DNA of 64,000 bases from Physcia stellaris (lineage: Eukaryota > Ascomycota > Lecanoromycetes > Caliciales > Physciaceae), in assembly GCA_018902385.1 (NCBI GenBank), contig JABSSW010000033.1, positions 62,001 to 126,000 of the forward strand, written 5' to 3'. Each line of letters starts with the position of its first letter. Position 1 is the first letter of the stretch. The translations under genes were made by a program, and so were the position numbers. A model generated the notes under the pieces. That model worked only from the letters and a program-made list of their open reading frames with translations. It did not search any database and was not told the DNA's origin. Positions 1-64,000 of the stretch are shown piece by piece.

Positions 1-261
1 ATAAGATATATAGTGAGGGATACTTGGGAAGAGGTAATATATGTGATGATTTGCGACCACTTGACTGACATATTCTAGAACGTGGCGAGATTGCAAGAAA
101 AGAAGAGAGACTTAGCCGAATTAATTCTTTCCAAGGAAGCTGTCAAGCCTGGAAATGCCAGCCAGTCTCGACTGATGGTGGGCTCACTACTCAAATTTAT
201 TCACAGTGTGCTGGCTAACCGTCGTGAACAACTACAGTACCTCCGCTCTCTCATTGAATAA
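1..261 (+). CDS. SNF2-family DNA-dependent ATPase, C-terminal end (partial)
   Basis: The gene enters from the left edge. Eleven codons (1-33) are followed by a 45-bp intron (34-78, GTAATA donor, CTGAC branch, TAG acceptor). A second exon (79-261) ends in TAA, and the phase is kept across the junction. The spliced peptide reads RYIVRDTWEENVARLQEKKR and then DLAELILSK. This is the segment just after helicase motif VI in SNF2/Swi2 ATPases (pattern YI..T.EENV..LQ..KR.LAE..L). About 37 basic and hydrophobic residues follow before the stop. Members are nuclear motors that remodel chromatin or act in DNA repair. The catalytic core lies outside the window, so the subfamily (RAD5/HLTF-like or another) cannot be decided. 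Confidence 0.75.
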
Positions 262-2560
262 GCCCAACGTCTTTCTAGCTCCTCGGAGAAGTCTTGGACG
301 CATTCCCGTCGGACATTCACTCCACTACTAGGTCAACATATCAGATCAGTTTCCTCCCTGCACGTAAGGTGAGCAATATTTGATCCCGGCGTCTGTTCTT
401 CATCTCACGGTAAGACTTTCACTTAAATTCATGGACTACGCACTGACTCGACCGCGTTAGGCCCGCATGAGTGTAAAGCATCCACCTAAGGAGAGGCTTC
501 ACACACCTTCGAAGAGCTCAGTACTTGTGAGGCTCTATCCGGTCTGTGAACGGTTGTTTGGAGCACCTCGCAAAGAACCAATCAACATTTCAACCAGCGA
601 AGAATCACTATCTTCATGCTTTTTGCAATTTTGGATCAGCCATAGTGGGTCAGGCCACTGGTGACCACAAAGAGGTACAGGGGCAACCGCACTTTGGTCT
701 TAATCTACTGCCTAGCAAAATGGCATACAGAACAAGGATACTAATGCAGAGACCACAGATCCGGGGTGGTTGGACTCGACAAAACTTTTTGTTAAAGCTT
801 CGTCCCACCCTTTCCACCTTCGCCGGTTCATCTAACTTTTGCGCCACCCATACTGTTCCGGTCCCCCGGATTTGGGATACTGATTGACTTCAAGAACTGT
901 TCTCCTGGCGTTTTAGACCCTCCTTAGATCATCGACAAGGAGCAGTAAAGCCCTTTTCACATGATAATAAAGGAAAAGCGGTGGCACTAGTTGCACACTC
1001 ACCGTAGCTTTTACAATAAGAAGGGGTTCGGTCATGTTTGGCTGTTGCTCTGGCGGCTTAGGGACTACCGTTCATCTGTTTGAGCAGAAAGCTGTCTGCT
1101 GGAAGACTGACAAGCGAAAATAATACCATGGAATTGGGGAGGTGGGGAGGTTATGGCGGGTGTGGGTTTCCGAGTCTGGTTATTCTGGGATTGGCTTTTC
1201 GGGACTGGAGATGAAGGGGGTCAGGCAAGAATGAAGAATCGACCCCATCCACCTCCAAGAGCGGATGCGATGGGAAAAGGGATGTCAAATCAGCCAACGA
1301 CTTACTCGTAGCAACGGCGATCCGCTAAAAGGGTCCAAGACAACCATGGGACATTCCCACGAATGATACAATTCCGGTATCTCATACGTGTTACAACATC
1401 TGATAATGAAAGCATGCTACGTATCACCATCCTCCCTACCTGCCGAACCTAGAACCACGAACCAAAAGCCCTCAACGGGAATGAATAAAACTATGATCTC
1501 CAGACCCGGGCACTCATCTTTCAAATCTAGCCATGTGGCAGGCTTTTTGATATATGATAAATGTTCAGTCACCCACCCAAACCGACATCTGCGTGGTCCT
1601 GTCTACTACTCGCAACCAGATCTCAAGCTGTATGGATACTCTCGACTGTCAAATAGAGGGCCTATCTCAACATCTCTTTCGAAGACTTTTCTGAATCTCA
1701 GACCACGAGAGTGTGTCTGTCTAATCAGAGGCCGAACAGCTCCCCTGAATTAACTCGAAAATCCCATAGTTATCTCCACGGGTTCCACGAGAAGATCTCC
1801 ATCAGCCCAAACCCTTTTTAACTCCGACTCTACAACCTCGCGTTTTCGAGTTTGATTACTGTGTGAATGTGGTTGTTTGTTCGGAAGGGATGTCTGGGTA
1901 TGTCACCAGCGAGAGAGGTATATACGACGTGAGTGAGGCAGTGCCAGTTTGATATCTTTGTTATCCGGTGAGGATGACAGGGCGATCCTACGGAATTTAC
2001 TATCTAGAGCGACGTTCCAATAACCCATGCACACAGCGCCATTGTTGTCGGTCATTCCTCATCCATAATCATCTATAACATTAGCCAAACCCACCAACCC
2101 CCACCCCCTTCCCCAAAACCCGGTATTTATCAAACTTGTGCAGGGGACACGTCCTCGACATTTAAGGGTTATTAGGTGTCGATAGGGGAAGACAGGTGGA
2201 TGTTCGAGGGCTTTTTAACTTGGCGTGCGGTTTTGAGGAGGTGGGGAGGGGGAGTGGGTCTGGGGTCGAGGGAGGGAGTGGATGAGGAATAATTCCGTGT
2301 GAGGCTCAAAAATAGCATCATGTTGGAGGGCAGGAACAAGAAACTGGTAATTGGTTCGCATGGCATGTTGCACGTGACTAGCCTTATATGCTTGGCATTC
2401 GGCGTTCTACAAAACCGCCTGTAGCATCCTCCTAGATAGTCATAATCCACACATCTTACACCAGGAGCAATACGTTCGATTGTTGATCTATTGGGCCTCG
2501 ATTTCCTGCCCTCCTGCCACTGTGCTAATTATCCTCTTTTCTCATCAGATGGAAAGATAG
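262..2560. other. Intergenic, no supported gene
   Basis: About 2.3 kb between the SNF2 tail and a short open segment. Reading frames up to about 120 codons occur on both strands, but none shows a recognisable domain, a consistent exon structure or a convincing start. Several G-rich and C-rich runs (for example 1135-1160 and 2095-2125) are present. No repeat or RNA gene was seen. Confidence 0.5.
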
Positions 2561-2770
2561 CCCAAATGGGTAAGGTACTTCGGGGCATACGCCGCCCCCG
2601 GTATCTTGCCGGAAGCATCGGTCAGATGGAAGGTTTTGTGGCGGACTTTGGATGAATTGGATCAAGTGACTTGGGTATCGTTCTGGACGAGAGGGCCGGG
2701 GATTGAGCTAATGCAAGGGCGCTTTGTCCATGCATTGAAAAAGGTAAAGAAGAAGAATGGAAGAGTTTGA
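2561..2770 (+). pseudogene. Open coding-like segment, possible gene relic
   Basis: A 69-codon open stretch without a start codon begins after a TAG (2558-2560) and ends at TGA (2768-2770). Its composition is protein-like, for example RWKVLWRTLDELDQVTW and later GPGIELMQGRFVHA. The final part faintly resembles the GRFV.AN.D.DEL tail of some fungal short-chain dehydrogenases, but the match is too weak to name it. Position 2560 could be a 3' splice site, yet no upstream exon could be linked. It may be a leftover 3' exon or a chance frame. Confidence 0.2.
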
Positions 2771-3715
2771 TTTATGGGTGGAGAGTTGTGGTTTGAAGGC
2801 GGTGGATTAGCCTTTTATTGTGTAGAAGCATGAATTGTGTATAAGAATTAGTCACGTAGTTTGCGCCTAGGCACTACCTCGCTAGCGCTTTGACCCCTAC
2901 ACAATGGGTGGAGAGTGGAAGGGGTGGGGGAACCTTCTAAGCAGGGCCCGGATGAAAGCATCCCATCCGATAAGGTTTTACCTCGCCACTTTCCAAATCA
3001 TCGTGCTCGAGAGCATTACCCTGGTGTAAGAGAACGGGATGCAGACCTTTTCATTATTCAGATCACCAATATTGAGACGAATGTAGTATGCAAGCTGGCC
3101 ACATCTGTATAGCGTTATATATATTAAGTGCCATGCTGTAGGAAACAGTAAACTGGTGCGTGCGGAAAGCTCATCGCCCCATTCTAGTATCCCAATCTCG
3201 AGTGCGCCCCGAATTCCAAAACCATCCAACATTCACTCTTCCTGATCGCGTCTGAAATGAAGGAAACCCGAACGGGTGCTGATTGTGATAGCTTCGGCGG
3301 AGAGAGAGAAAAGGCAAGGATACGTATCTGGGGACACGGGGAGAGCTCAAAGGAATTCCTCAAATGATTGGCGATAATGTGGCCTCATCGGAAAGTTTAT
3401 CAATTATGAGGGGAGGTGGGGAGTTGTATGGAGACCGGACCCTGGAATGATATCTGGAATTGTGGCTCGAAGGACGAGTGGTGGTGGCCGTCTAAGTGTG
3501 TTTTCCTGAAATCGGCTTAGAGAAGGCAGGCAGACATACCTACTCCGGGAGAGTCTGAAGACTTCCCCAATCAAATGGCAATAGTCTGATTCCATGGTGG
3601 CGGTCGTCCACCTGGTGGAGAACCAGCCTGGCTGGCGCTCTGCTCCTAAAACGTTACATAAAAGTTACGTGTTCAGCAGCAACTGATTCTTGAGATACCA
3701 GTACAGATCCGTCGT
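2771..3715. other. Intergenic, nothing recognised
   Basis: No conserved coding segment or repeat was identified. The short frames on both strands lack domain signatures. The right part probably holds the 3' flank of the minus-strand F-box gene that ends near 3716-3789. Confidence 0.45.
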
Positions 3716-3788
3716 CTAACGAATCGCCTCCTCAATATTTTTCCGAAGCTGATCAACCGTGTGTCCATCTTGCTCCGGTCGTAATAGT

Positions 3789-5965
3789 TCAAGGCGTTGT
3801 TCCATATCGGTACCCTAACAACTTGCTGTTTGGTAGAAGGTATTTCAATTCCTTTTCCGGGACAGATACTGCAACAACAGGGTTGAGTCCATGCGCCTTA
3901 AGGCTAGGATGCTCGATACGCTGCAGGGATAAAAGAAGGGCAGTCAGCATTATATCATGTACCAGATGCTTTTCATTAAAAAGAAACGGTAGTGCCGTGT
4001 CAAGACGGTGTCAGCTGCAAAGAATGCTTACCATGAACGATTCACGCGTTGTCGGCGGATTGTCTTCGTCATATCGATTTTGATGAAGTTGTCCAAATGT
4101 AATAATCGGAGCTTTCGTTGCATAGCTCTTCAAGGATATGCTCTGCAAGAAGATGTGCTCTGCGACCGCCCTGAATTGATGACTGTCTACACCGTCGTTG
4201 TAACCGTAATCCATCATGGATCTGATAATATTCAGGAAGGACAACCGGGCTGAATTTCCTAGGATCAGCTAGACCAGTTTGACGTTAGCATTCACTCTTG
4301 ATATCATAGAACGAAGTTAGAGAGGTGGTTCGCGATTATCAACTGCTTGTATCATTACTCTGCGGGAAATCACAAGAAAATTCAATCTCCAGAGTTCAGC
4401 GCGCGTTCGGTGCCTCAACTAGGCCACCAAGACTGCGTCAAGATACTGTGTGACGTACAGGAATGGATTGATGTGTTGATATGTAGATGTATAGGGCTGT
4501 GGCTACTTCCCTCCATCAATTTTCTGGTCAAACATGACAGAAAAATACTGCTAACAGGAGAGGTACTAAATCAAAGCGGCTTACCTGGCTGATTTTACCG
4601 ACTCTATCCAACCTTAGGTATAATGTGAGCTCTTGCAGACGCGTGCAAGTACTCAAGAAGACAATCAAACTATCGTTTACTACGTCCTCGGGCTCCTCTC
4701 CTTCTGGGACGGAGGAAAACGCCAATGACCTCAGGGTTCTGCTGTGGTTGAGCAAGGATGTAATCACACCATGAATCGCAGAAGCTCCCCTTTGCACCCA
4801 GACAGTGTCGAGAATCAGAGTCTGAAGGGTGTCGAATCGACCAATCATAGAAGCAACAGAAAGTAGCCTTTCCTCTTCAGTGCAGTTATGTTCGTCCTTA
4901 GCCTCGTCCTGATAGATGAAAGACACAAGTTTGGGTGTGTTAAAACTCGCTAGCATTGGCCGTACATTACGGCAACTGAGCACGCTCAGAGCGGTCAGAC
5001 AAGGCCAGTCATCTAGCTGGACTGTTGTTGTCTGAGGTAGCCAGATGCAGTCTAGACAGAGTTTCTGTATGGTGGATGGAATGTATCGTGGGAAGAGGTC
5101 ATGGTTCAGTGTTCGGAATTCGTAAACTTCTTCTTCCTTGTGCCAAGGTCGCTCGAGCTCCAACGAGATCTGCTCAAGCTTTGTATAGTCGAGCAACATC
5201 AACAGTCCAGCGCATGATCCCAGATCGGCAGAAGCACCGAGTCGTAATCTCAGATTGCGGACATTCTCCAACGAGCGCAAATCGCCGACAACTTCCCTCA
5301 ACAAATCGTCAATGGATGGCGACTCCGGCGAACGGTATCCTACATCAAGCTGAATATTCACCAGGCTTTTTTGAGTTGACCATAAGTTTTTGAGATTTCG
5401 GAGTGTTAGACTTCCAAAATAGTTGACATCGAGGTTTGTAAGGGAATGAGGACGCAGCATCGGCAATAGCTTTGCTAAAAGCACACAATTATTCCCAGAC
5501 GTGTGGAAAGGGTAATCCATGTACAGGCTTCGGACATATTGCAAGCCTCTACTGCTGTACAGAGAGGTATACTTCTCCAAATCGGCCTCATCGGAACCAT
5601 CAGGCTCAGCTGAAAGATGTAAATGCTTGTATAAAACAGGCATGACAAGGCTGGAGAGTTTTCGGCACACAAGACACAATGATACTAGGTCATTCGGTCG
5701 CAAGATCTGCATTAAGAGGTCAGTATAAAATTGACATAGGCTATGTCTGATCTGGGGGTATCGCTCGGAGGAAAGTAAAGAGTACTGTGGATATGGTGAT
5801 GAGCGATAATTGTGCTAAAAGTAAATGTCGCAAGAGCATTTTGAGGGTCAGAGATCCAAAGGTTGATTGACCTACATATCCCAGTATCATGCTCTGGACT
5901 TCGAGAGGTAATCCAATTAGACTCGGACTGCTAATGCCTGACGAGAGAGCTGCCGACTTAGCCAT
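3789..5965 (-). CDS. F-box protein with LRR-like body (5 exons)
   Basis: Exons: 5965-5876, 5706-4585, 4418-4359, 4268-4032 and 3920-3789. All four junctions are phase 0, giving 546 residues. The first intron interrupts the F-box. Splicing joins LPLEVQSMILGY to ILRPNDLVSLCLVCRKLSS, which restores a continuous F-box of about residues 17-60. The long second exon has leucine-spaced stretches such as LRLRLG and LQELTLYLRL, typical of degenerate LRRs in fungal F-box proteins. Such proteins dock to Skp1 in SCF ubiquitin ligases and the LRR part binds substrate. The first two exons are solid. Exons 3-5 rest on good donors (CAG/GTAAGC, ATG/GTAAGC) and a GCTAAC branch point, but I could not compare them with homologues. 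An alternative last intron (donor after codon 17 of exon 5, acceptor at the TTAG ending at 3859 or just before) would give a different C-terminus ending in TAG at 3716-3718. Confidence 0.7.
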
Positions 5966-6363
5966 GACTTAGTTTTATGAGTCTTGTGATTGAGCTTTAA
6001 ACCGTAGAGGTGATCATGTCGGATCAGAACACAGAGCAGTAAATAGTAGTGACAGGGATTTACTTTATGTTTCGTATTTGAAACTCAACCCTACAGAGAG
6101 CAAAACTAGGGTTGAGGGGGCACCCGGAGCGGATTGCTGCCTGATCCCTGCCGCGGCCCGCTCTTGTACCCTAGGGCTTGCCAAAGGTGATATCGAGCTA
6201 GGAGCTTGGCATTGTCCTCGCCAACTAGAATGTTTACTGCTCCTAACCGACGCGTTCAAATCCTCCAATTCCTGCCGCCATCCATCTCAATCCACGTTCC
6301 AGTCCAGGGTAACCGGCATCTGGCCTCCCACCACTGCCTTTAACTCCATATTTCGCACAGAAA
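5966..6363. other. Divergent intergenic/promoter region
   Basis: About 400 bp separates the start of the F-box gene (-) from the start of the acidic zinc-binding protein (+), so it should hold both promoters. A C-rich, polypyrimidine-like stretch precedes the + strand ATG. No specific factor site is called. Confidence 0.4.
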
Positions 6364-7103
6364 ATGCCCAACCTCGCGCCGGGTCCAACCCCGTACGTCG
6401 ACCTTACAGCCTCAAGCCCCCCACGCCCCGTCAAAACCGTCCTCCATGACGCGATCAGCACGGCACCCGAGTCGCGCATACGCCTCGCGTTGCGCAATGC
6501 ATGTGATATCTCTGGGGAGGTGTCGAGGGTAGTGCAGGAAATGTTATTGGTGCCGGAAGAAAAAGTGAAATACCGGATTGTGGAAAAAGATCTAGACAGT
6601 GAGGGTGACGTGGATGAAGATGAGAGTGATGAGGGGAAGGACGACGAGGACGAGGACGAAGACACGGAGAATAATGAGGATGAGGATACCGGAGAGCAAA
6701 CCAACGGTGTCTCGGTCCCAAGCTTGAAACGCCTCCGGCCACGATACGCATTTTGTGTAAATTGTGAGGACGAATTCGATGTTGAGACAAATGAGAAGAA
6801 CTCCTGCAAATGGCATCCTGGTATTCTCCCTCTTATTCCCTGATTTACCTTATCCCATCAGCCTCACTGGGCCAGGGACACCATCACTAACACAGCCCAG
6901 AGAGAAAAGAGCCGGATTACAGGGCGGATATTTGGGATGATCATGACGAGGGGTGTCATGGAACCATCGAGGCTTTGGTTGACGATCCAACTTATGCCGA
7001 AGGGTTCATCTATAGTTGTTGCAGAAGACCGAGCCATAGCGACGGGTGTAAGATTGGAACGCACGTTGAGAAAGAAAGTGTATACAAGAAAGTGCGGTAT
7101 TGA
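6364..7103 (+). CDS. Acidic protein with C-terminal Cys/His (C2H2-like) domain
   Basis: Two exons (6364-6820 and 6901-7103; CACTAAC branch point) give 219 residues. The N-terminal half is a helical segment ending in PEEKVKYRIVEKD. It is followed by a strongly acidic low-complexity stretch (about residues 78-110, D/E-rich), and then the conserved part. That part begins FCVNCEDEFDV and continues with CKWHPE, DDHDEGCHG and SCCRRPSHSDGC ending in a GTH motif. The regular Cys/His spacing across the splice junction supports one zinc-binding fold. Fungal genomes contain uncharacterised proteins of this layout (acidic linker, then CxxC...CxxHP...CHG...CC). A nuclear or chromatin-associated role is an inference from the acidic tract only. 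Confidence 0.75.
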
Positions 7104-7209
7104 AAATAGTACCAAGCTTTCCATGACTCTCGACTAGATCACGTAAATTCCTAGCTTGGAGGACCTCCATTGGGTAAGATGGTTTCAGCTGGAAGACACC
7201 CCAAAAGGC

Positions 7210-9223
7210 TTAGCTCTCTCCTTTCGCAGAACTCCGAGGAATGTCCGCATTTTGGTCGACGCTGCTGATCATCAGCTTGAACTGATATCTGAGTCTTTTC
7301 TGCGACCACCAGCCCACCAAGGACATGATACCAAGAAAGGTAATGGCGATAGCACCTGTGACTTTCCAAAATGTCGATGCTTGTCGAATAGCTTCGGCGG
7401 AGTTGGTGCTAATGACAAAATGGGTGTCGAACCGTGAACGCCCCCAGGAGGCTACTGGAATTGCGCACAGACAGTTTCTGTAAACACCAATTATCTGCAT
7501 GAGTGTCCCTCCAATGCCAGTAAAAATAGATATACTACATGCGATCGAAGTCTGAGGGTACCAAAGATAGGCTTGCCAGCTCGATGATCTTGGATTGCGA
7601 GCCCACAGGGATAGGGTCACCGGTATTTCTGGCACGCCATTATCATCCAATGACGCCGACTCGATGTTCCAAATCCACAACGCAACCAGCCAGAGTTGAG
7701 ACAGCATGTACAGAAGGAAGGTCATAGATCGACAGCTCATTCCGATCTTCGGCGTGTGATAGCTGGTTAAGAAGGCAAGGACTGAAGGGATGATGACGAG
7801 CGATCCGGCACAGAGCGCAATCCCGATCCAGTCACCAACGCTCATACTCAAAAGCTCCTGAAAACCTTCTGGCGTCTGACTACCTTGTCGGCAACATCGC
7901 AAAGCCCACAATCTCTTACTGCGGCCTCTGTCCCATATCCAGGCGGGATGATAGCGTGAGTCGTATGCCCAAGCGAGAAAACCCCACTTGAGGCCATCTT
8001 GATTGGCAGCTGGTCTACCAACAATACCTTCAAGGGCGTTTGGATTGTTTCCAGCAAGGAGTAGACCTGATAAAATTGAACAATGAGGAACTATCATGTA
8101 CCACATACCGAATGCTGTTGCTAAGCGATTAGAACAGCCACGCCACGCGAAGGGAGACTCGCAACATACCTAAAGCGTGACTAGTGTTGTTATCACCAAG
8201 ATGCGAGTAATTGTCTATGAAAGTATAGAGGAAACCACCACAAAAGAAGACCACTGGGGCTCCGACAGTGACTCCGAAGCTGTATTGATTGGCGAGGATC
8301 GTCCTGAGTCGTGTTTTCGTGGACTCAAGGCTATATGGGTCAACCTTATGATGGTTGTCAATGGGAAGTCCTTCCAATAAACCACATGGACCGTTCAGAT
8401 GGTTCCAGGTCGTGTCATCCTCGTCGGACTCATGGGGGACAGAAAGCATGTCCAAGTTTCCAACGAGAACGATGTACATCAGCTGACAACGCTGCCTGAT
8501 GGAAAGCTTTCCTTTCCTCATCTTTTCCTGGAGGTATCCCAAAATCCGATTATCTAACACAGCCTCGTAGACGCCGCTCGTCAAGATGGGTCCCGCCAAA
8601 GCGAATATGGCCGCGAGCCATACTATCGTATCAATTGTGACAAGCACAACAGCTGCGATAGCGATGAAAGGTGTGCGAGGGGCAGAGGCTACTGCATGTA
8701 AAGGCACATTGAAGAGCCCTTCCCATATTTCCAGCTTACGACGTCGAGGTATCGCGAGACAGAAGACCACCGCAGGCACAATGAACCCGAATACTGGCAA
8801 AACCCACTGGTTGAGTCTCGTGCTCTCGGAGCGTTGCCATCCTGGACAATGCGAAAAACACCAATCATAGGTGACGCTCACCGGCGGGGCACCAGCCTTG
8901 CTACCGTCATAGCTGGCACCGCAAGGGAATTGCCCATCTCTGAAGACGTTCAAATCTGGACCGATAAAGGATGGAGTTGCTAGCTTGAGGCTGCCATTGT
9001 CGGTCTGTATCAACGATTGATACACCGCGAGGGCGCAACATTTCTCAAAGCTCTGGCGTCCGTAAGTATAGGCAGAGGTAATGTCTGGTGTAGTGTTCGC
9101 GATTGCAGGGAAGTACGCGGTCAGTTGAGGAAAGGCTTCAATAATTGCAGAGTTGTTCGACGCTTCGACTGTGCTTGGGAGCAAGGATAGTAAGCAGAAG
9201 AGCAGCCAAGCGATAACGATCAT
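7210..9223 (-). CDS. Polytopic membrane protein, unknown function
   Basis: Exons 9223-8170 and 8114-7210 join in phase (a 55-bp intron follows the first base of a codon), giving 652 residues. I chose ATG 9223 because upstream in-frame codons are non-ATG. It starts a good signal-anchor segment (MIVIAWLLFCLLSLLPS). A Cys-containing ectodomain of about 110 residues follows, with KCCALAVYQ, FPCG and DWCFSHCPGW. Several hydrophobic spans come next: QWVLPVFGFIVPAVVFCLA, FIAIAAVVLVTIDTIVWLA and ILANQYSFGVTVGAPVVFFC in exon 1, and about five more in exon 2. The topology suggests an extracellular N-domain followed by about eight membrane helices. I recognise no transporter or receptor family. Function is unknown. 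Confidence 0.75.
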
Positions 9224-9809
9224 AATATCGAGAGATAACAACAAAGTATGGATAGAATCAATTAGCTGTTATGTCTGATTTATAAATGGGGGACCTATTA
9301 TTTTCTATGAACACCATAAGGTTATGGCGCAAGGCTGCGCTTCGGAAACGGAAAACCCGTCGTGAGATGGCAGCTGAGCGTGTGAGCCATAGTCGGAAGG
9401 CGGAGCGCAAGGCTCTCCAAGGGATGCGCATCATTAGTTGGCATGTCTGACGATGACGTGGTGGCGTCAATGCAGTATGCACACTCAAGGAATGCTGTTG
9501 TTTGATTGGATGAAACTCCAGTTGAAGGGCAAGCTCGCCTTACTTCCGAATTTATTCCTCTTGGCTACGAGAATGCATGCTTCTAGGTGTGGCTCTCACC
9601 TGGGAGCTTCTTGACACCTGCCAACCTTGCCTAGATTGCCAACCACTATGGTCTCTGTAATCTTGGTAAGCAGACAATAAATATCCTACAGGATACTCGA
9701 CATCCGATCAAGGCGTCGTGAAGGACGACCAAATGTTATCAGGTTCTCTGAGGGAGCGAGATCAAGATCAATGTATAGGGAATATCTGAGGTTAGATGGT
9801 TTCTACTGG
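9224..9809. other. Intergenic between two minus-strand genes
   Basis: About 585 bp holding the upstream flank of the membrane-protein gene and the 3' flank of DUS3. A short G/C-rich segment near 9330-9450 is open in several frames but has no coding signature. Confidence 0.45.
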
Positions 9810-12264
9810 CTAGCCTTCAGCCTCGATCTCATAGCTGTTCGATTTGTGTTTGGGCTATTTGTGGTCTATCGTCAGCGCTTCCGTACTCATGTAATTGCCA
9901 AACTCTCAAAAAAATGGATTAGGAAGACATACCGCGAATTTGAAGTCTCTATGTGCGGGTCCAAGGAACATTTCGCTGCAGTGTATCAGCTTGCAGAACA
10001 CAACATTTCCATGTCTATCTCACCTGATTTTGATCCAATCTTTGTAATCATCGCTTCCCAACAGGGTTTCCAGATCATTCCTACCTCTCCAAGCGGGGGG
10101 CCGATCCTGTAAGCTTGGGGGAAGATGCTCTAGAATACCAACGGGAATGTAGCGATATGCGAAGCTCAACCATTCGAGCAAGAAGCGTCTCGTCTGGCCA
10201 ACACCCATTTCGTCAGAACCCCAAGTCTCAAGACCATACCGGACATACTGCTCAACCATGGAAAGCCGCTCGCTAGCAGATTTGTCAAGATATTGACCCT
10301 TTTCGATCTCTTCGAATATCCAAGGCTTGACCAACGCGCCTCGAGCCACCATCACCGAGTCAACTTGAGCTTCCTGAATATGGCGTTCATAGTCGGTGTG
10401 CGAATAGCAATCGCCATTACCGATAAAGTAGACTTTACCGTTAGCTGGCTGTTTGCTTTCCTCAGCTTCGTGGATTGTATCTGAAAGCTCGTTGGCTCTG
10501 TTGTTGTATCTCTGGATCAGAGCGGCACAGTCCGATATGTACTTCCAGTCCGCATTCCTGGTGTACCGTTGCTGTCGACTTCTGCCGTGCAAAGTGATCG
10601 CTGCCACACCACAAGGGCCAAGACCGCTTTCATAGGCGCCTTGACCTCCATACACAAGGCGGTCGATCAAATTCTCCGCCGTAGGTTTATTATCTTTGGT
10701 GCCCATACGAATCTTGACTGTAATGGGGACTTCATTGGAGACGGCATTCATACCACGCAAGATACTCTCGAGCTTTGATGAACGATCAAGAAGTGCAGAA
10801 CCTGCGCCAGCACGGTAGACGAGATCAATCGGACATCCACAGTTCAAGTCAATCACACGGAGTTGCGGGCATAGCTGCGTAAGTAGTTCGGTAGTTCTGA
10901 GGGCTTGCCAGGCTTTATTTGCAGCTATTTGAGCACCAAATCTTGAGTCTTTAGTATTATCATAATCCTTGACGGTAGTACCTGACGCTTGGTAGGAAGG
11001 AGCCGCAGCTTCTGATTCGTGTGCTCGCATCAGAGCCCACTCAGACTTTTGACCTTGAATGAGAGGTAGACTCATTGCCATCTCTGAGTAAGTTATCTGG
11101 GCTCCAAAGCCAATGCAAAGCCGACGGAATGGCATGTTACCTTGTGTAGTAAGGGGAGCTAGAACTGGTGTTTCCGGTCCAAAGTATAATTTCCGCTTCT
11201 CGGACGGTAAAAATGGAGGCTCAATATAGCGGGCTCTGTTGTCTTCCCTTACAGCGTGCTCATCTTTCTCGTTAGCCAGCATGCTAGCATCATCGTCTCG
11301 CTGTGTTTTCTGCAAATTCTGTTCTTGTCCTTCCTGGTTCGATGTCTCAAGCCATTTGATGTAATCATCAGCTTTTGGGGTTTTCATTTTCCGTTTCATT
11401 AGATCTGCTTTTGCTTGGGTGGAGATATCGTTGAGTATTCCAACCTCAGTAGACGCAGGATCTTCAGAGTGATTTGAATTTGTATCAATCTTCTCCACCA
11501 GTACCAGCTGGGCCCTTCCGTCATCGGTAGCTTCTTCGACCATGTGTGACTTCACAAAGCGACACTTCCAGCCCATGTCACACTTTCCCTTCAGATTCCA
11601 GATCGGACAGACGCCACCAAAGGTGGTCAGATCTTCCCTCTTCCAGTCTTTGAGATACTTACGGAGATTGTGCTCGAACTTACAATCATCCCCGAATCTA
11701 CATTCTTTGGGCGAGAATTCGGAACTGTTGGCACGACTTTGGCAGAGACCTACTTCATCTCTGGAGGATCCGAAATGGCGGTTAGTGTTTTGACCTTTGG
11801 ACTTTTGTTTCTTCTTGCTCCGCTTGTCTCGAGAATCAGGCACATGAGCAGCCCCTTCAGCGGCATCATCATCAGCTGCGGAGGTGCCTTTATCGGCTCT
11901 TCTACTGGGTTGACTGACGAGGAATCTACATCGTAGTGAGCACAGAGCTTCATTTGATTAGCGGTGTTCATGCTGACTCTGCTTTGATGGGTGCCACTCC
12001 TTTTTGCCTCTGCCTGGGAGCGGGTGTGGAGTTTGTGTCAGAGGCAAGATCCAGCTTCAACCGCTTTGGACTGGATCCTTCGGCAGTCTCTGGTGCCGCA
12101 TGTCGCTCATACTTCTCTGCTTTTGTAATAGCCGAGTCCTCGGGAGCCACATCCTTCTGTGGATGAACTTGCTGCTCTACGTCCGTTGATGAAAGTCCAG
12201 GTTGCAAGGTCGTCGTGGGCTCCAGTGGATTAGGTTCCATCTTTGTATCTGCACGAGCGGGCAT
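9810..12264 (-). CDS. DUS3: tRNA-dihydrouridine(47) synthase [NAD(P)(+)]-like, DUS3
   Basis: Four exons (12264-11978, 11925-10024, 9975-9933, 9854-9810) join in phase to 758 residues. The ATG sits in a GCCACCATG context. The N-terminal extension holds two CCCH zinc fingers (about residues 157-181 and 202-223; [11 protein letters not shown] and [13 protein letters not shown]). The TIM-barrel domain carries the catalytic loop [20 protein letters not shown] (active-site Cys about residue 460) and the FMN/phosphate segments [12 protein letters not shown] and [15 protein letters not shown]. The enzyme reduces uridine 47 in the tRNA variable loop with NAD(P)H and FMN. The two tiny 3' exons supply the conserved ending, SEMFLGP...DFKFA and then [14 protein letters not shown]. 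That match is strong support for the structure. The first intron uses a GTCAGC donor. The gene is divergent from the SFP1-like gene. Confidence 0.95.
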
Positions 12265-12796
12265 GGTGGCTTTCAACGGCAGCTGAAGCAGCTGCTCGCG
12301 TGGCCGCCTCTCGCCTCCTTCGAGATCAGATCGCTAGATCGCACTGATGGCTGCTTCAACGGTCTAGGCTCATTCGAAGTGCACTCGGCCCGAGGGTAAT
12401 TGCGAGGATATACTTGCCCTAATCGACCAGCACCGTTCGCATATCAATTGCCGGTAATTGGTGGGCAAGTACCGCTGGCCACTCGCTCCCCGGCCAACGG
12501 CCCCTCCACGTGGTGTGGCTCGTTTCTCGACCAATCAACACACAGGCCAAGATTCAGGGTCCATGGCCACTCGATCGCTCTTCCCGAGCTTCGTCATACC
12601 TCCTGCATCTATCCCTCACAGCGACACCATCGTACATACAGTTGGACAGCAGCCTGCACGAAGAGCGCAATCCATTTGACAGCTCCCATAGCGTCTTTCC
12701 TCTACATTACTCCAACAAAGCGTCCTTCTCGCGTATATCTCTCATATATCCGCCCTCATCCCTCCATCCTTCTACCCGCCCTCTCCCCAAGACTCC
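12265..12796. other. Divergent promoter / 5' leader region of DUS3 and SFP1-like gene
   Basis: C/T-rich sequence typical of a fungal 5' leader, with pyrimidine tracts near 12680-12790. A candidate upstream exon for the SFP1-like gene starts at ATG 12562 and could splice (GTACAT donor near 12631, CATAG acceptor near 12690) in phase with the downstream frame. This is only a candidate. Confidence 0.4.
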
Positions 12797-15036
12797 GTGA
12801 AGCTGGATCCTCGAGATACTCCTCCACCCTTGCACCATTCACCCGTTACCAGCGAGGTTGAAAGGGCATCGACCGCAGAGCCAACTCCCGTAGGAACTCC
12901 ACGCGCTTCCCACTCCTTTCAACGGCGAAACTGTGACAAGGAGCACCCTCTTTCCTCTTGGCACCGCCCAACACATGCTTTCGCGCAAACCCCGAGCTCG
13001 TACGTCGACTCAACCCTACTCGAGGGCGGATTGGACGACTCGACCTTCCCCTTGTTCGGAGACTTTATGAGTGATAGCGCCATGGGGGGTCTCGCAAATC
13101 CAATTGATACTGGCTCATCCGGTTCGTGGCAAAACCAGCACTCGAATCTGACAACGGCCCTTCAGTCCACATCCGGCAACGAAGCCCGTCCTTCCCAAGC
13201 GATGAATATCATTGGTACCAGTGGAAAGCCAGGCAGTCTTGGCTTGGGACACAGGGAATCGCTTGGAGGTGTGTCAGGGTCCGATTGGAAGAGCAGTAGC
13301 GGCGCGCAACCAATATCCATGAACCGAGAGAAACCACGAAGAGAAAGTCTAGCAGGGAGTATGATTGGAGGCATGAGCTGGGGTGGCGTTTCTGTCGGTA
13401 GCTGGATTCGTGATGAGTAAGTCTTTCTAATCCCTCGTATCCCACCCTCACTACCGCTACCCTATTATTGAACTGACCACGCTCTGCGGAGGGTGGTAAT
13501 TCTTTCTTACAGCAGACAGCTGATCCGTCACAGTATCATCATGCAAGGATCCTCACCATTCCCATACCGATCTCCATCCTACCATTCATCCTCATACTTC
13601 CCAAAACTCGAAGCCAACTTTATGAAAGACTTCCGATGCTGCGACATAACGCTACCTACTACACATGAGCTTCTCCATCACTACGAAGAATGTCACGCCC
13701 AGCAAATGCCTGATACGTTACGAAAGCAGTCAATACAGAACAACCCGTCGCCTGCGCCGCCGAACACGGCAGATAGAAGTCAAAGTAGATCTCAAAAGGA
13801 GACACTTCAGGCGGACACCTCAAATCGATCACAAGACAGCCCAATTTCGCGGCCTTCGGCGCATCTTCAAATCCCGCAAGTTGCGCCAAGGAAAAGCGAA
13901 GCCCCAGCGACAGAGTATGAGCCTGCGCTAGCGCCAGGTCAAGACATGGATAGTCTACAAGATATGGAAATGGATATGGACGACGATACTATGGCCCCAC
14001 CAGACAATTTCCAAGCTCAACAATACCAGATGCCTGACCAGCCTCGCATGATGCAACGCTCGCAGTTCGGTCAACCGCCATCCATGCGGGTACCCCCTCT
14101 GAACCTTGATACCCTGAACATGGTCAATCCGCTACAGCAACACCAGGGACTGCGAACTTCTACGCCAAGCACTCCGATCGCTCCTGGCAGAAATGCGCAG
14201 ATATACCAACACAATCCTACAGTGTCCTCCGTAAACACCCCTACACTGAGCGCGCATCCGCGTCATCAGCAACATTACGTACCCACCCCAGATTCTTCAG
14301 CACCTGGAACACCTGGCGAGCCTAACTTAGACTATACCGGAGGAACTATGCCAATTGGCGGACATCCATTTATGCAAGATCAGTCCCAATTTGGAACTTA
14401 TTACGATTTTGGTGATGGTCATGATATGGGGAGTCTTTACATTGACGAGCCAGCAAAACGTCTGTTCCACAATGCCAATAAGAAATTCCCCAAGCAGCCC
14501 CCAGTGTCTCAGCTTGGAGACGGCCAGTATAGTGAGAATAGCGAGGTTGCAAGGACGATACGTGAAGTGCAAAGGAGCGTAGGCGTACCTGAGCCACAGA
14601 CCGACGGTGGTGTACCGAAGCCATTCCACTGCCCAGTCATTGGATGTGAAAAAGCATACAAAAACCAAAATGGGCTGAAGTATCACAAAATGGTAAGTGG
14701 CAAAACAGCTTATTCTGCGGTCTTATTACTAATAACTATCAGCATGGGCATAACAGCCAACGACTCGCAGATAATAAGGATGGAACCTATTCGATTGTTG
14801 ATCCGGAAACCCTGTGTCCCTACCCTGGTACTATGGGAATGGAAAAACACAAGCCATATCGGTGCGACGTTTGCGGTAAAAGATATAAGAACTTGAATGG
14901 TCTCAAATACCACAAGAGCCATTCGAATGCATGCGACAACGAGCCCCGCCCTGATCCCAACTTCATGATCACGCCGTCAACCATGCATGGTATGCACGGA
15001 AACCCTTCACCGTTTGGCGAAGATATGGATTTATAG
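12797..15036 (+). CDS. SFP1-like C2H2 transcription factor
   Basis: Coding exons run to 13416, then 13534-14692 and 14743-15036, with phase kept across the introns (117 and 50 bp). The 5' limit is uncertain: the frame is open from about 12690 and has no ATG before 13067 (MSDSAMGGL). I mark 12797 because the upstream residues already look conserved. The C-terminus carries a split C2H2 pair: FHCPVIGCEKAYKNQNGLKY + HKM, then HKPYRCDVCGKRYKNLNGLK with HKSHSNAC. The same FHCP...NGLKYH spacing is diagnostic of the SFP1 family, which couples nutrient and TOR signals to ribosome biogenesis and cell size in yeast. The long middle region is Pro/Gln/Ser-rich with an acidic patch (DMEMDMDDDTM), as expected for an activation or disordered region. 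The short WIRDD-IIMQG segment across intron 1 is also typical of this family in Pezizomycotina. Confidence 0.85.
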
Positions 15037-15790
15037 ATCCACTTTGATACAATAATACGTGGCCTCACACGACCAGTTCCCAGCCAAAGGCCGAGATATC
15101 TCTTCGATGACAGCAGCTGGCTGTTGTGTTCTTACATTTCACTCCAAAAGTTGGTCCTGTTTTACAACTACATATGGTAATCGTTTCTGGGGTTTGGTGG
15201 ATATACAAAGCAACGGCGCTTGGTTGGCATTCCGCAAGATTCCCCTGGCTGCTGTCTGGTTGTTTGGTGGGGTTTCCAGCTTCCAGGCTTAAGATTGTCT
15301 GGCCCGGCGATTATAATGTGGGTGCTTTTATTTCCACTTCATTGAGGGTTAAATATGTTTAGTAGAGCATGTAGCATAGCATTAGGTGTTGAGACAGATA
15401 TGTTAAAGGGAGGTGTGTGGTATATGGGTAGACAATGGATTTAGTGATTTGCTCACGGATATCGGATATCGAATCTCGATCGTCCGGCCCCTTCCCTTTT
15501 CTTATGATCGTAGCTTTCGCAAGAAATACAAGAAAAGAAAGTTCGCACCCTCATCAAACATACTCATCGCTGCCTTTAGCGATCTTCGGCTCTTTTCTAC
15601 CTCCTAATTAGCCTATCGACTCTCGACTCATAACGGCATACAAGCTCTAAAAGCCCTCCATCTACCGAATCCTTTCCTGAATACTTATAATACCCTAAAC
15701 CCGTTCAGGAGAGCTGCGTACACTATCATCCACTCGCCCAAGCCAACGAGCTCCCCTGTCCCTCTATCTCTAAACCCCACCACTCATCAG
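15037..15790. other. 3' flank / intergenic
   Basis: Probable 3' UTR of the SFP1-like gene followed by pyrimidine-rich sequence (15600-15790). No separate gene is supported. Confidence 0.45.
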
Positions 15791-15794
15791 TGAA

Positions 15795-17225
15795 TATGCA
15801 AGCTCGACTTAAGTAAGGCCTGGAAGCCGACGATTGCGGAGATATGTCGCGTCCCAGGGTGGGAGTGCAGCTCGGGAAGGCGTGTATTTTCATAGTTATG
15901 GGCTCAGAGATGTACAGGCTGGGTTTGGGTTTACATATGACACTGTTTATTGTATTGAGTTCATGAGTAAGGCATTCGCTTCTGCTGCTCTTGGGATCCT
16001 TGTTGAAGAGGGGAAGTTAGGATGGGATAACTTGGTTAAAGACGTTCTTTCGAGCTTTGAGCATGAGGACTATGGCATTAAGAGTATGCTGTAGGTCAAT
16101 GATTTACTGTCTCATGGGACGGGACTCCAGTGAGGGGATTGCTTATGCAAGGCATAGAATTCGAGGCTAAATCTAGAATGACAACGCTGACCGTACCCTT
16201 ACCATCTTCGAATATCTTCAGCCCGTGAAGTCTTTTAGAGGAAGCTTTCAATACAACAACTGGAGTTATGCCCTTGTTGGAGAGATTATCGAGCACTTGG
16301 CTGGTGCAAAGTATGCAGATTTTGTCGCGAAAAGGATATTGAACCCCTCGGCATGACCAGGACTTCAATACATGGTACGCGCAAGGACACGACTAACATG
16401 GCGGAAGCCTATCAAACTCTGGATGATGGCTCACCATACCGGATACCTCGTCCTCATGAAGGTGGCAATACGATGATGGCGTCGGCTTCGGGTGCAAAAA
16501 GTAATGTGAATGATCTTCTCAAGTTCTACCGATCGATACTGGATGAGAGTGAAAGACAGTTTTTCGAGAGGGATGTACATTGCCTCTCAAATCATCAAGT
16601 CATGACAATTCCCTTATCGGGAAGAATCATACGGATATGGCTGGGCCTGGGCGCAATTGCCCACGACCATCGGCGATATTATCCGAGACTTGTAGCCGAA
16701 ATGCCAACTTCGGCGCCTGGTACCAGCAGTCTTAGTTGGTGGCATCAAGGTAGCATTGTAGGATTTCCTTTTGTTGCAATTTTACCCGAAGAGAATGCTG
16801 TAACTGTCGGTTTGACGAACTAACGACTTAGTAGACTGGATCGGCCAGATGCTTGTGGAGACTTTGCTCGATTCACCCGAGAAGAACGACTATCTGCTCG
16901 CGAAAGAAAGCGCACGGCGCGCGCTTGAAATGGCCGAGGAGCTCGAAAAAGAGCTAGATAAGCAGAGGGACCGAGAAACAAAACCGAAGGCATTATCAGA
17001 ATACACGGGTAAGACTGAAAATTTTCGAAGACGTCTCTTAATCGAAGATAATCTGATGCTGACCGCAGACATCCAAACAAGTACATTTACTAGCGCTGCT
17101 GGAGTATTCTCCGTCAAGATTTGCCTGGGGGACGCCGGCCTTTGCGGTACGTATCATCTCTACTATATTGTTTTCTATTCAACTATCTTCGTCAAAACCG
17201 TGAGTTTGAATCCTGAGTTTTCCTG
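15795..17225 (+). pseudogene. Decayed class-C beta-lactamase-fold serine hydrolase
   Basis: Segments of one protein lie in order but in different frames. They include the N-terminal part (HSYGLRDV..., ILVEEGKLGWDNLVKDVL), then VNDLLSHGTGLQ, then the FEYLQPVKSFRGSFQYNNWS block with the YxN motif and GEIIEHLAG. The C-terminal part follows (MTRTSIHGT..., WWHQGSIVGFPFVAILP, DWIGQMLVETLLDSPEKNDY, KPKALSEYTGK). Breaks include TAG at 16092-16094, TGA at 16131-16133, a frame change near 16350 and a TAA plus frame change near 16822. At the SxxK site the sequence reads YCIEFMSKAF where the family has Y...S[LM]TKAF, so the nucleophile serine is a phenylalanine. Intact relatives in fungi are beta-lactamase/penicillin-binding-like esterases or peptidases, often linked to secondary metabolism. 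This copy cannot encode an active enzyme. Confidence 0.8.
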
Positions 17226-20200
17226 ACTCCCGCACCTGCGAATCCGCTGCCACCCATTACCTCTGTATCCCGCTCCGGCACCTCTATCTGGTCTCCAATA
17301 ACCCCTTCTTATGACCCGCTTCCATGGTCCACTTATGCATAACGAGAGAAAAGAAAACGACGAAATAATCCTCTACCTACATGCGCTCACTTGCCTAGCG
17401 ATACCGACTACGGAGTGCACAGCCTAATTATACTGCTCAGAACGCCGAGAGTCTACCAATCGAAAAACAAGAAATGCGAACTTTCAATCCGTATGCTCGT
17501 CTCTTGTCTGTGTGATAAAAACTGTTCTTCCGTTTGAGATATCGTGTTCATACTGGCGGAATTGTATACTCCTATCTCTAGTATCAAAGCTCTAAACTGT
17601 TTCAGAGGGTTTTAGTGATATCGCTATCAAGGACACTTGCGCCATGTAGAACCTCCGATTTCGCGGACTGGGGTGTGTATAAGTCTCGGCCGGGTTTTTG
17701 AGATGGAGTGTGGGAGGGTTATAGTCAGGAAGTGACAGCTGGCAGAAAACCCCCGATAAGAAAACCTTCGAAGCTAAGCACGTCCGGAATGGCGCGCCAA
17801 ACTTGTGGAATGAGAAAGAGTGAAGTATCTTTGACGCGGAACTCCACAAACTCGGACTGCGACGTAGAAACGGTCATTAGCACAGTTTGCAAAATAAGAC
17901 TTGGCGAAGGGGGCTTCGACTCTGATAGCGGCACTGCGTAGATTGGGAGTGAAACAGTGCGGAAGGGTACTCAAATGAACTAATGTAAACAATGCATCTG
18001 ACTTTCAAAAGGGTTTATTGCTGACTCTGCCTGTTCGAGCGTGTGATATTCAGTCTGTCGGCTCGTTCAAAGGTACTCTGTGATAGTAATAAGTTTGACG
18101 AAATCGATATGCTGGTGACAGACGACGGGAATTGTGAATACATTAGAGAGACTGAGAACATCTTAACAAGACGACATATAGATAGTGTTATCTGCACGAG
18201 CAGAATAAAGATTAGATAATCCTCTTCAGTAATGTACGATTCTGAGTGGAGTCGAGTCAAAGTCTGATATCTTAGTCAGATGATGGCACTTCGAAACAGC
18301 TAATCAGTCCAGATTGGCCCCTTTTATCCTTTAAACATAACGCTAACGTCGCTAGACACGACGCTTTACTATGAAAGAGTAGTGAGGTTAGAGCTTTGAC
18401 GTTTGCCTCTACATTTCAAACTTGGTCGTCAACGATGCACAGATCGAGCGGCGTGTCTATCCCATGGTCCGGTGTGGTGCCAACTTGCCACCGATGCATC
18501 GCCACCAGTACGTTTATAAAGACGAAACGCGTACCCGTATTTGGCACAAAGCATATGAAGACGACATGAAGATGATATCATTTTCCGTTTTTGTCCCAAC
18601 TCGGGTACTCGCAGGTCTGTCGGTTTATCATAAGATTAGCACCACTTACCACCAGACCATGGGATATTCCCATGAAATGAGTAGATGCTCTTGTGTAGGG
18701 TGTTGCGCTTCCCCTTGGTAATTAGCATGATAGATCACAGGCAATGTTATACTCCGTCTCACTACAGCATGTTGAGACTATCAAGATGCACCAATAACTC
18801 GTCTTCTATCTATTGACTGAGTCAAGGATTTTTATTATCCTCTTGACTGCTTATTCAAGTTCCTGCCGATCAGTGACATCCGGCTTCTTCGCCTCGATCT
18901 GGCCCAGAGTAAGTGCCAAAAAGAATGCAACGAGCAAAATATATTTGAATGCTGCAATTTCCTAGCATTTGTCACGGCGGTCTGGCTCAGCGTTAGGATC
19001 AGAGCGTTTGCCACACCGCATGTATCACTGAGAAATAAAGTAGCAACAAGCCATACTTTTATCCGAGAAGTCGGAGAAGAAAAGGAGAATCAGATGACTC
19101 ACCACTATCCTTGGTCCACTCGAGCTTCTGACACGTATCTAGCAGCAAATCAAAAGAGTGACCTTAGCCCCGGAGAACACGAATGAACTTCTAGTGCCTC
19201 CCTCGATACCAAGGCAGAAGCCCAGTGCCTTCTTGTGATACCGAAAGGTTTGGATGTTATTAAGCTGAAAACACGTCGAGCACATTTTCACAGCGTTTAG
19301 AGCATTCCCCTCGTTGCCTCGTCTTAGCACGACTCTGTGTAATATAGGGAAGCGCAGTAAGCTCGTGAATGGAGCCTCGGTGAGCTATACACAGATGCAC
19401 CGTAGTCTGTACGATAATCCAACGATATGGCGGGAAGTTACGTACCAGACTTGAATTAAGAAGCTGGCAAACGTTTCCCGAACGATCTGCAAACCGCGTT
19501 TGACGCATTGGGTTTAAGTGGCGGCGCAAAAGACACCTATAAGCTTCGTAATGCGATTTGACCGGTGGCTTTTTACGAATGGTGCTGGAAGTGGCAACGT
19601 GCGTATCCCATCTTTCAGCTATGGTGTACTTTTCAATTCTTTGTTTTGGCAATATATCTTCACACGTCGTGTTAGTTCTCAACGCGTGGGTAGGACCACA
19701 GCGAAGAGTGGTCTTAAATGAAATTTGTTTGCCGTTTAGTGTAGGACTTGCTGACTTTGCTGTTATAGCCTGCTACGTTTGGCTCCTCTGCAAACCAATT
19801 CAATGTGGGGACTGGGGTAAGCAGATCCGAAGCTTGTTCCTTCATACTTCTCTCTCCTTCATTCAACGGGAAGACTTGCAGCCTGCAGGCATGAGTGCTG
19901 GTCGTAGGGGTTCGCCGAAGATGCCCGAACAGGCGATTTGATCGGCTGCCAACAATCGCCGCAGGCCTGCGGTTGACCAAGTCGATCACTCACATTATGC
20001 ACAGGACGAAACTCGGTCAGGAAACTTCTGTAGAGTGCACGGGAGTCGCCGCAGGTTTGCGATCGTGCTCATCGGCCAGCGGACTCGGATGTCTTTGTGA
20101 GGTAGATTGACAGGGAGTACATCTGCAGGTAATCATTGCAGCTACAAATTACAGCCCAAGATATCAACTACAACAGCAGGAATTGCCCGCCGAGGACGAA

Positions 20201-20762
20201 AACCTCCCCCAAGTAGGTGGCACAGAACATCCCCAGATATGATATTAGAGATACGAGGTCACAGATGCTGACTTCCAGAGCTAGGTTAATGCATGGTCTG
20301 ACATTGCATGGATCCAGTGGAAAGATTTGGCTAAGGGCGCAGCTGGAGCAGTCAAGTATGTTGTTCGATACCATGTCATCACTCCTGGTATGTTGATTAT
20401 CAAACTTTCTGGATTTTAGTATTTATCCTGAAATGCACACGCTGACTCTAGGCTTTCCTGCAGTAATAATGGATATTGTCGATTAGGTAAGTCAATATGT
20501 TAGTAGCGCCTGGATCGCAATGTGAATGTGCTCTTTACTGAGCACATACAAGAATTTCACTCCTGACACGAACTTACGTCTTAACGAGAGATCGGAATAG
20601 TCAATATACCTTCTTCTCACTTTCATGCTTTTCGACCTCCAATCGTGCATCAAATCAACTGGAATTGTCGAGTCATCCTGATTTGGCGCATTATGTGGCT
20701 CCGGCGCAACGGGATAATCCACAAAATATCCAAGATCATGAAAAGCTTGAAGCTGATGTTAC
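17226..20762. other. Long gene-poor stretch
   Basis: About 3.5 kb without a convincing gene. The longest frames (for example 18422-18721 and 19558-19941 on +, 19260-19682 on -) start at non-ATG codons or lack any domain or intron logic. Pieces near 20590-20760 read coding-like on + (for example SSHPDLAHYVAPAQRD) and could be an exon belonging with the next feature, but the link is out of phase. Confidence 0.45.
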
Positions 20763-21021
20763 GATAGGTTACAAACTCGGAACCAGGGGGTTTCGCAACC
20801 CCGTGGCCCGGTGTAGATTTCACTATGAGCACTAATGAAGGCAAGGCTCTGCTTGGAACACCTCATGGCGGCGGCGTTGCTTGGTTTCTCGTCAATCATC
20901 GCGGGGCCATTGCAAGGACCAAAAAGATCGCTAAAGTTACTGTTTTCACGACAGGCGGAGGTCCTGACAATTCCGACGAGAACGGTAAACCATGGTACAA
21001 CATGATATGGCACCTTACATA
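20763..21021 (+). CDS. Hypothetical small protein exon
   Basis: An open stretch follows a possible 3' splice site (CGATAG ending near 20767) and ends in TAG/TAA at about 21019-21021. It contains an internal ATG at 20826 (MSTNEGKALLGTPHGGGVAW). The residues WPGVDFTMSTNEGKALLGTP and KVTVFTTGG look like a real beta-rich fungal protein tail, and the codon usage is unlike the noise around it. No start exon could be assigned with confidence, so it may be a relic. Function unknown. Confidence 0.3.
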
Positions 21022-21176
21022 GATGGGCCGAGCGTTAAGACTGCACAAGTCGCGTGTGGAAAGACTGAGGGTCGGTATATAGTCTGATTCGGAAATGATC
21101 CATAAGGTTTGCCTATCCCAACGAAATTATAGATGCACACTGCTAAGGCTGGTCAATTGGGCGGCAATCGATGTGC

Positions 21177-22355
21177 TCATACTGATGCTTTCGTCTCTGG
21201 AACTTCCGCTCCTTGGGGCCAGACACTTCTCCATCGAGTGAACAACTCATCCATCGATAAGCTGTGCCTGGTCGGCAGTTGGTCCAGTCCAGCCTCCTTC
21301 AGCTCTTGCTCATTTTGCTCGCGAATGAAAGTCGGGATAGCTACTAAGCCAAGAGTTGCCATCCTCTTCGTGTCCCATATCCAAAACCCCAGGCGCCAGA
21401 ATGGTTTGAAGTCACAGCCTCGCAGAGGCGAATCATGTTGATTTCGCATGATTCTCATGAGGCCCACTGCGGTATTTTGCCGATTGAGATGCAACTCTCT
21501 CTGAGCCCACGCACGTGTGTACTCATCATCGTACGGGTACGAGGCTGGTAGCGCAACAGGCAGATGTGTGATGACGGGCATGCTCACCAGGTATGGAGAG
21601 TCACTGGAACAAGGCTTTGTTGTCTTGGACATCTCAACTAAGTAGTCGTGCACGCAGTCTATCTCCTCAAGCTCCCACTTGGCGAGCTTGTTCCAGACTC
21701 TTTGCGGCCCGTCCCTACGAAGTACAAGGGTGATATCGTCGACAGTGTTGCTCACCCGGCCTGCTTCCCTCATTGAGACGATATCGACATAGAGCTGTAA
21801 ATGCCACAGTGCCCTTGATATTCTCTGCTCTTCCACCCAAGAACTTGAAGTATATCTTATTGGCTCGTAAGTTCGACATTCCGGGAGCCCCTTGCAGAGC
21901 CTATACGTGTAATTCGGATCTGTCTGATAGGAAGGCTTGATGGAATTAATGCGCGATATATGTACATCAAGGATGTGACGAGTAAGCTGTTGGATGTTAT
22001 TAGCAGCGCTAAGAAGGCTCTTGACTGCTTCGGAGGTGGTGAATGTCTTAGAAATCTCGCTGCTGTCTTGCAGGAACTTCTCCAAGTATTGGTAGAATTC
22101 AATGCTCGACGATGTCTGGATTTTCTCAGCGATACCATCATCTCCACATAGCTTCAACCTCAGCCGAAGTAGCTGTTGAAGTTGGGCAGGGTACCGAGCA
22201 AGTATCGCTTTCATGATCCTAGCATGATCGTGTTCTAAAACAGCGTTGATGGTTGGCGAGGCTTGCAGCAGGTGATGAAGCGTTGGAAGAGCCTCGATTT
22301 CCTCGGCAATCATTAATGGCAGTGGTGCCGGGAGGGTACTGAAGGCGTCTGGCAT
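21177..22355 (-). CDS. F-box-like hypothetical protein, single exon
   Basis: An uninterrupted 392-codon frame from ATG 22355 to TGA 21177. The N-terminus (LPLMIAEEIEALPTLHHLL and QASPTINAVLEHDHARIM) has the LP...I...L..L..L..AS......F spacing seen in weak F-box-like domains of fungal proteins that continue into long helical regions. The remainder is helical, with a hydrophobic/aromatic C-terminal block (FWRLGFWIWDTKRM, EELFTRWRSVWP-like) that recurs in fungal F-box-like hypotheticals. No catalytic motif is visible. A role as a substrate receptor or scaffold is only an inference. Confidence 0.75.
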   Translation of the reverse strand: MPDAFSTLPAPLPLMIAEEIEALPTLHHLLQASPTINAVLEHDHARIMKAILARYPAQLQQLLRLRLKLCGDDGIAEKIQTSSSIEFYQYLEKFLQDSSEISKTFTTSEAVKSLLSAANNIQQLTRHILDVHISRINSIKPSYQTDPNYTYRLCKGLPECRTYEPIRYTSSSWVEEQRISRALWHLQLYVDIVSMREAGRVSNTVDDITLVLRRDGPQRVWNKLAKWELEEIDCVHDYLVEMSKTTKPCSSDSPYLVSMPVITHLPVALPASYPYDDEYTRAWAQRELHLNRQNTAVGLMRIMRNQHDSPLRGCDFKPFWRLGFWIWDTKRMATLGLVAIPTFIREQNEQELKEAGLDQLPTRHSLSMDELFTRWRSVWPQGAEVPETKASV

Positions 22356-22588
22356 GATGAGACGGTGGGCAGAGACGAAGAAGTGAGTTTTGAAAGTTCA
22401 CTGGATACCAGGAAACTTACAAATTGATTAAATCATTAATCGTCGAAACGACGTTCGCGAAAAGAAAAAACTAATGTTATCAACATGTTCTATTGAAAGA
22501 TAGATATGACTACTATTGCATTACTCTGAGATCTCGTTGTTCCGTGTAAGATACATGCGGGAAATGAAGCACAAAAGATGTGCGGGTT
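22356..22588. other. Intergenic
   Basis: AT-rich sequence upstream of the F-box-like gene. Nothing recognised. Confidence 0.4.
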
Positions 22589-22590
22589 TA

Positions 22591-22985
22591 GCGTGGAAAG
22601 GTTACTTGCGAATCCTTGGCATTCTCCTCCCCGCCACCCCTCTCTCAAATTTGTATGGTAGTAACCTGAGGAATGTTTCAATTGATGTTTTTATCACTTT
22701 TTCAAGCATATATAATTGAAGCATGATGTTTGCTTGTTTATTATGCAAATCGTTGATGCTCTTGCTGGAAAAATAGAGTAATTTGGATTTTGGTGACAGG
22801 CAGTGAAACATCAAAAAAGCACTATACAAAGATGTTTAAGATTTCATTTGTATCAACGATTTACATATGCTTGAAAAAATGATTGAAATATCATTTGAAA
22901 AATTATCTCAATTACTGCCATACAAATTTGGGAGGGGGGTGGCGGGGAAAAGGATGCCAAGCATTCGCAAGTAACCTTTCCACGC
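22591..22985. mobile_element. MITE-like inverted-repeat element with TA flanks
   Basis: Two arms of about 75 bp are inverted copies at roughly 90% identity. The left arm begins GCGTGGAAAGGTTACTTGCG at 22591, and the right arm ends with its complement at 22985. Weaker inverted similarity continues inward (CTTTTTCAAGCATATA against TATGCTTGAAAAA, and ATCGTTGAT against ATCAACGAT), so the whole 395-bp unit can fold back on itself. It is flanked by TA on both sides (22589-22590, 22986-22987), the target duplication expected of Tc1/mariner-type transposition. There is no coding capacity. This is a non-autonomous element, and no related transposase is present in the window. Confidence 0.8.
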
Positions 22986-22987
22986 TA

Positions 22988-23700
22988 AGTGCCAAGGCGC
23001 TAGTTCCAACTGGCCGGTCCATACAACTGGACCCTGACTGCAGCACCTGCGGAGGCTGTACTCCTCGAAAGTTTTTTTCAAATTAATCGTTTTCGTTCAA
23101 TTGATTAATGATGACGGACAATTTGATTGTTTAATATAAATACATGTATACATACAAATTCATTGTGCTTATTAATCGAACAACTAGTGCGCAATGTTCG
23201 ATGTTTTGAACTTCACGTCATAGGAGCTTCGTACTCATAGGCTCTTCAATTGGAGCGCCTAACAGGAAGCTTGCGTGGTCTGGAAGCATTACGTGGCCTG
23301 ATGGATCATGGGTACGATATTATCTGCTTTCCGAGTATGTCTGCCGTTCTTGTCTGAGATAAGCTGACGTTCGATAGCCATATTGGCCATCTCGATGTAA
23401 GCATGTGATCGAAATGGAGGTTTACTTGCAAGTCATTATGCTAGTGGCTTGAACTCATATCGACGGTCGCGATGTTACAATATACTAGCACTTATTACTA
23501 TGCAGAGACACAGTACACAGTTTACGCAGTTACGGAGCTTTACATTTCAATTGCTGACGACTTTTGATGATGATGAAGTGCGTCCAGGGCTTCTATTGGA
23601 CGTGAGGATTGATGTGCTTGAGCTATGGAGTCAACGCTTCTGATAATCATGATACCTGCATATCTAGATCATCCTTTCCTGATTTTATATCAAATTAGCA
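22988..23700. other. Intergenic, AT-rich
   Basis: AT-rich sequence between the MITE and the 3' end of the 586-residue protein gene. No gene or RNA recognised. Confidence 0.4.
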
Positions 23701-25461
23701 CTAATCTTCTTCTTGGCGGTCGAGCTTGCCGGCCAGTGTGCCACCATCGAGGATGCTGCCGAACATCGCGGCCTCGAATAGATAATTGACTTGCCAGGCG
23801 TGATGATTTGCATGACCAATGAGCCATACCATCTCCAGGACCATGCCTTGAGAGAAGTGTTCGGCTATGCGAAGCCGTAAGCCTTCCGTAAGATCGTACT
23901 CCCGCTGCTCGTCAATTTGGCCTCCCTTGACATATTCTAGAGGACCTGTTACAAGAGACCACCAGAGCTCCCTGAGCATTGGCTTTCCAGAGTTGTGATT
24001 GAGGAGATGGCGAACGTGATCACACGTTTCTTCGCCGTTGCAGGCGTACCTGGGATCAAGAGGCCTGCTGAAGCTTGTCATGCGGTAGTCCTTGTCAAAC
24101 ACCTCATCGAAATCCGCTTCGAACTGCGGCTGGGCAGGCGTCTTCCGTGCTTTCGGCCAGCCAAGAATGGCGCGTCGGAAGAACATGTGGCGGTCGTTTA
24201 CAATGTGCCAAGTATACAGTAAGGCACACATCCTTGCCACGGGCTCATGCCATCTTTGAGTCAGCATTCTGGCCCCTGTGGCGGCATAAGAATCGTACAC
24301 CCTGCGCAGGACGTCTTCGCTCACGATGCCTGTATCTGTGATATCCGTCACGTTCAGAAACGAGTTCAAGATCTCCGAATTGACTAGGTCACTTCCGACA
24401 TCGACGACATCAGTGCCTGGCGAGCTGAAGACCAAGTCACTCATGACCGCAGCCGGATCGAAACCACGTGCCATCGCTTCCCCAGCCATGCCCACTAGGC
24501 TGCTTTCTGATAGACAAATAATTTGTGCCATACGCCGGCTTAGCCGCGCTGACCGGTTTGACAAATGCGTTTTGGTTTGTTTCTCCAAGGCTATCTTACT
24601 TTGAACGTATTGCTTGCCAATAGCGGCGGCATTGCGCCGTTCGTAGCCCCCCACAGTACCCATCGCTCGCGGATCTACCAGGCCTCTCTGCAGTAGTGGC
24701 TCTAGAGATGGAAAAATGTAGTTGTATCCATGCTCGTAGTAAAAGACCATATCAGTCACGTAGTTTGAGAACATGGTTGGTGCATCAGCAGCGCCTATGA
24801 CGCAGTCAGCGAGCCCGCAGCCAAACAAGGCGTTGTTTGTCTTCAGAGCTTCGGGCCAGTCTCCAGCGCCGAAAGCCTTGAGGGCTTTTTCCGAGGCCTG
24901 GACCAATCCGGCGCCTTTCGGTGGAAGGACCTTACCCATGGAATGTTGTTCTTGTTTCCAGCGTTCCAGGTTAGAGGATAGCTGCAGCTGGACCACCGTG
25001 GGTCCCGAGACCAACGCAGACAGGGGTTTCACTTCGACTGGAAACTTGGTTTCTGATGCGTCCCTAATCTCTCTAAATAGTGCGGCGACAATACCCTTGG
25101 CCCGAGCTGATAGTGATGCCAACTCCACCACCGTGCCGTCACCTATGAGTTCTCTCACTTCAGAATAACCGGTATAGACAGGGAAAGAACCGTATCTCGG
25201 CTTCCAACCCACAAGCTTCATAGCTCGATTTCGAAAACCACTGCCCCAAAAGTAGGGGGGAATGTCAAATGGACCGCTCCGGAAAGCGTCTTTCTTCGGC
25301 ACTTTCACTTTGATCTTTAGGCCCATTAATTGAAATTCGCCCCAGTAGGTCTGATGAGGCCAGAACAGGGACCATGGGAGTGAAATTGCCACAGACGCCA
25401 GCCAGTACAGAGACCATACCACTAGCATTCCTACCGACGCCAGCTTATCCAACCGACCCAT
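23701..25461 (-). CDS. Membrane-anchored 586-residue protein, family not recognised
   Basis: A single intact frame runs from ATG 25461 to TAG 23701. Residues about 8-32 form one hydrophobic segment (GMLVVWSLYWLASVAISLPW), a probable N-terminal anchor with a large globular part behind it. The body is helical, with motif-like stretches. These include FGCGLADCVIGAADAP, DVVDVGSDLVNSEILNSFLN followed by DITDTG, RWHEPVARMCALLYTWHIVN followed by DRHMFFRR, and a C-terminal GHANHHAWQVNYLFEAAMF. The paired acidic stretches, the NSE tripeptide and the HxxHH cluster look like metal-binding or catalytic positions of a helical enzyme. I cannot name the family. Unusual fungal terpene cyclases and other helical metal enzymes are candidates to test, not a call. 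Intronless and complete, with nothing suggesting decay. Confidence 0.7.
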   Translation of the reverse strand: MGRLDKLASVGMLVVWSLYWLASVAISLPWSLFWPHQTYWGEFQLMGLKIKVKVPKKDAFRSGPFDIPPYFWGSGFRNRAMKLVGWKPRYGSFPVYTGYSEVRELIGDGTVVELASLSARAKGIVAALFREIRDASETKFPVEVKPLSALVSGPTVVQLQLSSNLERWKQEQHSMGKVLPPKGAGLVQASEKALKAFGAGDWPEALKTNNALFGCGLADCVIGAADAPTMFSNYVTDMVFYYEHGYNYIFPSLEPLLQRGLVDPRAMGTVGGYERRNAAAIGKQYVQSKIALEKQTKTHLSNRSARLSRRMAQIICLSESSLVGMAGEAMARGFDPAAVMSDLVFSSPGTDVVDVGSDLVNSEILNSFLNVTDITDTGIVSEDVLRRVYDSYAATGARMLTQRWHEPVARMCALLYTWHIVNDRHMFFRRAILGWPKARKTPAQPQFEADFDEVFDKDYRMTSFSRPLDPRYACNGEETCDHVRHLLNHNSGKPMLRELWWSLVTGPLEYVKGGQIDEQREYDLTEGLRLRIAEHFSQGMVLEMVWLIGHANHHAWQVNYLFEAAMFGSILDGGTLAGKLDRQEED

Positions 25462-27869
25462 GACTAAGACGTCTCGGTGTTGTATATTCTGTCAAATTAA
25501 GATATAGCAAGCTTCGGGTCGTATAAGAAAAAAGGCGAAACCTCGCTGCCGAGGATACTGGAGACCCTCGAAGGTACAGCGCTCAAAAAAGGATTCTTGC
25601 CTGTCTTATGACCCGCCATCGCGACTTGCAGGATCCTTCAAGACTTGGCATGCAAATCCTATGCATTGTCACCGAATTGGATCCAAGATTCTGCCGATCG
25701 TACGAAGACGGTACCAATCGTTGACGTAATGCTGACTGTGTTCAAGCGCCTCGTACTTCGGTTTTGCTCGCACATTGTCTCGTGTGGGGAATCTCACACC
25801 CTGTTCTAGGTTACACAACATGATGGTAGATCGAATCGGATGCGGGAAAAGGCAACCTGCATTCCGGTATGACTTGCTTGTGCGTCAAGCATCGGAATCT
25901 TTAACCGCTCCCTTGCTACGGCGCGGACCCATAAAATATTCATGACAATAGTGCATGAAAGATCGCTACAATACTATGGCAGACGTTCGCTGCCCACTGT
26001 GTCTTAGAAGTGTTCAGACGGCTACACAGAGGTCATACTGCATGCTAAGCTTCTCCTGTCAGTTTTAACAAACAGTCTCATCCACAAGTACTTATCTACA
26101 CTTCATTGTAGCTCTACAAGAGGGGAAATGAGAGCAATCAAACGACGATTGATTCGAGAAGTTGAGGCTCTGAGGAAATCGGGGTTCCTCGGAGAAGATA
26201 GGCACCTGAAATAGGTGATGAATTGGCCATTCCTCTCTTATCACAGTCATGCATCAAACACCCTCAGAGACCTAGCTATGACGAGCGCCTTACAAGTGTT
26301 GTACGCGATGTGGGTGTTCTAGCTACCATGGAGATATCTCATCATGCACGAATTATTCGTACACGTCCTACGTATTCACCGTCAATGCGTTTATGATTCG
26401 GCTAAAAGCTGTGACTTTTTTGCTTAGCGTGCACATAGAGGCTGTGATCAAGCGAGATCGAGTGAAATGGAGTTTCTATGATGTCGATAAGCGCCTGTGA
26501 TCTTGATAGAAGAGACCTGTGTCATTCTCCGAAAGCACGTCCGGTCTAATCGTGGGTCAAGATCCCACTAAAACTCGGGGCGCAAGTTCAGCAACGGCCC
26601 GATACAGGCCGCCAAGGGGACCCATCATTCGACGCAATCGTAAATCTCGCAATCCCACTAACAATCAACAACGACAGACTCGACTCCTCCATGCGTCACG
26701 CACTTGAAGGGTGCCAACGACTTGAATTAACCAACAGGCCTATCAGGAGATTTATATGCAAACGCTCATCGTAGGAGCTTACGGATCTAGAACTCGTATT
26801 CGTAAATCTCCCATTGGGCCGCTAATCAGGCTGCTCGACGCCAAGCCCTTGATTTGTTTTCAAGATCAGCGCTAATGAATTTTAGCTCAGCACTTAAATG
26901 CTTAGCGTCAAGGTTGATCTGAAGACGGAGAGGCTGCGATAAAGAAAATCAGGGTTGAGCTCAAGGTTAAACTGTACGTACTACCCTATATTGCAATTAA
27001 AACAAGCGCGAAACTAACTGCGAGGATGCTTGATGACGTGCATTAATGTGCATTAGTGTTGACCGTGAAATCTCAAGACGAAAGAAGGGATACGCTCACG
27101 CAGGTTGCACGCTGCTATTCATCATCGGCAAATCGTTCCTCATTTCATATTCCATTGGCGCGCAGCTCCCCATCGTCATTCCGGATGAATGTTCTCAGCT
27201 CGTCGCTGGCACTCTCAATTTCGAATCTACAACCATCCCCTTCGAGTCTATCTTTGGCTGTTTCGCTCTCCCCAACGCTGACCGCTTCCCAAACCGCAAA
27301 TGGGGCCTTGCTAATACAGCGCTGACACAATCCCCGCCTGCGAATAGATCAGAAGACCTCAAGTCCGTTTGGGTAGATCATCACATGGATGTAAATAGAG
27401 CGTATCCGTTGCAGGCGGATTCGTCGGTTCTCAATGGTGATAACCAGTTGTGTTGTGTGTGCGTGCAGATTCAGCATCAGTAGGCACATACAGGTAAAAG
27501 TTTGTCGTTCTTTTGATTTTGTCATTTCCATGGTTCTAGACGCGCTCTGACGTCGAGATCTGTGGCATTTCCGAATGCGTGGTTCGGCGTCTCCGGTGCT
27601 TAGCAAAGCGTAGAGCGAGCCTGAGGCTCTCGCCTACTAAAGAAAAACCATGCCGAAGCGGACGTTTCATCCGAAGATTCTCAAAAAGCAAAGAAAAGAC
27701 CGAATTTGAGCGAGTGTGTGGTTACATCACTCTGCATAATGCAAGATAATGAGGTGCAGCTCCGACTCTTCAAGCCTTGCCGAATGCTAGCTTACATCTC
27801 GATCCATAAGAGGAGCGAATTGTCGAGATCTTGAGCCTTTTCGAATTTGTAACAGTCCCTGTACCGACA
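25462..27869. other. Intergenic with dispersed-repeat copy and one weak ORF
   Basis: About 2.4 kb with no solid gene. A repeat copy lies at 26525-26587 (described separately). A 145-codon ATG frame at 27046-27483 (+) has no domain and overlaps a second open frame of similar length, so I do not call it. The right end should contain the promoter of the wax-synthase-like gene. Confidence 0.45.
26525..26587 (+). repeat. Dispersed repeat, copy 1 (tRNA T-arm-like hairpin)
   Basis: About 60 bp, containing ATTCTCCGAAAGCA and then TCGTGGGTCAAGATCCCACT and CTCGGGGC. The core is a perfect 5-bp stem (GTGGG/CCCAC) with a 7-base loop, like a tRNA T-arm. A second, more decayed copy lies at 35937-35992. It is probably a fragment of a SINE-like or other dispersed element. 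No complete tRNA fold surrounds it. Confidence 0.4.
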
Positions 27870-29303
27870 ATGGCCACGATGGCGTGGTCGTCTCTATTCT
27901 CCAACCCATTCACACTAATCATTTTTCAACGCTTTGCTATCGCCCTCTTGGCCGGCTTCATTCACTCGAACTCCCTGCTCCGGCCTCTGATTTTCTTGAT
28001 ACTCGTGTCTTGGAACCTGCAGCTCCTGCCAATATACCAGAACTACTTCTCCAAGAAAATATTGATCGTCTTCATCGCAGGCGAAGCAATCTGCACGCTC
28101 CTGCATTACATCGAAAAGATCTTGCTGAACAGATGGAGCTTCGATGCGCACTACCCGCAGTATACCACCTCCTCAACAGCTGCCAAAACCCCAGCGCCAG
28201 ACGTCAAGAAAGTACGTAAGAAGTCAGACATGAGGCAAGTCGGATCAATTTGGGACAGACTCCGCTTCGGCGCCTGGATAGCCTTTTCAGATCGGTACGT
28301 CGCCTCGCCCATGCAAGCGCCTGGGATGCCGCCTTATTCTTATTCCAATCCGTCATACATCCCGACCCGTGTGGCGTTCATACTTCGAAAGAGCATGATT
28401 ATCCTCACCTGCTACATCGCACTCGACATCCTAAGCTAAAGCAGCCATCCCGCTCTCAACGCCACTCGCTACGCAGACAGTAAGATCCCTTTCTTCAGCC
28501 GAGTCTGGCAGCGAGAGGTCACAGCCGAAGAATGCGCAGTGCGGGTCATGGCCAGCGCGGGATGGCGGTTTTCGACATATCTAGTTGTACAAGCGGATCT
28601 CTCAGCGTATAGCTTAATCGGCGTTATGCTGGGGGTTTCGAGGCCGGAGCTTGAGCGGCCTATCTTTGGTAATTTTGGGAAGGCGTATACTGTAAGAGGG
28701 TTCTGGTCGAAGAGTTGGCACCAGTTGCAGAGATGGCGGCTTGTTACTGTGGCTGACTTGGTGACTTATGATGTGTTGAAGCTTCCACGGTCAGCTTCTG
28801 CGAGGGGCAAGGGTGAGTATGGGTCAACAGCATCGCTTAGTCGCTTGGTCGCTAGGTACCTGCATTTGACTGTTTGCTTCCTGGTCTCCGGGCTTGCTCA
28901 TCATGTCCTCGATGTTGCGGTGGGAATGCGGTGGAGAGATTCCGGTGCAACGATGTTCTTTGTCATGATGGCCCCGGCGATAATGCTGGAAGACGCAGTG
29001 CAGTGGATATGGTCCAATATTGCAGCAGAGAAGAAACCCCAGGAGAATGGAAAGCTCATGTGGAGTAAAGACTTGTCTGGTTCGCCCAGAAACCCAGATG
29101 GGGACCTTTGGAAGCGACTAGTGGGCTATCTGTGGGTGATCACTTGGTCCAGCATCACCACCCCATGGTATGCTTACCCCACCTTAAGTCGGAATAAAGG
29201 GGAAGGGAGAGACGCTGTGTTGCCGCTCAGTATTATAGAGTATATCGGCTTGAGCTATGTCGGTCGCGGAAAACCCAATGATGGCTCATTGGTCGCGTCT
29301 TAG
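27870..29303 (+). CDS. Wax-synthase-domain MBOAT acyltransferase, interrupted by one in-frame TAA
   Basis: From ATG 27870 the frame is open for 189 codons, hits TAA at 28437-28439, and then stays open in the same frame for 288 more codons to TAG 29301-29303. Both halves belong together. The first has the N-terminal membrane spans of wax-synthase-like proteins. The second begins with SKIPFFSRVWQREVTAEE and carries the family block FWSKSWHQLQRW and the conserved FLVSGLAHH with the putative catalytic His (about residue 350). Relatives transfer acyl groups to alcohols, including acetylation steps of fungal secondary metabolism, in the ER membrane. No intron that removes the TAA has usable splice sites. 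It is therefore a nonsense mutation, readthrough or a base error. The start is ATG 27870 because the upstream in-frame codons are non-ATG. Confidence 0.75.
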
Positions 29304-30863
29304 ACCGTTAGAAGGGCCTCCAGCAACGAAGATGCTGTTTCTAGCGTGACCTTGTAACTTGCCAGGAACGTGTCTCTGCACTGCACTTCGTTCATTAAGG
29401 CTTTTGATGTTTGCGATCTTTTCGACCTTTTATCATGGCTGCTGTGGTCGGATGTATTCATGGAGAAGATCGTGGTAATCCCAGCAAGGAACGAATAGAT
29501 AGCAAAAATTCTGCACTAGAGAAGGCTCGCTTGTCCTTGCAACAGCCTGAGATGACTTTCGTATGTGAATCATATAGCGCCGGATGAATCTGTAAGCGAG
29601 CGACCAACCACAAGACAATTCAGGACATGTAATCAAAGAATTACGTCGATGATCAATGAATGGTGGTCGATTGATTGCTTTCTTCTCGTGAGATGATTTG
29701 AGATTCATTATCTTCATGACGCAACAACTTCATCAACATTGCATCGAATTACTTCATCTCAGCGTCATATGAAAGCGCTTATTGTACTCTACAATTGATA
29801 TACGGAATGTTAATCAATTAATTGAGTTGTGGTGGAACTATTGCAGTGTGCAATCAAATCCCCTGAAAAGTGGTATTTGGGCCGTGCCCCACTAGTTCTA
29901 CCGTAAGGATTAGTTCTAGTCTTGCATGCGGGTGAAGCCGCGAAGGGTTCCTTCTAGGCGACCGGATAGGCTTGCACCCCGCAATGGTCTGGACCGCAGG
30001 CCTAAACCCACCTAGAGAACCGAGCTTCATCCTGATAAATTTATCAGTCCTCTTGGTCAGGACCATATCGTAGATCCTCATCGCCTCTTCGCAGTCTTGG
30101 ATAAGGATCCCACTAAGCGAACCTTCAAACTTGCCATCACCTTTATGATTATAGTAATGAGGCTCTCCAGATCTTCCCACGTTCAATAAGATGAGCTTTG
30201 ACTTTGGTATTGGCGATTTTATCGTCTTTGGCGAAATTTGCTGAAATCTTTACAAGCGGTATAGAGACTCGCCTGGTATTCACTATCGAAACCCCGTACT
30301 CCGATGATCTGTTCTGTAATTCAACCTCCATGACTCAACAAATCTGATCGCCCTCCCTTTATCTCCAGCAGGAGAACCATCAACTCGACAGACCCATCAT
30401 CATCAAAACCGACAAGACCTCATGCTTCATTTTCACTGTGCAATAGGATTTGCCTTTAGCTTCACACAGAGCCTTTGTGTCACGATGGGCCTCGGGGAAA
30501 TGCGCACAGCTTTGTTCAAAAGGTACAGACATCAAGGCATCAGACACATCTATCTGCTTGGCGTGATTAAAATTGAAAAACTTTTTACGTTGTTTAGATA
30601 GAGAACCGTCGTGTAAATCATCTCGACCTCTGCCGATTGTATTTGTTTCTGCTTCGTTTTTCCACTTCCAGATTATTGTAGATTTTTCATCAATCCGAGC
30701 TTTTTCAAGTATTTCATTTTCCATGAATCTTCTATATCCGAAGGACCGGAAGAAAAAAACAATGAAAAAAGGAAAAAGGATATCTTTATACCTCAATCAC
30801 AAGATAGTGAAACTCGCTAGCTTTGAAAGCTGCGTTGTTGAGTCGTATACGCTCAACTGAATC
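29304..30863. other. Intergenic with a possible minus-strand relic
   Basis: On the minus strand, 30331-30186 (ATG, MEVELQNRSSEYGVSIVNTR) and 30186-29990 (KGDGKFEGSLSGILIQDCEE) read coding-like but in two different frames with a shift near 30180. This may be a broken gene, with no family recognised. The rest (29304-29850, 30340-30860) shows nothing. An A/T-rich stretch near 30560-30790 is open in several frames. Confidence 0.35.
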
Positions 30864-33398
30864 TCAATCCATGGACCAAACTCCAACATCCGAAGCCTCT
30901 GTGCGCCATGACGACGAGGATGATGCCGATGATACTGATGACGAAGATGTATGATCGTGGCCTGAGGGTTCTTCCGATACATCATCCGCACCAGTGACAA
31001 GACTTCCTTTCCCTTCGGAAAGCCACTGTTGAACCGTCTCAGCCGCTACCTCCAGTAAACGTGTGGTAGACGCCGTGGTAGTACCAATATTTCGCCTCCC
31101 CGCGAGTGTGGAGAAGACAAAGCCAACTACCATGGCCACGTTGTGTTCTCCATGTGACATGTAACCCTTTGTAAACTCTGGCCCTGTAACTTTCTCCTCC
31201 GCGGTCTGGAGACGCAGTAGCAGCTCGCGGCACAGGTTATGTATGGCGAAGTAATTGAACTCGAGATCTGGTATCTCAGCAGCTATGGTTGCAGCAAGCC
31301 GGTAGAGTAATGGCTGCCTCGTCTTTACTGCCGAAGTTTGGACGTCTTTGGTCTTCGCGTTGGTTTGACTTTTATTACTCTTTTGGATCCAGCCTTCTAC
31401 GACATCAGTCGAGACAGGCTCTCGATCGTATAACGAGGGACCGATCCGAGTAGTGGCCAATGTGGACGTCATTCCCATGAACTTCATCAAAGGCTTATTC
31501 TCTTTGTTGACTTTCAATTTCTTGTCGCGTTTGTTGGGTGCCCAGTTGGTTACCGACGAGCCTAATGTTAGACAGAAGTTGTTGAAGTAGCCCTCGAACG
31601 AAGATGGAGTATCGCCGATAAAGAACGTCGAGTCGCCTTGCATCTTCCGCAATGTCTCCAGGTCTCTCCAAGCAAGGTTCAAAGAGTTCTCCTGTTTCAG
31701 TGCGTGATATAGCTGTACCGTACACATAACAGTGCCTGGCACTGCGGCATACGCTGCTCCTTGTTGGTGGAATAGAGTCCTCATGTACTGAACCCATAGT
31801 CCACAATGCAGAAAATGGCGACGGAGGAACGTGTAGTCTTTATAGGGCCTACCCATGGCGCTTCGCAAGAGAGCAATGGGGTCCATCCCGCTGTCCCACA
31901 CCTCCAAATTTTTGAGTATATTCCGTCGTTCTGGGCATGAGTTCGGCAAGTTGTGGACAGATTGCTTGACATTGCGCATGACACGCTGCATGTCAGTCCA
32001 TCCTTTGCCAACCTGCAGTACCTCTAGTCAGAAAATTGCTGGAACTTGGGGAAGACATCATGTTATTACCTTAACAATGCTTAAGACGTCGAGATAGACC
32101 TGGGCGGCAAATGAGAACCATATTGGAACATCTGGCACCTCTTTCCGATCTCTCTTTGCCGTCTTTAGCGTCATCATCATGCCATAGGTCAGCTGGTCCT
32201 CGACCGGACTCGGTTTCGGAAGGTTGGCTGTGAGAGGGAGATCTGAGAGCATCTCCAAAAGAGCGGGTTTCAACCGTGCATACTTCTGGCGACCTGAACC
32301 CGACGTTGTCCCTGAATTTTCATTGTACCAGCCATAGAGGCCATTGTAAGAAGCAATCTCGCCGAGAGGATTCGCACGCACATGTGCAATGATGAGAATA
32401 AGGGGATTGATCAAGAGTGCGTCTGCAGTGTCAAAAGCGGCGAAGTTGTAATCGTCTGTGGGCCTCTGCTTGGCTTCGGCATCAACGCCCAAAACCGCAG
32501 AGACAGCATGGAAGTAGTCAACGTGAAACATCGATGAGCCACCATTCTCTTGCACAAGCGGCTTGATTTCATCTTCAAAGCTCCGTGCCAGCTCGATGGC
32601 CGTATTCGTAGCGACAGATACTGCCGCAATGTCCATGTCCCCCGCCTCGTATCTCGTCCAAAGCTCGGCGATTTCAGTCCTCATTCGAGAAAGGTCGTCG
32701 ATCAGTGTTGTCATGGCAAACAGAGCCTCAAAAAGCGAGTTCTTCTCCACTTCAACCGTGTACTCCGTTTCGTTTCGACTGGAAACCTCTACATTTGGGG
32801 CGGCTTCAAAGGCTGCAGATGGCTCGTAGACGTCCAAGATCTCGAAAAGACTTGAGATACCTTTCCCATCTCTATGAGTACCGACCTGGGAGATTGTATC
32901 CTTGAGAGCTGACACATTGAATGCTCCCTCGTTCTTCAGCGGCTGCAGCACTTTACGAACTTTTTCAAGAACGCTGACGAAGTACGAGTGGCGGGCATCT
33001 GACTTTTGGTCTGAACGTCGGCCCGCATCCTCCAACTTTTCAGAAAAGCTTTTGCGCACCCATATGACTCTTTCCAGAGCCACGGAAAAGTAGCTGGGTA
33101 TTTGGATACCTGCGGAGTCGGTTACACTGACAATGTGCTCGGCCAAAGGTACAAAGTCTGCTATAGCCAAAACGTACTTCGGCTTTGATGGCTCAGAGGG
33201 CACCGTATTCGGTACTTGCCCTGCTTTGGCTTGCTTTCGTTCTTTGCCTTTCAGTCTCGCTGACGGTTTAGTTGTAGCAGATGCTCCAACCTTGCCAGAG
33301 TAGCCAAAAGCTTTGGCTGTGGTAGCTAGCCATGACGCCACGTCATTGGTGTCACTCTTGTACTGCTGATATATACTTCTAAGAGATTCAGAAGTCAT
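30864..33398 (-). CDS. DUF6604-type fungal protein
   Basis: Two exons (33398-32070 and 32012-30864) join in phase 0 across a 57-bp intron (AAG/GTAATA donor, CTGCAG acceptor), giving 825 residues. The N-terminus (IYQQYKSDTNDVASWLATTA) followed by a basic linker and a long helical domain matches the layout of the fungal DUF6604 family. Those proteins start with a YK.DT..F..WL-like motif and are otherwise uncharacterised. The C-terminal half is also helical and ends in a Ser-rich tail (SSSSVSSASSSSSWRTE). No catalytic motif is evident. The family is often expanded in filamentous ascomycetes; its function is unknown to me. Confidence 0.8.
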
Positions 33399-33912
33399 GT
33401 TTGGTTTTATGGTAGGAGCTATTAGGCAGTCTTGGGTGATTCACTTCAGATGTCCTTATCCGAAAAGCCGGATCTTGTGAGTGTTGAAGGTGAAACGCGC
33501 TGCAATCGTGCTGCACTAATCACGGGGCTCTTTAGACTGCACCAAAGCCTTTGCGAGTGTTATGCTTGTCCGTCGAAAAAAAAATCCGATCCTCTGTCTG
33601 CTGCATCTTGAAGTCCGTGCTCGTGCATCCGACGTCCGTGCAAAATCCGTGCACAAAGACATAGTACTAGACTAATGCAAAGAGGCGAAACTACTTTGGC
33701 CAAGCCAAGCCATGATGAGATGCACTGTAAGTGAACACACGTATCTAGATAAGGTATGGTGAAGAGTCTTTATAGCAAGGTTTGACACTGCAATCGCCGA
33801 AACGCTCTCAGGATACGTCATCCCTAGGTACTCGACTTCTCTGTGTGGGGACGGCACGAATGTCCCTAGGGTTAAGCTAGTAATACTCAGGGTCCAGCTT
33901 GGCATCATTACA
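33399..33912. other. Intergenic
   Basis: Upstream flank of the DUF6604 gene. It includes an A9 run near 33577-33585. Nothing else recognised. Confidence 0.4.
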
Positions 33913-33914
33913 TA

Positions 33915-34101
33915 GAAGGTGCCACCCGGTAACCGGACAAACGGGGTAACCGGACAAGCTAGGGTTGACCTGGATCTTTCTAGGGTTCTGGCGTCGAGTT
34001 TAGGGTTGGTCTGATAGTCTGACACCCTAGCCCTAGGAAGACCTAGGCCAACCCTAACTTGTCCGGTTACCCCGTTTGTCCGGTTACCGGGTGGCACCTT
34101 C
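33915..34101. mobile_element. Hairpin MITE with near-perfect 53-bp terminal inverted repeats
   Basis: A 187-bp element flanked by TA (33913-33914, 34102-34103). The terminal arms, GAAGGTGCCACCCGGTAACC and onward, match their inverted copies over 53 bp with one mismatch. Weaker complementarity continues inward (TCTAGGG and CCTAGG blocks), so almost the whole unit forms one hairpin. Each arm also contains a direct duplication of GGTAACCGGACAA. There is no coding capacity. TA flanks and long TIRs fit a Tc1/mariner-derived MITE. The near-identical arms suggest recent activity or constraint. Confidence 0.88.
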
Positions 34102-34103
34102 TA

Positions 34104-35111
34104 AGCTTTTCTAGGTAAACTCCTACAATCACTCACTCGAATATCGATTACTATTGTTCATCACAATCCGGAATCGTTTTCCACCCATCACTCCACTTAC
34201 ACATCCATTTATTCAAGGATGTAAGGGTAATGCTTGATCACTAAGGTAGGTCGGCATTCTACCCACTCATCCATCTGAGTACATACGAGAGTACCCGATT
34301 GACATTTCATAAAAGGTGTATGTAGGCCACCTGGCATCTGATCCCATACCCAGTGCCTGAATAAGTCTATATCCTGGACCCAATATGCGACTATGTCTAA
34401 TACCCTAGTGAGCCAGACATAAGGACTCCGTACCTCGTACGGGTAGCTTGTGGCTCGTGACGAGACAATTGGATTATGTGAGTCAGTAGATGTTCTGCTC
34501 CTCTTAATATAAGCATATCATATCTTTAAGCATATCGACTTTCATAGAACACTTCCTATAAACAAAGTATATCGTTTCCTCTTTGAATAAAATTCCGGGC
34601 AAACTTGTCCTCCTTATAAAGTTTTCAAATTCGCGAACAATCAGCTCCAAGTGCAATCTCTCAATGCACACACATCGAAATATCTCGCCATTCTTCTCAT
34701 TGTCTGCAACAACAGAGTGTGCACACAGGTTAATTGCTGAAGTTTTCAGTAGAATCATTGAAATGCAGAGTAGACAACGAAGCTGGATAAGGCTAATCGC
34801 CTTGTTTCGACAGAAGTGTGAGCGATATTCAAGGACCTCAAACGAGTCCACATATCATATACGAATCCTGTGGACTGGCAAGCTGGCAGCTCAACTCGAA
34901 CACCCCATGGTGCCCCGGACTTATGTGTCTCAGAGACTCAGATGCGGTGTCACACAGCCGAGCTAATGCGCTTACTTGCAACCCAAGATCCGACATTGGC
35001 GCATGAGCCTATCAAATATAAGCGAAAAGCGACATGCAGCATATAAACGCTTAACATAAGAGAACATGAGACGTTGCGCCCTCTTTCTTCCGATCCCCGA
35101 GCCAAGCAACA
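34104..35111. other. Intergenic
   Basis: About 1 kb, AT-rich in its middle (34500-34800), with no supported gene. The right end should hold the promoter of the small secreted protein gene. Confidence 0.4.
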
Positions 35112-35765
35112 ATGAAGCTGCACAGTCGGTTCAACCTCACCTTGCAACTCCTGCTCCATGTGCTATCGGCAAGCGCACTCCCTCCCACATTCTCACGACT
35201 CTGGCCATCCCTCAGACTAGATGCCTCCCGAACCAGTCAATTGGCCAACCTCACGTCACACAGCTCTAATCTCACCAAACAGCTTACATAGTCAGTATTA
35301 TCAGTGACCAGTCCTCCAGGCGAAACCCATACACATTACTAAATCCCACTAAATAGCTTTCCCCCAGGCCCACCTGAGCCCCACTACTACTACCCTTTTA
35401 TAGGCTCTGACCTCGCTATCGTCTTCAACCCCCTCGGCCACCAGCACGACCGTCCGGAAAACAAAGTTCTCTACATCATCCTCTCAGCCCTACATCACAG
35501 CCTTGTCTATCGCTCGACCGCGAAGTTGCCAGGCACTGGCTACCAAATTTCAGAGAACTTATGTGTGCTGAGTGTCACCCATGCAGTCGGGGTAAGGGAT
35601 CTGACGTGGGGTATGTGGACCCAGGTGTTGGGCCCTCTGAGAGAGTATGTGCATGCGTATCCAGGATATGATTTTCAATTCGATATCAGGATGGAACAGG
35701 AGGAAAGCCTCCAGGGGCGAGTCATTGGAGCGGGTTTTCTGATGGTGAGGACTCCGACCAGGTGA
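35112..35765 (+). CDS. Small secreted protein, unknown function
   Basis: Exons 35112-35290 and 35357-35765 (66-bp intron, GTCAGT donor, TACTAAATC branch point, AATAG acceptor) keep phase and give 195 residues. The N-terminus (MKLHSRFNLTLQLLLHVLSA) is a classical signal peptide, probably cleaved near residues 22-24. The mature part begins with a Ser/Thr/Asn-rich segment carrying N-glycosylation sites (NLT, NLTK). A compact domain follows with PHYYYPFIGSDLAIVFNP, VLYIILSALHHSLVYRS, GVRDLTWGMWTQVLGPLREY and a C-terminal GFLMVRTPTR. No cysteine pattern or catalytic motif is clear. I do not recognise the family. A secreted or cell-surface role is inferred from the signal peptide alone. Confidence 0.65.
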
Positions 35766-36579
35766 AGAGGCTAGAGCGAAGAATGGGAAGGGGTGTCTCA
35801 ATGAGATTGATCCTGAAATCATCTGAATGAGTTCAGAACATGTGTAAGGTAAGCATACACATATATTTCAGTGATATTGCAGTACTCCAATCCTACACTC
35901 AGGCATAGTAGGTATATATGAGCGAAAATTCAGATTCTCCGGCAGCAGGCAAAATCGTGGGTCAAAATCTCATTAGATCTCGGGGCCTCAAGAGCACCTC
36001 GAGCACCTCATCTCTCGAAACCACTTATTCATAGCCTCTACACATTGCTCTGGATTGAGTACTATGACATCATCCTCGCGCTTATTTCCTCCAGAAACTT
36101 TGTCGACCGTTCAAGTCATCTGTACATCAAATTCTCTTACGGGCGCCCCGGTTATCTCGGTATCCCCACCACCCAAATCAAATGCCTCTAAAATCGCATG
36201 CTCCTAGTCTCACTTCTGAAGCATGTCAACCCTGTCATAACCGCGGCTAAAATCTAAATGACATACGGTTTGGAAGTGGTTTAGCTTCCAAGGATCTGTG
36301 AAGCAAACAGCGATCAAGATGGATAAACAGCCGCCCGAAAGAAACTTCAATCGATCGTCGAATGGTAATTAAGTTGATTTGAGTGATTGAAACCTAAAGC
36401 TCGTTGCGAAAGTGCGGGGCTTACAGAAAGTTAGTATCAAGCCACCATAGCGCCTGATCATCCGCGTCAAAGCGTAGATTCAGTGACTTAAACCCCTTGC
36501 ATCCCAGCTCTTCAATCAGCTCGTAAAACCACTTATCAAATTTCACGCGGCGTGCAATTCTAGTGCCACTGTCGGCTCA
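35766..36579. other. Intergenic with dispersed-repeat copy
   Basis: Contains the second copy of the T-arm-like repeat (35937-35992). Nothing else recognised. The right end precedes the MYND gene. Confidence 0.4.
35937..35992 (+). repeat. Dispersed repeat, copy 2
   Basis: Same order of blocks as copy 1 at 26525: ATTCTCCGGCAGCA, TCGTGGGTCAAAATCTCATT and TCTCGGGGCCTCAAG. About 80% of aligned bases are shared. The 5-bp stem seen in copy 1 is broken here by C-to-T and C-to-A-type changes on one side. Both copies are in the same orientation. Confidence 0.4.
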
Positions 36580-37350
36580 ATGGCGTCCAATCCAGAGAGT
36601 GAACCAGTAAGTAAGCTCTGAAGTGCATCAACTCAAAGATGATAAGTTAGTCCAGAGCCTGAACTGATCTCGCAGTAGAAATGTACAGTGTGCGCTACGA
36701 CGGAAGCCTCCCTCCCCAAAGCTCTCCAGCGATGCGGTCGTTGTCTATCCACGAAGTATTGCTCCCTCGAATGCCAGCGAGCCGACTGGCAATCTCATAA
36801 GCTTTCTTGCAAAAAGCCCGGTGACACTGCGTCGCCCAGCAACAAAGCCAGCCACACCGCACCGCCTAGCAATAATACCAGTCACATTGTGCCGTCCAGC
36901 AAGAAGCCCGCCTACACTCCGCCGCCCACCATGAGCAAAGCTGGTGGAATTCTGGACTCCCTCTTCGGAGGCAGCAATCTGGATAAGCTGACAAAGAAGG
37001 AATGCTACATACAACTAATCGACAGCTACCGCTTGCGCGTTGAGGATGACTACGTATTTGCTCATCAAAACCATGGCATTTACGCCAATGAGGACCCGCA
37101 CCCCGAATTTGCGCGTTACCTTGATAAGGCTGAGAAGCGGAAGGGGCTGCTGCCGGGATGGTGGAATGCCGAGCACAAGGCTGCCTGCAAGGCCATGGGC
37201 GCGGATACCTCCAAGGCCAATTGGGCTGACTTGAGCTGTGCCGTTGAGAAAAAAGATATCCAGGAACATTACCAAGAGGACACAATGCCAATGAAGTTGA
37301 GGCTTTTGGCGGAGAAGGTGTATGGGAAACGGGTTCAAGGTGGACTGTGA
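36580..37350 (+). CDS. MYND-type zinc-finger protein
   Basis: A 27-bp first exon (36580-36606, MASNPESEP) is joined in phase 0 to 36679-37350, giving 232 residues. The short first exon is needed because the MYND finger starts right at the junction. The finger follows CxxC...CxxC...CxxxC...HxxxC: KCTVCAT, RCGRCLSTKYCSLECQ and DWQSHKLSC (residues about 11-51). Three 10-residue repeats (PSNKASHTAP-type) form a linker. A C-terminal domain then contains DSYRLRVEDDYVFAHQNHGI and LPGWWNAEHKAAC, which recurs behind MYND fingers in fungal proteins. MYND domains bind proline-rich peptides and act in protein-protein contacts. No SET domain is present, so it is not a methyltransferase of the SMYD type. 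Confidence 0.85.
36833..36922 (+). repeat. Three 30-bp tandem repeats inside the MYND gene
   Basis: Units 36833-36862, 36863-36892 and 36893-36922, each starting CGCCCAGCAA or close variants, encode PSNKASHTAP, PSNNTSHIVP and PSSKKPAYTP. They form a Pro/Ser-rich linker between the zinc finger and the C-terminal domain. Copy number could vary between strains. Confidence 0.8.
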
Positions 37351-38472
37351 CAGGATTGCGAACTAGGCCAGTGCGATGCAACCTCAGGATCCCGGGAGGA
37401 AAGCTCTTCGAGTGTGAAAAGATAGCACCCCTCATCCACTCTTGCGTTCTCGACAGATCCTCACAGGAACAAAGTCTGTTAGTGGTGTCTGAGCGAAACT
37501 TGAGAATCCTATCATCACCCAAGGCACGTACCGGTGTTAGTTCATCAGTCAACCCAACTTCAATTCAGCCGATCGATTTCGAGTCATACATTTCCCCCTC
37601 TGTCTTTCCTCTTATGGTCGGCATTCCCGTCATTTCCTCAAACGCCCATGGTCTCTTCGGAAACTTCTCTTAGTAATGAGGTTCTGGGAGCTTCCTCTGA
37701 AATATCGCCAGTGCTCCCGGTTGAGACCATCAAGCGCAACATGCTGTTATTTCTCCAGGTTATCCACTTCAGCACTACCGTATTGACACCTCGCGATCGG
37801 CGAGCAGGCCTCCAGGCATACCCTTTTAGGGCTCAGCCCTATCCAGCCCTCACTTTAAACTGTTATCTGGCGCGAGCGCCGCCGCGTCAAATTTCTGCCA
37901 TGGGAGAGAGGCATCACTCGACCTTCGAAAGAACCAGCAATGTGGGGATTCAGTCATTAAAGTTGCGAGAAACATAGCGATGCGCAATAGAAAGGCTCGG
38001 AACAGACCACTGTTGAGTAGTCCACACACGGACGAGAAGCTTGAAAGAGAATTACGCCTCGAAAAGAGTCTACAGCTCGTTACTCGAGGTTGCGTTAGCT
38101 ACATAGGGGTGTCCATCGAGAGTTTCAACTTCTATCAACCACATGGACGGTCCCGTTTCTGACCAGCTAGCCTTGGGTGTTCTGATCCTTGGCAATGTGG
38201 CTGGCTGCACAGCCTCAGCTGAAACCGCATAAGCGCCCTTGAATGCCAATCCTCGTCCAATGGGGACTCGATGCGATACTCCTTCCAGTGCTGAGAGCTT
38301 CGCCTCATCCAGCCTCGTGCAGCTTCATGACTGCCATCTTCCCCACTCTTGCAGTGACTTCTCTATAATATTTACTCCTTTATTCACAAAGCGTGTCAAC
38401 ATTGAGCAGCCGGCGTCCACGAGGCAAGCTTGAACCACTCAAGGCTCTAGCTCAGCAAACCGGCATTGCACA
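37351..38472. other. Intergenic, no supported gene
   Basis: Frames of up to about 147 codons (37534-37977, +) start without ATG and show no domain. Probably the MYND 3' flank and the upstream region of the fungal_N/SH3 gene. Confidence 0.4.
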
Positions 38473-40033
38473 ATGTCCGACCCATTAAGCATTGCTGCCG
38501 GCGTGATAGGAGTATTGACAGCCGCCGCCCAAATCTCAACGCTTCTTATCCGGTTTACGAACGCTAGCAGGAATGTTCCCGCTCAAGCACGTCACGTTCT
38601 CACAGAGGTTGGTGATATCAGCGGTATTTTGTCGCATTTGCAGTCATTTCTCTTTGGCATTCAGTCTGTCAACAGATCGAGGATGTCATTGCTCAGAGTG
38701 GACCACACAGTCGCAATTCTTAGCGGCTGCGTTATGACTTTCTCCGAACTAGAGAAGATTCTAGATGGCTTGGAAACTGGAGATCTTGGGGTCTATGATT
38801 GTATTAAATGGGCACAAAAAGAGAGCGACATCGGAGCCATTCTCCAGCGACTACAGAGTCACAAAGCGTCATTATCTCTGATGCTCAATATTCTGAACGG
38901 GTTCGTATTCTATAATTTCCCATTGGATCCTACTGAATAATAACAGAGCTACGATGGTGGAGGCTAAAAACTCCGTCGACCGCTTACATGGTCTTATATC
39001 TAGATGCTACGAGGAGATGTCTCAAAGGGTTCAGTCTCTCGAGCTAAAAGAGCTACATCGTCAGAATCAAATCGACTCAGCACCAGACGATGGGGATCTC
39101 AACTTCGAGATTTCTCTCGCATCAAGCATCCCACCAGGTCATGGTCCAACAACAGAGCCAGCACCAGAAGAGGAGACGGTCACACCTCAATTCACGGAGG
39201 AGCTCAAACAATCTTGGGTGTACAGCAGGAATTCCGCATTCCGATTATCTACCCACTCCTCAGAGCAGGCATACACCAGGTGGTCGTGCCTATCAAGGTT
39301 GAGTATGTCTGAGGTGTCTGATATCTCTGTGCTCAATTTGGCAATAACGGTCGAAGAAGTCAAGAATCCCAAACGACTATCTCAAACTTGGTCGGGGGAT
39401 CAGGATATATCAGCAGGGATTGCAATATCACAGGTACTGCCACAAGGATCGAATGCGACATTGAACGAGTATGCTGGCCTACACAGACTTCCGCTACCAT
39501 CCCATGAACTGGACGATGAGACATCCTCTATTGCAACCACGACGAGCCTGCTTGAAGATCGCGACACAGTGATTACACAGCCCATGAATGATGCAGTAGT
39601 TCCCGAGGGACCGCGTAGTACTTCTCCCGTGGCCCAAGACTTTGGTTTAGTTGCTCGGCCTCTACCAATACTTGGCGTACAGAAGCCAAATTTCCAAGCA
39701 GATATACAAATTCCTGGCGCATCCGGGGCAGGATTCCAAACAGACATGGGTGTGCAGGTTCGCACAGGTTTGAGTGTTCTTTTCGAGGCGGCAAGTTTGT
39801 TTGAATTTAACATCGACAAAACGAGAACAGAAGCTGGTTATCCTTATCTGACCTACGTTGCTGGAGAGGTAAGACTCCAAAGTCATTTATCGCGATCGTC
39901 ATGACTTATCGTGTTTTAGATCTTTGAAGTTATTCAGGACAACGGCGAGCTTTGGCTGGCTAAAAACCAAGATGACGAAACAGGTCAGATTGGATGGATA
40001 TGGAATCAGCATTTTCTCGTGCTTACTCAATAA
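38473..40033 (+). CDS. Fungal STAND-type N-terminal domain + SH3 domain protein
   Basis: Exons 38473-38900, 38947-39868 and 39920-40033 keep phase and give 487 residues. The N-terminus (MSDPLSIAAGVIGVLTAAAQ) and the following helices (ARHVLTEVGDISGILSHLQS) form the fungal N-terminal domain found at the front of many NACHT/STAND proteins. The first splice joins the end of that domain to NGATMVEAKNSVDRLHGLIS. A long Ser/Thr-rich disordered middle follows. The last intron lies inside an SH3 domain: ASLFEFNIDKTRTEAGYPYL with TYVAGE, then IFEVIQDNGELWLAKNQDD and GWIWNQHFLVL. No nucleotide-binding domain is present, so this looks like a signalling adaptor rather than a full NLR. SH3 domains bind proline-rich ligands. 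The donor of intron 1 (GTTCGT) is unusual. Confidence 0.85.
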
Positions 40034-41233
40034 TCCAGCATGACTGAGATAAGACGACCAAGATTTTCGATGCGGTAAATGATCATCACCACGATACCGG
40101 TCATTGGGCCGTACCTGTTGATCGCAAAGATGCTATCGGGCACTCGAGGCGCAGCATCAACGACCAGAGGGTATCTCAGCTGCCTCTTCAACTCCCACTC
40201 TACGTCAGAAAGAATGGAACTCGCCGTCGTACGTATGCAGCGCTCAAATACTCCGATTTCGAGATTAACTTCCATTGCAATCATTCACTCCAACGGGAGG
40301 ACTAGGGAAAGGACAAGATGACATGAGGAAAGAAGATCGCTCGTCGAAAAGGTTTTTAAACGAAGCTATGCCGAAGTCCAGCTTCTGATCGGTCCGGGGA
40401 GATCACTAAAACAACCAAGCAAAACGCGAGCCCCAACAAATTCTGGTCACCAGAGAAGCGCTTGTCCGATTTATCCTTGATGGGGTCCCGCCTCAAGAGC
40501 CGTACCACTGCATAATCAGCGTTGCTCGCTTTCTGGCCAACGAACGTCTATCCAAACATCAGTCATCCCTGATATTCCTTTGTTGGCTCTACAGGCTACC
40601 TGATGTCTAGTTGAACGATCCCTAAAATTACCCGCGAAAACGGGGTGAGCTGCAGAGCGGCGAACAAAGGGATAGCCATGCGATATCTGAATTCGTCAAG
40701 TCTCACTCTCTTATGAGCTATCTTTATGAACGGAAGGCAACACAATGATCTATCACCGTCCAAAGACAATTGTCTTCTTGAAAAACAACTCAAAATAAAG
40801 AGAAGGAGTCAGTACCTTTCACCATATGATATCAACAGCCCTCCGGCCCAAACACCATCAAGATCTAATGTTGCCAGTGTTGTTAGGATTTTGACTAGGA
40901 TGAACTTTGATCTCAAACAATCTCAACACCTGAGAACGTCTCAAGCCTATCACACTGAGAAGCGAAATAGTAGTTGTTGCTACATGGTGTTAAAACTAGT
41001 AGCTTTCGTTAGCCGATCTAACACACAACTCACAGAAGAACACTCGAAACATGCCATAATTCAAAACTCTTTCTCGTACGTTACTTTTACTCACCTATTA
41101 TACATCAGCACCGAAGTCTTCAAGAATTTCTCGATACAAACGTAATTACCACGAGTTCTTCCTTCATGCGACGAAACCTGTTCAATACCAGCCCGACGAT
41201 CACACCACAACTTCATACTCAAATCTCATCAAA
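40034..41233. other. Intergenic with an 85-codon minus-strand ORF
   Basis: On the minus strand 40284-40027 is open from an ATG (MIAMEVNLEIGVFERCIRTT) and has a hydrophobic stretch. It overlaps the last codons of the SH3 gene and has no recognised family, so it is not called. The rest holds no supported gene. Confidence 0.35.
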
Positions 41234-42370
41234 ATGTTTGAATTTCACGAATACGGGAACAAATACGCAAATCCCGCCGACCCCGGGGAATGCTGCCTCT
41301 ACCCTCACGAATACGGGAACAAATACGCGAGTCCCGCTGACCCCGGGCAATGCTGTCTCTATCCCCTCATCCTCGTGATCTATTTCGTCCTTGTCTGTCT
41401 CCTTCCCGTCTGGTACGAAGAGCGGTGGCGGAAGCGCCAATGCCGGAGCCGCGACAATGAATTGGAATCAGCCCGCGCTGTCACTCCATCGAGCGAGAGC
41501 TCGGAATCGGAAACACTTCGCACTTTCAATCCGTGGACCGAGAGCCCAGAAGTGGAATCAGCCCGCGCTGTCACTCCGTCGAGCGAGGGCTTGGAGTCGG
41601 ACACACCTCACACTTTCAATCCATGGAGCGAGAGCTTAGAGTTGGACATGGCCCCGGAATCCGGTCTGCCCAGCGAGAGACCAGAATTGGAAACAGTCCG
41701 CGCTCCAACTCTGTCGAGCGAGAGCCCAGATGGCACCTTACGTACAGACGCCACACGCTCAAACGCCCCAGCAGTGTCGCAGCCGACAAGCAATCATCCT
41801 GAAGCAGATGAGACGTCTATACTGGAAACAACCCGCGCTTTGAGCATGTTGAGCGAGAATCCGAATGACATGCAGCGTACAGACGATAGACCCTCAAGCG
41901 CACCAACAGTCTCACCGCCGCCGAGCAACCATTCTGCAGCAGGTGAGGCGTCTGAATCATCGACTACACAGAATGATACAGAAATCAGACCCTCAAACGC
42001 ATCGACAATCTCGCGGCTGCCCAGCTACCATTCTCTAGCAGAAGATGCCTCTGTACCATCAGCGACGCAGAATGATAGAGACAATGCACACTCAAGCGCA
42101 TCAACAGTCTCGCGACCGCCTAGTTACCACTCGCTAGCAGACGAGGCACCTGTTGCAGCTGCAGTGCCCGTACTATCAGCAACGCAGCACGATCCACTAC
42201 CAGTATACGACGATCCACCACCAAGCTACAAAGCTAACGAGGAGCTTCCGGCACCAGTACTCACATCTAGTGCGGGCGAGAGAGTTGGTGATAGGAGTTC
42301 CACCTTCTTCAAGCGACGGTGGTGCCGAATCAGGGGTCCCAGGCCTAGGGGATATCAACGTCTGTCCTAG
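41234..42370 (+). CDS. Single-pass membrane protein with N-terminal tandem repeat and PY motifs
   Basis: A 378-codon frame from ATG 41234. Residues 5-24 and 25-44 are a near-perfect 20-residue duplication, each with a CC pair. One transmembrane segment follows (about 42-60, LYPLILVIYFVLVCLLPVW) and then a basic stop-transfer stretch (EERWRKRQCRSR). The long tail, probably cytosolic, is Ser/Thr/Glu/Pro-rich and contains imperfect repeats of two kinds: ARAVTPSSES-type (about 30 residues) and PSYHSLA-type (about 38 residues). The tail has PPSY in RPPSYHSLA and in PPPSYKANEE, plus a variant LPSY. PPxY motifs bind WW domains of Rsp5/Nedd4 ubiquitin ligases. This layout fits Rsp5 membrane adaptors by analogy. 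The function is inferred, and a competing open frame covers only the first 210 bp. Confidence 0.6.
   Translation: MFEFHEYGNKYANPADPGECCLYPHEYGNKYASPADPGQCCLYPLILVIYFVLVCLLPVWYEERWRKRQCRSRDNELESARAVTPSSESSESETLRTFNPWTESPEVESARAVTPSSEGLESDTPHTFNPWSESLELDMAPESGLPSERPELETVRAPTLSSESPDGTLRTDATRSNAPAVSQPTSNHPEADETSILETTRALSMLSENPNDMQRTDDRPSSAPTVSPPPSNHSAAGEASESSTTQNDTEIRPSNASTISRLPSYHSLAEDASVPSATQNDRDNAHSSASTVSRPPSYHSLADEAPVAAAVPVLSATQHDPLPVYDDPPPSYKANEELPAPVLTSSAGERVGDRSSTFFKRRWCRIRGPRPRGYQRLS
41246..41365 (+). repeat. Tandem 60-bp repeat, two copies
   Basis: Units 41246-41305 and 41306-41365 share CACGAATACGGGAACAAATA at the start and GACCCCGGG..ATGCTG further in. They encode the duplicated N-terminal segment of the membrane protein. 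High identity between copies suggests a recent duplication. Confidence 0.85.
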
Positions 42371-44861
42371 GAAGCTTCAAGATGTTGCTTGGTGCTACAG
42401 CCGAGGCGCGATATCTGGGGCGCGGTCTTTAGGGGGACTGGCGAGTGTAGATGCTGAGAGATGCAGGAGAGAGAAGCGAAGGGGGCGGGATTGGCTAATG
42501 TTTACGGCTTCAGGGAAGGGGGGATGTGGTGTTTGTCATAGATGGTTAGTGCTGCTCTTGTGGGATAATACTTGTGTGGAGGTTATGAAATTGATGGGCG
42601 ATACATGAATGAGTACTCTGCGTACTGGACATCTCTATCGTATTAGCGATCACCTACTTCGATCGAACAGCAAAAGGAAGTAGTAGAGCAATGCACACGC
42701 TAAAAATACTAATCGCAAGTCGAAATAGTGATGCGTTCTAGTAAGCTAGATGCCCAAAGCCATTTCATCTTTAGCTCAAAAGATTAGAAGAAACAGCCCA
42801 AAGAAGTGGTAACACGCTATCAATCGTCTTATCTGATCTCATTTCCTCGATTTTCACATTTTCTCCGAGGCGCTGATACACTCCTGCTCTCTCCTTGAAC
42901 AATCGGAAAGAACTAAGGAGCACTCGATGCACTGCCGATTAGCTCACTTCTGAATATCCGAAGATATAGAGCGCTCAACAGCAGCATATAGAAACTCGAT
43001 ATAAGATCTGTGTAATTTCTGTTGCGAGTTTGTTTCAATGCATGTCTCGTGATATGCGAAAAGTCAATGATTTTTCTTTGTACGTTGTCGATTTTCATGT
43101 TTCTCATTGGCTGGAATCTCTCGAGCATAGCGTTTTGAAGTTATTTTACTACTTGATATGTCTCCACGAAAGAGCACTTGGATATCGACTGATTTTGCTT
43201 GAGATATCGATTAATTTATATCGGGAGGTTGCAATTATTACTTTGCTCGTACTTTCTTTGTAGGTGATGATCTTGAAGAAGACGTTCAGCAAGATTTGCT
43301 GTCTGATATTACTCTGATGAAATAAGAAATTCCGAGAGCCTCGAACGACAGCGACAGTTTGAATATGTTTCATTCCATCGCCATCGGAGACCTCGCCACA
43401 ATCCCAAACCCCGAATGCTGATATCAGGAATAGCTCCTCAAATCCACACTGTACCGCCCCTAATAAGCTGGATCCAGGAACGCTGTGTCCTACTCTCTGT
43501 TTTCCATGCCAAAAAAGAAAGAAAAAAGAGAGAAAAAGGATTCAGTCAACAAAGAAAAATGCGCAGAGAAACATCCAACACCTTCCGATACTCTCTCAGC
43601 AATGTAATTGAGCTCGAGATCCTGATATGTAGCGGACTCCTTGCATTGATACGATGTACACTCCTTCAAGGCCTCTTTCCCCTGACCTCCAGAGTCCGAT
43701 ATCTATCCAGCAGGTAGTGTAACTCCCCCATCCTCCCTTCCCGCTCTTCCCCCAAAATTCACCCTTTTCTTCAAAGAGTGCTTGTTTCGAACCTTCCAAT
43801 TAATCAACTCCCCTGGAAATACCTGATATCACCTTCACTTATCATTTACATTACTACTCTTTGCGCGATCTTTAATCTCCAGGCACAGGTACGTGATGAC
43901 TATGCATACTGCACAACCCAGACATCGACAGCAAAGCAGAGCATGAGAGAAGATGATATTTGACCGAGATCGGAACCCTGAAAATCGTATCCGTGCAAGA
44001 AATGAACGAGTCACAATGAAGCTGCTTGATTCGACTGAATTCGAATATATATAAGCTCCCCCAAATACAAGCAAATCTTTCATATCCCCTTCATATAGTT
44101 CTGTGTTATGCGAAGAAGTAGGTATGTGACTTTCTCCCGCATACCGTCATAGGAAGAAGCGGTGTTGCAGCATGGGAGATCAGAGTACGGGATAGTGTGA
44201 TGTTGGACTAGGGTCGGGAATGGGACTTGAGAGATGAAGGTCGTTTCGGTTGTGGGATGGTGGGATTTGGGGGGTTGGATCCGAGGATGGGAGCATGTGA
44301 GGGAGTATGGAGACGGGAAGGAAGAAAGGAGGGAACATGGATATACATACAAGACAAGCATTCTGTTGTTGTCGAAAATAAAAGCCGTGCAAACCTCGTA
44401 GCAGAGACTGGGCTGGCTAGGATGTGGGAAAGTTGTTCAGCATTGAATTCGATTTATGTTGTTGGCTGTTATTTGTTTACAGATGGATTTTGTTCTTGTT
44501 ATCAGTAGATTGATTTGTTGGCGAAGGATTGATTCGTCATACGATATTGCATCGATTAATCTAGCTGCATATAGCGAGATCTTTGTTCGTTGCAATGAAG
44601 GGTACTGTTGGTGGTGGTGGTGGTATTTTACGGTGCAGAGAGTCTGATTGCATGAAGCTATGATCAATCGTGTTTGAAACCGCGCACCGAGATACGTAAC
44701 AGGAAGCTCAACTTTAGATGCATAACACCAAACACGTTTCTCAGCTGTAGATGGCAGCAACGACACACTTTGAACGAAAACCGAGAATACAAAAGCCTTT
44801 CCGCCACCATCATTCCCCCCGTCACTCTCATCCAATATTCCTTCCTCCCACCAACCTGGCC
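42371..44861. other. Long intergenic stretch
   Basis: About 2.5 kb with no supported gene. Frames up to about 150 codons occur (for example 42153-42608 in an alternative frame of the previous gene, and 44437-44835 on -) without a domain or splice logic. Purine-rich sequence lies at 43500-43560 and G-rich sequence at 44230-44340. Confidence 0.45.
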
Positions 44862-45832
44862 TTATCGCGACAGTGGCTTGGTACTGTAGACCGTGTAGCT
44901 AATCGTATCGAGCCCCGTTCCAATACCCGCCTGTAACACAGCGTCTCTGCCCGTCGTCCTGAATGTCACCGACTGGCAGCCTTTGAATCCGGTGGGTGTG
45001 GCTTCGACCATGTTCTGGATGCTACCTCCTGTATTTGAGATTAGTGGATGGAGAAATGAATGTCGAGACTTGGGATGAGAGTGGGTGGGGGAAGATAGGA
45101 AAGTGAGGACATGGGAAGGATGAGAAGCACAGCGAGGTGAAAAGCGTAGAATAAAAACTAATGCGTGTCTAGGGAGGAGCACACGTACCGTTTCTCGCGA
45201 ACACAAAGTCTTGACTCTTGACCGTGTTACCAGCTGGACTGATGCAGGTGGCTCTCACCGTGCAAGCGGCGGGGATGGCGACCTCGCCGTTGCCCAGCGA
45301 TGTTACACATCTTGACGGTGTTAGCATTGACTCTCCAAGATTTGGTCGATTTTTTGATCATATCTTTCCCCATGCGATCTCTGTCACCGGGAAACAAGAG
45401 AATGACACTTACCCAAAGTAGAAAGACGTAAGGTCGAAATACTGCACGGTAGTATCCGGGTAAACCACAGTCATCGCTGGCTGCCCCTGAAGGTTGTCCA
45501 GCTGGCTCAATGCTCCATACCCGATAACATTCGGTGGGCTCTGCGCAAGAATGCCTGCGACAGGGTTTCCGCCGACGCCAATACTGACGGCGACGAAGCC
45601 GTTGAAGAGCAAGTCCCCATATATCCCGACTGGGGCGTCAGGGATGGGCATCGCGTTAGGGGAGTTTTCGAACTGTGTGCAGTTAGCCTGAGAATGAAAT
45701 TTGGTGGGGGGGAAGACTGCGTACACGGGCGATCTGGGGTAGCGAGTAGAGTTTCGGGCTTGGGGTGACGGGAGTTGCGGTTGTAACACCGAGAAGAGCA
45801 AGGGCTGAGAGGTGGGGCTTTGAGAAGAGCAT
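44862..45832 (-). CDS. Small secreted beta-rich protein
   Basis: Exons 45832-45725, 45672-45413, 45310-45189 and 45028-44862 keep phase and give 218 residues. The N-terminus (MLFSKPHLSALALLGVTTAT) is a signal peptide. The mature chain has alternating hydrophobic stretches and a Cys pair pattern typical of one fungal secreted family: IYGDLLFNGFV, MTVVYPDTTVQYFDLTSFYF, then GCVTS, AACTVRATCIS and, at the end, GCQSVTFRT and LDTISYTVYST. The VxYP..T...FDL.SFYFGC signature recurs in small secreted proteins of plant-associated and saprotrophic ascomycetes whose function is not known to me. Intron 1 (donor GTACGC, GCTAAC branch, ACACAG acceptor) is the least certain. A nearer acceptor would add five residues (ANCTQ). 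Confidence 0.75.
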
Positions 45833-48346
45833 CGTGTTCTACAGGGAAAGGTCTGTGGAAGAAGAGAAAGTGAAGAAAAGCTATTTGGTGTACTCGTGCG
45901 ATAACAAGGTGGGATACTCTCAGGTAGATGACGGGGCTCGACCTTTATATAATCTTCTCCAGGAAGTCTAGACCATGGGCAATCGAAAATTGTATGACAG
46001 TATTCCCAGCTAGCCCGTCATGTCTGCTGAGTACATACCTAGGCCCAGACCTTACCAAAACCGAATACGAACGCAAGGTGGTTACAGCATTCAAGCCTTC
46101 TGCGAGACTGATTCAAGCGCGAAAACTCCCTGGGGCGGATGTGGTCTAGCATGTTTCATGGAAAAGGTTGGATTAGCTGAAGAGCGAAGAGCAAAGATGT
46201 TAGTGGGATCGGACATCGACGACCGTGTTTCTCCAGTCGACCGTGCTAACTGACAGAGACAAGAGTTCTCCGCTTAGGTCGAATGTGTGTCTTCAAATCA
46301 TCGTCATGAACAATGGTTTTGATCAATCACACGAATTTCTCTCGTGACGAATAAGTATCGACAGGATCTGCCAATGTAGATTTCCAGAAATCTGCGCGAG
46401 TAGAGTTGCCGGTAGAGTTACTTGGTACAGAAGTCTGCAGAAGCGAGGCGCGAGGTCTCATCTGCTCGCTCTTGTCGACGTCGTAGAACGATGCTAAAAA
46501 GTGGATGTGACAAGAACACACTCTCAGCACCGAGACACATGTCACATGGAATGGAAGATGATCTTTAGAAAACAAAATAGAGATGGACACGTAACAATGT
46601 AAATGGAACGACAGGGAGTAACTGTATCGGTAACCTCAAGCACATAGTAAAAACTACGTACCAAGGTAGTCATAAAATGTGTAAAATCTGATTTGGAAGT
46701 CAGAGAAAAGATTTAGAGGATGATAAGCAATTGGACATGAGGCCAAGATCGAGAGTTGAAGGGCCCATCGAATGGAGAATCAAGTCGGTGTAAGGGGGTC
46801 TTAGTTGTGTTACCTGTGCTATCGGTGCAGAATCCAAAAAGAGTCGAGAGTACTCCGTACTCCGCTTCAACAAGCGACCACATCTAGAAAGGACCTGTAC
46901 CAATGACGGCGAATAGTTCTTTCCTTGCTCGCTCAGTATGCAACTGTAAAATGGCAGACATTTGTTTGACAACTTCTCGGCTGAGGTACTCTTTGCAGAC
47001 ATCGTCTTTGAGCAAAGCCATCTAAAGTGACGATTGATTCGCGAACCCATTCTTTGGTCTTGGTGGATCACGTCAAGCCACTCGCATAGTCGGTGCACCA
47101 TTTGTCTCATCAGTCAACCGAATAGCCACAACCTGGAACGGCACAATCTCAGAAATGAAGAATCAGCAGGGTCTAAGTCAGGAGTTTGTTGGTATTAACC
47201 TTGAACACAAACGAGGGAATGTATATCCGTTGTAAGGTGGCGCAAATACGAAAGCCGTATCGAGCTAGACCGATCTCCATTCCTCGGAACGAATCGATCC
47301 GGTTCGCTGGCTATGGTATTGGCTGAAACCCTCTGCAGTCTCCAAGAATATTTGAACCGAGATCCAGAACAGTGGGCGAGAGGTGAGACCCCACCGGTCC
47401 TTCATTACTAGAAAAAGGCGTTTCCGGAGAATGAATTCAAGCTAATGCGGCTTGTGCATCTCTGTGACCAAGCAGTCATCCCATTCTGATAGAGCACCGA
47501 GCTTGTCCCCTTTGTTATTCATTGCATAATTCGCATCAGAAAGCCGCGTTTGCACCTGCTAATTTGTCTTCTGCTGGACCGTCACTAGCGCCACGAGCAT
47601 CTGGCCGCTCTCGAGCCGACAGCCGGGTTGGATGAGCCGAGCGGGGAAGGTCGTTCTGCAATTCTTTTTAATGGGGACGTACGGATTTATGGCGGATTGG
47701 CTGGAATGGGAGTGAGGATGTCGGTGGATCGAGCATAGGGAGCATCCGGGTGGTGAGTTGACTTGTCGGACTGACAGGGGAAAAGGGACAATTGTATGCA
47801 TGCCAAGGATGCTGTGAGGAGGCCATGGTGCATCAGATCAGTCCGAAACTTAAATTGATGCAACCGGAGATTTAGGTTATGCCACCAAACAAGCGCGAGA
47901 GGTGACGGTCATACTTGGTAAGAGGTAGATGTTGCGGTGCTGCAGGGATTCCGTGGAGATATCTTTGTGGGTGAGGAAGAGCGATATGGTCATGCGGCAC
48001 AACCAAGAATGCCGTATCACTTCACCTTAGTGAATACTCCCATCTTACTGCAAAAGAGATGTGTTTGTTTCTTTACCCCGATCTCTGTGCCACCTGTTCG
48101 AGCTATGCATCAACTTCGGTGATGGTCCATCTCGGCGAGAAATATTATCTCAGGACCTCAATTTTCACACCGTATACAAATATCAAGCTCTAGTGAAACA
48201 GCGGTTCACGTTGTAAGTTAAGACGGCATGGGAGACGAGAGACTGGAGAGTACAAGATTATGTTGGGTGAGCCTTGCGTATTACGTATCTTGTCGAGTTC
48301 AACGTTACTAACGGCAACGGAGCAGTAGATGTATTCCCTAACTGGC
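45833..48346. other. Intergenic, no supported gene
   Basis: About 2.5 kb. A 136-codon ATG frame on the minus strand (47110-46700) has no domain and no supporting features. No repeat was recognised. The right end is the 3' flank of the next minus-strand gene. Confidence 0.45.
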
Positions 48347-49234
48347 TCAATTAAAGCTCACGTGGACGTGGTCCCTACATCATTTGAGTCAGATTCGATC
48401 CATAAAAGGGGGAATTGTGTGGAGAATTCAATGGATTCAACAATTAGCAGCGTAACATACCAGTGATTTGCCGTAATAGAACCTCTGTCCTCCATTCCTC
48501 GCCATCCACTCCATGGTCCAACAGCATCGCGGGACGGATTCCAGATCTTCTGGCCCCAGATGACATACTTCAGACCGAGAGACGCACGATTATTCATGAC
48601 CCACTCGGCGATCGGACGGCCAGATTCGGTTCGTACCTACGATGTTGTGTCAGTGTCCTCCCACGAACAAGAAAGTCAAAAGATATAATGGGACTGACAC
48701 CACCGCCAGACGAGCACATAAAATCAATTGCCAGTCCGCAACAATGATCGCTAGAGCCAGGGCATGAACAGTCTCTTGTGCAAAAGATCTCGCGAACATC
48801 TCCAGGGTTCGCGTTGACCACTTTCTGGGCTCCGCTCACTGCATGCGCTTTACATGCGCCTACGGGGGGATCCCAGGCGCGGGATAGCCACCACCCCCAG
48901 TGCTGCCGCCAGGGACACAGCATTTGAAATCTGCGGGCCCGGGGCACAAGCCTGTAAGGGTGCTAGTGCTGCAAGTATTCGCCCAGCGGCAGTTGCCGCC
49001 ACTGCCGCATTCAGTTTTGGTGCAGCATTGGATGTCGTCGGGGGTGCCTGGGCAGGCGTTGACGATGTGAGTACCTCCGCCAGAAGTACACTTCGCGGTT
49101 GAGATGCAGACACCGGGGGCGCCGCCTGCGCCAGTGCAAGGGCCGTCAATGGTAGCTCGCTCGACGAGAGTATGAGCTTGGATGAAATTCGGGATCAGTA
49201 GGACAGCTATCGAGAAGAGGGAGGAGGTATGCAT
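48347..49234 (-). CDS. Secreted Cys-rich protein with C-terminal HVH domain; 1-nt frameshift
   Basis: Exons 49234-48699, 48636-48461 and 48374-48347. The ATG at 49234 starts a signal peptide (MHTSSLFSIAVLLIPNFIQA). Two Cys-rich repeats follow (ATIDGPCTGAGGAPGVC..., CCTKTECGSGGNCRWANTCS, CPGPADFKCCVPGG) and then a Gly/Pro linker. The C-terminal domain has GACKAHAVSGAQKVV, FCTRDCSCPGSSDHCCGLAI with DFMCSS, NLKYVIWGQ-type (LGLKYVIWGQKIWNPSRDAV) and the ending SITANHW-DHVHVSFN. The His-Val-His ending resembles the metal-site ending of D-Ala-D-Ala-peptidase-like folds; the fungal ARB_07466-like secreted proteins are the nearest group I can suggest. The frame breaks once, at a run of six G (48864-48869 on +), where one base is missing relative to both flanking domains. 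With one base added the total length is a multiple of three. Confidence 0.8.
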
Positions 49235-51216
49235 ATTGGCTAATTGGGCCCGATCGATATTTTGTTCTTGGAAATGGTGTTTGTCCTCTGTCTGTGGAAC
49301 TCTGTTGAAATAATTGATCGATGATACAGAGGGTGTTGACATTACTTTATGATATTTTGGCTATCGGGACAATCGTTTCATACCATCACACTAAGATTAG
49401 CCGAAGAAGGCTGTCGATCAAAATCATGTTTCATACCTCGCTTGTTGATGAAGGAGCCGAGGTAGCATCAGCGGCCAGTCTTGAACGAGACTGACCCAGG
49501 CTGGGCATGCAGGTACCAAGACCTGGATCCATTGACCAAGGCCCGTAGCCTCACGTAGGTGATCGTTGATCACCAGTCCGCCCGTTGAATGCCCACACGT
49601 GGTCGTGGGGTACCGACACGCTGTCAGTTTGCGAGGGTGCTTTTCAGAAGATCGAAGTCCCTTTGGCATCAGAATCGCAGCGTCACCCACATGTGACCTC
49701 CAAAACGCGACTGAAGAGTTTGAGTTATTCTGATTAACTTTCGCCGGAGCGGAAGATCTAGCCGCAAGCCAGGCGATTCAACAAGTAAATCGAAAGGAAA
49801 TGCATGCCGACCGGATGTAAAGGCATCAGCACTTTGCGCGTAAGGACATGATATACTACGAGTTCAGTATCAAACGATCGAGATCGCAAGAAAGAAAATA
49901 GGGGAAGAGTAGCATCATAGGCGAATTGTAGTAGCTAAGGGTGTGTGGGGGCCATCGTTACTTTGACCCTTTAATATCCACTACGGAGGCTTCAATAACC
50001 TTGGCGTTCAGCCTTGGGGGCTATAACTCGATGACGTGTTGGCTGCTCACCGCCTGACGTATGGATCATACGATGCTCTGGCTCCATCAAGTACTGAGAA
50101 TAAACCACCACACTTGTCTCAGTAATTGACAAGGATGGCAAGAATGTACGTGGAGTAACTAGTTGCTTAAATCAGCTGACGAAAGTTTTTCATCCATTAT
50201 GGCAACTTTGCCCTGTTCTCTGGAGTCATGGAGATGAAATAAGTGAAATGTAGAATCAATGCCGAATTGTACGAGGATCTCGGAAGAATTTGATCCGCAG
50301 ATGGAAAGCCCATAACAGACAACTCTGCGCTCCAAGACCAAAGGATAGGAATCTGTTCAAAGATTAACTGAAGGGTTAGAGGAGCTGTTGCCGGAAATTG
50401 GGACGAGTTTAACAGACCAGTAGTCCAGAGATCGAGAAGCGCAATCCAGCGAGCGACAGAAAACATATATATCTGATTTCTGGTGGAAAGGATGTCGCAG
50501 ATACTCTTTTAGGTAGTTTAAGTGCGTGATAAAGGTAGTTCGGTGCTAGATTCTAAATGTAAATAGTTTCAGAGAGTGTATCAAACTCATGGATTGGTAG
50601 ATTGCACAAAGATAATCGCCCACGCTAACATTGGCAAACTCTTCACCAATAGCTGTTCTTGCCATCGAACTCAGAATTCTTTTCATTAATTCGCCGAAGA
50701 TGCATTCCTCGTATGCAGCTAACACGAGAAGATAGCCAAACAAGAAAAAGGCGATATCAATAATTTTGTTTGTTGTCGCCGGCTTTCTGAAAAATCCACG
50801 ACTTTTAGCATCGGAGAAGTTCAGACTGGCTGTGAGAAGTAAATACGAATGCCGATGTTTGCTTACCCGGTCAACATTGAGTGTCAAAAGGAGTGATCAA
50901 GGGTTAAATCAAATAGTCGAATTGAGAGAATTTCCGAACTGCAAATTTTCCCAGGTTGCGTTCATGTCGTCGCTTGTCCGAGACCAGTGCGACTGCTTGA
51001 AAGCTCTCAATTAAGTTGTCTTGGATCCTTGAGAATATTGCCATTGTGACCATTGTTACATTCTGTGGTAACACAAAGGAGTCTCACATGTGATTTCTTG
51101 GCGCTTGGCAAAAACCCACCTGACATTTCTGGGACTCAGTGCTTCTCATTGTCCCTTACCCCAATTGTCTGATGTTGTGGCTCGTCTCGTTCTCCCAACT
51201 CCAAAGGAAGTAAGGG
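49235..51216. other. Intergenic, no supported gene
   Basis: About 2 kb containing only short frames (for example 50466-50197 and 50887-50546 on -) with no domain. It is the shared upstream region of the secreted protein (-) and the kinase-like gene (+). Confidence 0.45.
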
Positions 51217-52333
51217 ATGGTACGCACGCATGACCCCGAGCCCGTCTGGGACAAGGAGGTCGATCTTCCGAGAAAATGGATCCAATCTGTCGATAGCAAT
51301 GTTGCTACGAGTAAGTAATTCTTCACTTCTTCAATAGCCGTGAGATCTGATATCGAAAGAACTGCCGGAGGGGTCGCAAACCACAGGTATATTTCCGTAC
51401 GGATTTAGCTACTGGACCAGGACTGCCAGAATCGAAACAAAGCAAGCTGATGGGACTCAATTGTGCTTTTTCCTCAAGGTGTTACCATATATCTTTGAAC
51501 AGATGTTGTGCTAAGACGTGAAGGGCAGGTCACTCAGCATGAGACTGGAAAGGCCATGGTCTCTGGCGAGTTTGCGTCCATGACCACCCTCCACGATGTA
51601 CTTCCTTATCTAACTCCGATGCCTATCGCCTGGGGTACCTATGCTGCTGATTCGAACGTCCACTTCTTCCTGTGCGAGTTCGTCGAGATGGGTGAGGAGC
51701 TTCCCGATGTCCAACTTTTGGCTGCATCCCTTGCAGAACTGCATCGGAAAGGCGAATCTCCCAATGGCAAGTATGGCTTCCACGTTCAAACCTTGCAAGG
51801 AACACTTCCTCAGTACACCGAATGGACAGATTCGTGGGAGGAGTTCTTTGCACGTTCCCTCAAACTTGTCATGGAGAATGAAGAGAGGTCACAGGGTCCC
51901 GATGAGGAAGTCAAGCAGCTCTATGTAGAGACACTCACTAAGCTTGTTCCTCGACTACTTCGTCCACTCGAGACCGGAGGCAGGCGTATCCAACCTCGTC
52001 TCGTCCACGGTGATATATGGGATGGGAATGTATCGCCAAACATAGTCACGGGTAAACCAGTCATCTACGACGCGACATGCATATATGCGCATAACGAGAG
52101 TAAGTTACTCGCCAGAGTTACATGGGTTTATTCTGACCGCTACAGTTGAGCTTGCACCCTTAAGGGCGGCTAGGCATCGAATGGGAAAGTCCTACGTGGA
52201 GGCCTACTTCCAGTATTTCCCGGCTGCTGATCCAAAGGAAGACCAAGACGATAGGAACGCTCTTTATTGCCTGCAAGTCGCACATGCTCACATGAGTATC
52301 CATAGAGGAGAATCATCACTGACGCACCTTTAG
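51217..52333 (+). CDS. Fructosamine/ketosamine-3-kinase-like protein
   Basis: Exons 51217-51310, 51360-51478, 51529-52099 and 52146-52333 keep phase, giving 323 residues. The third exon must start at 51529. The nearer AG at 51501-51502 leads straight to a stop, whereas GGGCAG at 51523-51528 keeps the frame. Family features: LPEGSQTTGIFPYGFSYWTR near the N-terminus, FFLKVTQHETGKAMVSGEFA around the nucleotide-binding Glu, and the catalytic loop HGDIWDGN (H231, D233, N238). The metal-binding aspartate follows in VIYDATCIYAHNE (D252), and then a conserved tail with RHRMGKSYVEAY and DDRNALYCLQ. Relatives phosphorylate sugar-lysine adducts or small sugars (APH/FN3K fold). Catalytic residues are intact. 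The C-terminus stops about 30 residues earlier than is usual, so a late exon or truncation is possible. Confidence 0.85.
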
Positions 52334-53263
52334 TCGATGGGACCTGAATTGCTCATCCTTGTACCCCGGTAATCTTCGATACAGGAAGATGTAAGTAGAC
52401 ATTCTCTTGTTGGTCAGCAAAGTGATTCTGATAAGTCGATAGGTGCGTGGATGTTATGAAAACGCTTCTCGCCAAGCATGCCGAAGGTTACGATGGCTGG
52501 GTGAAGAGGAGAGGCGAGCATCCAGCATCGAATGCCAATGCCACAGAAGTGTACAACAGTTACCGAAGCCATGTCGATGCGGGAGAGTCTTCCCTTTAGG
52601 TTGTAAAGTGCTCTAATGCCTTGGGCTTGCATCGCACGGTCTGATTGTGTGGGATATCCATTAAATTTATTGTCATCATCGTTCATTCATGTGGTATATA
52701 CTCTCATGAATCGCCTTCCCCGAAGTCAAGACCATCTTAAGCGCTGGCTGTGGGCGTTCATTACACAGCTCGGTGGGTGCTGTCCTGTCAATCCTTTAGC
52801 ATAAACAGAGTATGAGAATGAATGGGATCAAAATCTGTCGAGGAATGCTGACATAAGACGATGACGCCATTAGCGGAGATCTACATCACGTGATCATCGG
52901 GTGGCTTATGCTCCGTCGCATACTCCCGTCTCAATCGCGTGAATTAAAGCAATAACATTTGATCGCGTGGAATATGGAGTGGCAGATGTGAGATTCGAGT
53001 CGGCTCTTCCTACGCTGGCGATCATACTCCATGAAGTGGAATATGGATTCCCAATGTACTCACCAGGAGAGAGGCCTGTGGACTGCCCACCAATCAGCAG
53101 GCGGTCCACCAGTTTCACCTGCATGTCACCAAGTTCTGCAGGTTGACAGGTGTGACAAGCCGATGAACAGTCTGAGTGTCGTTGTTCTGGGCGGACAAAA
53201 TGTCGATCCTTCGATGCTTTCTTAGAATACCCATCCATCGCCCTCTCCTTCGATATTCTCATC
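52334..53263. other. Intergenic
   Basis: 3' flank of the kinase-like gene and promoter of the MFS gene. No other gene supported. Confidence 0.45.
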
Positions 53264-54918
53264 ATGGCCACAGCAGGCAATCCGAGTCTCCAAACTCCGA
53301 CGACCGAAAATGCTGCTAAACCTCCTGAAACCGCATCAGCACCCTCAGTCCCCGAAGGAGCAACGACAGCAGATCTCACGAGTTCGCCAGAGGCAGCTAT
53401 TCCATATACGACGTTCACTAAACGGCAGAAGCGCCAACTCACCGGAATTCTTATACTCACCATGCTCGCCTCCCCATTGACGGCAACGATCTACCTTCCT
53501 CTTCTACCGTTGCTTGCAGCAAAGTTCAATGTTTCAACTCAGTCCATCAATCTAACGATAACAATCTACGTAATATTCCAAGCCGTGTCTCCTTTGCTCT
53601 TCGCTACTGCCTCGGACAGCTTCGGTCGCCGTCCAATCTATCTCATCACCTACGCCATCTACACCGTCGCCAGCATCGGCCTGGCTGTGAACCAACACAG
53701 TTACGCTGCGCTGTTAATCCTGAGAGCACTACAAAGCTTGGGTGCATCTGCCGTCCTCGCGATTGCATTTGGTGTAGTAGCTGACGTCTGTACGCCGGCC
53801 GAAAGAGGATCCATGTTAGGCCCAACCCAAGGGGCAGCCAACCTGGCTGTATGTATAGGACCGATCCTAGGTGGCTGGGTTGCTCTGGGCAGTGGGGGTT
53901 TGCATGGGTCTTCTGGGCATTGGTCATCTTTGGGGCCACCGTGCTGCTTTGCGTAGGGTTTGCGTTGCCGGAGACGGCGAGAAATGTCGTTGGAAATGGT
54001 GGCTTGGAAGCTACAGGCTGGCACAAAACTTGGACATCCATACTTCTGTCTCAGCGGAGAGGGAAAGCCATAGTACGCCAAGTAGAGAGTGGCGAAAAGG
54101 ATGTCGATTACGAAGGCGCTCGGAGCCCTCGTCAAACAGGAACGACTGCAAGGAGTATGAAAGACTTGCTCCGCTTGGCGAATCCCCTCGCGGCGCTTCG
54201 GATCATCTTTTGGAAAGACACAGCACTTGTGTTGTGGATGGCAGCTTCTCCATACGCGGTATGGTACTGTGTACAAGCGTCCATTCCACCTATCTATCAA
54301 GACATCTACGGCTTCGACGAGCTACAAATAGGTCTTTCATTTCTGACTGGCGGCTTCGGGACCGTCCTGGGTGGGTATCTGAATGGAAAACTGATGGACT
54401 ATAACTACAAGGTCACCGCACGACAGATAGGCCATACCATCGACCGAGTATCCGGCGACAATCTCGACAAATTCCCCATTGAAAGAGCAAGAGCCAGAGG
54501 CTCATGGTCCCTGCTGTTAATCTATATAGGCACTTTAGCCGGCTATGGCTGGTCAATCCACGCTCGCGCCCACGAAAGCGTGCCCCTGATTCTGCAATTC
54601 ATACTTGCTGCGCTCTGTACGGCGTTTCAGCAGACCTTCAATGCTCTTCTCGTAGATGTGTTCCCTGCGAGTCCGAGCACAGCCGCAGCGTCAAGTAATA
54701 TCACTCGTTGCCTCTTGTCCGCGCTGGGTTTGGCGACGCTGCAGCCGCTGGTGAACGCCATGGGTAGACACTGGTTCTTCACAATGCTGGCAGTTCTAAG
54801 TGGTGGTGGGGGCTTGCTTGCGAATTGGGTGATGAACGCCTACGGCATGCAATGGAGACTGGAGAGGATCGGCAAGATGAAGGCTAAAGCAGGTGCTGAT
54901 GGAGCTGTTGATCTCTGA
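53264..54918 (+). CDS. MFS drug/metabolite transporter (DHA1-like) with 1-nt frameshift
   Basis: From ATG 53264 the frame encodes a Ser/Thr/Pro-rich cytosolic N-terminus and six membrane spans. It includes the DHA1-type motifs TATIYLPLLPLLAAKFNVST and ATASDSFGRRPIYL (motif A), LRALQSLGASAVLAI (motif B) and GPTQGAANLAVCIGPILGGW (motif C). It then breaks at GGGGGTTT (53894-53901). The sense frame resumes one base off with FAWVFWALVIFGATVLLCVG and FALPETARN, then runs through the second six-helix half to TGA 54916-54918. Adding one base makes 552 codons, the usual size. Intact relatives export drugs or metabolites at the plasma membrane by proton antiport. The lesion is in helix 6. It is either a one-base assembly error in a homopolymer or a fresh loss of function. 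Confidence 0.88.
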
Positions 54919-55762
54919 AGTGACTTGGATCTGCTGGCTTAGCGTAGTGTAGATAAAAGGCAATGGGTAAATATGAAAGTAAGTTGTCATTCACCAATTG
55001 CTGACGTTGAAAACCTAGGCTGATAGTGTCACTCAAAGCTAGACGGCGATGATACAGTATATTTAGAGAAAATGTTTTGATGTAAGATCAGTGCAGTCAA
55101 TGCTTGCGTGATACAGGATTCCTTGTATCAGCTTGATGTATTGCTAGCGAGTGCCGATCTTTGTACCCCATGATCAGATACCAGCCCAAGTCCTCAAAAG
55201 AAGATAAAGATACCTAATAACAAGGCGTGAAATAGGTTCAAGAATTGATCGCGGATATTGGTGAAAATACCTCTAAAGAGCAGCTCCCTACGATTGAAAA
55301 AGAACCCCCAGAAAAAGCCTCATAGAAAGCTCGTCAATAAATAATCTCCAATTAATTACCAGGGCGTGATACATCAGAGACACTGGGGATGGTATCTGAA
55401 TCGTACCCAAACCAACTATCTTCAACTAACGAGCTTGAATATACCAAGAACAGCATTGCAACCAAGAACCCAATCCTAAATCATCATCGCCCACCCAAAC
55501 CCAAAACCCTTCAACATAAATGCTGACAATACCTCCAAAGACAATAAAGTCCGCCGTTCCTTCTTTTCATTCCTCCGCAAGAAACCACACAGATTATAAC
55601 AGCGTTCCCCGCCCAATCCCTCTCCAGTAAAGCCCATACCGCTCTCTACCTAAGTTCCAGGACACACAGAAGACCAGCCCCTGACTAATATCTGCGCTTC
55701 AAGGAGTGGATCTTACATTACCGAGCTCATCTTCGAATTTTATACATAGCACTCTGTAAAAG
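54919..55762. other. Intergenic
   Basis: AT-rich 3' flank of the MFS gene. Nothing recognised. Confidence 0.4.
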
Positions 55763-55999
55763 CTACTTCTTGCAAGATCCAGTACCCGAACACCCCTGCA
55801 CGGGGGCCAAATCCGCTTCAATAGCCAGCTGGTCCTTTGTGAATGTGCGTGCCCCGAGAAGGACTGGTTTTGTCTTCGAGTCCGTCTGAGGTAAGTAATC
55901 GATTGCTTTGTCGCGAATCAAACGAGGATGGATTGGGATATACACCGGCTCGATCCAGAAGAGGAGCAACGCATCTGTTTTGGCTAACCATATACAATC
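55763..55999 (-). CDS. Possible 3' exon of an unidentified gene
   Basis: 79 codons open from a plausible 3' splice site (TTCTAG before 55999) to TAG 55763-55765. The sequence reads DCIWLAKTDALLLFWIEPVY, then HPRLIRDKAIDYLPQTD and a Cys-containing end (QGCSGTGSCKK). Composition is protein-like. Upstream, 56337-56003 on the same strand is also open from an ATG but in a different relation to the junction, and no domain is recognised. It could be a real short gene or a relic. Confidence 0.25.
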   Translation of the reverse strand, partial: DCIWLAKTDALLLFWIEPVYIPIHPRLIRDKAIDYLPQTDSKTKPVLLGARTFTKDQLAIEADLAPVQGCSGTGSCKK

Positions 56000-56612
56000 C
56001 TAGAAGATGGAATCGCTCGAACAGACTGCATAAGTTCATAGAGGGATGATTCGACACATAGGCAATGAGTCAGCGATTTCGTCGGCTCAAATATGGGTAA
56101 GGTCTCGGACTCTGCACGTACAAGCTTGACGCGTAATCTACGTCTCTTTGATGCTTCCTCGAAGTTCGGTAAGATTTCACTTTCGGTATTGCATGACTCG
56201 GGTATTTTGTGATGGTATGGATTTGAAGAAGATATCCATTGGAATCGCGTCTCCGTTCGAGGATTGGAAGTAGCGCGGAGGAACTCAGCGGTTAGGAGCT
56301 TTTGGGGATGGTGGGAATTGCTGATTTTTCGCATCATGGTCGTGCCAGGCTGAGGGAAAGGAGAAAGACGGGCGGATAGCTGTGCGGGATGTCATAATTG
56401 CGAGTGGTGATGGGGAGAAGTAATGGACTATGCCATTTGCATAATGACGTGCCTGCTTTCTCGGTCCTTAATCTGATACAAACGCAATCAACGTTTCAGA
56501 ACTGCACTCGCAATGATGTCGACCTTTTGGATTCATTATGGCCAAGTCGATCTGAGCCATGACTATGGAGCCTACCTTCTGGTGACGGCCTTCTGTAGCC
56601 AGAAATCGAATC
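56000..56612. other. Intergenic / uncertain
   Basis: Contains the open minus-strand stretch mentioned for 55763-55999 and the 3' flank of the CFEM gene. No further support for coding. Confidence 0.35.
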
Positions 56613-57728
56613 CTACAACCACAAAGCCATCAAAAGCCCCACAACCCAAGCACCCATCCAGCCCCGCGCAGGAACAGCCCCCGCTCCACCCGCAAACGCC
56701 GACGGAGTCGGAGTCGACAATGACGCCGATACAGATGCATTCGATCCATTACCCGTGCCGCCGATCGGATTGCAAAGCTCTATCGCGATGAACTGGAGGA
56801 CTGGATGTGGGGTCTCGTCAGCTTTTCTACCTACGCAACAGCTAACTTCCACACGATGCGACGGGCTTTGGCTCTATGCGCGATGGGCACGGAAGGGGTT
56901 TCATACCTTGATAGTCCATCGCGCTACACGTTGTCGTAAAGCACGGGCTGATAGCCTCATTGAAGGCGCTATTCAGGCACGCGCATGTTCTGTTGGAGAG
57001 CGAGCCACAGCCCGAAGAGGGGAAGTATTGCGCGAGACATTCTCTCTGTAGGTGGATGTTATTTATCCTTCTGGCTCAAGCTGACAGAAAGAGGGGAGGA
57101 AACGACAGGGAGGCGGAATATTGTCTGGCCTTAGGCGACTACGTACCCCACAAAGCGGGTAAGTCTGGGAATCGGTAGGGTCGATGGTGGCCACGGCGGA
57201 AGCAGCAAAGGATGTCCTGGACGCAATTGCAGAGGTGACTGAAGGCCCGAGTTGAGCGGAGGCGCTGTATAAGGGCCCGCAGAGCTGTCCTGCAAGGACT
57301 TGTGTCCCTTTAGAACAAACCCGTCAGCAAGTGGTTTATTGACTTGAAAGGACGCTCTCCCATATGATTGGCTCATAGGGACCTGACGGCCCGCTTACTG
57401 TTATAGTCCTCCCCACTGCAAGCAATTTTCTCACAGCTGGCAGTCGCGCTCCGAAAACCAGCGCCACAAAGGCACTCCTGTCGTCCCATCGCATGGTGCG
57501 TTCACTGCTGCAACGGTCTCGTTGGAGCATATTTGCTGGCAAATCAAGTACTTAGCCCTCTCTCCGCCAGTGAGTTGGGAGCATGCAGAGACCTACTGCA
57601 CAAAATGGATACGTCAAAATGTTAGCAGGGTCGCCGAGAGCCGTCGCAGTGGGAGAGGGAACCGGCGTTTGGGCTCTGACAGCAGCGCTGCTCAGAAAGA
57701 GCAGGGAGGGTATATAGAAGAGCTGCAT
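56613..57728 (-). CDS. GPI-anchored protein with two CFEM domains; 1-nt frame lesion
   Basis: Exons 57728-57597, 57535-57399, 57307-57147, 57045-56907 and 56830-56613 (261 residues when the lesion is bridged). MQLFYIPSLLFLSSAAVRA is a signal peptide. CFEM domain 1 spans exons 1-3: PFCAQICSNETVAAVNAPC, then ECLCGAGFRSATASCEKIAC, then GQLCG. CFEM domain 2 spans exons 3-5: YPLCGRECLAQYFPSSGCG, TCACLNSAFNEAISPC, TTCSAMDY and IELCNP. A Ser/Gly-rich stretch and a hydrophobic C-terminus (GWMGAWVVGLLMALWL) form a GPI signal. CFEM proteins act at the fungal surface, for example in haem/iron capture or host interaction. In exon 2 the frame must skip one base between NAPCDGTT and ECLCG (around 57473-57476) to keep the Cys pattern. 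All later junctions then agree in phase. Confidence 0.8.
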
Positions 57729-59146
57729 GTTGGAACTAAGGATAAGCAGAAATGGTAGAATGATGATCGAAGGTCGAGCAAGGTAGGAACTGGAGTCATG
57801 ACTTGTCAAGGCCGGATCTTATAGGGACCATGATGGTCAAATTGACGCTGGTCATAGCTCCATCCTGATGTAATGTGGAGACAGCATTGTGCATGATCCA
57901 AGATCCAGATGTTCGTCGCGTATGCGGAATGCCGTTGATCAGTGGACCACCAATGCGTGAAGTCCAATCATTCTTCGGCGTTTGTTCGGACGCATTCGTA
58001 GCCCCGGGATCGACATTCAGTGCTGCAGGAACGAAAAAGCATGATGCATCCCCAATACGAGAGAGACATCGATGAAGTCAATGCTCATTGCTTTGACAAT
58101 CCGATAAATTAATACCATAACAATTCGATGGCTAATTCGACATGGAAATTCAAATAAATAGGCATAGCCCTTGGTGTAACCACCATGAAGGCGAAGCGGC
58201 TCAAGGCAAGAATACTACATATCTAGGGAGTCAAGTTGGAAAAGGCGCTCAGGCTCGCCCATCAGTGTTCCTCCCGTGGACGTACCAGCATAAGCAGACA
58301 ATGGCTTCATGTTGCTTGGACTTCCTATTGTGAATATCACTGGTAAATCCAATTTATGAGGTGAATCAGCAAAGCATTCTGGATGCTTTTTGAGATGGCG
58401 TATTCGAAATCTTCGTACATTGTTCCCTTTCCTAAGGCATATCGCTGTGAGTGGCTAACATCCTACATGTAGATTTCGTTTCAGCTGATGTAATCTTTAG
58501 AGCTCCATTTATCCACACCAAGGAAACCTTGGATTTCATCGCCGCGAATCCTTGATTTTTTCAGTACCTATCGGACAACATGAAATTTAGCTTAAGACTT
58601 ATCAAACATTCATCGATGATCGGCCAATTGGAGATACTACCATCCCTCCTCTGGCATACAGTACACATCGTTATCGCTATTTGTACTGCTGCTGACGAAA
58701 CTGCTTCGACGGCTCTTTATACGATCACATTGCTTCCATGCGTGTTACACCATCGTCATGCAACTAGTCTTGATCATAGCCGATATTATGGGCGGGTATC
58801 GATCTGGCCCCATTCATCTGTCTTTCTCGATCCCCAAAACGGCCAACTCGCATACCAATGGATTGTCATATTCATGCAGAGCGACTGATGAGGATTAGAA
58901 TCATGGAAAGCTCGACCGATGCGGGTTTTTCAAGTTCCGAGAAGTCCATGACATAGAAGAAGGCGTGTCCCAGTAGCTGCGTGACATCTCTTTGCAGGGT
59001 GAGCGCGGGGATCTCCTCTTAAGCTTTGCTGCACCCTTCATGTTCGCCAGATGAACCGACATATGTTGCTTAGGGTTCCTCCGAATACGAGTCTCGATCG
59101 AGTTTAGCACGACCCAGCCGAAAAAACACAATTTATGCTACAAACC
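57729..59146. other. Intergenic up to the AT-rich boundary
   Basis: Normal base composition, with no supported gene. The last CC dinucleotides occur at 59144-59146, immediately before composition changes abruptly. Confidence 0.45.
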
Positions 59147-59894
59147 CAATTTTTGAAATAATTCAACAACGAAACGTGATATTGACTTGATTAACGCGTC
59201 ATTCGAATCGTCGAATTTTTGCGCATCGATCAATGAACAATTAATAATGATAAAAAAAATAACATGATCGTTATTAAATCAAACGAACGAAAATGTTCAC
59301 AAACAAAAAACAATGTTGTTGAAAAACATCAAAAAATGTCGAAAATTCGTTCGAACAAAAAAAAAATCATCATCGAAAATCATCGAAAATTGATTTACAA
59401 TCGTCGTAACATATTTTGAAAATACACAATTTGCATTCGTACAAAAAAACATGATGAACGCAATAAATAAAATAATTGTTCAATTCAACAAAAAACACGC
59501 GAAAATGAAAAAAAAACAATGTTATGATTCGTCATGAAATTACAAAAATAATCATTTTTTTCAAATTTTTTTTTATTTTTACGATCAAAACGAATTTTCG
59601 CAATTGAACAATCGTCGTTGCGATTTTTTTAACGTTCAAAATCATCGCAAACAAAATGTAATGAAACGAAATCGATCAAGCGAACGCTAAAACGTTGTGA
59701 ATTTAGTTGTCGCATTTCGTGTTTATATATTCGAAGTTTCACGAACTTTTTCTTGTTTCTTTAGCAATTAGTTCTACTATGTGTCTAACATTTATCATAG
59801 CAATTAATATTATTATTCGCACATTTTAATCACGCAATGTTTACACTTTTACAGTTTTAATTGTTTTACATCAAGAATTGTTCGATTAGCAAGA

Positions 59895-61358
59895 ATGTTC
59901 AGTTCAGCAAATGCGTTTCGTCGTCGCGAGATTCGTTCGCAAATTCGTGATCGTGCGATCGTATCGATTGCATTACAATCAAACATCATTTCATCAAGCA
60001 ATCTTTTTATGTTTTTTTTTTCTATCGATCGAATTACTGAATTGTTTGATAATGTTCAGTTCGAAAATTCTGATGAAAACAATGATTTTGTCGATTTTGA
60101 TGATGTCGACGCTTCAACTAAACACATTTCAATTTTCGAATTTTTGATTTCAAATGTTGATCAATTTTTCAATTCAACACTTGTTACGCATTTTAGTCAG
60201 AGTGAAACACAACGAAAAGATGATTTTGTTTCGTTGTCGTCAAATAGCGATGTCGCTGTGTTTGCTGCTGTCGACTCAAGCGTGATTCTTAAGCAAATGA
60301 AGATGCGTATCAAAATGCTGAAAGCTGAGTCAAAGCTCAATGACTCTAAAATATCCCTGATCAAGACGAAGACGAAGCGTGATCGAAATCGCCGTCGTCG
60401 TCGCAACAACGATGATCAATATGAAAATTCGTTTTCGCATATCAAGAAACGAATCGCACGATCAAAAATTTCAAACACGCAAAAATGTGAAAATTGAAAC
60501 AATTTGAAAAATTGATTGCGTGATTGCGAAAAATATATCGTTTTCGATTTTGTTAATTTTCAAACAAAAAAAATGAAAACAAATTGATCGACGTCGCTTT
60601 TGATGACGACAAAAAAAAATCAATGACGTAATTATGTTGATGCTCAATTTGAAAAACAAACATGAAAACAATATAAAAATTATTTGTTGACGTTGTTTAG
60701 CAATTCGATGATTCGTGTCATGAACACGATTATTATCATTGAAAATGTCAAACAATTGTTTCGACAAAACATTGTTGCGTTCAATCAATATTTAATTAAA
60801 TTGTGAAACAAATTGAAACGTCACGTCTCGAACGAAAAACGACAAAAAAAATTGTTGATTAAAATTCATGTTTTCATTCGCATTAAATGTGTAAAAATGC
60901 GAAATCATGAAATCGATTTTTATTTCAAATTAATCGTCAATTTGTTGATTGCGAAACAATTGTTCGTCGACGATAATATTTTAAATAAATCGTCGAACAA
61001 TGTTACGAAAACAAAACAAAATAATGAAAATAATCAAAAAAATCACGAAAATGACAATGACGATGACAAAAATAAAAACAAAAAAATTTCGCGTAACAGA
61101 TTTGTTGAATTTGACAACGTTCAAAAAAACAATCAAAATCAATTTTCGAAATCGCAACAAAATCAGCAAAATGAAAAAAAAAATGAAAATCGAAATCAAA
61201 ATCAAAATTTCGCATTTTCAAAACTCGACGAACGTACGTGTTACGCATGTGACAAATCGAATCACATAACAAATGATTTTGCGTGCGAAAAATATGCGCA
61301 AATTCAAAAAAAACGCAATCAAAATCAAAATCAATCGTCGAAAAAAGAACGAGTCTGA
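59895..61358 (+). pseudogene. Ty3/gypsy gag remnant with zinc knuckle
   Basis: Two open stretches (59895-60497 and 60813-61358) carry Gag-like charged and Asn/Gln-rich sequence, ending in a CCHC-type knuckle at 61239-61286 (CYACDKSNHITNDFAC). The knuckle glycines are replaced by other residues, as expected if GGN codons lost G. The part between the two stretches has several stops. Nucleocapsid function (RNA binding) is lost. Confidence 0.65.
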
Positions 61359-61374
61359 TGCTTGTCGCTGAAAC

Positions 61375-61678
61375 ATTGAAAATAAATCTAAAACGAAATA
61401 AATTTCGTGTTTTGATAATCACGTTATCAATCAAAACATCTGTTACGCAAACAGACAATACAACAATTATTTGTTTGATTGATTCTGATGTCGAAACGAA
61501 TTTTATATCACAAATTCTTGTCAAACAAATGCAACTGTCTGAATTCAAGAAAATTGTTAAACAACATGTAAAGACTGTTGACGATCGTGTGATTCAAATG
61601 TATAAACATTATGAAAACGTGCATATCATAACACGAAATAATGAAAAACATGTAAAAAAACAAAATGTTGATTTCTGA
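61375..61678 (+). pseudogene. Retropepsin (aspartic protease) remnant
   Basis: Around 61475-61510 the sequence reads CLIDSDVETNFIS, matching the retropepsin active site LIDSGAT.NFIS. The glycine of the catalytic D-S-G triad is Asp (GAT at 61487-61489), which is a GG-to-GA change. Downstream LVKQMQL...HVKTVDDRVIQ fits the rest of the protease fold. Confidence 0.7.
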
Positions 61679-61967
61679 ACGATTGACATGCGTGAATACG
61701 ATATGATTTTTGAATATTCATGACTAAATGTTGTCGATTTTGACATTCGTTGACATGATCGTCGCTGACTATATCGTGATAATAATTATGAAAAATTCAA
61801 ACAAATTTCAATCAGTTTCTGTTTTGCAAAAAAATTCGTTGATTTAATTATGATTGTCATTGCGAATCGCGATCGTGTTTATGTCGCAATATCATATCAA
61901 ATGTTTTTTTTTAACATAGAATTATCAATATCGAAAACGAAATGTTGCTCGTTGTGATGCGTTACAA

Positions 61968-62780
61968 ATGAATCGCAACGATCACATTTTTGATGTTATC
62001 AAAAAAATAATCGAAATATTTTTCAAAACGTTGTCGAACAATTTGAATACGCATGATCAAATCGAGTATGTTATTGATTTGCAATCAAGCAAAAAATCGC
62101 GTTTTGAATTTATATACAATATGTCACACGACGAGCTTATTGTTATACGCAATTATCTCGAGAACGCGTTGACGAAAAATGAATTCGTTTTTTCAACGCA
62201 TTTGCGAAAACATCTGTATTGTTTGTCAAGAAATCAAATGACAATTTGCGTTTATGTGTGAATTATCGAAAACTCAATGAAATCACGATCAAAAACAATT
62301 ATTCATTGTCGTTGTTGTTTGAAACGTTAAAACGTTTCGCGAATGTTAAACATTTTATCAAAATAAACATCCGAAATGCGTATCATAAAATTCGTATTCG
62401 TCAAAAGATGAATGAAAAATTGCTTTTCGTACTCGCTATGAACAATACGAATATCAAATTATGTTTTTCGATTTTGCTAACGCTTTTGTTACTTTTCAAT
62501 TTTATGTTAATGAAACATTAAAATCATACATTGACGTTTTTGCGTGATGTATCTGAATGATGTGCTGATTTATTTTGAAAATGAACAACAGCATTGAAAA
62601 CATGTTCGTTTGATGTTTAAAACGTTGTTACGTTATCGCTTGTATGTCAAGTTGAAAAATGCGAATTCAACAAAAAAGAAATCAATTTTTTAAATTTCGT
62701 TGTTGAGCGCAATGATATTCAAATAAAACGTTCGCGTATAGACGCAATCGTCGATTGATTTGAATTCGAAAATGCGAAAA
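61968..62780 (+). pseudogene. Reverse transcriptase remnant with YLND in place of YLDD
   Basis: Recognisable RT blocks appear in more than one frame: LRLCVNYRKLNEITIKNNYS, then VKHFIKINIRNAYHKIRIR (family LDLRSAYHQIRI), then VMYLNDVLIYFEN. The catalytic YLDD box is YLND at 62550-62561. The D-to-N change (GAT to AAT after CTG) is again a G lost after G. Frame breaks occur near 62260 and 62520. Confidence 0.75.
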
Positions 62781-62785
62781 ATATC

Positions 62786-64000
62786 ATGATTTTTTTAGAT
62801 TTTGTTGAATTTTATAAGCGTTTTGTTAAAAGATTTTCGCAAATCGTAACATCATTTACGAATTTGACGCGTGATGCGAAAAAGAAAAAATCGCTTTTCA
62901 TTTGTTATGAAAAAAAAAAAAAAATTAAAATTGCGTTCAACGAATTCAAAATTAAATTCACGATTGTTTTTATTTTTACGCATTATGATTGAAAAGCGAA
63001 ACTACGCATGAAAATTGATGTTTTTGATCGCGAAACAGATAATATGTTCAATCAAAAAAACAAAAACGATCAATGACATCTCATTGCGTTTTTCAGTTAC
63101 AAATTCAAGAAAGCAAAAATTAATTGAAATACGCATGACAAAAAACTGTATGCGATAATGTTTGATTTCAAAAATTGAAAACATTATTTGCAAAATAACA
63201 AGCATTTCATTCGCGTTATTTTTGATCACAACAATTTTCGATATTTTATGACAATTAAAAAGCTCAATGCGAAACAGATTCGCTGAATTGAAAAATTAAT
63301 TGCGTTTGATTTCAATATAAAATATCGCAAAAACAAATTGAACTTTGCGAACGCGTCGTCGAAAAAATCTGATTTTATGAAATCGAACGATAACGACAAG
63401 AACAACGATAAATTCTTGTTTATTTTGCGAAACAAATTTCGCAATCAAAATTATCAGTTTGATTTGCAAAGCGATTAACGTGTGTTTGTTTCAATCAAAT
63501 TTGCAACATCGACAACGCGATTGCGTAACATTGTTACGACAAATATTCGAAATATTGTTTCGAATGAGAAAGTTCTCGATAGATGTGCTTGCAGAATTTT
63601 AAATATTGTCGCATTTCGATTCTTAGTTCATCAAATTATGAAATCGAAAAATTTTATTTGAAGTTGCGAAAATCAATGATTGCGTGATTATTCAAATTAC
63701 AACAAAAAACGCTTTTGTTGTTGAGAAACAATGACGTCAAAAATACGCAAACAAGCAAAACGAATTTTCGAAATGAAATGTTGAAAAAAATGAATTGTTT
63801 CGTCGTGATTTCGCAATTTATGTGTTTGAAAATTTCGCTACAAAACAAGAAATTTTTCGTATGAATCATGACGATTCAGATGTTGAACATTTTGCGCGAA
63901 CAAAAATCGAAAATGTTGTGCGACGTAAGTATTTTGATTTGACATGATTAAGAAAATAACAAATTATGTACGTATTTGTTCAGATTGTCAACGAATGCGA
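62786..64000 (+). pseudogene. RNase H and integrase zinc-finger remnant (partial)
   Basis: FLDFVEFYKRFVKRFSQIVT starts the connection/RNase H region. Further on, NTHDKKLYAIMFDFKN, DHNNFRYFMTIKKLNAKQIR and KYRKNKLNFANASS match the RNase H block up to the YRPGK.N.ADALSR motif. Trp in R-W-.-E is now TGA at 63284-63286. At the right edge NYVRICSDCQRMR (CxxC at 63977-63988) is the second half of the integrase HHCC finger. The integrase core is outside the window. Confidence 0.75.

Follow-up and report, generated by a model that had tools for sequence, protein, structure and literature searches.

The window considered here, a stretch of 64,000 nucleotides from the 44 Mb genome of Physcia stellaris, ends in a block (positions 59147-64000) that contains not a single GG dinucleotide, against about 109 predicted under independence. 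Which process has removed this dinucleotide, and which target it reads, are the questions raised by this locus.

Composition and nested architecture of the block

A preliminary description of the block, which had reported no GG where roughly a hundred were expected, agrees with this count. It placed the surviving CC at 60355-60357 and 60392-60393 only; these sites were recovered, but they are not the only ones, as the four CC dinucleotides lie at 60355, 60356, 60392 and 62371. The odds ratios bear out its statement that AG and CT are scarce (0.28 and 0.33) and that CA, TG, CG, TC and GA are common (1.23, 1.51, 2.80, 1.36 and 1.21, respectively). CpA/TpG is thus abundant (combined odds 1.37) and TpA is depleted (0.40). 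The usual RIP indices, for which PMC3828140 gives positive thresholds of TpA/ApT ≥ 0.89 and (CpA+TpG)/(ApC+GpT) ≤ 1.03, are both RIP-negative in the block, at 0.41 and 1.40. The remainder of the window, 1-59146, is ordinary (odds GG 0.94, CC 0.95, CG 0.88).

The transition had been described as sharp at about 59147, and the genome comparison concurs: the last CC run ahead of the block occupies 59145-59147, and 33 of the 34 other genomic matches start at window positions 59113-59130, the remaining one lying inside the repeat. The edge of the block and the edge of the repeat lie within about 27 bp of each other. At the other end the pattern carries on beyond the window: C33:126001-133000 has only a few GG or CC. 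The earlier treatment of the segment as one single block did not hold. It is an older repeat split by a Ty3-type LTR retrotransposon, with the following features.

59120..59656, + strand: older interspersed repeat, 5' part, interrupted by the Ty3-type insertion
59652..59656, unstranded: target-site duplication CAAAA; second copy after the 3' LTR (L013 8692-8696), outside the window
59657..59853, + strand: 5' LTR, 197 bp, TG...CA; the 3' LTR is also 197 bp (L013 8495-8691)
59854..64000, + strand: gypsy-A internal region (Ty3-type LTR retrotransposon), hypermutated, continuing to about C33:128993
59895..60497, + strand: open frame of 200 aa at the 5' end of the gypsy-A internal region, no Pfam match
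60249..60398, unstranded: patch retaining CC/CT/AG/GG in the window copy (15.4% of dinucleotides versus 1.0% in 19 other copies)
60813..61358, + strand: 181-aa open frame with a degraded zinc-knuckle-like motif at its end, no Pfam zinc-knuckle match
62183..62518, + strand: piece of a reverse transcriptase bounded by stops; its RVT_1 match is weak, 24.1 bits (E 3.3e-5) where Pfam requires 29.6

The older repeat picks up again after the 3' LTR at about C33:129191. All nine matches of this class end at query position 510, equivalent to 59656, and in five of five uninterrupted copies (L037-L041) the parts that flank the insertion point adjoin with an overlap of 4-5 bases. This repeat resembles LINEs only in a zinc-knuckle-like pattern beyond the insertion. 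The two LTRs of the inserted element differ by 14 transitions and two one-base gaps, with no transversions. Nineteen other gypsy-A copies were fetched; their aligned pieces are 80-94% identical. The internal region in the window reads in broken frames. The CxxC...H...C pattern of the 181-aa frame is what we take to be the degraded zinc-knuckle-like motif. The patch at 60249-60398 was considered as a protected position of gypsy-A and rejected, the other copies being nearly fully mutated there. Plasmid blastn with 62000-63400 and tRNA and Rfam searches of the window returned nothing informative, and no repeats of at least 30 bp that were of use were found within 50000-64000.

Target context, strand tracts and distribution

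Because none of the 19 gypsy-A copies is unmutated, the context test in this family rests on copy-to-copy differences. C/T differences between the window element and the 19 copies were found at 90/92 CC, 4591/5448 CT, 1670/16850 CA and 548/13614 CG sites; the CpA value of 10%, compared with 4% for CpG, leaves room for a weak CpA activity there. A second Ty3 family offers two copies with long open frames, of which L062 was taken as the reference and L063 as the control, together with three mutated relatives. Reference C read as T, followed by the C>T plus G>A share of all substitutions for the mutated relatives, was as follows.

L065: CC 368/475, CT 189/433, CA 13/471, CG 12/463; share 582/630
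L066: CC 418/479, CT 208/431, CA 16/465, CG 12/458; share 654/709
L067: CC 262/276, CT 185/255, CA 8/280, CG 4/248; share 459/475
L063 (control): CC 18/490, CT 18/450, CA 14/474, CG 9/460, or 2-4% in each context

Pooled over the three relatives, which represent only about two independent histories since the mutations of L065 and L066 are mostly common by descent (174 shared CT sites versus 90 expected), the values are CpC 1048/1230, CpT 582/1119, CpA 37/1216 and CpG 28/1169. The 5' neighbour of the mutated C has little effect and the 3' neighbour decides. As CpC and CpT are high and CpA and CpG stand at the control level, the target rule is C before a pyrimidine, CpC first and CpT second, in two Ty3-type families. 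The alignments to L062 thereby support the proposal of the preliminary description that C changes to T before a pyrimidine on both strands, most strongly at CpC and with CpA spared. That description had also named two observations that would speak against it, an intact copy itself lacking GG and CC and CpA as the main mutated context. In the second family GG and CC are normal in the open-frame copy (odds 0.99), and CpA is not a preferred target (37/1216, compared with 14/474 in the control).

The two open-frame copies are 95% identical over 3.6 kb and unmutated, so either the process does not act in every case or both copies entered the genome after the most recent sexual cycle. C/T differences between the two are slightly more frequent at CC (38/491) and CT (38/440) than at CA (26/463) and CG (23/467).

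Strand-restricted tracts are present in one partly mutated copy, L065. Between its positions 3000 and 3600, 50 of 56 CC sites are mutated on the C strand and 3 of 39 on the G strand; of the CpY sites that are C in L065 but T in L066, 72 lie on the G strand, concentrated almost entirely in two stretches, versus 13 on the C strand. A strand-run test was significant for the L065 G strand alone, with p 0.07 to 1 for the L065 C strand and in all tests of L066 and L067. When asymmetry was tested coarsely in 200-bp intervals, 0 of 17 lay beyond the background 99th percentile in L065 and likewise in L066.

A mark of TGA stop codons, which fits the target rule, extends from retrotransposons to DNA transposons. 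Reverse-transcriptase (RVT_1) matches, 150 of 527 candidates being scored, contain 250 TGA, 33 TAA and three TAG stops, and 23 DDE_3 matches to DNA transposons contain 47, six and two, respectively. In the stretches sampled, mutation is restricted to repeats: window positions 1-59119 and 19 of 20 spaced 600-bp samples are normal, and the odd sample (L060), the downstream stretch L064 and a partly mutated stretch in L027 all proved to be repeats. Spread into single-copy DNA between copies, considered for the graded loss at 400-3700 of L027, was dropped in view of 105 genome matches.

Candidate enzymes and competing explanations

The search for RID and Dim-2 homologues that the preliminary description had advised succeeded in the same genome. 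Two RID-like genes (C5 and C6), assigned to this class without alignment to a reference RID, are open frames with PF00145 and no BAH match that share 40% identity over 174 aa; a DIM-2-like gene at C3 has a frame with a weak BAH match and DUF7893. We consider it likely that a RIP-like process, with a RID-class enzyme, inactivates repeats by changing C to T on either strand before a pyrimidine. The enzyme is probably of the RID class with an inverted target preference. Recognition of element copies by their homology would take place in the sexual cycle, ahead of meiosis, and a relative of the RID-class cytosine methyltransferases (either or both of the RID-like genes, perhaps jointly with the DIM-2-like gene) would then act on them. 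It may work along one strand of a tract, where C would become T by being methylated and deaminated. The 3' neighbour that it reads would have shifted from adenine, the usual one, to a pyrimidine, with CpC first, CpT second, and CpA and CpG staying at background or close to it.

The strand tracts of L065 would also suit an AID/APOBEC-fold deaminase, for example of the OTT_1508 type, sent to repeats to edit exposed single strands with no RID-class methyltransferase, and three OTT_1508_deam domain matches without internal stops exist (in open frames of 436 residues at C38, 576 at C34 and 805 at C17). AID/APOBEC enzymes are known for a 5'-base preference, whereas the rule here is set by the 3' base and hardly by the 5' base, and the genome search gave no APOBEC_N match; we regard such a deaminase as unlikely. 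As DNA transposons also bear the TGA mark, APOBEC-type retroelement editing does not describe these data. A broader alternative is a non-RID, repeat-directed, strand-processive mutator that reads a 3' pyrimidine, such as a deaminase of the OTT_1508 type linked to the recognition of homology. This mutator would have replaced CpA RIP in this lineage; we hold it to be possible but rather improbable, and if true it would have been missed by surveys using CpA-based indices. The DIM-2-like gene could instead point to heterochromatic CpY methylation and a slow, spontaneous deamination of the methylated sites spread over many generations, with no burst. Yet 85% of CC is lost (1048/1230) while non-transition changes are few, and slow scattered decay should not yield the 600-bp tract of L065, in which one strand is almost fully changed and the other nearly untouched; we give this explanation little credence.

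Classical CpA RIP at saturation, with only secondary contexts still differing between copies, has in its favour that saturated copies compared with each other can mislead, and that a 2021 survey (PMC7882544) names CpT as the dominant form when known RIP fungi are aligned, as RIPCAL did for Neurospora Tad1 (PMC2621366). It predicts the opposite of the abundant CpA/TpG and depleted TpA of the block, and is refuted by the control-level CpA in the open-copy comparison. An absence of mutation, that is, an unusual native composition or a code that reads TGA as Trp, could explain the many TGA codons seen by eye where Trp is expected. It is likewise refuted, by the CpY differences between copies, the open-copy alignment and the normal GG and CC of the open-frame relatives in the second family; the LTRs, moreover, differ by transitions without transversions, and the same TGA stops occur in DNA transposons. 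One-strand editing during reverse transcription was rejected on the block composition, the copy comparisons and the TGA stops in DNA transposons, and ultraviolet damage because TCA (5/148) and TCG (4/145) are at background in L065 although TpC is a dipyrimidine.

Relation to known repeat-mutation systems

RIP in Neurospora crassa (RID, DIM-2) shares with the present process the C-to-T change on both strands, the repeats as targets (here as sampled), the inactivation of elements and the RID-like and DIM-2-like genes. The Neurospora preference is CpA>CpT>CpG>CpC (as listed in PMC5496416), whereas here CpC exceeds CpT, and CpA and CpG are at the control level. In Botrytis cinerea, Sclerotinia sclerotiorum and Magnaporthe oryzae CpT is also among the targets; there it occurs alongside CpA, and the sections of Amselem 2015 that concern these fungi (PMC4352252) name no CpC signature, whereas in the present genome CpC comes first and CpA does not rise above background. 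Trichoderma reesei RIP is likewise repeat-directed C-to-T mutation, experimentally shown there, in a context unlike that of Neurospora, but its preference (CpA~CpG, CpT>CpC; PMC5496416) is nearly reversed here. In Monacrosporium haptotylum (Orbiliomycetes), repeats without a CpA decrease led the authors to suggest a different dinucleotide preference; the relevant part of the article contains no CpC rule, and gives a RIP-positive TpA/ApT of 1.12 and a lean to TAA stops in secreted-protein genes (PMC3828140). Our data resemble these in the unreduced CpA and differ in a TpA/ApT of 0.41 and transposon stops that are mostly TGA. Microbotryum and the rust fungi also show a C-to-T bias in transposons under a non-CpA rule, but with CpG or TpCpG as target and no RID gene, as summarized in PMC4352252; the present genome spares CpG and has RID-like genes. 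Methylation induced premeiotically (MIP) is cytosine methylation without mutation, and differs from the present case, in which the sequence itself is altered.

No report of CpC-first, CpA-sparing repeat mutation was found in the open-access literature searched. The CpA target counts as the hallmark of RIP, and the indices by which fungi are judged to have it incorporate this target; most repeat copies examined here are heavily hypermutated yet RIP-negative by these indices, and repeat-directed mutation in fungi may therefore be underestimated. With the rule cleanly changed from CpA to CpY and two RID-like genes available for comparison, the part of the enzyme that recognises the adjacent base could be mapped, and the strand tracts are relevant to the way the enzyme travels along DNA. 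A single PF04769 mating-type match is located at C4.

Composition of the block and its nested elements

The preliminary description had reported a block (59147–64000 of the window) with total loss of GG and near-total loss of CC, and this is confirmed: GG is absent, against approximately 109 expected from base composition, and CC occurs four times, one occurrence (at 62371) having been overlooked in the original listing. The observed-to-expected ratio is about 0.3 for AG and for CT, 0.40 for TpA and 2.8 for CpG. With TpA/ApT of 0.41 and (CpA+TpG)/(ApC+GpT) of 1.40, the block is RIP-negative by the usual index thresholds, as given in the available text of PMC3828140 and PMC7882544. The window outside the block is ordinary DNA (GC 49%), in which domain matches mark three ordinary genes:

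10020–11840, dihydrouridine synthase (DUS3-like)
32058–33395, DUF6604
53851–54915, MFS transporter

A search of the genome (43.97 Mb, 147 contigs), in which the window is C33:62001–126000, places the left edge of an older repeat at 59113–59130 of the window, where 33 of 34 other matches start; nine matches to this type of repeat stop at 59656. The hypermutated LTR retrotransposon gypsy-A follows:

CAAAA (5 bp), target-site sequence, directly before the 5′ LTR in the window, with a second copy directly after the 3′ LTR
Window 59657–59853, 5′ LTR, 197 bp
L013 (fetched downstream stretch) 8495–8691, 3′ LTR, 197 bp, followed by CAAAA

In all five uninterrupted copies of the older repeat (L037–L041) the sequences flanking the insertion point adjoin, with an overlap of 4–5 bases. 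Because of these adjoining flanks and the CAAAA at both ends, gypsy-A is recognized as an insertion into the older repeat, and both are hypermutated. Its putative Ty3 type rests on a weak RVT_1 fragment (E 3.3e-5, below the Pfam cut-off), on RVT_1 in related copies and on frames read by eye. Comparison of the LTRs shows 14 transitions and two gaps of one base each, without a single transversion. The GG/CC-poor pattern extends beyond the window to at least C33:133000, and this downstream part is repeat too. A 150 bp patch of gypsy-A (60249–60398) has escaped most mutation, in the window copy only.

Target context and genome-wide marks

The target context was examined in gypsy-A and in a second Ty3 family, gypsy-B, for which the following copies were located:

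C5:1165000–1168600 (L062), open copy, 1024-residue open frame in the fetched stretch
C12:58800–62400 (L063), open copy, 905-residue open frame in the fetched stretch
C95:24990–28574 (L065), mutated copy
C51:4648–8241 (L066), mutated copy

L062 and L063 have normal dinucleotides and are 95% identical. L065 and L066 are nearly whole and L067, a third mutated copy, is a 2.07 kb part; these three come from a list of 44 matching pieces in which L062 and L063 are also counted. For gypsy-A, 19 other copies, the next best after the window copy of 42 matching pieces listed, were compared in pieces of at least 1000 columns (130 kb in total).

Table. C sites read as T, or C/T differences, by dinucleotide
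Comparison; CC; CT; CA; CG
L062 sites, T in L065; 368/475; 189/433; 13/471; 12/463
L062 sites, T in L066; 418/479; 208/431; 16/465; 12/458
L062 sites, T in L067; 262/276; 185/255; 8/280; 4/248
Three copies summed; 1048/1230; 582/1119; 37/1216; 28/1169
Control, L062 vs L063, one way; 18/490; 18/450; 14/474; 9/460
Control, L062 vs L063, both ways; 38/491; 38/440; 26/463; 23/467
gypsy-A, 19 copies, C/T differences; 90/92; 4591/5448; 1670/16850; 548/13614

The preliminary description had proposed that C changes to T before a pyrimidine (CpY), CpC most strongly and then CpT, and alignment to an intact relative bears this out in gypsy-B; the copy-to-copy differences of gypsy-A obey this rule as well. 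The summed counts put CpA and CpG changes at control level; the control differences themselves lean slightly toward CC and CT. The 5′ neighbour matters little (CT, pooled, 0.43 after G and 0.52–0.58 otherwise; CC 0.83–0.89), and the base following the dinucleotide matters moderately (CCC 0.73 versus 0.85–0.91 for other CC; pooled CT from 0.44 in CTG to 0.62 in CTA). Common descent accounts for most of the mutations of L065 and L066 (174 CT sites mutated in both versus 90 expected), and L067 is nearly independent of them (84 versus 78 and 97 versus 90 expected), so that the gypsy-B evidence represents about two histories. In gypsy-A the CA differences (10%) exceed both its CG differences (4%) and the CA differences of gypsy-B (3%), an excess that may come from slight activity at CpA or from ordinary decay of greater age.

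CpA-type RIP yields TAA and TAG stops rather than TGA, according to the available text of PMC3828140. Stops at RVT_1 places (150 scored of 527 candidates, ten of them stop-free) comprise 250 TGA, 33 TAA and three TAG; the 23 DDE_3 matches, two stop-free, hold 47 TGA, six TAA and two TAG. Of 20 samples of 600 bp, spaced evenly along three contigs, one (L060) is an island free of GG and CC; it is repeat, as is the stretch downstream of the window (L064). The process now misses some repeats, since L062 and L063 are unmutated though long and 95% identical; possibly they arrived recently, or sex is infrequent. Both are open and of normal composition, and the remaining Ty3 copies fetched from the genome are hypermutated.

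Strand-restricted tracts

Two tracts of L065 differ between strands: CC is mutated at 0/9 sites on the G strand versus 18/20 on the C strand at 1200–1500, and at 3/39 versus 50/56 at 3000–3600. Adjacent sites on this G strand agree more than in all 2000 shuffles. The shuffle test detected no significant runs for L065 on its C strand (p 0.57, 0.08), for L066 (p 0.07–0.48) or for L067 (p 0.65–1), as might be expected where most CC sites have changed already. In a coarser test, strand asymmetry beyond the background 99th percentile was found in none of 17 windows of 200 bp in L065, none of 17 in L066 and one of 16 in L027, a stretch on C48.

The G strand has 72 CpY sites that are C in L065 and T in L066, nearly all at 1200–1600 and 2600–3600, and the C strand has 13; counted in reverse there are two and 20. 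The common mutations, followed by G-strand differences in two stretches, suggest that an already mutated copy was duplicated and that a later one-strand round followed; L066 looks like the copy that underwent this later round of the same process. Had L065 recombined with an unmutated copy, its C strand would not have stayed mutated in those tracts. In L027 the stretch between two gypsy-A pieces (400–3700) is a copy of a different repeat family and is less mutated; its 200 bp at 3000–3199 contain one CpY versus 36 RpG, again strand-restricted.

Relation to RIP and candidate enzymes

As far as the available text of the cited sources goes, RIP preference is CpA>CpT>CpG>CpC in Neurospora and CpA~CpG, CpT>CpC in T. 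reesei (PMC5496416); signatures at CpA, CpT and CpG were described by Amselem (2015), the CpT signature accompanying CpA in Botrytis, Sclerotinia and Magnaporthe (PMC4352252). Monilinia combines CpA RIP with CpC-to-TpT double changes (PMC8959702), CpA is not decreased in Monacrosporium haptotylum (PMC3828140), Anisogramma, with two rid orthologues and dim-2, targets CpA plus CpT (PMC10998396), and a kingdom-wide k-mer study of 2025 concluded that CpA preference is common to RIP-like defences (PMC12543289). No report of a CpC-first, CpA-sparing process was found by our searches of accessible text in the open-access literature; a principal survey of contexts (Clutterbuck 2011) lies outside that scope. 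The process described here resembles RIP in being repeat-restricted in our sample, in changing C to T on both strands and in the presence of RID-like genes, and differs from it in CpA preference and in the standard indices. Given these differences, we file it as RIP-like, a new variant and not demonstrated RIP, its premeiotic, rid-dependent part being putative.

A PF00145 profile search of the genome gave three genes in four pieces. By domain content, the RID and DIM-2 homologues that the preliminary description had suggested seeking are present, as two RID-like genes and one DIM-2-like gene; three OTT_1508-type deaminase domains also occur, and APOBEC_N had no match in the genome:

C3, DIM-2-like, 1118-residue open frame; DNA_methylase, DUF7893, weak BAH match
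C5 (L035, C5:497000–502500), RID-like, 816-residue open frame and a further exon; DNA_methylase
C6 (L033, C6:789500–794500), RID-like; DNA_methylase
C38:375945, OTT_1508-type domain, 436-residue open frame
C34:399643, OTT_1508-type domain, 576-residue open frame
C17:41218, OTT_1508-type domain, 805-residue open frame

The C5 and C6 methyltransferases carry EQT or EET at the position where that of C3 has ENV, which we take to mark the RID class; a search for this mark in PMC2432034 came up empty. In the frames searched they have no BAH match, and the RID/Masc1 group is described as being without BAH in the accessible part of a review (PMC7862722). Identity between the C5 and C6 enzymes is 40% in the catalytic part (174 residues) and 34% at the N terminus (149 residues); that between C5 and C3 is 27%. 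Two solved-structure searches (43 matches each) returned nothing beyond other cytosine methyltransferases. All of the evidence is from a single genome, and the enzyme step of the process is one that we infer. This genome has one mating-type match (PF04769), and in it two diverged RID-like methyltransferase genes coexist.
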